DNA from: Cytospora piceicola
Taxonomy: Eukaryota > Ascomycota > Sordariomycetes > Diaporthales > Cytosporaceae
Assembly (NCBI GenBank): GCA_023375675.1
Contig: JALQBC010000017.1
Span: 620,001-684,000 of the forward strand
Reading direction: 5' to 3'
DNA length: 64,000 nt
Part shown: positions 1 through 64,000 of the stretch, piece after piece
Layout of the letters: each line of letters opens with the position of its first letter
Position numbering within the stretch: the stretch's first letter is position 1
Notes under the pieces: generated by a model
Seen by the model: only the letters and a program-made list of their open reading frames with translations
Told to the model about the DNA's origin: nothing
The model's database searches: none
Position numbers and translations under genes: made by a program

Positions 1-881
1 GGCCTTGGTGACGGTGCTCTTGCCCCAGGTCTTGAAGGTGTTGAAGGCCTCGGCGGCCTCCGGGGTGCCGGGGGCCGGGGCGCTGGGGTGCGAGGCGAGG
101 CTGGAGAGGGTGCCGATCTCGTTGTGGAAGTGCGTCTCGAAGTCGGCGTGGAAGCCGTCCAGGATCCGGAGTAGCTCGGTTGGGTCGAGGGACTGCGGGT
201 TTGGCTGGACGGAGAGGAGGTATTGGTTTAGTTCGGCGAGGCCGGGGAGGAACGATTCTGTAGTAGACGAGACGGACGAGTGTCGTTAGTCAGTAGGTGG
301 TCTCTGAGTATGTTGGTTGCTTGGGGGTGGGGAGTGGCCATGTAAGCATATTTGGGATATATAGGGTGCAATAATTACCGTGTTCCTTGTGGGTTTCCTC
401 AAAGATGGTATTGTCGCCCAACAGCTCCTCGACCTTGGTGAACAGCGTCTCCTCCTCGTCGTCGTGGTGCGACTTGACGAACTTGTACCAGGTCAAGGCG
501 TACCCGATGAAGTCGGCCTTGTCGGCATCTTGGACGTGGGGCGCCTGGAGATAGATGCTGTTGTAGCCCCGGAAGATGGAATTGTGGAGGAGGGCCATGT
601 GAGAGGCTCCAACCGAGAAGAGGTCCGTCTATCCAATGATTCACGGGATATGGTCAGCTAGCGATTCCCGAACCTCTGTCATTTCAATGTTGCATGGGGG
701 TCACAAGTACCTTCTTGGTCTCATACTGGGGAGTTGCCACGAGCTTCATGGGCCCGTCAGCCCAGGGTTTGGATGCCGAAGCTGGAGTTGTTGCCATCAT
801 GAAGGGTGATCGTATGGCCAAGATGCTGATTACTGTTCCGAGAAGGCCCAAGAAGAGTGAGAGTTGGGGGAATGAAGGCAT
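1..881 (-). CDS. Hemerythrin-like (HHE) domain protein, 3' end beyond window
   Basis: Proposed exons on the minus strand are 881-711, 628-379 and 257-1. Both introns have GT..AG ends (GTACTT..ATAG and GTAATT..ACAG) and the joins keep frame. The product begins with a hydrophobic stretch (about residues 6-22, possible signal anchor). A helical domain follows with the hemerythrin-type signatures HNSIF near residue 71, FVKSHHDDEEE, and ETHKEHESF across the second junction, then FHADFETHFHNEI. These His/Glu clusters would ligate a di-iron centre in the HHE fold. Hypothetical fungal proteins of this type are common, and their substrate or partner is usually unknown. The last exon is still open at base 1, so the C terminus is missing. 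It lies next to two UstYa-like genes, but nothing shows it belongs to the same pathway. Confidence 0.8.
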
Positions 882-1472
882 GCTGCTCGTTTAAAAAGGG
901 TTATTATGGTTGCGTCTGCTCTCCAGGAGCCCGCCGATATATAATCCAGGACTACCAGCACACCTGCACTATATACGCCCATATGCACCCAGGTCACCAA
1001 TGCAGAGTGGCGCGATCAGGCCGCCGTCGTACGATTTAACCCCCCTCGGCTTATTCTGGCAGTCTGGTCGCCGTGTCTCCCTGCCGTTGCCATTGTTGAT
1101 CATCGGCAATCAGGCCATAAGCCCCAGTTACCTTCGGGGCCGAAACAGGCTCCTGTTGGTAATGTTCTGAATCTCATTGGGCCCTGTCACCCCGCTACCA
1201 CTCCCCTGCCACGCTGGTATACGCCCCATCATGGACGCTACTGCATAGCACCCGCTTACCCACTAAAGCCACTAAAGCCACTAATCCCACCAAAGACCAC
1301 CCACTGTATCATTGGCACAAGAAACACTTGAGCATCCTTGGAGATTTTGGTTTTACACTCAGTTTCTTGTTGTGTTTGCACTGCAGCGAGACGCATCGAC
1401 TACCACACCCAACACAGAGTGGCTATATACAACACACCTCCTGCGCGAATCACACCCTTACACGCTAACTTC
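882..1472. other. Intergenic, no gene seen
   Basis: Promoter side of the hemerythrin-like gene and the 3' side of the first UstYa-like gene. The short open frames here have no family features. CACTAAAGCCACTAAAGCCA-type short direct repeats lie near 1260-1290. Confidence 0.6.
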
Positions 1473-2195
1473 TTAAATCCGCGAATAACACGTCGAGTAA
1501 TTCAGCGATACCTTGGTGCTGATGTCCTCCAGCGGGCCAGGGTCGATTCCCTTCAGCACCTCGATGCAGTGATCCGTATGGTGGTACTCCAACAGCCTTC
1601 CGGGGACCCCCATGCTGGAGTTGCGCAGGATCCTCGTCATCATCTTCCAGATGAACTGGCAGTGGTAGTCGTGGTAGTCCCACGAGAGCCACATGGCCTC
1701 CTCGATGCCCAGCGCCGCCCGGTCCTGCGAGATCTTCTCGCCGCCCACGCCGCCCCGCTCCCGCCACCACTCCGACTCGCGCTCCCGGTACGCGACCTGG
1801 ATCTCCTCGTCGTAGCACGGCGCCGGCACCCACGAGTACAGCACCAGGTCGAACCTGCAGCCCCGCTCGCGCGCCTCCTGGGGCGACGCCCCGCACATGG
1901 GCCCGTTCTCCACCGGCTCCTCGCCCGCCCGCAGCGGGCGGTCCAGCTCCCACTCCGGGTAGAGGCTGACGGGCCGGAGGGCGGCCATCCGGAGGCTGGC
2001 CGTCGCGCTGAGGATGGCGAGGGAGAGGGCCAGGCCGGCGAGGATGCCGTATGCTGTGTAGAGGAGGCCGTTTCGCCGCGGCGAGGACTTGACGATGATT
2101 GTCCGGGTCTCGTCGCTCTCGAAGGAGGAAGAGGAGTGGTCCTTGTGGGACAGGAGACCTTCCTCGACCAGGTCGTCGTCTTTCATGGAAGCCAT
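1473..2195 (-). CDS. UstYa-like (DUF3328) membrane oxidase, copy 1
   Basis: A single 240-residue frame from the ATG at 2195. A longer frame from 2369 exists, but its extra N terminus holds a good donor (GTATGT near 2316) and looks like a 5' leader with an intron. The protein has a short polar N terminus, one transmembrane helix (about residues 45-68) and a lumenal domain. That domain carries the two HxxHC motifs of the UstYa/DUF3328 family: HDYHC at 175-179 and HTDHC at 206-210. It also has paired cysteines (C101, C113, C127) typical of this subfamily. UstYa-type proteins oxidise and cyclise core peptides in fungal RiPP pathways such as ustiloxin and asperipin, and some act in other pathways. 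The neighbouring paralogue (3362-4168) and the repeat precursor at 7825-8628 support a peptide-modifying role. That role is inferred from context. Confidence 0.82.
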   Translation of the reverse strand: MASMKDDDLVEEGLLSHKDHSSSSFESDETRTIIVKSSPRRNGLLYTAYGILAGLALSLAILSATASLRMAALRPVSLYPEWELDRPLRAGEEPVENGPMCGASPQEARERGCRFDLVLYSWVPAPCYDEEIQVAYRERESEWWRERGGVGGEKISQDRAALGIEEAMWLSWDYHDYHCQFIWKMMTRILRNSSMGVPGRLLEYHHTDHCIEVLKGIDPGPLEDISTKVSLNYSTCYSRI

Positions 2196-3361
2196 GTCTG
2201 CTAGGGTGATGTTCCTTGTTCCTGTCGTGACTTGTAAGTATTTGAGCATATGATGAAGCCTCTCGATGGGCTCTCGGTGTGGGGGGGGGGGATCGGGTTT
2301 GCACCCATCAGGACATACTTGAGTACCCAGAAGCGTGTCTATCGAGAAGCCTCGCTCTAGTGTAGACAACAGGTGTGGTCAGAGACTTCTATGAAATTAT
2401 AAGGGACATAGAGCAATCCAGTTTCGAGGGGACCGAGATGACTACCTATTTGACGACGTCTGCGCTCTCTTTTCAGCTATATCTTCAAAGTGTTGCCGCG
2501 ATTCCGAGATGCTGGGCGCCTCGGTCACGCTCAAGAAGGCCCAGATCCATGTTTGTCCCCACCTGGACAGATTCTCCATGAATCCCCAGACCAGCGAATA
2601 CCGGTAACCAGGAAACCGTTCTACTTTTCCGCAAAATTCCGTAAAAATATGTCGGTTCAACCCACCCACCCCGGAGTGGCCCTCATGCAGTCCCACTTAC
2701 ACGATCCGAGCCTAGAACCGATCGATGGCTCCAACGGACTTGTTCGGTCTAGAACCAGAGCGGATTTCCGAAGATTGAATACTTGAAATATCCACCTCGT
2801 TAAGCAGGCAGGCGGGGTATGCATAATGCATAATGCATAAATGCAAGGCTCGGTAAGACAGCGGAAGTGCACGGAAATCGTGGAAACGGTGGGCTGGCCG
2901 GAGCCGGACTCTGTTGAACAACTTGAACGTTCCTCGCTGGTGCACGCACTCACATGTGAATAGGGACTGGGGACAAATGGTGACTCCGTCGTCGTCGTCT
3001 GGATTCTCCGCAAGTCGAGTGGCCATTCATGTTGGTGTTGCCTTTCTGTTGTTGTTTTCTTATCGTTCCAGAATTCCATCTTGTCCTTGTGGTCTATCAC
3101 TTGATAATCATCTCGAGGCGTATGAACATAGGTCATTATTATGGTAGCCAAGCAAAATATAATTATACAGTTTTTGTCTAAATTGTCACTTTGAGGCTAC
3201 TCTATATCAACAGGCATTTCAATGTTGGTACAAATATTGTGAGTGGGCAGGGAATCCATTTTCTCTTCTACTTCTTAGAAGTTATACTGTGCTGCTAAGA
3301 TATCTCCGCCCCATGCCTCTAACGAAAGCTCGCCATATAGACTATACATGTCGTCTACCCT
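2196..3361. other. Intergenic between the two UstYa-like genes
   Basis: No convincing gene. A G-run lies at about 2279-2291, and a short tandem GCATAATGCATAATGCATAA lies near 2819-2840. The open frames of up to 164 codons here show no domain and no splice logic. Confidence 0.55.
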
Positions 3362-4168
3362 TCAGCAAGTCATGAGCTCAACCGTAATCTTGGTCAACAA
3401 GTCCTCCATATCCCCCTGCTGCATCTGGACGTATCCACAGTGCATCGTGTGGTGGTAGTCGGCCAGCTTGTTCTCGATCTTGGTGCCCCTCTCCATCGCC
3501 CTGTGCATCTTGCGCCACTGGTACGAGCAGTGTGTCTTGTGGTACTTGAGCGACGTGTAGTACTCGTTCCCCGGCCCGACGCGGTACTGCAGGTCCTCCT
3601 CGGAGAGCTCCTGCGTCCCCTCCCGGTCCGCAAAGTACCGCCACGGGCCCTGGTCCCGGAAGTCCTGTGTGAGCTCCTGGTCGATGCACGCGGGCGGCAG
3701 CCAGGCCGCTGCCAGGAGGTCCCATGTGCAGTTCAGGGCCCTCGCCTCGTCGATTGTGCTCCCGCAGTTGGCGACGGCCTTGTCCTTCTCCGAGCCGTCG
3801 GAAGGGCCCAGGTGCTCCCAGTGGAGTGATTCTGGGTGGTCGTGGGCCGAATGGTCATGAGCGGGATGAGCGGCGTGGTCTTGGTGGGAGTGGTCCTGGG
3901 CAGCCATCTGGAGTGCCTGATCTTGGATCCGGGCAGGCCACCAGACGATGCCGGCGATGCATACTGCCATCAGCGCAGCAAGTATGACGCCGGAGATCAG
4001 GGAACGGATCCTCGTGCCCAGAGAGGCCCTCCGTCCCACCTTTGATAATGGGAATCCATTGGGTGACTCCTCGTCCCTGAGCCCGACCTTCTCGTAGACT
4101 TGCTCAGGCTTCCACTTCTGCATGATGAGCTGCTTGAGCAGGGGGAGAGATGTGTTTGACGTCGACAT
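3362..4168 (-). CDS. UstYa-like (DUF3328) membrane oxidase, copy 2, with His-rich juxtamembrane segment
   Basis: An uninterrupted 268-residue frame. In order: a cytosolic N terminus, one transmembrane helix (about 56-78), a striking His/Asp/Ala-rich stretch at 91-119 holding ten histidines, and a DUF3328-type lumenal domain. Both family motifs are present: HKTHC at 210-214 and HTMHC at 240-244. Conserved C135, C147 and C161 match the cysteines of copy 1 in order. The two proteins share the layout (W/LPP)AC(Y/I)D..E near the centre and DISTKVS versus DLLTKITV near the C terminus, so they are diverged paralogues. The family is known from RiPP maturation in ustiloxin-, phomopsin- and asperipin-type clusters. 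The His-rich spacer could bind a metal, which is inference. It is transcribed in the same direction as copy 1. Confidence 0.82.
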   Translation of the reverse strand: MSTSNTSLPLLKQLIMQKWKPEQVYEKVGLRDEESPNGFPLSKVGRRASLGTRIRSLISGVILAALMAVCIAGIVWWPARIQDQALQMAAQDHSHQDHAAHPAHDHSAHDHPESLHWEHLGPSDGSEKDKAVANCGSTIDEARALNCTWDLLAAAWLPPACIDQELTQDFRDQGPWRYFADREGTQELSEEDLQYRVGPGNEYYTSLKYHKTHCSYQWRKMHRAMERGTKIENKLADYHHTMHCGYVQMQQGDMEDLLTKITVELMTC

Positions 4169-5091
4169 CTGGTAGTAGTGAGCGATCTGAAGCTCGTTCT
4201 GCTAGTACGTCAGTTATAGATACCACCATGTTCAGAGAATCAGCTCACCTTTGGTGACGAGAGAAGCCAATCGTTAGGACTGAAGCAAAGGCAAACCTTA
4301 GTCACCAGTGGGCATTGTCCATACTTGTAACATAATGCACTCGATGTGTGAGTAGGATGTGAGGGTCACCGTCATGTGGATGCAGCTGGCTGCAACTAGA
4401 ATGTACCATCCAAATGCCAGTCCCGCCCAGAATTCCGAGTCCGACTGTTCGAGTCCGACCGTCAATGAAGAGGGTATCACATGCATATACCACTGAAATT
4501 TGGCCATGTCTAGTACGTTACCGGATAAAGAAACCCGCTGGAGTGGCACGCGTTGCGAGGTCCGAGTGTATATCACGAATTCCGAGCTGATGTGGGGACA
4601 CTGAGGGTTCGTTCCGAGCACAGCACAGCAAACTTCGGCTAGACTTGATACCCTGGAGGAACTGGAAGGCGGCAGGTGGACCAAGAGAATTGCCTGGGAA
4701 TTCAAGCAATAAGCATATGTAATTTTTGAATGTTGGTTTGAGGACATCAGACTGGAATACTCTTGGTTCAGTGTACCGTTTTCATAGTGCTCTTCGAGCT
4801 GTTCAGTGCAAGTCTGAGTTTACGGATCCGCACACCTCACCTACTTGCATTATTCCTCAGCAACGAGAGCCATTCACGTTCCACGCTCCGTCTAATTTTG
4901 ACCGCAATATACTAAACGGCACAAAACTTACGTGCTTCTGATGTTGTCACATTTTGACCCCTCGCCCTTGCGAGGGGCGAGGAAAATATTGTTCTTTTCG
5001 GCCCTGACCGGAGGTCTTGGAGGGTAGGTAAGCCTGTTGCAGCGCGCATTTGCTCACCTGCTTTTCCATAGCCCCACTGATCACTAATAGA
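4169..5091. other. Intergenic, possible promoter and unresolved first exon(s) of the MFS gene
   Basis: No independent gene is supported. The 149-codon frame on the minus strand at 4298-4747 has no recognisable domain. The 5' exon(s) of the adjacent transporter may lie at about 4980-5030 (a frame reading RRSWRV before a GTAAGC donor), but no start codon could be fixed. Confidence 0.45.
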
Positions 5092-6873
5092 ATGTAGCTT
5101 GCAAGGAGTCTTCTCAGTGCAAATGGCTATGGGCTCAGTAAGTCTCATGTAGCTGCCTTACTCCCTTCCGACCCACGTCGCGCTGACTGAAATCCAACAG
5201 CCATACCTCATGTCCCTGGGCTTCAGCAAGCCCCTAATCCCCTTCGTTTGGCTTGCAGGTCCACTTGCCGGTGTTGTCGGACAGCCATATTTCGGACTGT
5301 GCAGCGACCAGTGCCGTATACGCTGGGGTAGGCGAAAGACGTTCATCGCAGCTGGTGCCTTGGCCATCATAGTTTCCCTACCTGCGCTGGCGTGGGCCGG
5401 AGAAATGGTGCATACGGCCGCATGGGTCGTGGGCGGAAGACATGACCACCGCGCCCTACAGACGGTTACCATGGCAGCCGCAGCGATTCTCATATGGATA
5501 TTAAACTTCGCCATCCAGCCTCTCCAGTGCGGGCTCCGCGCCCTCATCGTCGAGACCTGCCCGCCGGAGCAGATGGACACCGCCAACGCGTGGGCTAGTC
5601 GCATGATCAGCATGGGAAGCCTTCTCGGCTACGGGTCTGGCTTCGTGGACCTCTCGCACCTGCTGCGCATCGAAGGCGGGCATACACAGTTCAAGGTCCT
5701 TTCCGTGTTGGCGACTTGCGGCCTGGCCGTCACGGTCTGTGTGTGCTGCTGCACGATACGAGAGCGAAACCCCAACGAGGATGGTCCACCGAGCAGAGAG
5801 CTGAAGAGCACGATGGGAAAAGCCAGGCATATATATGGCAGTATCTTCAAGATCCCGCCGCAGGTGGCCATGGTCTGTAAGGTACAGCTTTGCTCTTGGA
5901 TCGGATGGTTCTCGTTTATGTACTACATCACGACGTAAGTCATATTCCGGACGTGATACCTCGTCTGTGTCGACATCATGACTGACTTGATTTGGACCGA
6001 TGATAGATATATTGGTGAGATATGTAAGGATTCTCCGATGTCCCCATTATTGGCCAGAACCCGGGCTTACAAGAAACAGACTTGCAGAACATCCATCCAG
6101 TAGACCTCGCAGCCCGGAAGACAGCAAACCAATATGGCTCGTTCGCACTGCTCCTGTTCGCATCCGCTCAACTCCTCGCCAGCATCATAGCTCCATCCCT
6201 GATCACGAAGCAAGACCGGGACCTGCATCCAGTCCCAGACACAGTCGCAACAGGCGGAATAAAAACAGCCCTACCACGGTTCATCTCCCGGCACCTCAGC
6301 ACCCCCTGGTCCTCACTCTGCGCCCTCTGGGCGCTCTCGCACGCCATCTTCGCAGCCTGCATGTTCAGCACGCTCCTCGTCGGGAACAGCGTCGCCGGCG
6401 CCACCGCCCTGGTCGGCCTCGTGGGCATCAGTGCCGCGCTGTCGCAGCTCGTGCCCTTCACGCTCATCAGCCTCATCCTCTCGCAGCACCACGAGGGGCA
6501 TGCCGGCACCTACCGCGCCCCTCCTACCGACCCGACACGCGCTCTCGCCGAGGAGAAGCCCGCGGCGGGCTACGTGACCCAGCCCGGCATCGTCATGGGC
6601 ATCCACAACATGTCCATCGCGGCCCCGCAGCTGATCGCGGCCGTGGGGAGCAGCGCTGTGTTCTGGATGCTTGGTGCCGACGGCGGTGGCGACGGCGGGG
6701 ACGAGAGCAGGAGCACTGGGTGGGTTCTGCGGGCCGGCGGGCTTGCGGCGTTGGCGGCTATCTGGATGACGGTGAAGTTGCGGGACTCTTGTGGTAGGGT
6801 GGAGGATCTGGATGAGGATGGATCTGTATTTGACGACATAATACCGGAGCTGGAGTTGGGCATGGACTTGTAA
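5092..6873 (+). CDS. Sucrose-transporter-type (SUT/GPH-like) MFS protein
   Basis: Proposed exons are about 5092-5137, 5201-5934, 6007-6023 (only 17 nt) and 6080-6873. The joins read MAMGS/PYLMSLGFSK, MYYITT/YIGEI and EI/YLQNIHP in frame. The product resembles fungal and plant sucrose/H+ symporters. It has the SP-YL..LG.SK start of the second helix, WLAGPLAGVVGQPYFGLCSD followed by WGRRK (the loop 2-3 MFS motif), and LQCGLRALIVE..P..Q...ANAWASR in helix 5. FMYYITTYIGEIY ends helix 7, and C-terminal helices include FTLISLILS and GIHNMSIAAPQLIAA. The first helix and start codon are not resolved; the ATG at 5122 would leave helix 1 out. Transport of a disaccharide or glycoside is expected from the family. 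A cluster role, such as product export, is only possible by proximity. Confidence 0.75.
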
Positions 6874-7824
6874 CAGTTAGAGTGGCATCCTCGAGTAAAC
6901 ATGCGCACTTATGCTCAGTGCTTCAATGATCGACCTTGACCCCCTTCAGTGAATGTGTATCATTCAGCCTGGACGCTCCGTAATAACATGGCCCTAATTG
7001 GCTATGCCTATCCCTTTCCATCCCATTATCTTCTCTGCCTAACTAAAGACAGTTTAGTAAAGCCGACTCACCATAGAATTTGTTGAGAATGGCTGTTCGT
7101 AATGCCATTCTGGGCTTCTTGTAGAAACCCTTTGCCGAAATAGCCTTCAATATTTAGCCATCCAGGTCCAGCCATTGATATGAATGCGAAAACTTCATTC
7201 TGACTGAAGTATATGGCGGAAGTGTCACAGTTTTCCATAGGCGAAGACTACGGCAATATAATCGGTATATATTGCAAAGGTCCTCTTCTGGTGTAGCAAT
7301 GAATCAAACAATTATCCACCAAAATCTTATATCCCCGTCCCCAGCCACCACCTCGCATACATACCTAGTATTGATTCGACCCCAAGGTCGTTCTCGAACT
7401 GAGTATTAGACGTATCCATGAGTCACCTTCTCTACAGTTGACCAATCTTCTGCTTGAGGCAAATCTGACAGAACTTCACTGTTTACGGCAGTGGAAACAA
7501 TCAGGCGCAGCTTCAATATTCTCATCAATCTCAATAACATTCATTCTCGTCATGGGCGCTATGTGGTTTGATAGCAACGAGCATTCAAACGCTCCACGCC
7601 TCCTTTCCGCTTTCCAGACCTGGCAACTCGTCGAACCAACCACCTTTAGAATCAATCTACTATGGGCCACCCGGACCACTGCCAAGACCAAGACCATTGA
7701 CCGACAGAAGAAACGGTCCTTATTCCGAATTCGAACTACTTTGATGCGTTAGTTATATGCAAGCATATAATTCACGGATGGAGTACTCACGGTGAATAGC
7801 TCCTCAGCTGGTAGCAACACTCCT
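6874..7824. other. Intergenic between the MFS gene and the repeat precursor (convergent 3' ends)
   Basis: Holds the 3' regions of both genes. The 104-codon plus-strand frame at 7438-7752 has no recognisable features. Bases 7801-7824 contain a decayed in-frame repeat unit beyond the precursor stop codon (see findings). Confidence 0.55.
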
Positions 7825-8628
7825 TTAGTCAGAGGTAGCGACGTTTCGCTTCTCAGAGGTGGCGACGTTCCTCTTGTCTGAAGTCGCAACATTTCGCTTC
7901 TCAGAGGTAGCGACGTTCCGGGCATCGACATCGCTGGTAGCAACGTTCCGGGTCTCGACGTCGCTGGTGGCCACATTTCTCTTCTCAGAGGTAGCGACGT
8001 TGCGCTTGTCAGAAGTAGCAACGTTCCGGGCCTCGACGTCGCTGGTAGCTACATTTCTCTTCTCAGAAGTGGCAACATTGCGGGCATCGACATCACTAGT
8101 AGCCACATTTCTCTTCTCAGAGGTAGCGACATTTCGGGCGTCAACCTCGCTGGTAGCAACATTCCGCTTCTCGGAAGTGGCAACGTTGCGAGCATCCACG
8201 TCGCTAGTAGCGACGTTCCTCTTGTCAGAGGTAGCGACATTTCGGGCATCGACATCGCTGGTAGCAACATTTCTCTTGTCGGATGTGGCGACGTTTCGGG
8301 CCTCAACATCACTAGTAGCCTGGAGACCATTGTTAAGGCCCATCTTTACATCCATACCTGGGTGGAAGGGGAACTCCTCTGAACTTACAACATTGCGCTT
8401 CTCCACATCGTCGCTTGTAGCAACATTGCGCTTCTCAGCATCGTCGCTGGTAGCGACATTGCGCCTTGTGAGTGCGAGGACAGTGGGGGTAAGCATGTTG
8501 CGCTTCGCCGGGAAGCCATCACTGGTGGTGATATCACCCGAAGTTGCAACATTCCTCTTCTCAGTAGGCAGGGCGGAACCCAGGCCAGCGGCCAGGGCTG
8601 CGTAGGCAACAACAGAGTTGAACTTCAT
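7825..8628 (-). CDS. Secreted Kex2-processed repeat precursor, candidate RiPP precursor
   Basis: A single-exon frame of 267 residues. Residues 1-20 form a signal peptide ending GLGSAL, followed by PTE and the first KR (24-25). The rest is tandem repeats: 21 perfect RNVATS copies starting at R25, R56, R67 and then from R111 to R261. There are also a degenerate NVVSS copy at 78-83 and a non-repeat spacer at 84-105. Fourteen KR sites and one RR site are present. Units come as 8-mers, NVATS(D/E)KR, and 10-mers, NVATS(D/E)V(D/E)AR. From R119 to R209 they alternate with an exact 18-residue (54-bp) period. KR cleavage would release NVATSD, NVATSE and 16-mers made of two units joined by V(D/E)AR. This architecture (signal peptide, Kex2 sites, near-identical cores) is that of dikaritin RiPP precursors and of repellent-type secreted repeat proteins. 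The two UstYa-like genes within 7 kb favour the RiPP reading. No known product with this core is recognised. Confidence 0.85.
   Translation of the reverse strand: MKFNSVVAYAALAAGLGSALPTEKRNVATSGDITTSDGFPAKRNMLTPTVLALTRRNVATSDDAEKRNVATSDDVEKRNVVSSEEFPFHPGMDVKMGLNNGLQATSDVEARNVATSDKRNVATSDVDARNVATSDKRNVATSDVDARNVATSEKRNVATSEVDARNVATSEKRNVATSDVDARNVATSEKRNVATSDVEARNVATSDKRNVATSEKRNVATSDVETRNVATSDVDARNVATSEKRNVATSDKRNVATSEKRNVATSD
7861..8272 (-). repeat. Coding tandem repeats of the precursor (24-, 30- and 54-bp units)
   Basis: DNA copies of the RNVATS units. The block includes five successive 54-bp repeats (residues 119-209), then 24- and 30-bp units. Unit copies differ mainly at synonymous sites and at D/E and A/T switches. 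Confidence 0.9.
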
Positions 8629-9924
8629 GGTGGCGGTCGGTGGATTGTTGCAAAGATGTCAGAGAAAAGTGCAGGTGGCCGAGTAGACTGTGATTCTGGA
8701 GTGGGTTGAGTAGCAAGCAATTGAGGGAGCAACGGTAAGACTGGTGATGTCCTCTCTATTATACTGTGCCATCATCCACGGTCTTGCATGTGCTCGAGGC
8801 TCGGCTCGGATAACAGCCTGGTATCCTACTCGCTGAGCAACTATGGCCAGGAGTCCAAAAGCACACAAGCACAATACCGAGCTGCCTCGATGGCTGAGCA
8901 CAACAAACACGGTTCCGGTTGGCAGAGGTTGCGGATAGCAAGCAGCAGTCGGATAGAGTATAGCTTGCAGACATATGCCGAGTAGGAAGCAATCTTGAAG
9001 TTCGGATTGGAACTTTGGCATGGTACAATAGTCTTTGCACAATGCGGCTCTGAGTAGCATAAGCTTTCCGGACAATGAATGGTACGAAAGTACATAGAAT
9101 TCGGATATAAGCATCGAGAATTATGCAGTTCCGAGGAACGTCTGCCCAGGCATGTACCTTACGGTATGTAGTCGAGAACAATTCCGAAATCACTATTAGC
9201 AATCTTATCATGTCGTTCGGATAGAGCTCTCGTTACACTGACACCAACCGAGTGAGGCCGTGACCCGCATCCACTGTGGGCAACATACCCTTAAGGGTAT
9301 GCAGGTAAACACTGTTGATGTGACACAATTCCGAGGGACCAATGATGGTGGAGTGCCAGGGTGGTATTGGGTAGGGGGAACCGGGACATGAAGGTGGGTT
9401 CCGAGACATGCATATTACGGACTTGCATGCATGCATAACCGGCATTACACTACCCTGGGGTATGTACTGTAATTGGGAAATGGGGGTGACAATCGACCTC
9501 TTTCCTGGTTATTAGTGTACTGAATTAGCACATACGCACCAGTTGACTACTCATAAAGCTCCTGCAGGAGGTCCGGAGTAAATTCTTGATTAGGACTTAG
9601 CGTGACAGACCCAGGAACATATCCGTACTGAGTGGCATTCATGTGAAGTGCTGAACGTTGAACAATTGACCCACGGCACCTTGAGGGAAAAACTGAGAAG
9701 GGGGGGAGGAAGAAGGAGGGCATTGTTTTGAAAAACACCCACCGCTCTTACATCAGTGACTCACCTACCATACATACACAGCACTACACTATAACACGCA
9801 CTACCTAGTACCTAGTCGGTCGGTCAGTTAGGAGTTCACGTCCTGTCCTCAGCATCAAACGCTCGTCGGTGTGCCTGATCTCCTCCCCTTGGTTGTACCT
9901 GACATCTTCTACAATTCAATTGCC
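8629..9924. other. Divergent promoter region between precursor and MFS gene
   Basis: About 1.3 kb between the precursor start (8628) and the transporter start (9925), which are transcribed away from each other. No gene is supported; minus-strand frames of up to 151 codons lack family features. Scattered GTTCCGAG/AATTCCGA-like words recur (for example near 9002, 9098, 9130, 9182, 9327 and 9400). They could be regulator sites, but this was not tested. Confidence 0.5.
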
Positions 9925-11370
9925 ATGACACTCACAACTGGGTCTACCGACGGCGTCACGTCCAGAGCCAATGCCAATGACGATGCCACCGCCCTTCCAA
10001 ACCCCGACTGGTCAGCCGAAAAGGATGAGAAAGATATCCACGATACTTCCACCCCGACTCCCAAGACCACAGGCGAGTCCAGCCTACACAGCCTACCAGC
10101 TGGGCCCGAGGCGCCCCAATCAGACCTCGAAGTCGGCGGCAATATCGCCACCACGGTGGTCGTGCCAGGCCCTCCACCGGATGGAGGTCTCCAGGCCTGG
10201 CTGCAGGTGCTCATCGCCCACCTGGTCATCTTCAACACCTGGGGCTACATCAACTCCTTTGGCGTGTTCCAGACCTACTACATCAGCATCCTCGACCAGT
10301 CGCCCTCGGACATCTCGTGGATCGGCTCGGTCCAGGTCTTCCTGCTCTTCTTCATCGGAGCCTTTTCCGGCCGCGCAACCGACGCGGGCTACTTCCGGCA
10401 CATATTCGTCATCGGTACCATCCTCATCCTTCTCGGCGTCTTCATGACTTCGATATGTACCGAATACTGGCAGCTGTTCCTCGCCCAGGGCATCTGCAGC
10501 GGGATTGGGAACGGCCTCCTGTTTTGCCCGACCCTGGCCATCCTCCCCACATACTTCAGCAAGAACAGGGCCATGGCCGTCGGACTGGCTGCCTCGGGCA
10601 CCACAACCGGAGGCATGATCATCCCCGGCCTCTTCGAGGGCCTCCTACCTCGCGTGGGATTCGGATGGACCCTGCGGGTGCTGGGCCTGATCATGCTGGT
10701 CTTCCAGGTGATCTGCTTCCTCCTGTCACGGACTCGGGTCCCGCCCCGGAGCGTCGGTCCCCTCGTGGAGATCTCGGCTTTCAAGGAGGTTCCCTACCTC
10801 CTCTTCGCCATCGGCATCTTCTTCTGCTTCTGGGGTATATATCCCGCCTACTACTACGTGGGCGAGTACGCAAGCAGCGTCATCGGCATCTCCCAGGGCG
10901 CCTCCATCAACCTCCTCATCGTCATGAACGGCATTGGCGTCGTCGGCCGGCTCCTGCCACCCTTCCTCTCCGACAGGTACACCGGCCCGACCAACATGAT
11001 GATCCCCTTCGTGCTGCTGTCCGCTGTGACGCTCTACTGCTGGGCGGCCATCTTCACCCAGAGCGGCCTCTGGGCCTTCGCCACCATCTACGGGCTCTTC
11101 AGCTCCGGCGTCAACAGCCTCTTCCCCACCGCCCTGTCCAGCCTGACCACTGACATGACAAAGATGGGAGTGAGGATGGGAATGGTTTATACCCTTATCA
11201 GCTTCGCCACCCTGACCGGCACGCCCATCGCCGGCGCCCTGATCGGTGCCGATGGCGGTAGCTACCTGGGCATGGAGATGTTTTCCGCCTCGCTGTTGAT
11301 GATCGGGGCCATCATGCTGGTCGCGGCGAGGATATCAAGGACGGGGTGGAAGCTGAAGGCGAGGATGTAG
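9925..11370 (+). CDS. Monocarboxylate-transporter-type MFS permease
   Basis: An intron-free frame of 481 residues from the ATG at 9925. A longer frame opens upstream only with a non-ATG codon. A hydrophilic N terminus of about 80 residues precedes PPPDGGLQAWLQVL, the conserved [D/E]GG.[G/Q]AW entry motif of fungal MCT-family transporters. Twelve helices follow, with FNTWGYINSFGVFQTYY in helix 1, DISWIGSVQVFLLFFIGAFSGR in helix 2 and GIGNGLLFCPTLAILPTYF in helices 4-5. NRAMAVGLAASGTTTGGMIIP is typical of this subfamily. The family moves monocarboxylates or related small acids across the plasma membrane, and in clusters it may export products. It is divergently transcribed from the repeat precursor with a shared 1.3-kb promoter, so co-regulation is plausible. 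Confidence 0.88.
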   Translation: MTLTTGSTDGVTSRANANDDATALPNPDWSAEKDEKDIHDTSTPTPKTTGESSLHSLPAGPEAPQSDLEVGGNIATTVVVPGPPPDGGLQAWLQVLIAHLVIFNTWGYINSFGVFQTYYISILDQSPSDISWIGSVQVFLLFFIGAFSGRATDAGYFRHIFVIGTILILLGVFMTSICTEYWQLFLAQGICSGIGNGLLFCPTLAILPTYFSKNRAMAVGLAASGTTTGGMIIPGLFEGLLPRVGFGWTLRVLGLIMLVFQVICFLLSRTRVPPRSVGPLVEISAFKEVPYLLFAIGIFFCFWGIYPAYYYVGEYASSVIGISQGASINLLIVMNGIGVVGRLLPPFLSDRYTGPTNMMIPFVLLSAVTLYCWAAIFTQSGLWAFATIYGLFSSGVNSLFPTALSSLTTDMTKMGVRMGMVYTLISFATLTGTPIAGALIGADGGSYLGMEMFSASLLMIGAIMLVAARISRTGWKLKARM

Positions 11371-11628
11371 AAGGTCTGTATTAATGCTGCGTCTACATAG
11401 GGCTAGGTACTTAAGTGTGTAATATCAGATCTACTGGCAGACCTGGACCTCGGGGATCACTCTGTGTGAAACGGTGGACGTCACATTCTGGTACTATCAA
11501 TATGTCACCTAGGTAGGAGGTTGGATTTTTCTCAGTAGATTGAGGAAGAGGTGCGTATGTGATAGACAGTATCGAAGGAGTGTCCACCACCCCAATGATA
11601 ATTGGTACCTTCCTTCACACAGACAACC
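11371..11628. other. Short intergenic gap, convergent 3' ends
   Basis: 3' untranslated regions of the MFS gene and the Zn2Cys6 gene. Nothing else is seen. Confidence 0.6.
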
Positions 11629-14376
11629 TCAGACCTTGCACTGCTGCTGAGCCAGCGAAATCAGCTCCATGATCTTGTTGAAGGCAATGTCGTGGGCCTT
11701 GTCCCTGTTTGTGTTGGCCAGACGGCCAAGCCACCCGCTCGCCATGCCGAGGAAGGCCATGTTGCTCCGGAAGTCCTCCGATCGGTCCTTGCTGAAGACG
11801 TCGATGAGAAGCACACAGCACGCCATGATCGGCACCTGCACGATCAGCCTATGAGGACGGTCAGCATTATCGTGACGGTGTTACTTGGCGGCGGGTCTTG
11901 GTTCTCGCGCCTACTTACCAGTCTGAATACGTGGCGCTGCCTGGCTCCCATAGGTGCGCTTGAGAGAGCACCTCCCGTGCCGACTGCACGCATGGATTGC
12001 CTCTGTCGTTTTCGGTTAGCGCAGGTATTCCTTCAGCGGAGGGGGCTGTAAACGTGAGGAAATGGTTCTCGTATTTACTTGTGGTGAATAGTGACTTTCA
12101 GTTCGTGCCACCGTAGATATAACTCGACGTGACTCTCATGAGAACTCTGTAATGTCGCCCAGTCAGGTACGGATAATCCTGGATCCATCCGTGTCGGCCC
12201 ACGTTGCCCTGATGTGAAATCCTTCCAAGATTGCAGGAGCATGTCTAAAGAGTCGAGCGTCTCCTGGATATCGTTGCGGCGTACTCTGGACTTTGTGATG
12301 CCATAGAGTTGTTTGACGACCATGGAGCACAGCTTGGCGTGCTCGCAGAGATGGATGAAGAGACCTGGTTGGTTAGTATTGTCAGGTCCTGGAGGGCATT
12401 GAATCGTCCGCGGAGAAAAGTCAATCAAATCATCATCAATAGACTGCAGATTCTGTCAGCAACAGTGTACGAGTCTAGCTTGACAGAAGGATGTCCTACT
12501 GAGAAGCGTCCGAGTCTCATCGCTAAAGGCTTTTCTAAAGAATAAACCACCCAGAAAATTCGTCGCAGGAGCTGGTACTCTTGTTCGGAACTTGCCATGG
12601 CGCGAACATTATTATTTCGATTTAGCTTCAGTGATAAGCAATGTTGTACTGCCGTGGATACCAAAGACCAGGCCAGCGTAGATGTCTGAAGACCCCCGGC
12701 CTCAAGATATATGGTCTGCTCAAGGATTAGCTAAACATCTTGTGGACACATAGCATGACAATTAACGTTACCATTGCAATGAGGGCCTAGAAAATCAACG
12801 TTGATGTTAGCAGTGACATTCTGGGTTTTGGAGTCCGCTATTAAGTTACCTGCACTGCGGTAATGGAAGCATGAGCTTGTGTCTCTGCTAGATGGCTACG
12901 GGCTCTTGAAGCCACTGCGTAATAATGCCGGGCTTCTCGATCGGCAATACTGGAATCGTTGGTTCTGCGCTTTTGAACAAGACGGCAACCAAGAGCGAGA
13001 ACTGCGTTGACGAGAGGGACAGCAGGATTGTCCTCAGGAAGTTTCCCTGTGAGCAAAGCTTCCGTTGAAGACTGAAACTGGTCTCTGAGAATAAATGGAA
13101 ACCTCCTGTGATATGTATTTAGCATATATTCCCTATCCTTGTTTTTGTTCACGTTACGTACTGATGGTACTGGTCAAAGTAAGCTGCAATGCATTCGTCA
13201 GTGTCCATATCAAAGTAAATTGCGAGGATCATACCCACCATCGGCATATTCCTGAACAACGTGACGCTCGTAGGAGGGGTGGTGTGTTGTTGCCGAACCA
13301 TCTTCGTTTGACGCAATTGGGAATGCTGTAGCATCAAGTGCTTTGGCAGCAACTTCTTGCAAAAGTGTGCGAATGGAAGACCGATGTTGATTATCGGCAA
13401 TATGGTCTAGGCTGGAACATACGATACTCGCAAGACTTGATGATTCATCTACAACCTTGAGTTAGACCCTACTCGAGCTGCTTGTGCCACAATATATCGG
13501 GATGCTTACTGGCGTACGTTTCCTCTTCCTTGAAAGACAGTTAGTATGTATTTGTAGACAACGTAGGTCACATGTCTTGCAATCGGGAGATCTAACCTGT
13601 TGAACGGTACCAGTCTCAGCCGGGCTGCCTATCAATGCCTGGTCTGCGGAGGGGAACAAGCTTTCTAATGGGCTCAGGACTTCGGCGTGGGGCTTTGTGA
13701 GTCCGTTTTGGCGTGGCAAATTCTCATTCTGATTGTCCATTCGATCGGTTGTCCAGTTCGTGCCTTCTCCAAAAAAGGTTATGTCCATTGGGAGAACCCC
13801 AGACAGGTTGACATCTTCAACGATAGAAGTAGGCCAGGAGAACACGTCCATATCAAGCACATCCAGAGTACTCTGCGCATCCAGAAGCTGATAATCTGTC
13901 GAGACATCTGTGACAGGGTCCATGCTCAAAGCCGGACGGTGAGGATGGGTCAATGGAGAAGATCCGGCTGAAATGATTTAGTATATATGAATCGAGGTGG
14001 AATACGGAAGGATGTGCTCTCTGGTCTGGTAGGATTGGTACTTACCACATGCATCGTTGACTGACTGGGTTCTCCTCCTGGAATCCGGATATGTGCATCT
14101 TGTACCTTGCCTCTGCCATGTGTCAGAACAATAAGCCAAATATTACTTGTTTTATACAGTCCCAGTGCTTGCAATGTGCTCTCTTACCTCACAAACAGAG
14201 CACATGGGTGTTTTCCCATCACCTGACAAGTCAACAATCTGTATCCTAGGAAATGACACGAAGGGAAGAATAATGGACATACATCGGACTTTTCTCGACT
14301 TGCAACTGGCACACGCCCCTCTCCGCCTAACAATCTTTCGATTTGTTGGAGCTTGAACGTTCTCCATCACGTACAT
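11629..14376 (-). CDS. Zn2Cys6 transcription factor with fungal-specific domain, multi-exon
   Basis: Exons 14376-14283, 14222-14188, 14112-14046 and 13967-13597 join in frame to give CASCKSRKVRC/DGKTPMCSVCE/RQGTRCTYP. This is a complete six-cysteine binuclear zinc cluster with a downstream basic RRR. Further exons lie at about 13400-13149, 13090-12841, 12664-12430, 12425-12085, 12010-11915 and 11841-11629. They carry the middle homology region: SSIRTLLQKLLP, MVGMILAIYFD, RRFPFILRDQF, AVLALGCRL, TSTLAWSLVSTAVQHCLSL, then LLRRIFWVVYSLEKPLAMRLGR. The C terminus is SDWLIVQVPIMACCVLLIDVF..QQQCKV. The last regions match the PF04082 regulatory-domain pattern with its RR.FW..Y..(E/D) box. Junctions after 13597 are approximate. 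No disruption was seen, so it is probably functional. By position it is the candidate pathway regulator of the repeat-precursor locus. Confidence 0.82.
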
Positions 14377-15793
14377 AGAGTTGGCCTCTGCTACCTGAGT
14401 AGTGACTTGTCAAACACGTTGGAGTGGAGTACGTGATTGGGGTGTAGTGCAGCGTTGCCTTGCTTGAATTGCAAGGCAATATGGTCTTTAATATACCATC
14501 CGTTATTAGGGAACCCCAATACCAGCATACAGAGAACCAAGAGATGACTAGGACATGTCCGGCAGTCCAAGACGTGGAGCACGCACGCCACAGAAGATTG
14601 CAGCTCTGCCAAGGATAATGAACGATCCGTTGTATGCCCCCGCGTCTGAAGGATCGCAAGTTGCTGCATAACCTGTGCAGTAACTGGTCCCGTCACTGGC
14701 CCCGACTAATGATTGGGCTTGCGACGGGGTAGGGTTTGTCGGTCATATGTCGTAGGATCCTACAGACGTGCATATATAATATTCGCTATAATAGCAGGTG
14801 ATAGACTATACATGACTGATGGTGGGCCACAAACGGCCCACAGCCATACATGGCAAGGATAAACGAAGGAATATACCGGTACATCGTCTGCAAGTCGTCA
14901 GCAACCTTGGAAGCCCAGATCAAGGCATGTACATAGGCTCAGCCATAGCGCGCGGGGGGCTTCCGCCAGATCCTTCCCGTCCGATGGGCAGTGGGAAGCC
15001 GATAGCAATCTGCAAGACCTTTCCAGTCTGCCCCCTTCTCTCGCCTTTCCTGGTTCCAGGGTCCAAGGGTGTTTACGAAGCTCTGTCCCCACAATGTCCA
15101 CGGGAAGGACCCTTGATCGTATTATACAAGGCTGAAAGCTGACCGCAGGAATGAACCACATATCATCGTGTGTAGTAATGGCGCTGACACAGAATCAGGG
15201 AGTATATCTCCCTTGGCCCGTGGCATTGCCACCTCCTTATTTCCAAGGTTTGTACTTGTCCCCTAGTATGTATACCCCGCTATTTACATATTAGTATGTA
15301 TACTAGGCATTACGCCCCTGTAGGTTGCCATGTCACACCCCACATACCCGCTCTGACTGTCACCCAATCTGCATATCCAGTCAGCCAGTGTTGTACTATG
15401 CATGTGGTGATATGCAAGCCCACGGCGTGGCTTACCTATCTGCCCATCTTCCATGCTGCCATCCAAATTGCCACCAGAAAATATACCTAGGTACATTAGG
15501 GGTCATCATGACTGTACGCACACCCATAGGCCCCCCCCTTGCCCTTGTCCATCCTCCATTTCTGCAGGTGATGAAATATTTGGCCCCTGGAGGAACCTGG
15601 GTGCCGGACTACACTCCAGGAGGATGACTCTATACCGTTTCGGAGTTGCATACATGTATGTACCTTTGTCCGGTGTCGGCTCTCGTAATCTTAAAGAAAA
15701 AAAAGAAACAGGGAACACATCAGAGAAGGAATTGCTGCCTCAGAGAATTGGAATCCTGCGTCAACTGTCCTCCTCCGCAACCTGTTCCTCTTT
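14377..15793. other. Intergenic, no gene supported
   Basis: About 1.4 kb between the divergently transcribed regulator and the aminotransferase gene. Open frames of about 100 codons on both strands lack domains or signal peptides. There is an imperfect palindrome around TAGTATGTATAC near 15265-15303. Confidence 0.55.
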
Positions 15794-17157
15794 ATGTTCG
15801 TGATGAATTTCCCACGAAGCCTCCTGCGGGCTGCCAGGCCAGCCAATGCCACATTGTCTGGGCTGCGGGCTCCATCTCGCTATGGGGCGCGATGGCTCAA
15901 CACCAGCAGTGCCCTGTCTGACTCACGCCGTGCCGGGCTCGACGCCTCCAAGCTGAACGTCACGAGGACGGCGACCCCAAAGCCGCTCTACCCAAAAGAA
16001 GACCTCGTGTTCGGCCGGAACTTCACAGACCACATGCTCGCGATAGAGTGGACGGCCGAGGGCGGCTGGGCGGCGCCCGAGATCATGCCGTACCAGAAGC
16101 TCGCGCTCGACCCCGCGACCTGCGTGTTCCACTACGGCATCGAGTGCTTCGAGGGCCAGAAGGCGTACCGCGCGGCTGACGGGACCGTCCGCATGTTTCG
16201 CTGCAACATGAACACGGCAAGACTGAACAAGTCGGCCGCCCGGCTGGCGCTGCCGACCGTTGATACCGAGCAGCTCGAGACTCTGCTGCGGACCCTGGTT
16301 CGACTCGAGGAACGCTTCATTCCGCAGTCCGTACCCTCCCTCCCTCGCTCCCTCCCTGCCTGTGAATCGTTATCTGTCTGAGACTTGCATGTGTGACTTG
16401 ATACGGCGAGCTGATGGAAAGGGCCCGGCGCCTGACAAACAATAGGGAACGGGGCTACTCGCTCTACCTCCGCACCACCTTCATCGGCACGCAGCCCACG
16501 CTCGGCATCGGGGCCTCGTCGTCGGCGCTGCTCTACTGCATCGCCTGCCCCGTGGGGCCGTACTACCCGACGGGGTTCAAGGCCGTCTCCCTCGAGGCGA
16601 CGAGCGAGGCGATCCGGGCGTGGCCCGGCGGCGCGGGCAACAGGAAGCTGGGCGCCAACTACGCGCCCTGCATCCTGCCGCAGCTGGAGGCGGCCGGGCG
16701 CGGGTTCCACCAGAACCTGTGGCTGTTCGGCGACGACCAGCGGCTGACCGAGGCCGGCGCCATGAACGTCTTCGTCGTGCTGCGCGACGCCGCGGGGCGC
16801 CTGGAGCTGGCGACGCCCGAGCTGGACGGGACGATCCTCGAGGGCGTGACGCGCGACTCGGTGCTGGCGCTGGCGAGGGAGCGCCTCGTGGGAGGGGAGG
16901 GCTGGGTGGTCAGCGAGAGGCCCGTCACGATGCCCGAGCTGGCGGCGGCGGGCGAGGCGGGGCGGCTGGTCGAGGCCTTTGGAGTGGGCACCGCGGCGGT
17001 AGTGACCCCGATTCGGTCGATTGGGTGGAACGGGAGGATGGTGGAGTGTGGTCTAGCCCCGGGTCAGGAGGCCGGGGAGACGGCGGTGCGGGTCAAGAAC
17101 TGGATCGAGGAGATCCAGTACGGCGAATTGGAGCATGAATGGAGCATGCCGGTCTAG
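15794..17157 (+). CDS. Branched-chain amino-acid aminotransferase (mitochondrial-type)
   Basis: Exon 1 is 15794-16330 and exon 2 is about 16411-17157, giving about 427 residues. The first 40 residues are Arg/Ser/Ala-rich without acidic residues, which suggests a mitochondrial targeting peptide. Class IV aminotransferase features follow: HYGIECFEGQKAYR, FRCNMNTARLNKSAARLALP, YSLYLRTTFIGTQPTLGI and ALLYCIACPVGPYY. The PLP-lysine region is GNRKLGANYAPCILPQ. DDQRLTEAGAMNVFVV and FGVGTAAVVTPIRSIGW complete the set. The enzyme interconverts Leu/Ile/Val and their 2-oxo acids. The only phase-compatible canonical splice (GTACCC donor, GCGAG acceptor) adds LMERARRLTNNR before ERGYSLY. The true junction may differ. 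Confidence 0.88.
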
Positions 17158-18993
17158 CAGTTTAGCTGGCTACTGACTTGCTTATGTACTTAAGCAAGTA
17201 GGTCTAGCCTGGTCTGGTAGCCAAGTATGTAGGTTTGGAGGGTGCATGTGTGGGGAGCTCTCTAGAGGTCAGGGAAAAACAAGCTTTTAATGTGGGGAAT
17301 TAGACTAGACGAGGATAAGAATGCATGTGAGACTTTCTATATACAAGTCAAGACTGTCTGAATGCGGCCATGAACAAGAAGAAAGTGCCTGGGTTTGTTG
17401 AAAACGGGAGTGTGCCCCAAGTGCTCAACAAACAGTCCAATCGGCATATATGCATGTCCTTTATCCCATGAGAACAGCTGATTCTTGCTCCTCGTATCTA
17501 CTTGACTTAATTATACTTCAGTCCTCTGCACGATGACGGTAACAGCCATCAATCTACAGGATTAGTGTCGAGGACCTCGGAGCAAGGCGGAGCACACGGA
17601 GCACACACGGGTAGTCCTGCCGGTCAGGTAATGATAACAAGTCGAGTCCTCTCCGGTAATTCGGAAGCTTAGATAAAGAAAAATGCTGGGATATGTGCCA
17701 TTCCTTATTATCAAATGATATGTAGCATATACGATGATTAATACGGTTGATATCTGGTATTTCCACCGCATGCCTACAAGTGCAAGGCTATGTATGAGTA
17801 GAGCATAATATATATTATACAATATTAGGCCCAGAACTCACAATATCTTGCAATCGCTGTTGAATGGGATTGAGAATGAACATTTTAACCTGGACTACTG
17901 AGGTAGGAGAGTAATCACTCTGATATTATCTTTGCAACCCGTGTAATCAACTACTCTGAATATACGGATCCATACACTTAATTGATTACAGTAGGTACCA
18001 CTTGATATGATAGCCCTTGATATATTACAGATATCGCTTAGATCCCTTGATCTTAGTGTATAGAACCTAATATTTAGCTAATCTTATATGATATACGGTT
18101 TCTCGGGATATAATATATAGGGGGCCCATTTTTGGTAGCGAGAACCTAAGATATCCCCCCTGTCTTAGGCTTGAGGGTTTATGTAGAGATAGCTAGGGTT
18201 AGGGTCTCACCCCTTTGATCTGGTCTATGCAGGTGACCCCATACATCATATGTCCTTATTCGACATATGGATATGTGATATGATATATGGGATATGGGGG
18301 GTACCTACTGTTTTCATGAAGCGTTATTCAGTGCCCTAGGGTAGATATCAGACTCTTAACCAACCATAATTGCCACGAATCAGCCTCCGGATGAACTTGG
18401 CAGTATTTGCAAGGTTGTTAATTGATCTATAATAGTACATATGTTTAATAATAGACATGATACTCAATTGCGGTGCTGGAGAAGGTTTATACGTGTATAC
18501 AAATTCTTTTTATCAAGCCTGAACCCTCAATTGGTCCTTTACTATTTCATGTGTTTCCATACATTGTGTTCTGTCACATGCACTCATGTTTCGACTGTCT
18601 CAATCTTCAAACAACCTTAATCCTGGAAATACTGACTTGTTATTTACACTACCAATTTACGTCAACCTCTCCCAAGGGTTACTGAGCTGACCTGAGCTGA
18701 CCTGGGAGCTCCTTGAACAAAGAGCCATGGAAGCCTGAACTATTATGTGGGCCAGTCTACAAAGAACGCCATCCGGTAGGCAGCAGTCTCGCCGAAAAAG
18801 CAAGAGGCGCTTGGCGTGTGGCGCGACGATCCGCTTGGAGTAGCGTGCTCACCTGGGCATCATCGAAACGAGCGCCGCCAGCTCATTATAAAAACATCCC
18901 TCACCTGCTCATCCTACTAACTGGAAGGAGCCTCTCGTTTATGAACACCACTTGAGGAGGCACACCCAACACACATCGACAAGAGCCCCCAAT
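17158..18993. other. Gene-free AT-richer stretch
   Basis: From about 17.8 to 18.5 kb the sequence is AT-rich with many GATATATGAT/GGGATATGG-like words and runs of TATA. It may be an old mutated repeat, but no element ends could be found. Just upstream of the next gene, TTATAAAAAC (about 18886-18895) is a TATA-like box. Confidence 0.5.
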
Positions 18994-20409
18994 ATGGCCT
19001 CAGGAAAGGACAACTCATCTGCCGCCGAGTCGGGTCTCAACCTGCTCGGCCTGGCGCCCGAGATCGTCGACCACATCATCAAGTACGCGCCCAGGGAGGA
19101 CCTCCAGAACATCCGGCTGGCCAATAAGGAGCTGGACGGGTACGCCGTGAGGGAGCTGTTCAAGGAGGTCTTCGTCTCGCCCCTGGAAGGGCACATCCAG
19201 ACCTACACCAGCATCAGCGAGCACGAGAGGCTGCGGCGGCTGCCCCGGTCTGCTATCATTCACTCGCAGCCAGATATCACTTTGGATGGCTACTCTAGGC
19301 GCGGTGAGTTCGAGGAGCGGGGCGAGGAATACGAGGAAGCTATAGCGGCTCTGGCCAAGTTTCCCAACATTGACTCCCTCGAAATTGGGTTCATGTCGGA
19401 GTGTGTTGGGGACCGCGAAACTGATTGGCACGAAGACGTGGAGGAGACCGTGTCGGTCAGAGAGGAGATGTTCGAGTGGATATTCCAGGCCATCAAGGAC
19501 CGAGCTGCCAACCCGGACAACCGCACGATCCGCAAGTTAACCATCATCAACCTTCAGAACTGCCCAATCCCGGAATTCACACGGTCTGATCTTTTCCGAG
19601 AAGTCATGAGCCAGCTGGAAGAGCTACACATCCAGATCACCCAGGAGTGCAACGAGGCTGGACCAGATCACGACTACGACCGTGTCGAGCTGCAGACCTT
19701 TCCAGCTTACCTGGTCTCGGACTGGCTGAAGCCTGTCTCGGGGAACTTGAAAGCCCTGTCTATCTACAGCAAGTCTGATAACTGGGGTCCTTTTCCTGGA
19801 TACTTCCGTCCCAGCGGCTTATCTTTCCCCAAGCTCGAGACGTTGTCTCTCGGTTACTACACGCTTGCACATGATGACGATCTGAGCTGGCTTTTCGACA
19901 TCAAATCACTGAAGCGGCTTGTGCTTCACAACTGCATGGTCCTTACCAGAGCCCGCTTCGAGCCCGAAAAGGTCGAGGAATGGAAGCTACGCACAGAGGG
20001 TTGGGGTGCCATGCCAGAAGAACCAGAAGATGGCGACGTTGGATGGCCGGGATACGCATATCACGGGAAGTGGAGCGAGTTCTTCGCGCGCATTGCGGAA
20101 GGGCTTCCCAACCTCGTCGAGTTCCACTTCGACAAGCCGAACCCTCGAGACCAGTATGACCGGTACGGCGTCAAGCATCGGAACATCCCTGGCGCCAGGG
20201 TCTACCCGCAGCGGTACATCACCTTCGACAACGGCATCCTGCCGACACACTGGCCTGAAACGGAGGAGGACGGCGTCATGAATGGAAGCTGGACAAAGGA
20301 CCCATTCCCAAACTTCCACGAGGAGCGCCGGGAGGAGGACCAAAGAGCACTGGACGAGTTGTTGGACAAGTGCCGGCGGAGAGGGTTACAGGAGCGGTCA
20401 TCGGGATAG
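18994..20409 (+). CDS. F-box-like protein with leucine-rich C-terminal region
   Basis: An intron-free 471-residue frame from the ATG at 18994; the alternative upstream start at 18952 is not an ATG. Residues 16-50 (LNLLGLAPEIVDHIIKYAPR, then LQNIRLANKEL) fit an F-box: LP/AP-E-I-.-.-I, then a DL..LRL.NK helix. The remainder has irregular leucine-rich segments (ALAKFPNIDSLEIGFM, LEELHIQI, LETLSLGYYTL, SLKRLVLHNC, LPNLVEFHF). These are typical of fungal F-box/LRR-like proteins that recruit substrates to SCF ubiquitin ligases through Skp1. The target is unknown. Confidence 0.75.
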   Translation: MASGKDNSSAAESGLNLLGLAPEIVDHIIKYAPREDLQNIRLANKELDGYAVRELFKEVFVSPLEGHIQTYTSISEHERLRRLPRSAIIHSQPDITLDGYSRRGEFEERGEEYEEAIAALAKFPNIDSLEIGFMSECVGDRETDWHEDVEETVSVREEMFEWIFQAIKDRAANPDNRTIRKLTIINLQNCPIPEFTRSDLFREVMSQLEELHIQITQECNEAGPDHDYDRVELQTFPAYLVSDWLKPVSGNLKALSIYSKSDNWGPFPGYFRPSGLSFPKLETLSLGYYTLAHDDDLSWLFDIKSLKRLVLHNCMVLTRARFEPEKVEEWKLRTEGWGAMPEEPEDGDVGWPGYAYHGKWSEFFARIAEGLPNLVEFHFDKPNPRDQYDRYGVKHRNIPGARVYPQRYITFDNGILPTHWPETEEDGVMNGSWTKDPFPNFHEERREEDQRALDELLDKCRRRGLQERSSG

Positions 20410-20656
20410 ACGGTAAAATATGTGTTAATTTTGGCTCGTCAGAAACAGACATTAATTACTGCCAACACCCGCTTGGTTCGAGCGTGTTCGAGTGGGCCGA
20501 AAACCCCCAACATTGAACGCGGCTCTAGGGAGATTTCGAAGCAGCATGCAACAAGGCATCTCTTTCATTACACATTAAAACCCGTCTATAATTATCGTGG
20601 CGGTGGTGGCAGAAAGAAACCCGCCAATCTCATGGCTCATGCGTCCTAGCTCCCCT

Positions 20657-21528
20657 TTACAGAGCGAGAGCAGCAACGGCGGCCAGGCCCATCCATCCAG
20701 CAACGATCTTGCCGGCACCAGAGGTGGCGGTCGAGCCAGTGCTGGCGGCGCTGGAGCCGCTGGCAGTTCCGGTGGACTTGGCGGTGGACTTGGCAGCCGA
20801 CTCGGAAGCAGTACCGGTCGCGGAGCTAGAGGAGGACTTGGCGGTGCTGCTAGCCGTGGAGGAAGCTATATTGTGAGACAAGGTTAGTGACCAGGTGATG
20901 CAGAAGGGAGAAGACGGTGGCTTGACGTGGGTGGGCAAAAGAGAAGACATACCGCCGGTTGCGGTGGCAGAGGATGCAGAGGAAGTGGCCGAGGTGGCGG
21001 AGGATGCAGAGGAAACGGCCGCGGTGGATGAAGCAGCCTGGGAAGAGGACGGAATGGTAGAAGACGAACCAGTCTCGGACGACGCTGCGGAGGAAGAAGA
21101 AGAAGAGGTGGACTCGGTGATGTTGAACTGGCTCTGTACGAAAGAAAAGAGAAATCAGTTAGCGTTTGTTCCTGGTTTTCACGACAATGCGACCTTGGGC
21201 ATAAACTAACCGACTGGGCGTAGATCTGCTCCGTCTCGGTGCCGTTGGTGAAGTTGATAGTGAAGGAGTTGCCAGCAGTCAGCTTGCTGCCGTCGACCTT
21301 GGCTGAGCCGGCGCTGGAGGAGACGTCGGAGGCGAGCAGGATGGTGGTGGTGGGGTAGCTGGCAAAGTTGGACAGGTAGATGTTGAAGGTATCCTGGTCG
21401 CTGCTGACGGTGTTCCAGGTGATGGTCTCAGAGTCACCAACGGTCCAGACGGTGCTCTTGTCGGGCGAGGTGACCTGCAGGGCGATGGCGCCCGAGGCGA
21501 GGGCAAGGAGAGTCAGGGTGGAGACCAT
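20657..21528 (-). CDS. GPI-anchored Ser/Thr-rich wall protein with Kre9/Knh1-like N terminus
   Basis: Exons 21528-21211, 21133-20953 and 20865-20657 join in frame to 235 residues. A signal peptide (1-17) is followed by a beta-sandwich domain of about 90 residues: LQVTSPDKSTVWTVGDSETI, TWNTVSSDQDTFNIYLSN, and LTAGNSFTINFTN ending YAQSSQFNI. This matches the PF10342 Kre9/Knh1 N-terminal family. A low-complexity Ser/Thr/Ala stretch (about 110-210) is probably O-mannosylated. The C terminus (SGAGKIVAGWMGLAAVAALAL) is a GPI-attachment signal. Such proteins sit at the plasma membrane or wall and are linked to beta-glucan organisation. Confidence 0.88.
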
Positions 21529-23227
21529 TTTGGCGGTTGTTGTTTGGTTGATTTTGGATTTGTTTAGTTTGGTTGTTTATAGGTCGAAAGATTGAAAAGG
21601 ACCGTGGAAGCGATTGACGATATTGAAAGCAGTATAATAAACGATTGTGTGACTTGAGCGAGATTGAAATGATGAGAGGAACAGACTTGATCCGGGAACG
21701 TGGACACGGCTCAACAAGCTTATATCTATCAGGGATTCCCTCATTTAACCTACAAACAATGCCATGCTCGTGGTGGCGCACTCTAATTTAGTCAGGGTGG
21801 GAACGGGTGTTTTTTTCCTCGACAGGGTTCGTCGAATCCGCAAACACGAAACATGGTTCTCTAGGTTCGGCATTGGCCGGTTCGTAAGTGATTCGTATTT
21901 GTGGAGTGGCATCGGTGTCCCCAATGACAGCGCTGGTGTTTCCCAAAGGAGCTTTCCACCCCGGGGGAGGGTGGGATGCTCAAATAAAAAGAAACGAAGC
22001 CATTCTCTGTATAAGGAAGCCGAACCCGCGAGGTCTGGACCCCTGCACTGCCTCGTTTTACTTTTTACTGTGCATTGAGTCTGAGAAGTGACTGACTGAC
22101 TGACTTACTGACTGACCGGCTCTTGGGTTGATGCTGGAAAGGGGCTCCAGATGTTACTCATGAGTACTTACTTAAGTACATATGTCGTAGCACCCTCGGC
22201 ATGCTCGGGGAAATTTGACATTCAGCCACACTGTAGTCTATCTGTATCCTAAATTTCTAATACCCGATTGAGCCAGGCAGCCAGGGTGGTCCCAAATAAA
22301 CTCACCCAACAAGCAGTGGTCAAGGGGGCTTGTCGATCCTCAAGTGTTTTAGGCCAAGCCTTAGAGATCCGCTAAGATTTCTGGTTTAGGCTCGCTTGTG
22401 CCTTCACGTAATCTCCTGCAAAACTTTATCCCTCCTGATTGAGATCCTCGCGGGCGACAAATGTCGGCTCCGTCAGGAAGATCGAGGTCAGCAAAACATG
22501 TCTGGAGATCTATCTGACAGGCCCAGGCAGTCGATCTATTTTACTAATCATCACAGTGTGCTTCTCAATAATATTCCGTGAGTCACCAGGATGAAAGTCT
22601 CAACCAATGCGCTACATATGTATAGTATTTTTTCAAAACACCCCAAGACACTACACTATCACGGTACAGGTACCCGGTGATTTTGAAGGTTCAACGTCTT
22701 TTGTCGATGCGCCCAATTACTTAATGCCGCTTGCCCAATAGACTTACTAGGATATACATACGACTCGGCGGCATACTGGGGCACACTGGGGAAAGTTCTT
22801 AGCTCCCGGTCCGCTTCGAGCGCATGCGTCAGGACCCCATGCCGAGACACGATCAGTCTTATCGATGTTCGTATTGCAGCGGAGAGGGAGTGGCAACAGG
22901 ACCTCCTCAGGGGCTGGCTGTCTCGGGTGAGAGTTACGGCGACCCTCCGGAAAACCCTCCGGTGATCATCCGATTCCGGATGAACCCATTCAGTGTCCGT
23001 GGTCTCCCCTACATCGACCCTCGCCTACGCCCTTTGAACGCAGCTATCTAGTACATCAAAGGTGAGTATACCTAGACCCGAAGAGGATACAGGAAGTCAC
23101 CTCCTATAGAAACGTGATGACCCAGAGCAGCAGCAGGGCAGGGCAGGGCAGAGCAGAACCCAATTCTTCAAAGACTATATGGTTCATTGCGAATGGAGAC
23201 CATAGGCTGGATAAGGGGTAATTAGGG
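21529..23227. other. Intergenic, no gene
   Basis: Promoter of the GPI protein and 1.6 kb of non-coding sequence. A TGAC tetranucleotide run lies at about 22088-22119, and a GGGCA pentanucleotide run at 23132-23155. No supported reading frame. Confidence 0.55.
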
Positions 23228-23817
23228 CGAAACAGCTGAAATGACTCCCCCACGGGATTTTCTGACTCCCCCAGTGGCCCGTGCCACCCGCAGCCAAATT
23301 TGTGACTTACGATTAGGTGCAGTGCTGCCCAATTGTGAGGTACCTTAATTGATATGGCGGCAAGGCGCGCATCGCTAACAAAGTGACTAATCGACCACGC
23401 TACACCACGCAGCCATCACCACTCTCGCTACCACCAATATCACGACCACTTCAACACCCGACCACGCAACGGTTTCTCGAGCGATTGTCGCCATACTTTC
23501 GGCTTTAGTCAATTGCGTCCTTCCCGTCAGAATGACTATACTCTCGACCCTGCAGCCTGACTATGAGGCTGTCCCTCGCGCCGCATCTGTAACTTCCATT
23601 GAAGCCAGCAGGAAGCCCCTGTGGCTGCAATGGAAGTTTCGGCGAGCCCCTGGTTCGATTCCAGGGTGGCCCAACTTTTTGTCTTTTTGCACTATGACCC
23701 GATTCGGCTGGCCGAGCTGACTTACACCAAAATTTGTATGGCGGGTGGCTCGTGCGGGTGGCACGGGCCACTGGGGGAGTCAGAAAATCCCGTGGGGGAG
23801 TCATTTCAGCTGTTTCG
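23228..23817. mobile_element. Non-autonomous Mutator-like element (MULE-type MITE)
   Basis: The ends are perfect inverted repeats of 65 bp: CGAAACAGCTGAAATGACTC... starts at 23228 on the plus strand and ends at 23817 on the minus strand. Both sides are flanked by the 9-bp direct repeat TAATTAGGG (23219-23227 and 23818-23826). Long terminal inverted repeats plus a 9-bp target duplication are diagnostic of Mutator-like transposons. The 590-bp body has no transposase frame, so it must be mobilised in trans. The identical arms and target duplication indicate a recent insertion with no visible RIP. Confidence 0.88.
23593..23680 (+). other. Hairpin and tRNA-3'-half-like segment inside the MITE
   Basis: Arms CTTCCATTG (23593-23601) and CAATGGAAG (23628-23636), with further pairing AGCCA/TGGCT inside, form a 44-nt hairpin. 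Just downstream, CCTGGTTCGATTCCAGG (23649-23665) is a perfect tRNA T-arm/B-box. It is followed by a 7-nt acceptor-like strand, an A, and a TTTTT polymerase III terminator (23676-23680). No matching 5' acceptor strand or A-box was found, so this is not a complete tRNA. Confidence 0.45.
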
Positions 23818-24416
23818 TAATTAGGGAGGCAGTGTCGATCCGCACGTGCGGGAACCATGTCCCATCCTCCACATTTACGGGGCGACAAGTAAGCATACTT
23901 GTATACACAACTACGAGGCGAGCTTAGGCTTGGAAGATTAAAAGTCATCGCATTTTTTTAGGAGCTAGTTCGATGACGGTGTCTGTAAACCCTGCCCTTC
24001 CGAGGACGTCTTCTGTTGGAATAAGTCTCCAGTTCGTGCCAGCCCATGGAGCCTCTCAGACCTGCTCCCTATTGGTGAATAGGCGAAACCACCGCCTCAA
24101 ATATTCATTGGGGGAAATGAGCAATGGGACTGACACTAAAACCAACGCTTGCTTTGTTGTAAATATCCCTCAACGCCAAATCAACGCAAACCCCGTGCCT
24201 CGTTGGCTCCCAACTCCCAGGTGCTGGTTAAGTACCCTTACTAGCGATCGAATAGCAAAGTGTATCCAGTCACGAGTCCTTCGGTCTTGACTGACTGCAT
24301 AGTCAACTTGCACCAAAAGACGAAGCAATCGGAGCCCAAAGAACGAAAACTCAACGCGCCGGTTTGCAAAGCCACTTCCGTCATCCATCTCGCATCTAAC
24401 CAACATTGAAACCCAC
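23818..24416. other. Intergenic, 3' side of the helicase gene
   Basis: No gene supported. The minus-strand frame at 24170-24634 overlaps the helicase C terminus in another frame. Confidence 0.5.
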
Positions 24417-27254
24417 TCAAAGCTCATTGTCTTTCTCATCCGGTTGTTGGCCAGATCTGTCGCTATCGGTATGCTCTGAAGCATCCACGTCCATATCCTC
24501 AGCGTCAGGGGGGATTCGTTTTGCCCTTGCTGGTAGCCCGTCTGCCACTCCTCCATCTTCCGCGGATGTGGAGGCGGCACCATCCTGAGCGCATTCAGCT
24601 GATCGGGCCCCTCTGTCGGTGGTGAATCTGTCAATAGCTGATTTGCCAGTGTTTGTGAAATTCCTAAACCGATCTGGATGGAAATCCGCCAATTTCACTA
24701 TATCCTCACGGCGCCCCCATCGTCTCCTCCTGGGGACAATGCGGCTTCTTTGCGAGCTCAGTTGATTGCACGTCCACATGGTGACACTCCGGTTCACTCG
24801 CGCTCCCAGGTGGCGCCGGACCAGCTCGCCCGCAGCGAGCTGCGGTATGATCGGATGTCGTTGTGCATCAATCAGGCCACTCAAGAAACCCTGGGCCAGC
24901 ATGTCGATAGAGTATTTCTTGAAGTGCCGGTGCAAAGTGTAGTCATCGTAGGAGCCGGCCAGAGTCAGGATCGAGATCTGTTGTGGTTTGTCTTGGCCAA
25001 CACGATGAATCCGTCCAATAGCGCTCATCAACATTGGCACGCTCTCTGGCAATTCAAAGAAGACCATGTTGTGGCAATCGCGGGACAAGTCGACGCCGGA
25101 ACCCACAAGCTCCACAGTGGATAGAAGAAAGTCCACGTGCTTGGCAGGATCGTTGAAGTCTTCCATAACCCTCGGACGGACATCATACTTGTCATGTTTG
25201 CTCCTTAGCGAATAGAACTTGAACTCGGCCATCGAACACACCCCCTCAATCATCCACTGGGTGCGAGGATGGACACAGAACACAACGGCCTTCTCGTTCC
25301 TCTGCTTTAGCTCATCAAGCTTGACCAGCAACCATCGCAGCTTAGGTGCTTGTTGCACGAGATGCTTGATCATCGACACTCGGTCAGATGGTGGCTCTGT
25401 TGGATCTTGGGTATGTCGTGTCCTTGCGTAGTAGAACTCCATTCCTGCATGTTTCTCCTGGCCGTAGAGCTCTTCAGCCTCGATCGCTTCGGCATTCTGG
25501 TCTTTCAAACCGTCATTCTCTTTGAATGGACGACTGAACGCTACTTCTAAGTCAAGGTCAGCAGTGATATAGTTCAGTTTGGCGTTCTGTGCTTTGTTGA
25601 ATGAGGCAAGCGGTACTTCATTGGACCCGGAGACACGTGCTGCATTCCATTGCTTTCCGTCGCCAGTCGAGAAAAGATTGGAGAACCTGGATTCTGCAAG
25701 GGAGGAATAGACCTCTTGTGATTTGCTAGTCATTTTCAGCTCAACTGTGTTGATTGTGGCTCGAGGAATTCCCTTTACGTCGCCGATTGTCCTCCTGATG
25801 CCACCAGGAAGGTGGACCACAGAACCAGGGTCGCGGCGTAGAACACAGAGACGGAAAATAGAGCCGAGTACCACCTGTGCGAATTCTGGACTAAACTTCA
25901 TCTGATTTCCTAGCCATCGATAAGCATGAGGATTCAATCGCCACAAGTGCTGGCCGTTTCTTAGTGCCTCCACATACTGGGGAGACATCGGACCGGGTCC
26001 TAGTATAACCCCAGCAGGATCCTTGCATTTGAATGGATCGAAATCGCTGGTGTACATTGCAAGCAGTTCCCCAGGGTGTACACAAAGTGGCCAATTGATA
26101 CTCCATTCCTTAGGCCGGAACAGAGCGAACAAGAGGCCACGGAAGTCCGAGATTTTGTTGACAGTGGGAGTGGCTGTGAGGAGGAAGGTGATATCTGCAT
26201 CTACCAGGTAAGCAGCTTGTGCCCGTCTGGTTCTTGGGTCCTTCATCTCATGGGCCTCATCAGCGATCAGAGTTCCAATTTTCTCCAAGATGGTAGTCTT
26301 GAACTCGAGGTCGAAGAGAACCGGTTTTTGACCAATCTTGATGGCATGGTGGGCTTCGGGAGCCAACTTGGAGGCGCGTACCGAGAATTCTCTCTTTCCA
26401 AGTATGTCTTCCTTCTTTCGCTCTTTTAAGAAAGCTTTGCTCGAAAACTCCTCGTATGTGGAAAGGATGATGTTATAGCTGGTTTGACAATCAGAAAGCT
26501 CCATGCGCTCCAGGACTTCGGTAAGCGCTGATACGGATTTCGGATCGACAAAGTTGATATGCTCGGCCTTTTGGTATGATTTGCTGCAAACGTGGAGCGT
26601 CAGAAGCTTGGAAAAAAATCTGGAGTACGCATCCTGCCAGCCTCGCAAAGCCTGGTGTGGGCAGAGAATCAGAGTGGCTCGGTGTGCGGCAAATTCTGGC
26701 AAAGTCTCTCTTCGCTTGGCCAGAAAGAAGACAGTTGCTAAGGCCTCGATGGTCTTGCCGCTGCCGCTCTCGTTGGCGTTGACGGCCCCCTTCAAGATGC
26801 CCTCGGCGTTCTTCACCATGAATGCAATATTTTGAACTTGATCGACTCTAAGACTCAAGTCTGATAAAGGGGAGATCTTGATGTTCTCCCAATCGCTCAA
26901 GTCAATACCCAAGAATGCGGCAGCATCGCCCAATAATTCAACCGGGGCGAATGAGGTGGCAATGAGACGTCCACCATGTTGGTCAGGCTGAGGCACTTCT
27001 TCAGTTTCTTGGTCCAGGTCGGCCATAAGTTGGCGGCGTTCTTCAGGCGACATGGAAGGACGGTCGTTGTGTCCGTTCTTCTGCAGATAATCTGTGAAGT
27101 TCCCCATAGTGTTGCCACGAATGATGAATTTGTCAAGGAACTTATCCCACGCACTGCGCTTTTGGACAATAGGTGCTTTCTTAGGATTGTGTTCAGGGCC
27201 TTTCGGAATGGTCTCAGCGTTGTTCTCAGCATTGTCCTCGGGGACATTGGGAAC

Positions 27255-27345
27255 TGTCGAACAGAACCACTACACTAGGCAACTAAAAGGGTGACCACCC
27301 CTAGAGAACTAGGAATGATTCTGGTCTGATAGCTGTGTTCCAACA
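27255..27345 (-). repeat. 91-bp terminal repeat (3' LTR of the TRIM-like element)
   Basis: Identical to 27671-27761, with TG..CA ends. Confidence 0.9.
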
Positions 27346-27670
27346 CCACCCCTCAGGTCACATCATACGTTGTGTATGTGTGAGCTGGAAGGATATAGTA
27401 GTGTCTGTTCGTTGCTTATAAAGTATGATCAATCTCTTAAAAGGAAGCCCCGCTTTGATCAGGTAAGGGCACCATAGGTTCGGGCTTGTTCGTCAAGCAA
27501 CCTGCTTCGCTTCGTTTCTAATAACTAGTCTAGGGACCTTAGATAGAGAAAGCTTTTTAGCTACTGAAAATACTATTATTGGAAACAGGGGGCAGATTAA
27601 TTAATATCTGCGCTCGAACTCGGTACCCTGGCCTAAGTATCGCTCGGTAGAAGAACTAGGACTCATAACC

Positions 27671-27761
27671 TGTCGAACAGAACCACTACACTAGGCAACT
27701 AAAAGGGTGACCACCCCTAGAGAACTAGGAATGATTCTGGTCTGATAGCTGTGTTCCAACA
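27671..27761 (-). repeat. 91-bp terminal repeat (5' LTR of the TRIM-like element)
   Basis: Identical to 27255-27345; adjacent to the GGAAC target duplication. Confidence 0.9.
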
Positions 27762-28030
27762 GGAACACCTTCCTCGGGAGTCATTTCGGTGTTGTTCCTA
27801 GGCAAACCCTCAGCATTCTCACCAGGTGCTTCCTCTTGTGCTTCCTGACTATTGACCGCAGGCAATTCCTCTTGCGTTATAGGAGTATTGACTCCAGGTG
27901 CCACAGAGAAGGTAGCATCAGGTACTGGCTCCTCAGGCGATCCTTCGTCAGATGACAGCTTCGGTCTCTTCTGGGACTCACTGAGCAGTGGCTCCGGACA
28001 TGCCTCCCGCTTTTGGCCTGCGGCAGACAT

Positions 28031-30149
28031 GTTCCTGACTTGAAGACGCAGAAGTAGTGGTCAGGTGAGAAACTCGGGAAAACAGGTCTGTTTGACTACC
28101 TGACTACCTACCGAGGTACCTAGGTAGGTAGGGTTCAACGTCAAGACTTGATAAATAACCTTGGAAGCTTTTGGTGCGAAGGCGTTTGTGCAACAATCTA
28201 GTCTTGGTGGAAGACAGAAGGTGTCGTGCTCAGTGTATGCGCTTGGAAAAATCGATAAAGTGGGAGGGTAAACGAAGGTATGCGCGTCTTTGGGTTGGGG
28301 TCCCGAGTACTTGAGAAGGTTCTCTAGTGAAAGAGGCAGGAGTAATGAAGAGGAACCGAGTAGGAAGGAAGGCTTGCAATGAATTCGGGCACGCTTCTAG
28401 ATGTTGGCAACCGTGTTGGAACTTGTGAGTGTTCCCTGGAAATTTGAGGAGGAGGGAGGGGGGCGAAGGGTATCAGAGATGTGTGCATTTGTTTGTGTGA
28501 TGGAACTTCGTCGTTGCAGTGTTGTAGACGTGGTAAGTGCTGATGTTGTGGTCCATTGGTGAAGCAAAGATCTCCGTGATAACGGACAGCACCAGAAGCA
28601 CGACTCCAGGTCACTGCGTAAGTATGTTGGTTGCCAAAGTACAGAAATGTGGTGGTGTTCTCTGATGACTAGAAAGGAAGGAATCTGGCGCTCATATGAG
28701 AAAGCAGCACCTGGGCAGTCAATCTCGGGGAGGTCAATGTGGAAAGGCGACGGAGAAAGGTACATCGGCCAAGCCGCCTCCTGTGCCGCCGCAGATATTG
28801 TGCAAGAGATGGATTCCCAAGAGGGCTTCGACGCTGTCGAAGACTTATGAGGGCAAGAGACTCAAAGAGACTGGCTGTCTTCCGAAACAAGCCAGGTTTA
28901 TGACCGCTGAGTTGAGTAGTTCAAGGTCAGTAGTTGAAAGTGGTAATGTAGAGGAGTAGTTACTGATAATAAGAAAAGAGAAAAAGGGTCGTCAGAAGAC
29001 GCAGGTGACTTGAAGAAGAAAGAGGGAGGGAACAGGAGGGAAAGAGATAGAACACTATGTTCAAGTACCTAAGTAGGCAACGAGAAAGAAGCTCCTCACC
29101 GGTGATGGCCCGTTGACCACAAAACCTACACACTCAAGCCCGTTCCCTTGAACGCAGTTACTTCAGTACCCACACGCAACTATTTTAGTCGGTTGGCTTG
29201 GCTTGAATGGTTGTTTTGAAGACGTTGAACCTGTCATAGTTCGAGGGCTCTTCAACTTGGAAGTCGTCCCCACAAGACGGCCGACGAAACTGGGGAACGA
29301 CACGATTATCAAGGCTTGTGGCTCGGAAGTAACAAGAACGGAAGGTTCAGCATCACCTTCCTAAGTTCACAGAAACTAAGAATACTGCCTAGACTACAGG
29401 CAATATGCAAAATGTCAAGTTGTTGCAGCAATATGTTGGGGTTCTTCTCCCTGCCTGACAAATGGTTCAGTGAGCTGATATGCTGGAGGTAAGGGAACGA
29501 GCCACAGTGAAAGTCTTTTACTTGAACACTCCCTTCATGCTTCAAAACGTAAGGCCATCTCACCAATTTACACTTACGAGTTACCAGAAACACACCCAAT
29601 ATATGTCTGAAAGTAAGTGAGGCGTATATGTATTCCATTCTCTGCGCCTTTCAAGAACTGAAGGACGGACTGATGATAACAGATGGCTTGAATCCAACCC
29701 TCAGATTCGCTTACAGCGCACGTAGCACTTTAGTACGTAGCTCCTTGATGTGCGCTATAACTACCTACTTAAGTAGGTAGGTACTAATCCAGTCATCCCT
29801 AGAGTTGGTCGGACGGGATTTCCTACTAGACTTCTCTATCGCTTATCCATCCAGCGAGCCCGGAAGGGTCGCCTCGATTTGGGCTGATTTCGGTGAGAAT
29901 GGATCATGTAAATATTCGAAGCAGTCCGGGAGGAGGCCGTAGTTGTAGATACGTCAGGCTGGATGGATGCTGTGAGCCGACTGATATTTTTGATATTTAT
30001 TCAAGACGCGAATAGAACGATGTTGGCTGCCTAAGAAACTGGTCGTTGTTCGAGTTAGTCAACAATTAACAATGGTTGTGGTCTGAGCGTGGGATAAATA
30101 TCGCTGATGCGCAGCGGCATAGAAAAAGGTGGGCCTGCCGGCCAGTTTA
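28031..30149. other. Intergenic before the AT-rich island, no gene supported
   Basis: Helicase promoter side, then 2 kb without a convincing gene. Frames of 96-122 codons at 28.3-28.9 kb and 29.3-29.6 kb show no domains. TACCTAGGTAGG-type motifs occur at about 28110-28131 and 29762-29788. Confidence 0.5.
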
Positions 30150-31677
30150 CCGGTACTTTATTCCTTTATATACGTAAGCTCTATCTTATTTAGCGGTTAT
30201 ACAGTTAGTCTTTTTTACCTATAAAACGTCCGTATACTAACAGCCTGTTAATCGATAACGATTTACGCCTATAAAATAGCTAAGTATTAATAGATAATAT
30301 ATATTAGCTATTAAGCTTTTATTTTACTATTTACTATTATAAAAAGTAAAACTTTATATACCGGTATATATATATTATATACCTATTATATTACTCTGTT
30401 ATTATACTGCTTTAAGTAAATTATTTTACTTACTTTTTTTAAACTAGTTTCTATAATCGCTATAAGAACTTCTGCCTTACTATAGCTTTTCGATTACGTT
30501 ATAATAATACTCTTTATACTATATATTTACCTTATAACGTTACTTATAGTAAGTAGTTTTTAAAAGAGATTTCCGGAAATATATATATATAATATAGTTA
30601 TAATAACCGGCTACTATACTTATTTATATACCGGAGCTAAAAAAACTATATAACTAACTACTTATAAATAGTATCGAAAGTATTTTTATACTTAATTTAA
30701 AGCTTATAATAGTTAAGTATAAATTTTATAGTACTATATATTAAATAAACGAAAGACTTTCTATATATATTATAGGTATAAATACTATATTATAATTAAA
30801 TAAAATATTAATAATTTTACTATATAATAATCTATAGCTATAAACTTAAAGTTTAAAAAGTATTACTTATAAAGTAATATATATATTTTAGCTTTCCGGT
30901 CTTTATTATCTTTTTTATATAACCTATTATATAATACTATACTATATAGTAAAGCTTTTTATAAAAATATATAACGGTATAATAATATCTTTATCTTTAC
31001 TTTTATCGATTATAAAAAGATAAAGTATAATATTATAAACGGTAAACTTATAGATTTTTAGATTTATAAAGCTTTATATTACCGAACTAGCTTATTATAA
31101 GAAATATTAGGTTAAAGGCTATAATATATATAGCTATATTTCTATAATTTTAACTATACTTTTATACTTTATTTTATATTTAATAATAGCTTAAATATAG
31201 TAATTTTTAACTATATTATAAATTATCTATATAAGAATAATCTGTTTATTAATATATACTTTACTATATAAAAGCAGTTCCGATAGATAATAGGCCTAAT
31301 ATAAGTAGCTTTAAACTTATAAATATAATTAGTATTTAAAAATAAGGCCGACTAAAGATATATAAACCTTTTTATAGCCGATAAAGTTATTATTATTATT
31401 CTGTATAAGTATATAAATATTAACTTTCAGGATTTTATTTTTATAAAGTAAACTATAAATAGTATAAAGGTTATAGTCTTTTATTATATATAGCTATCTT
31501 ATCTTATATATCTTTTTTTTATATACCTTTTTATACTACTATATAATAACTATAACTAATATTAAAGAATAAAGGTTTAAGATTTATAAGATATTAGCTA
31601 TAAATCGGACTATATAAGCTTACGAAAATATAGCCGATATATTCTCTACCTATAAATAGTAAATCTATAGATACTAT

Positions 31678-31825
31678 TGTGGTGGCTAATAGGGGGCCAC
31701 CGTTTAGGTGGGTTCCTCGGCCCCACTTTTCTGTATGAATATCTATCGGGCGTTTAGGCCCTTCCATAGAAATAATCAACACACACACGAACATAACTAC
31801 CACTCGTACCTAAACGGCTACTACA
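31678..31825. repeat. Short LTR-like insertion (solo LTR candidate) in the RIP island
   Basis: A normal-composition 148-bp segment in AT-rich DNA. It starts TGTGGTGGCTAATAGG, ends GGCTACTACA, and has CTAT directly outside both ends (4 bp, or 5 bp with shifted borders). The TG..CA termini and the target duplication suggest a solo LTR. Confidence 0.6.
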
Positions 31826-34651
31826 CTATTTTCTTTTCGATAACTATTTTAATAGTTATTAATAAATTTATAGGTTATAATAGACTAAATAAAGCTTATT
31901 TAATTAAAAACTTATTAGACTAACTTATAAGTAAACTTATATAACGGTATTATAAACTAGCTATAGTAAAGTAATAACGATATAGCTTAAGTCGAAACCT
32001 ATATTATCTTATCTATAACGTATATTAAAAATTAGCAGTTTATTAGTTAATACTATTAAAACTTTATTATTATTATATAGGCTTTTAATATACTTATATT
32101 TTTTATTATAGTTACTACTAACTTTATATAACCGGAAATCTTCTATAAACTTAGTCCGAACGAGTTTATTATAAACCGTTTAAATATTATAAGTTATATA
32201 TTTTAACTTAAGTATAACGCTTTTTTAAAAAAACTACGAAATAAGCTATTTAAAGACTTTATAGGCGTAGTTTAAACTATCGAGTTTTAAAAACGAAGCC
32301 TACTTTATAAATATATCCTGTTATTTCTTACCTATAAGGCTATAGATCTTTATAAGCTTCCTGTAAATATCGACTATATAATTTATATAAAACTCTTTAC
32401 CCCGGAAGAAAATCTAAATAGCGTATTATAAAGTATTATAAAGAGTTCTATAGTATATAGTTTATATAATATAGTAAACCTATAAAGCCTTTATATATAG
32501 CCTTTTAAAACTACGGCTTTAGTTATTTATCGTAAGAACTTTCCGAAAGACTTTATAGACGAAACGTTAATACCGGAAGATAGATACCTATTTTATAAAC
32601 GCTATAATAATAGTTAAACTATAAAAAAAAAGGTAAATAACTAAAAGGTTTAGCTAAATAACCGCTAGGTTATACTATATAGCCTATACTTTTATTATAA
32701 ATACTAAATATATATTAATATAAAGATTTATATAACTATAAAAGCTATAAAGTATATTTATAAGTATATATATAAAGGTATAAATAAAGCTATAGTTACG
32801 TTATAAAATAGCTATACTTTTAATAAGATTATTATATATTTATAAGGCCGATATATAAGCCTTATAAAGGCGATTATATATTTATTTAAATACTTTATTT
32901 ATAAGGAGTTCTTACTTATAATACGTTTACCGGTTTACTTAAAAGGTTAACAGTTTATATACTTCTAAAATAATACTTTTTTATAAAAGGTTATAAGTAT
33001 TATAAACTGTAACAGGTTTTAATTAATAACGTTTTTTAACTATAATAAGAATAATATAAATAAGCGAAGGCTTTTATATATCGACTTTCTCTATTTTTAT
33101 ATTTAAAAATAATAATAAAAGTAATAATAGCCTTAGTAGTATAGTATTATAGTTAGCTATATATACTATATACTACCTATTATTAATAAGCCGTACTTCT
33201 TATAGCTTTTTCTTTATAATATCTATAGCCTATAGTTATTCGAATATATATAAACTATTAATAACGTTATTTATCCTACTTATAAGGCTACTTACTTTAC
33301 TATAAGTTTATTAAACTACGATAGTTATTAAACTACTTACTTTAAAAAGGCTACGGCTTAATAAACCGGCTTTATATTATAGCGTTTTTTTATTATTATA
33401 TTTCTTTATAAGAACGTTTTAAACTATACCGGGTTATAAAATATATTTACAGCTTCGATTTACGATAATTTACTATACCGTTTTCGTAGCTATACTAATA
33501 TCCTACCTAGCCTTTAAAAGCCGTATTTTAATTATAGCCTTTTCTTCTTTTAATAACAGCTTTATAAATACAAAAAAAACCTTAAAAATTTCGGTCTTTT
33601 TAAGCTATAATATAACTAAAAATCGGTATAGTTAAACTTATAGCTAAAGGTTAAGCTAAACTATAATATAGAAAACTAACAGCTATTTTATAATAACGTT
33701 TATAGCCGGTTTAATAAATAATAGTTGTTTATTTTCTAAAAGATTATTATTACGATAAAAACTATATTTAAAGACGTATACTTCTTTATCTAAAGCCCGA
33801 AAGAGATAAGGAAGATTTTTTTTTATAAAGCTTTTATAACGTATATATAAACTTACAGACAGGTTATTCTTTATATAGCCTCCTTTAATATTATAATATT
33901 ACTTCTCCCGGGCGGCTATATAGCTTACTTTCGCTTCCGGATCTTTATATCGATTTATTAAACGTTTATATATAATATTAAGAAAAACTTTAAGTTTATA
34001 GACCTATTATAAACTACGTCTTGTATTATTTAAAACGAAGTTCTTATATAGTATAAGTATTACTTTAAAGCTATAAACTATACGTTATAAGATATTATAT
34101 ATAACGATAAGTTATTTAATAAAATCTTTATAGCTTTTAATAATAATTTTACTTAAATTCTCCCGGTTATATAAAAGAAAGTATACGTATAGATTATATA
34201 GGTATTTTTATTATAGTCGTATATTTAGTCTAATATATAAGTTCGGCGTTTTATAGAGAATATATAAGTTTAAAAAGCTAATAAAAAGAACTATAGCTTT
34301 ATTTAATAGTTATAGAATATACCGTATAAACTAAAACTATATAGGTTAATCGAATTATACCTTATAATCTCTTTATATTCCGATATTATAAACTTCTTTT
34401 AAACGGTATACCTAAACTAGCTATTAATATAAGCCTTTTTTAACCCGGGTATATTTATAAACCGCTATATACTATCCGGGATAAATACTATTATTATAAA
34501 GCTAAATTATATTACCTTTTACTACTTTCCCGGCGATACTATAGCTTACTTAACTATTATAAAAGTTATAAACGGCTTTAAAAATATCTTTATAGCTAGC
34601 CTTTTACCGGAGTTTTTATAGTTTATAAAGTTTCTTTTTATTCTACCTACC

Positions 34652-34861
34652 TGTCACGATGCACTAGAATGATAGAGGCAAAGCTGCAATTCCAATGTAG
34701 ATGTGAGCATTTTGGCTAAAGAGAAAGGGAAAGGCTTAGGCATAGCCAGGCCCTTTCAATCAAAGGTCTAAATACTAAGGTACGGCGAGGCCTAGTGGGT
34801 CACCTGGTCTGTGCGCAGGCGCTAGGTCAGGTGACCCCTGGCCCTACGCCGTTCCGTCACA
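34652..34861. repeat. Solo LTR in the RIP island
   Basis: A 210-bp segment of normal composition starting TGTCACGATGCACTAG and ending GTTCCGTCACA. A perfect 5-bp duplication CTACC lies on both sides (34647-34651 and 34862-34866). This is a typical solo LTR after recombination. It carries no RIP-like depletion of CA/TG. Confidence 0.82.
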
Positions 34862-36517
34862 CTACCCGCTTAAATCTAAAGTTTAAAGTTCTTATAATTC
34901 TTATATAAAACTTTAATATATAGTAAGGTTTATATAATAATACCTATATAGTTATTTTATAAATAAAAAAGAACTACTTAAAGGTTTATATCTTTATAAG
35001 TAACTTTATAGGCGAAACTCGGTATATTCTTTATATTAAACTAATAACTTTACTAAAAGACTTTACCTTTATTATCTTTTATATATAGTTTCCGGTCTAG
35101 CTTTACTTTATAATAACGATTAATAAGTTATAAAGCTAGTCGTTTATATATATAAGTATAAACTTATAATAGCCGGTATTCTCTTATAGCTAGTTTTATA
35201 TAGTAATATCTTATATTATAAATATTTATAATTTATATATTCTATACTTAGTTAATATTTCTTATATAATAAACGTAGTTTACTTAAAAGTATTAGTTAT
35301 AAAAGACTTTTTATAAATAATTTATAAGTATATAATAAAATATTTATTTTACTACCGGCTAATAATACGTATAATAGTTTTTTTTATACTTAAAAAAATA
35401 GTTTATATATACGCTTTTAGTTTATTACTATATAAATATATAGTTATAGAATATCTTATTCCTGTTTTTATAATACTAATACGTTTTACTTTCTTTTCGT
35501 AGTTTTATAGCTATATAAATAAAAACGGCTACCTATATATACTTTTTTTTTTACTATTTATTAAACTTATTTACTTTAAAGTTATAGATAATTAAGTTTT
35601 CTTTAGCTTACCGGCTTATTAATATAAAAAATAAAAACGGTTATAATATATAGATCTTTTACCTTTTAAGCTAAGTTATAAAGTATACTAATTTCCGGGT
35701 TTTATAAATTAATATACTTAAACAGGATATACTTAAGAATAATAAACAGCTTTTTAAACGTCTATTAAAAGGCTATTATACTATTATTACCTTATTATAG
35801 CCTTTTTTATTTCGTTTATAAACGTAATATAATTATTATTAAAGTTAGAGTTTATATACGTAATAATATTATATTATAAGTTTAAAAGAGCTATAAGGAC
35901 TATAAGGTATAATATATAATAAAAGTATAATTATTATATAAATTAACGTATAAAATTTCCTTCTTTCTTAGCTATAAAAGTTTATATTTATTACGTAGTA
36001 ATCTCTGTTATAAGTTAAGATTTTTATAATTATAAGTTATAACAGAATAAAATTATATAAACTTTTTAGTATTATTCTGTCTTATTTTCGGTTTATATAT
36101 TTATTATAAACCGGTTTTTTTTTTACTTTATATAATTTAAAGTTATAACTAAAGTATTCCGGACGTTATAGTTTACCTTTATTTATCTTACTTATTAAAA
36201 ATCGCCTTTAAAGTAGTTATAAAGTTATAAAGTACTTTAACTATTCTATAGCCTTTTACTATAGATATATAAAGTATAAAAATTATAAAAGAGGTTCCGG
36301 TAGCTATTTTAGCTCTTATATATTTAACTATACTTATAAAAACAGCTACGTTAAAAGCGTTAAAAGCTATAGTATTAATATAGTTAAGTATATAATATTA
36401 ACTATAGCTAAGTAAGGTATATATTATAAAACTATATTATTAAAAACCGGGATTAAACGTAAAAATAGTATAAATACTACCGGGTATAAAACTAATATAG
36501 TTTCTAATAGTAATAGT

Positions 36518-36562
36518 AGCTATAGCTATAGCTATAGCTATAGCTATAGCTATAGCTATAGT
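36518..36562. repeat. (AGCTAT)n microsatellite
   Basis: About seven uninterrupted hexamer copies inside the AT-rich island. Confidence 0.9.
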
Positions 36563-37437
36563 AGTTTTACCGGTATACTAAAATATAGTAGTTTTTATAA
36601 AAGACAAAGCGTTATTCGATCTTTATAAGCTATTATTGTTAATCTTATTTAACGTTATATAAAGTTGCTTAACCTGCTTACCTTTTTATAGCTTTTTTAT
36701 AAACTTTTAAACCGTAACGTAGTTATAACGTTTTTTATTTATAAGTATAGTAGTTATAAGCTTTACTACCTTTTTCTCTTTTATTATATTCTTTACCTTT
36801 TTTTTATCGGATAAGTTATAAGTCTAGCCTTTTTTCTTTAAGCTTATAACTTTATAAAACGTATAATAAATACCTTTTAAGTTATAATAGTAGTTACTAT
36901 AAGCCTTATAAGTAATACTTAAAACTTTATAGTAGCCTATAAATAAGCTTATAGCCTTTTAATAGTTTATATATACGATATATAAGCGGATTTTAATATT
37001 TATAATTTAAATTAATATAGCTTTTAAGTTAATAAACCGACTTTAATTAATAGTTTTATTACTTTATATAACGTAATTATACTTTACCTATACTATTATA
37101 AGTATTTTTATAGTTTATAGTTCGATTATAAAAGGTACTTACGTTTATTAGTATTAATAACTATATAGTTTTTATAAACTTTTCCGGTAAGTATAATATA
37201 GTATACTTTATACTAATAAATATAATATTACTTATAACTTTATTTATAGCCTTCGATATAGTTTTAATTAAAGCTTTATTAAGGTTATAGTTTTTAATAA
37301 TAAGCTTTATAATAGGCTTTATAATAATAACACGGCTTATAGTATTTAAAATTTAAATAAGCTACCGAAGCTATATAGCTGTTATAAACTAAATAAAGAT
37401 TAAAAGCTTAAAAAGGTTTACAGTCTTAAACGTGTTA

Positions 37438-37560
37438 ACGGCTTACGTAAGCTATAAAGTCGGTATAGTCTCGGGTATATTAACGGCCTATATAGGCTAT
37501 AAAGTCGGCGCGGTTTCGAACGTATAAATAGCTTATATAGGCTAAAAAAGCGTTATAGGC
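37438..37560. repeat. 45-bp tandem repeat at the right edge of the RIP island
   Basis: Two diverged 45-bp units (ACGGCTTACGTAAGCTATAA... and ACGGCCTATATAGGCTATAA...) and a partial third. The period is a multiple of three, so it may be a relic of a coding repeat. Confidence 0.6.
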
Positions 37561-37987
37561 TTTATAAGAAGTATAAAAGTCGTAATAAAAGCGGTAAGTA
37601 CGTTTAAAGAAAACGTATCGGCTATAGGTTTAATAGCGTTACCTGTTAAGAGGCTTTAAGGGGCTACGTCGGTTATTTTTACACGTAGAAATAATAAAAA
37701 CAGACTTTTTAATATTAGTTTAATTAAATCTGTAGTCTAATTAGGTAAAGACGGGCTGTAAATAGTAAGAATACGGCCCGTTTATATAGTTAGTTAAAAG
37801 GTTAAGTTAGTGGTAGAAGGAAGAAAGTTAGACCTCGCGTGTGGCGGGGTGGTAAAACCTAGTGTATTAACACCTGACAACCTTCAAAGTCAACATTGTC
37901 TGGTGCCAACTTTAAGTAGCAGACCTTAATCGTAATGTTTCTGTCTGCTAACCTCTGGTCTGCTCACTTATCCAGAAATCTGCCAAT

Positions 37988-39357
37988 ATGAACGTCCTGG
38001 CGAGCCGCATCACAGCAGTCTGCCTGTGGCTGTTTGCAGGCCTGGCCTCCACCAGCTCACCAGCTGCCAACAGAGACGGCCCCGTTTGCCTGATGTACCT
38101 CACTGGGTAAACGCGATACCGTCTCCAGTACCTAGGTACAACAGATCAATGCCTCGATACTGACGCTGTTTATTGCAGACAGCACGATGTGATCCCGTCC
38201 AATGAAGAGCTGATCAAGCCCATCACCCATGTCGCCCTTGCCTTCATGAGGTCCGACCTGTTCTTGGATCCAGACCGTCACGAGTGGCCGCTCTTTCGGA
38301 GCGTGGAGTCGGCCCGCCAGGCCTTCTCCGTCAATGCTGCTGACATCCTCGTCGCCATTGGTGGCTGGGGGGACACAGGCTTCGCTGTCGCCGCCCGGAA
38401 TGATACATCACGGAGGATGTTTGCCCAGAACGTGGCCAGGATGGTGGAGGCAACAGGCGCCGATGGTGAGTTTGCAGCCGCACCTTTCTCACAAATCAGC
38501 ACAGAACCGCTCAGAGCTGACAGATGGGACTGCGCACAGGCGTCGACATCGACTGGGAGTACCCCGGCGGGAACGGCGAGGACTACAAGCAAGTGCCCAA
38601 CTCGGAGAAGGAGTGGGAGATCGAGGCCTACCCGCTCCTCCTCGGCGAGATCCGCTCCGCCCTGGGCCCGGGCCGGCTGATGACGGCCGCGGTGCCGGGG
38701 GCCGAGAGGGACATGCTCGCCTTCACCCCGCGCACCGTCCCGCGCATCATGGAGAGCCTGGACTTCCTCAACGTCATGGCGTACGACCTGATGAACCGGC
38801 GCGACAGTGTCGCCAAGCACCACAGCAGCGTCAGGGCCAGCCGCGAGGCCCTCGAGGCGTACACGTCCCGCGGCGCGCCCGCCGGGAAGCTGAACCTCGG
38901 CCTCGGGTTCTACGTCAAGTGGTTCAGGGCCGACGGGGAGGACTGCAGCGCTGCGAAGACGCCCGTCGGCTGCAGGACCTTGCTGTTGGAGGACCCCGTC
39001 ACCGGCGGGGACCTCGGCCGTGCGGGCGGGTTCTCGTGGCATGATGAGGTGCCTGGAGATGTGAAAGGGTCCTTTCACAGGGCTCTACTGTACCAAGAAT
39101 ACGATGAAGCCGAGGGGGCGACGTACTACTACGATGACGAGGAGGCCGTCTGGTGGACATTCGATGGACCGTACAGCATTAAGGAGAAGGTCGAGCAGCT
39201 GGTGGGGGAGATGGGGCTGGGTGGCACGTTTGCCTGGGGGCTCGGGGAGGACGCACCCGATTTCACACGCCTCAGTTCTTTGCTTGCTTCTGTCGATTCG
39301 AGTTCGTTGCAGGAGAAATCCGAAGACTTGTTCGTGCCTGTCAAGGACGAGTTGTAG
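37988..39357 (+). CDS. Secreted GH18 chitinase
   Basis: Exons 37988-38106, 38179-38465 and 38540-39357 join in frame to 407 residues. A signal peptide (about 1-25) precedes CLMYLTGQHDVIP, a GH18 strand-1 region. ITHVALAFM (strand 2) and DILVAIGGWG (the SxGG-type motif) follow. The catalytic DxxDxDxE motif reads DGVDIDWE across the second junction, with the acid/base Glu intact. MAYDLM and the C-terminal FAWGLGEDAPDF complete the barrel. It hydrolyses beta-1,4-GlcNAc chains. Nothing in it is broken, although it starts less than 200 bp from the RIP-mutated island. No chitin-binding module is visible. Confidence 0.9.
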
Positions 39358-39527
39358 CTCACCACCTATGTAATTGTAAGGCGACCCCGGAAACTTGTCG
39401 GCGAAAAGTGTTCATGAGTTCGACGATTAGCAGCATAAGATACCCGGAATGTAATTATGTGCAAACCTCACAGTTTAGTGAGTATGCGCAATGATCTGAC
39501 CACCTGCCTTCGCCTTCCCGACCGATC

Positions 39528-40070
39528 TCAGTCCCCTTCCTTAAGCTTCATATGCCTCGCCACAAACTCCAGCGCGGCCTGGTACCCATACACGCCCAGG
39601 CCCGCGACGACAGCGACGGCCTTGTCGCTCAGGTAACTATGCCTCCTGAACGGCTCCCTCGCGTGCACGTTGGACACGTGCACCTCCACGAACGGGATCT
39701 CCACCCCCAGCAGGGCGTCCCTGATGGCGACGCTCGTGTGGGTGTAGGCGCCCGGGTTGATGATGATGGCGGACACTTTCCCCTTCCCCTCCTCCTTTCC
39801 TCCCTCCCCGTCCTGGTCCTGGCCCTGGCCCTGGCTTTCGCCCTGGGTGCCGCCGTTGGCGCTGAGGAAACCCGCTGCTTCTTGGATCCGGTCTACGATG
39901 GCGCCCTCGTGGTTGGACTGGAAGGTCTCGAGGGTGATGCCCAGGGCTTGTGCTTGGGATTGGGCGGAGGCCGTGACGTCTGAGAGGGTCGTGCTGCCGT
40001 ATATTTGTGGCTCGCGGGTCCCGAGGAGGTTGAGATTGGGCCCGTTGATCAGGAGGACGCGGCGAGGCAT
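39528..40070 (-). CDS. qa-2: Catabolic 3-dehydroquinate dehydratase (type II)
   Basis: An intron-free frame of 180 residues. Type II dehydroquinase signatures are all present: [20 protein letters not shown] with the catalytic Tyr in [54 protein letters not shown] and GYQAAL. It converts 3-dehydroquinate to 3-dehydroshikimate in quinate breakdown (Neurospora qa-2, Aspergillus qutE). An unusual insert of about 28 residues rich in Gly, Gln, Asp, Glu and Lys (about 72-99) sits before the [11 protein letters not shown] strand. The gene faces away from qa-x across a shared promoter of about 1 kb. Confidence 0.94.
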
Positions 40071-40792
40071 GGTGGGCCCGGCGCTTGTAATGGTGAAGGC
40101 TGGATTACGCAGCTGATGCTGTTCCTTGGGTGAGGCGTAGGGTCAGGTGCTGGCAGGAGAAGATTCAGGGGTGAAATCGGGAGTGAGGCACACAATGTAG
40201 TGTAGTGAGGAGAATTCACTCGGTCAACGACCCCTCCTCCATCCTCTCTCCCCTTTGCCATGCCGGTAGACCGAGAGACCTGCTTGTCATCAGGAGCCAA
40301 ACATTAGCATCGCGTCTGCACGTCCAACGTCCATCCATCCGCTGGCTGCATGTCATGATGCATGTGCATAAGTTCCGGCCGATATATGGTAAAACGTTCT
40401 CCCGTGGGCGGAAGAGTGCTCTTCCGGGCAGCTCTTCCGGCCCGGAGATGCACATTGCCAGTCTCTCACATGCGAATGAATCCCATGATCCGGTATTGCG
40501 GACCACTCTGATGACATCTCCACCAATAGAGAGTAGTGAGTGAGTTAGGTACTTAGTATGGTGCCAGGAGTTTGCTGGTTGCATCCGAAATCCCGGTGAA
40601 GTGAAGGAGAGCATCAAGTACTGTGTACTAAGTACCATACCAAACTTCAACTTCACATGGTTTGCTGAACTCCAGGGGCTTTCAGTGGGTATGATAACGA
40701 CTTGACGTACATAAACAGTGGGGTAACAGACCACCATGCCGCTGTAACGGAACCTTACCGCGCGGTTTGCAGCGGCGTTGTTCGGATGCTTT

Positions 40793-40824
40793 GGGGGGGG
40801 GGGGGGAAGAGATGGGGGGGGGGG
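40793..40824. repeat. Poly-G tracts
   Basis: Two G-runs of more than ten bases separated by AAGAGAT in the qa-2/qa-x promoter. Confidence 0.9.
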
Positions 40825-40956
40825 AGTGGCCTCAGATCACACACACTGAGCTCACCTCAAGCATTCCTCCCCTTCTCGCTCGTTCTTTGAAGTGTATGGA
40901 ATTATACTTTGTACACTGCATTCGATTTTAAATAATTGCATACAGACTTAAATATA

Positions 40957-40996
40957 TACATATATACATACATACATACATACATACATACATACA
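40957..40996. repeat. (ACAT)n microsatellite
   Basis: About nine tetranucleotide copies ending 45 bp upstream of the qa-x start codon, probably in its 5' leader. Confidence 0.9.
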
Positions 40997-41040
40997 CCCC
41001 TATATACCACTCATTACCTTCGATCTCCCACGGACGAAAG

Positions 41041-42287
41041 ATGGCTGGGCAGATCACCGAAAAGGAGCTGGACGAGATATATGCCTTTGCCATCCAGCTT
41101 GGTAAAGATGCCGGCGACATGCTCATGGACGCGGCCAAGCTGCGTATGGCCAGCGGAGGGGAGCAGCAGTCGGAAGAGAAGGAGAGTGCTGTTGATATCG
41201 TGACAAAGACAGATACAGGTAAATCTACATAGCAACAGCTTGAACTTAAGACCAGACTCATAATAAGGCACCGACCACATCAACTGGCTGACACGATGAT
41301 ACGATACCAGATGTCGAGGCCTTCATACACAGCTCCATATCAAAGCAATATCCCCACCACAAGTACGTTACAAACCCTCGTCCCTCCCTTGTCCCCTTTG
41401 ATACTTTTCTCCAAGGATGTAACCCTCCCACCCCTCCCTCCTCCCCCCTTCTCACACGGCGGCGGACCAACCAGCGACTGACCGACCCCCAACCCAGCTT
41501 CATAGGCGAGGAGACGTACTCCGCGGGCCAGACCAAGTCCTACCTCATCAGCCCGGACGACCCCCACCCGACCTGGTGCGTCGACCCCCTCGACGGCACC
41601 GTCAACTACACCCACCTGACCCCCATGTTCTGCGTCTCCATCGCCGTCATCATCGCCGGCCGGCCCGTCGTCGGCGTCGTCAACGCCCCCTTCCTCGGCC
41701 AGCTCTTCACCGCCCGCCGCGGCCGCGGCGCCCTCCTCAACGGCACCCAGCGGCTCCCCCTCGTCCCGGGCGTGCCCGTCCCCGCCGCCGCCCCCAAGGG
41801 CTGCGTCTTCGCCTGCGAGTGGGGCAAGGACCGGCGGGACCCGGACGGCGGGGAGGGGGCCGGGGGCGGGGGAAACCTGGGGAGGAAGCTGGAGAGCTTC
41901 ACCACCATGGCCGTGGAGGCGGCCGGGCGGGGCGGCCGGGGCGGGATGGTGCACGGCGTGCGCAGCCTGGGCAGCGCGACGCTGGACCTGGCGTACACGG
42001 CCATGGGGTCGTTCGACATCTGGTGGGAGGGGGGCTGCTGGGAGTGGGACGTGGCGGCGGGGGTCGCGATCCTGCTCGAGGCCGGCGGGCTGGTGACGAC
42101 GGCGAACCCGCCCGACGACCCCGACACGGCCGAGATACCCGAGGTCAGGCTGGGGAGCAGGCTGTACCTGGCCATCAGGCCGGCTGGGCCGTCGGCCGGC
42201 GAGACGGGACGGCAGGGCCAGGAGCGCCTGGTGAGGGAGGTGTGGAAGCGGGTGAGGAGCCTGGATTACTCCCGTCCTGGTGCTTGA
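41041..42287 (+). CDS. qa-x: Inositol-monophosphatase-like protein of the quinate cluster (qutG/qa-x type)
   Basis: Exons 41041-41218, 41311-41362 and 41498-42287 join in frame to 339 residues. The Li+-sensitive phosphatase fold is evident from VDIVTKTD, FIGEET, the metal motif WCVDPLDGTVNYTH, and WWEGGCWEWDVAAGVAILLEAGG (motif B). GAxxxxxx-type GARRGRGALLNG is also present. All metal ligands appear present, so phosphatase activity is possible. QutG-type proteins are constant members of fungal quinate clusters, but their role there is not established. It is co-located and divergent with qa-2. Confidence 0.92.
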
Positions 42288-42636
42288 GGACTGCTGCTTA
42301 TACGGTGGCTGCTGTAAATCAAATACCCGGGGAGATAAAGACACTAAGAATCCAAATGGACCAGGTTATAGATTGGGATGCTTGATATAGAGTTGGATAG
42401 CTTTGGACCCGCGTCGGTGACGCAACAATGGGTTCCGGGTCTTGATACAGATCTTTCTATGAGCAGGGAGTCCTCTTCTCAGACGTGTATGCCTCGTGCC
42501 ATCGTTAAATATACATATAGGTACACTTAAGGCCGTCGACCTTCACAGGTAACCCTTCTGATATCCTCGGTATCACACAGGAAGCCCTTGGCTGGGTATC
42601 ATGAAGACTTTCGCAATGGTTCGTTGAGTCGAGGTC
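42288..42636. other. Convergent 3' gap between qa-x and JIP5
   Basis: About 350 bp with no coding signal. Confidence 0.6.
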
Positions 42637-44030
42637 TCAATCGAGACCGGGGAAGGCATTGCCCTGTGGCTTTTTTCCCTTACCACCCTTCTTGTTCTTC
42701 TTCTTGGGCCGTCGATCGCTGTCGCTGTCGCTGTCACTGTCGTCGTCGCTATCGTCATCCGAATCATCGCTCTCAGCGGGTCGCTTCCCGGTGGCGTTTC
42801 CATCGGCAGCGCCATCCTCCTCTTCCTCAGCCTCTTCCTCCTCCGCTTGGGTCTCATCAGACTCGGCCCAGACCTTGACGACCTTGCCTCCACCGCTGAT
42901 CAGCCGTCCTTCACAGTCAAAGCTCACGGCGACGACTCCCTCCACGTCGTCGTGCCTCAGGACAGCCTGCGTCTCCCTCGCCTTCAGGTCCACGATGGCC
43001 ACGGTGCCGTCACCGACACCAATGGCGACCTTCTTGCCCCAGCCCAGCTCGTCCGGCAGCCGCACGATGCAGTCGAGGCTCTCGCCGTCTCGCTTGCCCC
43101 GCCCGCCAGCGACGTGTATCCGCTCCTGCTGGTCGTCCCACGAGCCCCTGTCCCAGATGGTCAAGACGCCAGAGCCGGTGCCGACGGCCACCACGGCGTT
43201 GCTCCTCAGCTTCTTGGGGCCCAGGCCGGAGGGTATCAGCGTCGCGCACAGCAGCTCGTCCTCCTGGTCCTCACTCCTCGTGATGATCCCGCTCCGGATG
43301 TCCGTCACAGCCAAGGTCGTGCCACCCGTAGAGACCCACTGCCTCGGGAACCCGCTCGTGCTCTCGGAGCTCGGCGGCAAGGGCGTAAGGCTGGTGAGGT
43401 AGTCGTCGTGGGGGAAGTGCTTCCGGACGGGCGCGTGGCCGATGGAGCCTATTGGGTCCTTGGAGCCCGGCTCCTTGTCGGCGCGCAGCTTGTCGCGCAG
43501 GTCGTAGATGTACAGGGCGCCGCTGTCGGTGCCGACGAGGAGGTTCTGTGGACTGAGGACGTGCATGACGGCCGGGTCGTCGGGGTTGGAGCCGCGGGGC
43601 GGGATGTTGATCTTGGACAAGACCTGGCCGGTTTCGGGGGAGAAGTGCTTGACTATGGAGTCGGTGCCGGCCGAGTAGAGGGCTATATCGGTCACGCATG
43701 TCAGTCTGCCATGTTCTCGTACAGAAATGATAGCGAATCGGGGAGATGGGAAGGAGGAGGTCACGAACATCGACCGTCATGGCTGTAGGCCAGGCTTCGG
43801 CAACTGCCCTTGTGCCTGCGGGTGCTCCATATGCTCTTGACGAGGCCCTTGCCGCTCGTGATGCTGCTGTTCTCGTCGACGTCTTCTTGAGAGCCGTTCT
43901 CTGAAGAGGGGATGCGGAAGGTCTCGACATGACCGCTCGAGAGACCGACAGTCAGGAGAGGCTCGGTGGGGTGGACGGCCTGGGTGAACAGGTCCGAGGC
44001 TAGCGGGAGAGTGCAGAGGTTTTCGAACAT
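42637..44030 (-). CDS. JIP5: WD-repeat ribosome-biogenesis protein JIP5 (WDR55 family)
   Basis: Exons 44030-43769 and 43682-42637 join in frame ([14 protein letters not shown]) to 435 residues. WD40 blades are visible: [100 protein letters not shown] and [16 protein letters not shown]. The acidic/Ser tail ([16 protein letters not shown]) and Lys-rich end ([15 protein letters not shown]) match the nucleolar JIP5 family. It works in 60S/rRNA maturation. It is a housekeeping gene sitting within the quinate cluster, with no functional link known. Confidence 0.92.
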
Positions 44031-44678
44031 GTTGGGAATTTCGCAGTCAAGTCAAGTCAATTTGTCTCATGAACAATAATCCATCATAACAACTGCATAT
44101 ACAGCTGGAGTGTGGCTGGGGTTGAGGGGTGTTTGGTTCCGAACACTTGTATGCTTGAGGTCCGAGTCGAAGAGTCAAAAGTGCTGCTTGAGTTAGTTCA
44201 AATGTCGAAGGAAATCTAGAAAATCTCCGACTCAGCAGCAGGGGTTCACGACACGCTAAGAAGATCAATCGATAGCGAAGACTGTGGGGGAGAGTCTCCA
44301 CTTTTGATGTACTAGTACCTACCTGGGTACCTACTTAGGTATATGGAAGCACGTATGGGTACACGGTCAACTGGTACAGGGGAGTACCCCGCATATACAC
44401 CAGCCTTATAGAACCTTGGAAGCACTGGAGTTATGTTTTGGGGGGGGGGGGGTGTTCTGTATCCGTCTGGTTTGAGGGGTCAGGTACCTGTCCAGGTACA
44501 AGTACCCGTGTAAGAAACCTTGCAATATACAGGTGGGTACCTACCTAGGTACTTACTTAAGTAGGTACCCTCATGGGCTGCCCAGGTGGCTGTAATTGTG
44601 CGTATCAATGGGTAATAGGTTTCACCTGCAATATTTATTCAACTTGCAACCCAATAACACACCCGGGCATCTAACCTG
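44031..44678. other. Intergenic with TACCTAGGTA-type motifs and poly-G
   Basis: Promoter of JIP5 and 3' side of qa-3. It has a G-run at about 44440-44452 and palindromic TACCTAGGTA/CTTAAG clusters near 44312-44342 and 44533-44570. No gene. Confidence 0.6.
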
Positions 44679-45827
44679 CTACTGCACCTTGGCCCTCAGC
44701 GCCACCTGGCTGTCAATCTTCTCCTTGACCTCCTTCACAGGCAACTGGTCCGCACTCCGTCCCGTCCAATACCGATCCTGTTCAATCCCCTGCCATATCA
44801 GAGCCTCAGTACCAAGAATCACCTGCCATCCAGCATCCTCAGCCAGCTTCCCCAGCAACGTAAAGGGTGTCGGGTTATAACACATCTCCAGCATGGCGCC
44901 CTTGTGCTCCTTCTCCACCAGGAACACCTCCGTCACCGCCCTCGCCTCCCTCTCGGCCTCCGTCACGGGGGGGAAGTCGGGCACACAGGCCACGATGGCG
45001 CCGGGGCCCTCCAGCCGCCGAGCCTGCTCGACCGTCTCGACGTGGACCAGCCCCGCCCCGTAGCCCTGCGCCGTGCACTCGGCCACGACGGCGTCGACCT
45101 CGGCCTTGTCCCTGTTGACGAGGTAGATGCTCGTCGCGCCGAGCCACTGCCTCAGCGCGTACACGGCCGACCGCGCCGCCCCGCCGCCGCCGACCACCAG
45201 GCCCGGCCGGCCCCGTGTTCCGGGGCCGTGGTCCCGGCCCGGCACGTTCTGCAGGAAGGCCTCCCGGACGCCGACCACGTCCGTGTTGGTCCCGCAGTAG
45301 ACCCGCCGCGCGCCGGTGGGCGACGTGGCGTCCGGCTCGTCCCGGATGAACAGCGTGTTGCAGGCGCCCACGGCGCGGCACTCGGGCGTGAGCTCGTCCA
45401 GGTGGGCGAGGATGGAGACCTTGTGCGGCATCGTCACGGATGCGCCTGTGGAGTGGCGTTAGTGTCTGCGAGGCTTGTGGGCATTGAGAGGCAGTTGGAG
45501 GAGGTAGGTGGTGAGCTGACCATAGAATTTGGGATGTTGGCGGAGTTTGAGGAACAGGTCCATGTCTGTTGAGTCTAATCGCACTTGGGCCCAGTTGAGA
45601 CCAAGGTTCTGGTAGACGACGTCGTGGAGTAGGGGTGAGAGGGAAGCGGTAAGTTTTTGGCCAAAGAGGTAGCCATGTCTGTCCAGGCCGTCTACTCGTG
45701 GTAATACTGACGGTGTAGTGGTCTGCAGATGTGTGGTGTTTGGGACCGAGGCGGTCTTGGTAACGGTAACGGTGGACATGTCGTCGTTTGATGTGTCTTC
45801 CAAGCTCGACCTGACAGAATGAGGCAT
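44679..45827 (-). CDS. qa-3: Quinate/shikimate 5-dehydrogenase, catabolic
   Basis: Exons 45827-45521 and 45445-44679 (join [11 protein letters not shown]) give 357 residues. The in-frame ATG at 45779 would give 341, closer to the family's usual length, so the start is uncertain. The shikimate dehydrogenase fold is clear: [18 protein letters not shown] substrate loop, catalytic Lys in [25 protein letters not shown], and nucleotide-binding [23 protein letters not shown] and [23 protein letters not shown] follow. It oxidises quinate to 3-dehydroquinate (and shikimate), matching qa-3/qutB. It is divergent from qa-4. Confidence 0.92.
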
Positions 45828-47140
45828 AGCAAAGGTGTGAGTGCTCGCCCGCTCCAAGGAGGTTGTTTACCAGATGTTGGAGTCTAACGGAGCAGGAACA
45901 GGCAGCTAGAAGGTCCTGGAGAGGGGGATAAAGGCTGGATGTCGAGGGCTCCAAACGGCACAATACAGGTCCGCAATAACGGGGACTCGACGGAATTTCT
46001 ACCCCAAAGTCGGGTGTTGTTATGACTTCCACCGAACGGTCTTTCCGGCTTTACCAGTCCTCCAAGAAAGCAAACCGTGGGAATTTATCCGAATGCAGGT
46101 TAGATGAGATGGGGATACGAAATGCGTATACAAGATAAAGAAAGGTCGATCTTGATTGTGAATGGACCGTGCAGTGAGTGCAGTCGAACAATGTGTAAAC
46201 AATGTCAACCAATGGTGAATAATGGTGAATAATCTTCCCGCCTGGGGAAAATGCTTTTCAGGGGCGATGGCGACTGATAGTCACGACTCACCACCAAACC
46301 GGGAACTCCCCCCGGGTTTCCCGCCTGTTAAACGTTTAACCGGCCCACTTGTCGTTGATAGGAAGAAGGTCAATATCATCGTAAGATGACCAACTCCCAG
46401 GTAGATTGTCACCATCCATCACCAGTCGAATATGCCGCCGTACTTGGTGACTTGGACGCTTATCTTCGGCATCTAATTGTGGTGAGATGTAGCTCTCTAT
46501 TCGCCCGATCTGATTCTTGGTCACATTAGGAAACCAATTCAAGCAATCGGGTGGGTTGCTAAGCGAGACACATCGCTGCCGATATACGATATAGCAACGG
46601 TACCCCGAGAAGTCACAAGATGGATGGGCTTCACAAGCCTATCGTTTGCCTGTCTCTTGTTTGCAAAACATCTTTGTCTCTTTCTCTTTTCTCTCCCCAA
46701 TATTGACAGTTCACCGTCAACTGAACGAGAAGAGAAAGAGCCTAGTGTGGAACCAGTGACGTTGCTTCTCATCAATTTTATATAAGTCCCGTTTCGTCTT
46801 CCCGATTCTCGTTTATCACTTCTCGCTTGTCATCCTGCCATTGGATTCCAGGGAATGCAGATATAAAGTATCAGACTATTGTAGAACCCCAGTCAATCTT
46901 GACATAAAATCACCCACATCGACCATACATACCCTAGGGCACCTCTCATAAATCTCATAAAAGGGGCTTCTACCGGCAGCTTCTACAGGCAGCTTCTACT
47001 TAGACCACTCCTTAACTGCAGACGCTCTGGAACCATTATCCCTTGGTAGAACGACTGTACTCAGTACTATCCACCAGTACCTGTGGATGACCATCATACA
47101 AGAAGCTATATCACACTTCACCAAGGCACAAACACTCGCC
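45828..47140. promoter_or_regulatory. Divergent promoter between qa-3 and qa-4
   Basis: 1.3 kb without a supported gene. Minus-strand frames at 46336-46542 and 46539-46775 have no recognisable domain. One RYTTATCC half-site of the QA-1F consensus (ATTTATCC) lies at about 46083-46090, within chance expectation. Confidence 0.45.
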
Positions 47141-48376
47141 ATGCCGTGCAAACTAGGGATAACCTCCATGTCGCTAGGCCGCGCCGAGGCCGGCCACTCC
47201 CTTACTCACAAGCTCGACATGGCTCACGAATACGGCTACCAGGGCATCGAACTATTCTACGCGGACCTGGTCGAGGAGGCAGCCACACACTTTGAGCATG
47301 CCTCGCCTCCGCCCACCGGGGACGGCACCAAGAACAGCGGCGAGCCCTCCAGGCCAGCCCAGCTGGCAGCAGCCAGACACATCCGCGCCCTGTGCGCAGA
47401 CCGCCACCTCGCCATCATCTGCCTCCAGCCCTTCGCCCACTACGAGGGCCTCCTCGACAGGGAGGCGCACGCGGCCCGGGTCGAGGAGCTCCGCTTCTGG
47501 GTCCGGCTCGCCCACGAGCTGGGCACGGACATGATCCAGGTCCCCTCGTCCTTCCTCCCGGCGGACCAGGTCTCGGACGACGTGGGCCTCATCGTCTCGG
47601 ACCTGCAGGAGCTCGCAGACGTCGGCGCGGCGTCCTCCCCGCCCGTCCGCTTCGTCTACGAGGCCCTGTGCTTCGGCACGAGGGTCAACCTGTGGGAGGC
47701 GAGCTGGGAGGTCGTGAGGAGGGTCGGCAGGGACAACTTCGGGCTGTGCCTCGACAGCTTCAACATCGCCGGCGGGGTGTACGCGGACCCGGCCGCCGAG
47801 ACGGGCAAGAACAGGGACGCCGAGGGGGCCGTGGCCCGGTCGATGGAGAGGATGGTCAGGGAGCTGGGGCCAAACATCAGTAAGGTCTTCTACGTGCAGG
47901 TCGTGGATGCCGAACGGCTTCTCAGCCCACTCGTGGAAGGGCATGCTTTACACAATGCCGAGCAGCCTGCGCGGATGAGCTGGAGCAGGAACTGTCGGCT
48001 GTTCTACGGTGAAAGGGAGTATGGTGCTTATCTGCCGATCCGGGAAATCGCAGAGACGTTCTTTCATAAACTAAGGTTCCAAGGCTGGGTCAGTCTCGAG
48101 CTTTTCAACCGCCGAAGTAAGTCTTGCTCATACAAACACCACAGGCGTGGCTCCTACGCATACTCCAGCCAAGTCACTAATGTCCGGCTTCTAGTGAGTG
48201 ACGAACAAAAGCATGTTCCTGAGGAACTCGCCCTGCGTGGCGCGCTTTCGTGGCGCAGGCTGGTCGATGATATGAAGCTTGAGGTGGATGCTCCGGTCTT
48301 GCAAGTTAGCACTGAGGTGCCTAGAGTTTCGGCTTCTTTTCCCTCTACTAGGCCCCCCAGTACCATTATTGTTTGA
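47141..48376 (+). CDS. qa-4: 3-dehydroshikimate dehydratase
   Basis: Exons 47141-48116 and 48195-48376 (join FNRR/MSDEQ) give 385 residues. The ATG at 47141 (MPCKLGITSMSLGRAEAGHS) was chosen over 47087 because it matches the family start. TIM-barrel (AP-endonuclease-2-like) features: LDMAHEYGYQGIELFYADL, IICLQPFAHYEGL, DMIQVPSSFLP, VRFVYEALCFGTRV with the metal Glu, NFGLCLDSFNIAGGVYADP with the metal Asp, and KVFYVQVVDAERL. YLPIREIAETFFHKLRFQGWVSLELFNR ends the barrel. It dehydrates 3-dehydroshikimate to protocatechuate, which enters the beta-ketoadipate pathway. Confidence 0.94.
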   Translation: MPCKLGITSMSLGRAEAGHSLTHKLDMAHEYGYQGIELFYADLVEEAATHFEHASPPPTGDGTKNSGEPSRPAQLAAARHIRALCADRHLAIICLQPFAHYEGLLDREAHAARVEELRFWVRLAHELGTDMIQVPSSFLPADQVSDDVGLIVSDLQELADVGAASSPPVRFVYEALCFGTRVNLWEASWEVVRRVGRDNFGLCLDSFNIAGGVYADPAAETGKNRDAEGAVARSMERMVRELGPNISKVFYVQVVDAERLLSPLVEGHALHNAEQPARMSWSRNCRLFYGEREYGAYLPIREIAETFFHKLRFQGWVSLELFNRRSKSCSYKHHRRGSYAYSSQVTNVRLLVSDEQKHVPEELALRGALSWRRLVDDMKLEVDAPVLQVSTEVPRVSASFPSTRPPSTIIV

Positions 48377-48938
48377 ATAGGTGCAAAACCATGATACTCA
48401 TGAAAGCACACAAGATAAGGACATTTGGTGTACATGCTTTTCGATCTGAGCTGCCTAGCTCAATTTCTGGCAGTGGCCTGCGGCCATTTCGATACTGGTT
48501 TAGCAGTATAGCATTTGTCCAGTAAGTGCTTGTGGTTCAGTTGCTTGCGGAATATTTGTATGAGCGAGTGGGTGATATCAAATTACACAATCTACTCAAC
48601 AGGCAGCCTCTGGGAGCCATATAAAGTCCTTGAAACGTGAGTGAGGTTATTTGCGCTGGTTGGAGACCTGGCACGCTCCTTCTGAGCAATGCTGAGTGTA
48701 CTGGATGCAAAAGAACAACACAAAACATCGTCGATTCTTGTATGCATGAAGGCAGTAGGTACCAAGTGGGATAATAACATCAATAATGTATGTACTCAGG
48801 ATAGCATGGTCAAGAATATCCATTCTAATCATTCCACATAAAAAGCTGACGAAGATCAATATTCGTGAACAAACACCCGTTCCCAACAACGAACAAGTAG
48901 CAACATTAATTCCAAGCTCATAAATCATCATCCATCAA
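48377..48938. other. Convergent 3' gap between qa-4 and qa-y
   Basis: About 560 bp with only short chance frames. Confidence 0.6.
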
Positions 48939-50640
48939 TTACACAACATCATCTCCCTTCCGCCCCGTGTCCTCCAACTGGGTAAACCCCGCCTTACCAT
49001 CACTGCCCATATCCAAGTCCCCAGCGTTGCTCCTAAACTCCTCGTCCTGCACCCTCAGCTCCTCCATGATGATCGCGTTCGCCCTGCGCACGGGCCGCAT
49101 CTCGAACAGCCTGTCCATGGTCTCGAGCGGGATGGACTTGGTCTCGGGCACGAGGAAGTAGACAAAGGCCACCGAGAGGAGCATGAGCGACGCGAAGAAC
49201 ATGTACACCCCGTACGACATGGCCAGGAACATCTGCGGCGTGAAGCGGCCGATGATGAAGTTCCAGAACCAGTTGCTGGCCGCCGCCGAGGCCTGCCCCA
49301 GCGACCGCGTGTTCTGGTCGAAGATCTCGCTGTTGATGACCCATGGGGTGCCGTTCCACGACGGCGTGTAGCACGCCGTCCAGATGTAGAAGAACACCAT
49401 GGCCGCGGTGCCGCCGGCGGAGAGGGAGCCCGAGGTGTTGGGGTGGTTGGCCGGGTCGGCCACCTTGATGTAGGCGCCGATGATCCACATGCAGACCGAG
49501 CCGCCCACGCCGCCGTAGATGAGGAGGTTGCGTCGGCCGAACTGGTCGATGAGGTACCTTTTTCCGAAGGGGTCAGCCAAGGTGGAGTGAGTGAGACAGT
49601 GGTGGAAATACTTACAAAAGCCAAATGAATGTGGCCACCGTCTTGACACACCCAAACACACCGGTAGTCAGGAAGGACGAATTGGTACCCGTAATCCCCA
49701 GCCCTTTGAATACCGTCGGGGAGTAGTAGTTGATGGCATTTATTCCTGAGCCGTTCTGGCCGAGGAAAAGCATGCTACCGAGGAAGAACCGCCACTGCAC
49801 CTTCTTCTGCTTGAGTGCAGCAAAGGGGTTCCAGAAGCCGGCACCGACCTCAGTGCGGTACCGTTCCAGCTCTTCATCGATGTAGCTGACCTCCTCCACG
49901 ATGTAAATATCCGTGGGCTCCAGATTTCTCATCCAGCACAAGTTCGCCATGCCCTCTTCCCGTCGACCCTTGGTGAACAGCCACCGGGGCGACTCCTTGA
50001 GCCACACCGACCCGATGAGGAGCAGCCCGGCGGGGATGAGCTGCACAGCGAAGGGAATAATCCACTGCGAGTGGTTCGCCGGCAAGGTCGTGTTGACACC
50101 GTAGTTGATCCAGAAGCCAACGAGGCCACCAATCTGCCACCCAAGCTCGTATATACCGACCAGTCGCCCACGCACGGCCGGGGGTGCGAGCTCAGAGATG
50201 TAGATGGGCACCATGTTCGACGCTCCACCGACACCGAAACCGGCAATCACGCGCCCGCCGAGGATGAGCCCGAGGCCGCGCTCGCCGTTGGCCCCCAGCA
50301 TCATTCCGGCGCCGATTATGAAGAGCAGGGTGAAGAGGAAGAGTGATTTCCGCCGGCCGAGGAAGTAGCTCGTCACGTAGGCGAACAGGCTCCCGAAGAA
50401 GGCCCCGGCCTGGTAGACGGAGACGATGTTGGACTGGACGAGCGCTAGCTTGCTGTCACTGTACGAGCCGAAGTCGAACTCATCCTCGAACGAAGGGAGC
50501 GTCAGTGTCGTACCAATGAAGGCAGAGTCATAGCCGATCATGCACGAAGCGAAGGAGGCGATTGCGGCGGAAACGTAGACTCGCCAGTTGTACACGGCCT
50601 TGGGCGTAGGCCGGTCTTCCTTGAGGGCCAACAGCGTCAT
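48939..50640 (-). CDS. qa-y: Quinate permease (MFS sugar-porter family)
   Basis: Exons 50640-49616 and 49557-48939 join in frame (FIWLL/YLIDQFGRR) to 547 residues. The start MTLLALKEDRPTPKAVYNWR resembles quinate permeases; an upstream in-frame ATG at 50682 is less likely. Twelve-helix sugar-porter signatures: GYDSAFIGTTLTLPSF, LGRRKSLF, GRVIAGFGVGGASNMVPIYI, SELAPPAVRGRLVGIYELGWQ in part, and WLKESPRWLFTKGR. NGSGINAINYYSPTVFKGLG, DQFGRRNLL and FVYFLVPETKSIPLETMDRLF complete the set. It imports quinate at the plasma membrane (qa-y/qutD). It is transcribed in the same direction as qa-1S. Confidence 0.94.
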
Positions 50641-52080
50641 GATGGGCCACGAGTTTCTCCTGATTTTGCAAGCTAGGAGCACTGAGCTTCAAGATACTTA
50701 GCCGACAGTGGTTGACCGGGATGCGAGAAGGCCGGACAGCCTCAACGACACAGTGGACGGCATGATGATTGATATATACATATGAGGTTTTATGGCGGAC
50801 GCCAGGATCCTCCCAAGAATGGATCAACTAGCTCCATTCTCCATTTGTTATGGAGATATCAACAGTTTCCAGGGAACAGGGGGTTTGGTAAACGCGGGGT
50901 CCCCATATTGTCGGCATTTGGGAATATGTTGATGAAAAGGATGCCGCTTATCCGAGCGAACTACTTTTTCATGTACGTTCTTCTCAATCCGGTGTTAGGA
51001 TAAGAATTCAACCTGGAGTTGCGCAGAGATGTAACATACCAAGTGCGCAGGTGTACCAGGACTCTGAGTTGGCCTGAGAAGTTGGCTGTCCGCCCGGTGT
51101 CTTGCAAGGTTAGCTCAAGTCCCCGGGTTTCCCCGCATGCGAAATGCATGGCAAAACTGTAGTCGGGTCCACTGGCCACCAATCTCCTCAGTCCCGAGAG
51201 TAGCAGATCCTCCTAACAGAAAGGCTTCCACGCAAGAGTCTGACGTATTAGCTGTCAGCTGTTGATCAGCTTTGGGCGAGTCACCAACCACGGGGCAGCC
51301 TGGGTTACCGCCCCATGAGGAAGAAGATTTAGCCATTCCCCGAACGGGACCTCTTCTAGCGTGTGAAAAGCGTGACGGCTGTCTCAACGTCTGGAGAAAG
51401 AGAGGACAAGTGTCTTGCAAAGCAAAGTCCATTGCGCAACCCTGCATATGTGCGGATGATGAAGCGTGCTTCCTCCCCTATTCTCGCAGCAAACCCCCCC
51501 TCTCCCTGTTGAGCTTGCCCGGCGTGTTGCGTAATGAAAGAGTGATATGGATTCGTGCCGTCAAACCCGACATCTAGATTGGCCATCAGAGAGCGGACTG
51601 GTTCATCCGGGCTCGGTGAGACCTTGGCCCGTAATCGAGCATGTTTCTGCCCCTTCACAGAAACACATGTACCCTCAACGGATATTGCCATACACCAGAC
51701 GGAATTCTGCTACGGGCAACAATCATACCCGTCCAAGGGCGTCCGGAAGGGAGAGATGATCACCTTTCGCCTTTGAAGCCGTTCGCACTTGTTCGTCACG
51801 GAGAATCGGTGCCGAGTATTAATCCTTGCCACCCCTTCATCTGTGTCACTGCCGCACATTGCTATGTAGACTTCCAATACATTGTGGCCGCTGTGGCCGC
51901 GGTGGCCGCAGTAGTCGGGATGCATTATAAAGGGATGAACTCCCTGTAAGACATCTGTATTCACAAGTACAGGAGACTCTGCACGCGGTCGTCTGTGGGC
52001 CGGCACACTTTGTCAGCCTAAAGGTTGTGGGTGGCTGGTAATTTAAGGTTTTTCGAATGGTTCGTCGATACACCTGACTC
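50641..52080. promoter_or_regulatory. Promoter region of qa-y and 3' side of qa-1S
   Basis: 1.4 kb with no supported gene. The 15-bp GGATGCCGCTTATCC at 50939-50953, 300 bp upstream of the qa-y start, matches both flanks of the QA-1F consensus (GGRT and RYTTATCC) but is one base short in the middle. A GTGGCCGC triplet-like run lies near 51888-51906. Confidence 0.4.
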
Positions 52081-54914
52081 TCAAGGCTCCTGCTCCACAA
52101 TGCTTTCCAATCGGGGCCGCAGGTGAGCAAGATTAGAACGACCCTTTTCGTCCGTATAGGCCCTGAAGACTTCCCGTCTCATGAAACGTCTTGGTGCGCG
52201 TCGGCCCGTGAAGAGCTCAAATTGCGCAAAACCCTGTTCTGGGAGAAGATCCAAGCCATCCATCGTGACCCAGCCGCGATGAGCCTCTCGATGGCTCTGA
52301 TCCAGAAGTGGCGTTGAAAGTATTTTTTGTGTGAACTCGACAATCACACCGCCTGTCAGGCTGCCCAGCCACTGTGGGGGCAGTGTGAAGTCCGGAGCCG
52401 GAGTGTCACCTATGCCGTGGCTAGGTATGGCAGAGACAATCATTGTGGGTTGTCGCCAACCATCTGGCCAAGAGTCTCCCCTCGACTTGAGGATGTGAAA
52501 GCAGGTCTTGACTTCTATGTCAGGGCTGAAAAGGGGAAGGTCGTCTCTGGACAGAAGTCTTGTGAAGTGGGTCACAAGCTTCTCAGCGTTTGCATAACTG
52601 AGATGAATTATGGTCAGCTACCGGCCACACAGGAGTCTTCGAGGTGAATCCTCCAGAATACTTTGAACTCACGTGCGGTTGAATACACAAATATTCTTCA
52701 CGCCCAACTGCAGCATCGCGTAGACAGCAGCTCTTGCCATGCCGCCTGCGCCAATGACGAGCCCGCAACTATTTGATCGTACGGCGTTCGCGGGAGAGAG
52801 ACCGCGCCGTATGCAAGCCCTGATTCCGATCCAGTCCGTATTCTCTCCATATAATGCCTTGATTGGACCTGCTCGATTGCGGCAATGGAAAAGACGGGCA
52901 TCCTCCGGGACGGTCCCGTCTGCATTGAGTGACCGGATAGGTATCAGTGTATTGACGGCACCAATAGCTCTCGCGTGCCGACTCAAAGAGTGGGTGATGC
53001 TAATGATCTCCACCTTGAACGGAAGGCTGATTGAGGCACCAGCGAAATTAGGGTCCATGACCAACTCTTGCAGGCTCCGTATGGACTCGGTATTGTGCGG
53101 CCGGTAGTGGTGTGGGATACCGCAAGCTTTCAGGGCTGCATTGTGCATCGAAGGTGAAAGACTGTATGACACATGTCCACCGATAACGTACAGTTTCATA
53201 GGATCGTAGACGAAAGATGAGTATAGGCTCTGTGTCGCCTGAAGAGCTGTAATGGAAGGTTGTGGGTAGGGTCCTTCGATGTCGTGGCCTACGTTCGTAG
53301 CGGTTGAGCCGGCGGGGAGAACAGAAGTCAGCACTTGATTGAAACAGGACGAGTTCCTGCCCTTCCTGCCAGTGTTGTAAACAATCAAAGGGAGCTTCGG
53401 TTCACCCAGGTCCTCAATTCTCGCACGAAGGTGAGCGACCTCGACGTTCTCAGGATAATGATCTCCCGGCCTTGTCAGACGCACCAGGTCACATCCTAAT
53501 TTCTGAGCTTTGCGATAATAAGACGTCCAAATTGGCATCCTCCAGGATGGCGCTGGGGTCTTGGTCCACTGTAGGTTAGCGACAAGCTTTGTCCGGCCTT
53601 TTGCTAGATGGGAAATGCAGCCGTCCTCTAGGCGCAAGTCGACCGTCATGTATTCGACAGCAAGACGAAGACCATGGCGCAGATAGGCCAAGTATAAGGA
53701 CCTCGACGCCTCATCATGCAGTGCCGACTCTGGTAATACAACATGGTATAGTATGGGAATGACGGTGTTTCGTCTGATGTCTCCCACTACCCGACTAATC
53801 TCACCAGCGTATTCCGGACTAAGGTGGTCGCCATGAGACGTTTCAGGGCTTGAGGAATTGACCAGATCATCTATGACGACTTCGATGGCATCAGCGCCCG
53901 TCTCGATATCTTCGATATCTACATGTCTAGTCAGCAGGACCGACAGAGGAACAGACACGGCGTAGGTAAATTGTCTGTCCTCAGTTGGTATGGATGCAAG
54001 AGGAAAGGCGGATTCTATGAACGGTATCGTCCCTTTCGGTAGTATAAGCGACAAGAATTTCAGGAAGTGTCTTTCGGCTCTCTTGAGCGTGAGGTAAGGG
54101 GCAGGCGATCTCTGGTCAAGCTCAGTAACGAAGCCGTCCACCGATTCAGTCTTGTTCTTTTTAACCAAGTCCTCGGACACATTGAAGAACTCAAAGTGAC
54201 TGCACCTCCGGAAAACGAGACCACTGGCATTGAGGAGGTTTTTGAGCCGAGAATCATCTGGAACCTTGAGGTATTCCTGTATAGTCTTTGTGTCCCGCAC
54301 GACGTAGATTATGGGGTTCGTGTGGCTAACGTCCCGCAATATTGCCTGGACGTGGCGTTCCATCCACGAACAGACTATGACCGCATTGCTCTGGAAGCGA
54401 GGGAACATAGCCTGCAAAACCTCGGTTTGACGACTATGGTAGTCGGGCAGGCCATAGGTCCTCTTGTACACCAGGCTAGAGAGACCGGTGGTCTCCTGGA
54501 AGACCCTCTCAGCATCCACAACCTTGCGCTTCATAGCACTCGAGGCAATGACGGCCAGCGTAGATTTCCCAGCTCCTCGTATTCCGGTTAGGACTATGGA
54601 TGCATCGGGTCCGAATATTGTAGTCGAGGTGAGGTCAGGCGGAGGACGTGGTGAGCCCGGAGCGGAGAGCGAAGCTGTCGTAATTGTTAGACATCAATGA
54701 TCGGGAACCAGTCTCAGATAGAGGACCGTTCCGTACCTATCGCGGAAGATAGACCTGAAAGTGGCGGAGAGGGCTCATGGGAGCTATCATTACGCCCATT
54801 CGACACTCTTGCGTATGGAGTTTGTCGTGTTGGCGCTTGACCCTGCTGGGCATGCTCCCAGTCCGTAGCCATTGCGGCGAAGCTACGCTTCAGACCGGCA
54901 GATGTGGTTGTCAT
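52081..54914 (-). CDS. qa-1S: Quinate pathway repressor (AROM-derived, QA-1S/QutR type)
   Basis: Exons 54914-54737, 54674-52673 and 52597-52081 join in frame to 898 residues; an ATG at 54980 would give 920. The protein mirrors the last three domains of the pentafunctional AROM enzyme. First is a shikimate-kinase-like part with P-loop [12 protein letters not shown]. Second is a type I dehydroquinase-like part ([41 protein letters not shown]). Third is a shikimate-dehydrogenase-like part ([80 protein letters not shown]). Known homologues bind quinate-pathway metabolites and inhibit the activator QA-1F/QutA. It is divergent from the activator gene. Confidence 0.94.
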
Positions 54915-55034
54915 GTCGAAGTGGAACGGCAGGCGACCTTGGGAAGAACGAAATGACACCCTGCTGGCGGGGAGAGGCAATCTTGAGGGAGAACAGGCAT
55001 TGGCTTGATTGCACTTGGTTGGTGATCAATGTTT

Positions 55035-55065
<31 letters not shown>

Positions 55066-55774
55066 TAAGTCAAGCCATTCCGATCTGACATCGACCGAAG
55101 ATTATGACCGACATTTGGTCTCGTTGCGCCCTCCGGATTGGACTGTACCATCAAACATGGGTTGTTTCCTTAAAGGCGAAGAAAACATAAGTAGTTCTTG
55201 GCTTCTCGCAGGTGATTCGTTTAGTCTGGAGCCGTAAATGTAATCAGTCACCACACAACCTAGAACGATCACAGGTTGGAGGGGAAAGGCAATGGCAGGG
55301 CTAGGGCCCACTAGTAATTATGGCAAATGGAAGGGTTAGGGGAGAGTTAGGGGAGAGAGAGGCAAAACATTTATCCATCCAGGCTATCGCAAGGCTAATT
55401 GCACGTGCCCACTTGCCAAGGCTCTGCCCCGCAATGACAATCCGAGGTAGACAATTCCCCGGATTCTCCCCAGCCTGAGACCACTTTGACCCCACATGTT
55501 TGGAGGTTGACAATGCGCCAAGCCACAATCCCAAGCAACTCGCCATTCGGAAAAGACTCGCCCCCGGGCACATATTTGCCAGACCTTACGCTGGACCCAG
55601 AGCGGCATTGCGCAAACCCTGCCCATCGACCCGATCTCGGCTGAATGCACAATCAATCGCTCAATCTGATCACTGCTGTGCCAACGCGCTACGGAAGTGA
55701 GATGAGTCGAATTGGGTCGACACACAAGGGGACAATGGACACGACATGCTGCAGCACTTGAATCTGAAATTGCA
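54915..55774. promoter_or_regulatory. Divergent promoter between repressor and activator genes
   Basis: About 860 bp shared by qa-1S (minus) and qa-1F (plus). It contains five copies of the 7-bp unit GATGTTC at about 55029-55066 and an ATTTATCC half-site near 55368-55375. No gene. Confidence 0.6.
55029..55066. repeat. GATGTTC heptanucleotide tandem repeat
   Basis: Roughly five consecutive 7-bp copies in the repressor promoter or leader. Confidence 0.88.
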
Positions 55775-58072
55775 ATGCCTTCCAAGCGAAAAACAACATC
55801 CGAGGCCGATAATGCCCGATCCGACAGTCCTGCAGACTCCAACGCGAACCCTACCGCTCCTGTCAAGCGACAACGAGTCTCGAGGGCCTGCGACCAGTGC
55901 CGAGCTGCGAGAGAGAAATGCGACGGGAAACAGCCAGTATGCTTTCCTTGTACGTTCCAGAAAAGGACTTGCACCTACCAGTCAAATCCAAAGAAACGAG
56001 GAGTACAGACGGGATATATCAAGACCCTCGAGGTAGCACTGGCATGGCTCTTCGACAAGGTGCCCGGAACTGAGGACGCCCTTGAGAACCTTTTAATGCA
56101 GGACAGCGGACAGGGTCAGAGTCTGCTGGTCGGCAAGGACTCGGAGAAGAGCAATCGTTTGCACAGGAGATGGAGGAAAAGCAAGGTTCAAAAAGAAATC
56201 GACCGCATTCTCTCTGGAGGTTATGCGTCCCAGGCTCGGGTGGATAAATCCTCTCCCTCTGACAATGACGAAAGTGACACCGCTCACAGCGACAAGGCGT
56301 CACCTATCAAGGTGCAGGACTCCATCCAAATCGCAGGACCTGCACCCTCGGTAAACGGGTCATCCTCAAGGCTTATCGGTGGGCAAGGAGGTACACCTAC
56401 TGCCTCCAAACTGACAAAACTGCCCCCGGGTTATTGGAGACTTTTGGATATCTACTTCAGCTATACGCATTGTTGGTTTCCCATATTGGAGAAACAGGAC
56501 CTTTTGAAAACGGTCTACTTATATCCTAGCGATGGTCTCGACATCCTGTGTACAAGTCCTGCTTCTGCCTCCCATGCTGAGCTCTGGGCTGCTCTAGCCT
56601 TGGCATCTTACCAGGACTCTTCGAGTGGAAAGCCTACAGCGCGAAGCACTTCCACGGATGCTCATCACTCACCGGACGAGCTATACGTCATTGCGAGGAG
56701 TCTGATTCCCTCGGAAGATGGACAATTCGATATCAAACATGCAAGAGCACTGCTTCTTCTCGCCCTCGTCAATATTGGGAAAGGGAAGAAGACCAGCGCG
56801 TGGATTCTCAACGGCCTTGCCCACCGGGTCACACTGGATATATCAGAGCTACCAAGAGGCGAGGAGACCTCGTCTAAGAGGGCGACAGCCGTGCTCATGG
56901 GTTGCTGCATCCTTGACACGTTCATTTCTATGCACCAAAGAGGTATGCCGGGTCTCGAAGCCGCAGCTTTCATCGAAAGTATGGGTATATCAGAGGATAG
57001 CCTGGACGAATGGCAACCTTGGGCGCCTTGTGAGGGATTTGGTCAAGATCCCTCAGGCCCTGCCATTTCTTCGCGAAGTCCAGCATACTCCTTGACAACG
57101 TTCAACCAGCTTTACGACGTCTTTCAATTTCTCAGAAAACATTCTTCACCAAGGCAGGATGGTCCACAACTCACAGAAAATCCGGCTGAGACCATGGTGC
57201 TACTACATCGAATAATCAAAATACGGCTTCCCTTCGGCCATTTCATTACCGGTCGAGACTGTGGCTCCGCCACTATTCCTTCTGCTTACGTCTTGCGTAT
57301 CCTGTTCCTGTGGGCCAGCGCCTTGCTCGACTGCACCGGGGAGTCACCTTGCGTCCTGATAATGGAAACGGTCGAGCAATATTTGTTTCATTTTGGTGCG
57401 TGCGGTGCACCACCCTTCTTTGCAGGTTGCTTAGCCATGATGGCCCAGCATCGAAGCTTTGGGGATCTTCACTTGCAGATCCAGGCAAGGTGGTATTCCT
57501 TGACAGACACCCTGAACTCCATCTGGACGTCCTCCGGCAGCAATCCGTTGAACACTGTCCCTCTGGATTCAGCTGTGCCAGAACCAACCAGGTCATCGCG
57601 CCGTTCCGTGGACACACCGACGATACATACGTCTACGGTCATGCCTACAACCACACAACCCGATTTCTATCCCACGAACAGCTTCCGAACCCCGACCCTA
57701 CCAGCAAAGCACTACCCGCCAAACAACGCGCCCTTCATGCTCGGAAACTTCTCCAAAACAGTGCTCAACCCAGCAGCTGGCTCAGCTGCGGCGGCCCCCA
57801 ACATGGACATGCTGGACAGGGACCCCATGCTACACGGCGGGCGAGGCCCGCCTCTCGGACACCCCCAGCAGCAAGCTATAGTCCTTGGCCCTGGCGAATC
57901 ATATACCGAGAGCGGTCATGGGCCGCCACTTGACTATGATGCGCTGCTGGATGACCTGTCGATGGACTATATAGACCGCGTCGACGCGGACCCCCATTTC
58001 ATGGCCAACCTGGGATTTGCTCCGGGCGCTGACATCACGGAGATCCTGAGCCGGGAGTTTGGGGCGACGTGA
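55775..58072 (+). CDS. qa-1F: Quinate pathway activator (Zn2Cys6, QA-1F/QutA type)
   Basis: An uninterrupted frame of 765 residues from the ATG at 55775; the frame extends upstream to 55712 but MPSKRKTTSEAD fits the start. The zinc cluster is RVSRACDQCRAAREKCDGKQ with PVCFPCTFQKRTCTY, followed by the linker and short coiled segment RGVQTGYIKTLEVALAWLFD, as in QA-1F. The middle homology region includes LPPGYWRLLDIYFSYTHCWF, PILEKQDLLKTVYLYPSD, AELWAALALASYQDSS, ARALLLLALVNIG and AWILNGLAHRVTLDIS. A Pro/Ser/Thr-rich then acidic tail (DYDALLDDLSMDYIDRVD) is a likely activation domain. It switches on all qa genes when quinate relieves the repressor. The usual intron content is absent. Confidence 0.93.
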   Translation: MPSKRKTTSEADNARSDSPADSNANPTAPVKRQRVSRACDQCRAAREKCDGKQPVCFPCTFQKRTCTYQSNPKKRGVQTGYIKTLEVALAWLFDKVPGTEDALENLLMQDSGQGQSLLVGKDSEKSNRLHRRWRKSKVQKEIDRILSGGYASQARVDKSSPSDNDESDTAHSDKASPIKVQDSIQIAGPAPSVNGSSSRLIGGQGGTPTASKLTKLPPGYWRLLDIYFSYTHCWFPILEKQDLLKTVYLYPSDGLDILCTSPASASHAELWAALALASYQDSSSGKPTARSTSTDAHHSPDELYVIARSLIPSEDGQFDIKHARALLLLALVNIGKGKKTSAWILNGLAHRVTLDISELPRGEETSSKRATAVLMGCCILDTFISMHQRGMPGLEAAAFIESMGISEDSLDEWQPWAPCEGFGQDPSGPAISSRSPAYSLTTFNQLYDVFQFLRKHSSPRQDGPQLTENPAETMVLLHRIIKIRLPFGHFITGRDCGSATIPSAYVLRILFLWASALLDCTGESPCVLIMETVEQYLFHFGACGAPPFFAGCLAMMAQHRSFGDLHLQIQARWYSLTDTLNSIWTSSGSNPLNTVPLDSAVPEPTRSSRRSVDTPTIHTSTVMPTTTQPDFYPTNSFRTPTLPAKHYPPNNAPFMLGNFSKTVLNPAAGSAAAAPNMDMLDRDPMLHGGRGPPLGHPQQQAIVLGPGESYTESGHGPPLDYDALLDDLSMDYIDRVDADPHFMANLGFAPGADITEILSREFGAT

Positions 58073-58835
58073 TGGGTGTAGCTTGCGAGTGTCTGACTTG
58101 TACATAATCCTGGTCCGTTGTTTTAGATTAGACCACATCAGCCCTGGGCCTCTGCGGGCTGCTATATTATTGCAGGGGCTCATGGGAATAATACCCAAAT
58201 ACTTTGAACTACGCGCCGCCAAGGCCATCATGCTTCTGAATTCCGAGACATCCCTCATTGTCATGTGAAATATTGCCTGAGGCTGCACATGATGATGGGT
58301 CTCAACGATGTCAGGCGATCGCCTATCTTGAATGAAAATGGTTATGGCCAAATGTGTAAGTTGGGAGAACTTTGAGGAAGCGACACACGACAGGGTACCC
58401 GGCATAAATCACACAACTAAGAATATACCTGAATACCTAGATATGTAAGCATACCGGTAACACTCTACTCCACACAAGATTTCAGACGGTACCAGACACC
58501 CTCACAATACAGACAGCCTGATGTAGGACACTGTCCGTCACAGGTCTTGGGTCTAATTCAAGAAATACAATCACAACTCGAGTAAATTTATATCAACTCA
58601 CACAATCAAGCACATGATAGTGGGCGGTAAGGCTTTCAGCAAAGATTCCGACAGGATTAGGACGGCTGTTATTATCATGTCTGCGCGATGGACTGAGCAG
58701 CAGCACGGACCGCTACACTATATACACGGAGCCGAAAGAGACTATAAACGCGATAAAAATATATCCAAGAGGAACGTGACCGCCGAAGACGGCTGCTCCC
58801 AAAGGCCAGGCACACAGACATAGTGAGCATGCGCA
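58073..58835. other. Convergent gap between qa-1F and the arabinanase gene
   Basis: No supported gene; short frames only. Confidence 0.6.
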
Positions 58836-59996
58836 CTATTGGGCAACTGGCCAACCAGTGGACCAGCTCAGCTTGTTCCATCCAAACTTGTAGTCGCCAT
58901 CGCTCAACCCGATGGTGGTGTCGGCTATTTCCATCTCTGTTAGCATAAAGACGGACCAGAAGTGCGCAAAGAAAGCACAATGACTGCCAGGACTCACCAT
59001 AGTGGTAGTAGAGCACGGCACCATGCTCGGAGCTGTCGGCGTAGACACCCTGCCCACCGGGGCCGTAAATGTTGCCGTGGCTGGCCAGCACGGTGGTGCC
59101 GCCGCTCTCCAGGCACGCGACGCCGTTCTGGTCGACATAGGGCCCGCTGACGCTCTCGCTGCGGCACACGGCGATCTTGTACTCCTCGCCGGCGGCGGGC
59201 GGCGAGGTGTCGAAGTTGCAGCAGATGCCGGAGCTGAAGAAGAGGTAGTAGTACGGGGCGCGGTAGTAGCCGAAGGAGCCCTCGACGGCGTGGGTGCCCG
59301 TGGCGTTGAAGGCGATGTTGTAGCCGCTGCCCCCGGCGGACTTGGTCGGGCTGGACATCTTGACCTGGTAGATGTCGTTCCAGAAGGAGCCGAAGTTCAT
59401 GTAGTAGGTGCCGTCGGCGCTCTGGATCAGGTTCGGGTCGATGGCGTTGTAGGACTTGCCCGCCGAGGAGGAGATGCCCGTGGCGCCGTGGTCCGTCCAG
59501 CTGCCGTACTCCAGGGTCGTGGAGGTGGCGTAGCCGATGGAGGATGCTTGGCTGCCGAAGGCGGAGACGGCATAGTACATGTAGTAGGTGCCATCGATGT
59601 AGTGGACATCCGGTGCCTTTTGGAAGAGTCAGCATATTGTACATGGTTGTTGAATGGCAGTACGTTTGTCTCCCGGGGGGCGAGCAGTGCAGCCAGCAGA
59701 CAATGACTTACCCAAAGATCAGTGTTGCCAGTGAGATCAATCTTGCTACCACCTGGGATAGCAGCCCCTTCGTAGGTCCATGGCCCCGAGATTGAGTTGG
59801 CCTTGTAGATACCGATCTCACTGCCTGTGTTGAAACGAAAGTAAACGCCGTCCGAAGTTCGCTTGATCAGGGACGTATCGTGAGCCCAGCAGTCGCCGGA
59901 GCATGCGCCGGGGGTAGGGTACGAGGCCTGCACGGCGGGCAGGACGGCGAGGGACAGGGCAACTAGGCCCTTGACAAGAGTAGAAAGAGTGAACAT
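58836..59996 (-). CDS. Secreted GH43 endo-1,5-alpha-L-arabinanase
   Basis: Exons 59996-59712, 59616-58998 and 58924-58836 join in frame (DLW/APDVHY and YYHY/ADTTIGL) to 330 residues. A signal peptide (about 1-24, ending VQA) is followed by the five-bladed propeller of GH43. The catalytic base Asp lies in [11 protein letters not shown], the pKa-modulating Asp in [10 protein letters not shown], and the acid Glu in [30 protein letters not shown] and [12 protein letters not shown] are characteristic of family members such as AbnA. It cleaves internal alpha-1,5 links of plant arabinan. Confidence 0.92.
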
Positions 59997-61036
59997 CGTG
60001 ATAGACTCGGGAGCTTTGGGTCTTCACGTAAAACGAAACGAAGTAAAGAATGACAACCTGAACGGCGAACAGAAATAGTCGACAGCGGCGAGCAGAGATT
60101 TCCTCATCATAGATGCCGCCAGAGGTCCGCGGCAGTCTTATATCAACCTGACAACACTCAGGGACCCCCCCAGCACATATCGTTATGAAATATCGCCGGG
60201 GCCATGTTTAGTTGTGGGATCGTGCTGAAACACACTGACAGTCCCTTTGCCCCCTTCCCAAATGACATCGCGCGCAGCTAGAGCGAAAAGCTGAGCCGGT
60301 GAGTGGAGCGTTATTCGGCAGCCTCGGCCTCAGCTACGGAAGATCATGTGCTTGGACTATGAACAGGGCAACCTGGTTGCAGTTCCGTAAAGGGGGAAAA
60401 TCCGGAGCCAACACCGTTCAGCTAAACTCGTATCAGGCTCCGGCTCCGTCACGGATACCCGGATTGGACGACCTAGATGAGAACTTCCAGGGCTCATCCT
60501 CCTTCGCAATGTCGACCTAGACCTGGCTCTTTCGATTTGAATGCCTGGATTGAGTGCAGTAGTGAGTGGCCAGGCCGGAGAATTGCAGCTAGTCGGTTGA
60601 TTTCCGATGGGTGAATATTTGAGCCGGGGGGGACAGAGCTGGGGGGGAACATCTGGATGTTGTTGGTTCTGGGTGGTGAAACTGCCCAAGTGGATTGAGC
60701 AGTAAGCAGCCGTACTCGTAAAGTGGCACGGACCGACCCTGGTCAGGCAAAAGGGGAGTCCAAATCTAGACCTGAGTAGATAGTCCATCAGGTCCATGTA
60801 GTATGGATATGTAATGGAGGCCCAAAGGTGACTGGATCGCATGATGATTGGCATCGGTGTGACCTGCATGGTCGTCGATCCGGTCCCTGAACGGATCTGT
60901 ATACATCTATGCTCTTGAAGGGGCATCTCGATAGCGACAGGAAAGGGTAATGATCACTGTTGAGGCTCTTCGGGATCTTAGTGTACCACACTAGCATAGA
61001 GCTTAATGTAAGGTCGCGACAATCTCGTTTGTGTGT
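59997..61036. other. Intergenic, promoter of the arabinanase gene
   Basis: About 1 kb, no supported gene. Confidence 0.55.
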
Positions 61037-61640
61037 ATGGTGCGCGGCAGTGCAATCTCTGCGGAAAGTCACTTTGCCACTATAGCTACACCACATTTCT
61101 CCTAAATAACCAGATTTATAAATACCTGCTTTTACGCTTAACCTAATTAATATTATAATAAACTAAAATAAAAAAACTATAATTTAAATATTACATATAT
61201 AATATATATTTATTATATATTTATTATAATATTATATTTATTTAATATAAATAAAGTACTTAATAGAGTTTAATAAGACGTAGGTGTATATTTAGAAAAT
61301 CCGGAAATACTAGGAAATAAAATCGAAAAGGTACGGAATTTTCTTATCGGGACGGGTACTTATTAGAGATAAGATAAGACTATACGAAAACTTAAGAAAT
61401 AAAGATTTTTTTATAATCTTTTTTTAAAAGATAAGAGACGTAAAGATTAGAAAAGTAAATTTATATATATAATAAGTATAATATATAGTATTTTTTAGTA
61501 TTTTTAAATTTATTTTATTTACCTATAATAAGCTAGTAAATCGAGATATTCTCCCGATTTGGGTTATTATTATTCGGTCTTAGGTGTATGTCTATTGACG
61601 ATTTTTGACTTTCCGCAGAGATTGCACTGCCGCGCACCAT
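61037..61640. mobile_element. AT-rich patch enclosed by 35-bp inverted repeats
   Basis: A perfect inverted repeat joins 61037-61071 (ATGGTGCGCGGCAGTGCAAT...) and 61606-61640. The enclosed 534 bp is very AT-rich, poor in CA/TG and without coding capacity, resembling the RIP island. It could be a foldback or MITE element with a mutated centre. No target duplication was seen, so element status is tentative. Confidence 0.5.
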
Positions 61641-64000
61641 AGTGTGGGTGGCATTATCGACAATGATCGACAGAAGACCATTAGCGCCCTGTGAAACCCG
61701 AGACTGTTTGAGGTTCAGAGGTAACATTCGGGACGCTCCTGACCCACCAAATGGCCCCTGGCACTACTGGCTAGCACTACTATGGTACTGGCTGGCACTA
61801 CTGGCTGGCATCTCAAGCTCTCAAGCCACCACCTGCAGGCACCTGGAAACTTGGGATTGTTTGGCTGGTGGCTTCGACTGCTGTCCAATCAATCCGCTCG
61901 GACGAGGATGATGGGCGGGGAAATCTGACAGAACATTGGAAAGACGAGTACACATCAATTAATTAATCCGTGGTGGAAGAACTGAAATGGTGCTGACTGT
62001 GTTTGGAAACCTTGAACTTCTGGGGCCTTTGGAAGTGAATCGAATCGAACCTTGGGAAGCTGTACTGATGCCAGTACCTTGTATGTAGGTACCTAGGTAG
62101 GTAGGTATTAATTGACGGTTGACAATTGGCCACTGTAGTTGACAGACAGGTCGACAGCACTGAGGCAGGCCACGGTGCTAAACTACATACCTACCTAGGT
62201 ACCTAAGTAAGTACCTAAGAAGTAGGTACCTGGGTAGACCAACGTTAACCGCCGTTAAGAACAAGTAAGGAGGCTGCCAGTGCTGCCTAATAAGCACGTG
62301 CCCGCCTGTTTCAGCATCTCGACTACTGGAACAAAACAAAACCAAACAAGACGAAACGAGACGAGACGAGCAAAATAGTACGAGTCCGGCACCGTCGATC
62401 TTCCTCACTCATGAACCCGTCGACACTTGTCACTTCACTTCACGCATGCATCTCTGAACCTGTCAGCCTGTTCCAAATTTCCAGAGCCCACTCTTCTGCA
62501 CATTGCACACATCTTCAAGCCTGTTCAGGTCTGTGCTGCACTGGGTGAACTGCGGCGCTCATCATTGACAGACTGCATGATGCACCTGCCCACAGGCCAT
62601 TTTTAGGGAAAACCGCCATCAGCACCGGGCACACGACTCCTGCGCTATGACCCGTGGGCCATGATTAACATCTGATGCGAGACTGGAGATTGACCAACCT
62701 CATATGACCAACCTCATCAGATCAAGATGGAGAATGGCGTTTCACCACCGCACGCAGAAACCGAACTCGACTGGAACCTCAGATCAACATAGACCACTGC
62801 AATAACGCAGCGCAGTTACAGCCAGCTGAGCAGTCTGGCATTTGCGGTTCGTATCTGCAAACTTGCTGCTATTGACGCTATAGCCGGAATTTCCGCCTCG
62901 AACTAGGCCAAAAGTATCTTTGTACGAAGCCAACACGCACAATAAACAGGGGAGACCTGCGGAACTGCGGCGCGCGCTGGCAGGAGGACGGGCCGGCCGT
63001 TGTTGACAGGCAATCAGCCTCCTCCCCACAAAAAAGTCATTTCCCCAGGAAGGACCATTCGTACCGGTGTCCCCAATCCTGAAGAACGGTGTCCACTATC
63101 GATAGACAGGGCCTGGGCTCATCCGACTGCCTGATAGCCTGAACTGCCTGACAGCCAAACCCTGCCGTACCCTCCTGCCAGGCTCATGGGGACAAAATGG
63201 GCCGGCGCTGGCGCTGGCGCTGGTATCATGGTGGCGGTTTGGTTTGGAACAATTCTGGGGTTCAAGTACCTACCTACCTACATAGGTAACGTTTCCCCAG
63301 ACCTGCAGAGTCAGCCAGCCATGGATAGCTGCCCAACAGACAGAAATTCCCCCCCACAGCGGAGATTCGCTCGCCGCCGCTGTCCGGCTTCTTCCCATCA
63401 ACAAAACGAGACAGTTCTCCGGGTTCAAATACCAGGGCTCAGGGAAAGGCACTACACAATGAGCTCCCTGGTAGAATCCCTGGTAGAATCTCTGGGGACG
63501 AGACCCTGCCGGACATCGCACGAGTTCATGACCAAGCCTATCATCTAATCAATTACCACCGCGCCGGTAAACTTTAGGGCGGATCGGCGTTGCTCAGGGG
63601 CTCCACGGTTTCTTAGACCACGTTGCGATTGGTCAGGGCACTTAGGCAAGGTCATCAAATAGCGTATCGGGGCCGCGGAAGCTGGCCAATGAATGAAGCA
63701 TGGCCCAACCTACGCAATGCAATTGAGTGATGGAAACGAAACACGCAACCGAATAAGCTCGGAACCCACACACAATACACAGAAACTGGGGCCAATAATT
63801 GAGAGCTGGGGGCAGGCTGCCAACAGAATTGGCACAGAAGAAGCAATGATCCGCCAGTGCCCAGCTCTGGAGGCCAACAGCCAGATGTGCCACTGGTCAC
63901 AGCTACATAGGATCTCCCGCCATGTCCACAAAAAACACATGCCTTCCACCGTCTCGGAGACATTTGCGATATCACTGACAGGAAGACAGGGCCCCATAGA
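61641..64000. other. Gene-free right end of the window
   Basis: 2.36 kb with only short frames lacking domains. TACCTAGGTAGGTAGG-type motifs cluster at about 62083-62108 and 62186-62235, and a short GGCGCT run lies near 63206-63221. A gene beginning beyond 64000 cannot be excluded. Confidence 0.5.

What the first reader, a model, noticed from the sequence alone, without database searches (positions are those of the whole stretch)
1473..14376. Candidate new fungal RiPP cluster: two UstYa-like oxidases, a Kex2-repeat precursor, transporters and a regulator
Within 13 kb lie two DUF3328 proteins with double HxxHC motifs, a secreted precursor with 21 RNVATS repeats cut by KR sites, two MFS genes and a Zn2Cys6 factor. 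In ustiloxin, phomopsin and asperipin clusters the same set of parts makes cyclised ribosomal peptides. No tyrosinase, methyltransferase or peptidase gene is visible here, so the pathway would be minimal or completed elsewhere.
Basis: partly seen in the sequence, partly recalled or inferred. Interest (0 to 1): 0.92.

Follow-up and report, generated by a model that had tools for sequence, protein, structure and literature searches.

The report
Fungal repeat-peptide cluster with UstYa-like proteins
A fungus carries a gene for a probably secreted protein built from 21 copies of one short peptide, close to two possible copper oxidases that the standard family database does not recognise, so it may make a small modified peptide by a route that current searches could miss.

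Summary
The parts are real. The precursor (7825-8628, minus, 267 aa) has 21 RNVATS units, 14 KR and 1 RR. The units keep one pentapeptide while their codons fall into two lineages with different serine codons (TCN or AGY), so the peptide itself is under selection. The two 'DUF3328' proteins (A 1473-2195, B 3362-4168) have two HxxHC motifs and one N-terminal hydrophobic helix each, but neither matches Pfam UstYa (PF11807), and profile comparison links them to UstYa weakly, at the motif only. A and B form one family. The pair is adjacent in Cytospora mali and probably on four unnamed contigs. At least four more members lie in this genome; two are beside true UstYa genes, one of these also beside a second Kex2-repeat gene. 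Best reading: a Kex2-processed repeat peptide, probably oxidised by a family that resembles UstYa. Against it: the NVATS units hold no Tyr, Trp, Phe, His or Cys, so known dikaritin cross-links do not apply; no precursor relative was found; the gene neighbourhoods of relatives could not be read. A linear peptide with unrelated neighbours is a serious rival. New variant of a known kind; moderate interest.

The parts
1473..2195 (-). protein A, 240 aa: one N-terminal hydrophobic helix (about 44-62), conserved CG..EA...GC.FD.....W.P..C.D region, HDYHC (175-179) and HTDHC (206-210)
   Evidence: no PF11807 match
3362..4168 (-). protein B, 268 aa: same layout, HKTHC (210-214) and HTMHC (240-244); AF2 model confident from about residue 131
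   Evidence: no Pfam match
5201..6873 (+). sucrose/GPH-like MFS gene with introns; first exon(s) upstream of 5138 not resolved
7825..8628 (-). Kex2-type repeat precursor, 267 aa, 21 RNVATS units, 14 KR and 1 RR
4169..5100 (.). region between B and the first MFS gene; 3 TTCCGAG/CTCGGAA sites (4433, 4580, 4612)
   Evidence: suggestive only
8629..9924 (.). region between precursor and second MFS gene; 3 TTCCGAG/CTCGGAA sites (9129, 9329, 9399)
   Evidence: suggestive only
9925..11370 (+). monocarboxylate-like MFS gene, 481 aa, one open frame
11640..14367 (-). Zn2Cys6 transcription factor in several exons (lower end approximate, exon borders not resolved)

Best explanation
A small peptide-producing gene cluster. 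The precursor enters the secretory pathway (signal peptide by eye), is cut by Kex2 after KR/RR (inferred from the spacing of the sites; a gene with the Kex2-type P domain is in the genome) and is trimmed to NVATSD, NVATSE and 16-mers with two NVATS units (inferred). A and B, anchored in the membrane with their HxxHC domain in the lumen, form a copper centre like that of CctR, each as a homodimer or together, and oxidise the peptide at aliphatic positions (Val, Ala, Thr or Ser: hydroxylation, desaturation or an ether bridge; which one is unknown). The MFS proteins and the Zn2Cys6 factor serve export and control (inferred from position). Shown here: the parts, selection on the NVATS peptide, A and B as one family that PF11807 does not match, A next to B in Cytospora mali, and a member of the family close to another repeat precursor in this genome. 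Not shown: that A and B are enzymes, bind copper, or act on this precursor.
For: All 21 units keep RNVATS while synonymous differences are many (pS 0.754; pN 0.095, which with identical residues can come only from multi-step codon paths, mainly Ser TCN/AGY). 10 of 10 units followed by [DE]KR use TCN serine and 9 of the other 11 use AGY: two unit lineages encode one peptide. A and B have HxxHC twice, one N-terminal hydrophobic stretch and more positive charge before it than after it (+3 and +2 for A, +5 and 0 for B). In B's model the two motifs lie at the start of two helices (207-227, 240-249; block pLDDT 80-96), as described for CctR (PMC12435403, abstract and passages). The family has at least 6 genes at 5 places in this genome. 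Of the 4 places other than the window, 2 have a PF11807 match within 1.5 kb (C79, C2) and 1 (C2) has a six-repeat KEP about 3 kb away. With 5.25 KEPs per ascomycete strain (PMC7329392, abstract), a KEP within 5 kb of any of 4 random places has probability about 0.005, within 10 kb about 0.01 (uniform placement assumed). Pairing: Cytospora mali VM1G_07809 (A) and VM1G_07808 (B), and four more contig lengths shared by the two hit lists. TTCCGAG occurs 7 times in three upstream regions against 0.62 expected.
Against: No Tyr, Trp, Phe, His or Cys in the NVATS units; the few aromatic and His residues (Phe 39, 86, 88; His 89) sit in two N-terminal fragments. 65.6% of KEPs near DUF3328 genes have Tyr in their repeats (PMC7329392, section 7). 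PF11807 is not matched by A or B and by 1 of 17 family members only at E 0.027. No precursor relative at E 0.001 among 7993 scored candidates (a capped list) although Diaporthe and Cytospora proteins are in the collection; A, in contrast, is 54-61% identical in four named Lecanoromycetes, so the pair may have a substrate of its own. 3 of the 5 places with the family have no KEP by my detector in 10 kb (two places on C1) or 30 kb (C79). At C2 the true UstYa gene may be the KEP's partner. The model of A is poor (pLDDT 52). The promoter motif was first seen by eye; the neutral test picks another 7-mer (ATGCATA), whose score 15 of 400 random triples reach.
Confidence: 0.5

Rival explanations
1. 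The precursor gives linear, only trimmed secreted peptides (a signal, surface or host-interaction peptide), as for many KEPs; A and B are a conserved pair with another substrate that happen to lie 3.7 kb away.
For: No aromatic, His or Cys residue in the NVATS units; 1758 of 7878 KEPs (22%) had DUF3328 neighbours, the others did not (PMC7329392, section 7); linear KEP peptides found in mushrooms (PMC9769878, passages); relatives of A and B were found, relatives of the precursor were not.
Against: A member of the A/B family lies near a KEP at a second place and two lie beside true UstYa genes; a promoter motif is shared, weakly.
Confidence: 0.36
2. The repeat protein is a structural wall or surface protein and its KR sites are not processed.
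For: Low-complexity protein rich in Ala, Val, Thr, Ser and Asn, no Pfam domain above cut-off.
Against: 15 dibasic sites, 12 KR and 1 RR directly before an NVATS unit; no Cys and no 19-residue hydrophobic stretch such as a C-terminal anchor signal; a gene with the Kex2-type P domain is in the genome.
Confidence: 0.1
3. A true dikaritin cluster of the ustiloxin/phomopsin/asperipin type.
For: Layout: KEP, two double-HxxHC proteins, MFS genes, Zn2Cys6 factor.
Against: PF11807 not matched, no Tyr in the units, no tyrosinase on the contig (asperipin lacks one too, recalled). The same genome has a KEP with Tyr (EELYGP/EELYST) about 1 kb from a real PF11807 gene on C20, a better candidate for that type.
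Confidence: 0.04

Closest known systems
Kex2-processed repeat proteins (KEPs), PMC7329392 and PMC6339444
   Same: many near-identical repeats between dibasic sites after a likely signal peptide; most KEP types are confined to one genus
   Different: NVATS[DE] is not among the conserved motifs that I read in PMC6339444 section 10 (the sequence logos of PMC7329392 are figures and were not seen); 8 of 21 units follow a single Arg (7 AR, 1 TR) instead of a dibasic site
UstYa/DUF3328 copper enzymes (PF11807), such as UstYa/b, AprY and CctR
   Same: one N-terminal membrane helix, HxxHC(x)nHxxHC with motif starts 31 (A) and 30 (B) residues apart; 27-34 in five of six UstYa frames of this genome
   Different: no PF11807 match; a conserved stretch of its own (CG, EA, C, W, C, D) before the motifs; profile link to UstYa weak (probability 3.5-22.5%, single-pair E 0.012 to 0.0009)
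Ustiloxin / phomopsin / asperipin-2a (dikaritins)
   Same: precursor layout, double-HxxHC proteins, MFS gene, Zn2Cys6 factor (known clusters partly recalled)
   Different: no Tyr in the units, no tyrosinase on the contig, oxidase-like proteins outside PF11807
Epichloecyclins (gigA)
   Same: KEP with a UstYa-type partner and no tyrosinase (recalled)
   Different: not compared by sequence here

Membership tests
UstYa / DUF3328 (PF11807) | match to the Pfam profile | tested here: not met
   no match for A or B (limits E 0.1 and E 10; filters drop most above 0.1); 1 of 17 family members at E 0.027
UstYa / DUF3328 (PF11807) | HxxHC(x)nHxxHC | tested here: met
UstYa / DUF3328 (PF11807) | profile-profile similarity to true members | tested here: inconclusive
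   hhalign probability 3.5, 22.5, 14.5%, yet single-pair E 0.012, 0.00093, 0.0019; 48, 20 and 52 columns, all at the motifs; the UstYa side had 6 frames, several of them partial
UstYa / DUF3328 (PF11807) | single N-terminal membrane helix | tested here: met
   (hydropathy: one stretch each), helices in the models
UstYa / DUF3328 (PF11807) | HxxHC domain on the luminal side | tested here: inconclusive
   charge rule only; no topology program was run
UstYa / DUF3328 (PF11807) | four His on paired helices, two coppers, dimer | not testable with these tools
   helix placement in B fits; coordinates, dimer and metal not available; model of A too weak
KEP | at least 3 tandem repeats of 8 or more aa between dibasic sites, none over 100 aa | tested here: met
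   definition in PMC7329392 section 13
KEP | signal peptide | tested here: inconclusive
   typical N-terminus by eye; no signal-peptide program at hand; the 19-residue hydropathy test flags nothing
Dikaritin | DUF3328 protein as class-defining enzyme | tested here: not met
   no PF11807 match on the contig
Dikaritin | Tyr in the core for the oxidative cross-link | tested here: not met
   the only Tyr is residue 9, in the signal peptide
Dikaritin | modified, cyclic product | not testable with these tools
   needs mass spectrometry

The most novel reading that the evidence does not exclude
A and B represent a sister family of copper oxidases, outside PF11807, that serves Kex2-repeat peptides and works on purely aliphatic cores, perhaps as an A/B heterodimer. 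KEP clusters that use it would be counted as 'without DUF3328' in surveys that rely on the Pfam model, so a part of the supposedly linear KEPs would in truth be modified RiPPs.
Probability: 0.35. Interest if true: 0.75.

Novelty: new variant of a known kind. Interest (0 to 1): 0.52.

Why it matters
The largest KEP survey that I read tells likely cyclic from likely linear peptides by DUF3328 neighbours (PMC7329392). A double-HxxHC family that the Pfam model does not see, kept next to its partner in Cytospora mali, with A relatives as far as lichen-forming fungi, and found near two repeat precursors in one genome, would change such counts and give a test case for copper chemistry on peptides without aromatic residues.

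Tried and rejected

Rejected: that A and B are DUF3328 by profile; that the repeats are a recent neutral expansion. My KEP detector needs at least three similar peptides next to dibasic sites in one open frame, so it misses KEPs split by introns or with few repeats. Its looser run gave, besides the three KEPs, four frames that I did not count (L006, a shifted frame in L050, two Arg-rich frames in the window at 16580 and 41423). Two UstYa regions read at 10 kb each (C54, C33) hold no KEP by it, and of the 30 loci of about 3 kb around PF11807 matches only L007 does. The 24 PF11807 genes used are my grouping of 36 exon-wise matches; it could be up to about 29.

Full report
What is there. The window is contig C11:620001-684000 of a 43.6 Mb, 99-contig assembly. 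The nearest named relatives of the two oxidase-like proteins are from Diaporthe and Cytospora; Cytospora mali belongs to the Diaporthales, so the host is probably of that order (inference). Between 1473 and 14367 lie, in order, A (minus), B (minus), a sucrose/GPH-like MFS gene (plus), the repeat precursor (minus), a monocarboxylate-like MFS gene (plus) and a Zn2Cys6 factor (minus). To the left are a hemerythrin-like frame (23.5 bits, below its cut-off) and, beyond the window, UbiD and UbiX-type genes; to the right an aminotransferase class IV gene. I did not scan every frame of either side, and made no dedicated search for methyltransferases or peptidases.

The precursor. It has 267 residues and no Cys or Trp; its one Tyr is residue 9, in the likely signal peptide; Phe 39, 86, 88 and His 89 sit in two N-terminal fragments; the NVATS units have none of these. 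Cutting after KR/RR would give, after trimming, NVATSD, NVATSE, 16-mers such as NVATSDVDARNVATSE, one fragment with three NVATS units, and several N-terminal fragments that differ. Of 21 units 12 follow KR, 1 RR, 7 AR and 1 TR, so 8 of 21 stay joined to the unit before them unless a single Arg is cut. The units differ at 3.8 synonymous positions per pair on average, pS 0.754. All 10 units followed by [DE]KR use TCN serine; the 9 AGY units are among the other 11. Two unit lineages that no single silent change connects encode one pentapeptide. Under random substitution from the consensus, keeping RNVATS in all units has a log10 probability of about -50; the units are not independent, so the true figure is less extreme. 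The peptide is the selected thing.

The precursor has one match in the genome. In a collection of 5.8 billion proteins none of the 7993 scored candidates (capped) reaches E 0.001. KEP cores are mostly confined to one genus (PMC7329392, sections 6 and 9), so this counts little either way.

The two oxidase-like proteins. Their profiles align over 143 columns at hhalign probability 99.7%. Neither matches PF11807. The same model gives 36 exon-wise matches in the genome: 34 over its cut-off, one more with its neighbours, one below; none on C11. Comparison with six UstYa frames of this genome gives probabilities of 3.5, 22.5 and 14.5% and single-pair E-values of 0.012, 0.0009 and 0.002, with only the motif regions aligned; this leaves remote kinship open. 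Of 17 family members one touches PF11807 at E 0.027. So they resemble UstYa in layout and motif, but are not members by the Pfam test. Their own conserved stretch before the motifs (CG, A, C, W, C and D invariant, E and D nearly so, in 17 sequences) is. In one paralogue (C1:938332) the first His of the first motif is Tyr, and the gene is cut by an intron.

B models well from about residue 131 on (block pLDDT 80-97), with one HxxHC at the start of each of two helices. CctR, a DUF3328 hydroxylase, was reported as a membrane homodimer with a binuclear copper site formed by that motif on paired helices (PMC12435403, abstract and passages). The model of A is too weak to judge. I had no coordinates, so the four-His plane was not measured. 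No PDB relative was found.

Conservation of the pair. The lists for B (21 rows) and A (20 rows) share five longest-contig lengths: 2839550 (Cytospora mali, VM1G_07808 and VM1G_07809), 8591, 10934, 35039 and 10530. Equal contig length is a proxy for co-location; in Cytospora mali the consecutive tags show it. A alone is named from four Lecanoromycetes (Circinaria, Protoblastenia, Mycoblastus, Stictis) at 54-61% identity. Whether a precursor lies beside any of these could not be read: no tool here gave their context.

The same family elsewhere in the genome. Besides A and B at least four genes were found: C79:18427, C2:121471, C1:261552 and C1:938332. C79 lies 1.2 kb from a PF11807 match and near a P450 and a beta-lactamase-type gene, with no KEP found in 2001-32000. 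C2 lies 1.5 kb from a PF11807 match and about 3 kb from a frame with six GEEDEAWVQAASKR repeats, preceded by a likely signal-peptide exon (by eye). The two C1 places show no KEP in the 10 kb read around each. Thus 1 of 4 further places has a KEP; at 5.25 KEPs per ascomycete strain the chance is about 0.005 for 5 kb and 0.01 for 10 kb if KEPs lie at random. The C2 gene might be there because of its UstYa neighbour. A third KEP, with Tyr (EELYGP, EELYST), lies about 1 kb from a PF11807 match on C20 and looks like the ordinary dikaritin type. Most of the DNA scanned was chosen around HxxHC genes, so these counts do not estimate a genome-wide rate.

Regulation. TTCCGAG/CTCGGAA occurs 7 times in the regions upstream of A (1), between B and the first MFS gene (3) and between precursor and second MFS gene (3), against 0.62 expected; 0 of 3242 overlapping background windows of 931 bases and 5 of 3130 of 1295 bases hold three. 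None lies upstream of the regulator. I saw the motif by eye first, and the neutral test picks another 7-mer (ATGCATA; 15 of 400 random triples reach its score). A hint of shared control, no more.

Verdict. A KEP cluster whose likely modifying proteins belong to a UstYa-like family without a Pfam model. The link between A/B and this precursor rests on position, on the C2 locus and on a weak promoter motif; the core without aromatic residues and the wider conservation of A/B speak against it. I give the modified-peptide reading 0.5 and the linear-peptide reading 0.36.

Noticed in passing
L050:2605-2967 (G000:C2:117605-117967, minus): second KEP: six GEEDEAWVQAASKR repeats, near a PF11807 match, a member of the A/B family and an arylamine N-acetyltransferase-type gene
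   Followed up: partly
L007:102-440 (G000:C20:83444-83782, minus): third KEP, with Tyr (EELYGP/EELYST), about 1 kb from a PF11807 match: an ordinary dikaritin candidate
   Followed up: partly
window 39528-58072: looks like a quinate utilisation cluster: type II dehydroquinase, shikimate dehydrogenase N-domain, xylose-isomerase-like barrel, sugar-type permease, AROM-like protein and a fungal transcription factor (Pfam; cluster name recalled)
   Followed up: partly
window 30001-38000: 8 kb AT-rich block (GC 0.18-0.30), perhaps repeats degraded by RIP (inference)
   Followed up: no
L035:3809-5940: UbiX-type flavoprotein and UbiD decarboxylase genes next to each other, left of the cluster
   Followed up: no
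L049 (G000:C79:12001-22000): A/B-family gene near a PF11807 match, a P450 and a beta-lactamase-type gene: another possible metabolite cluster
   Followed up: partly
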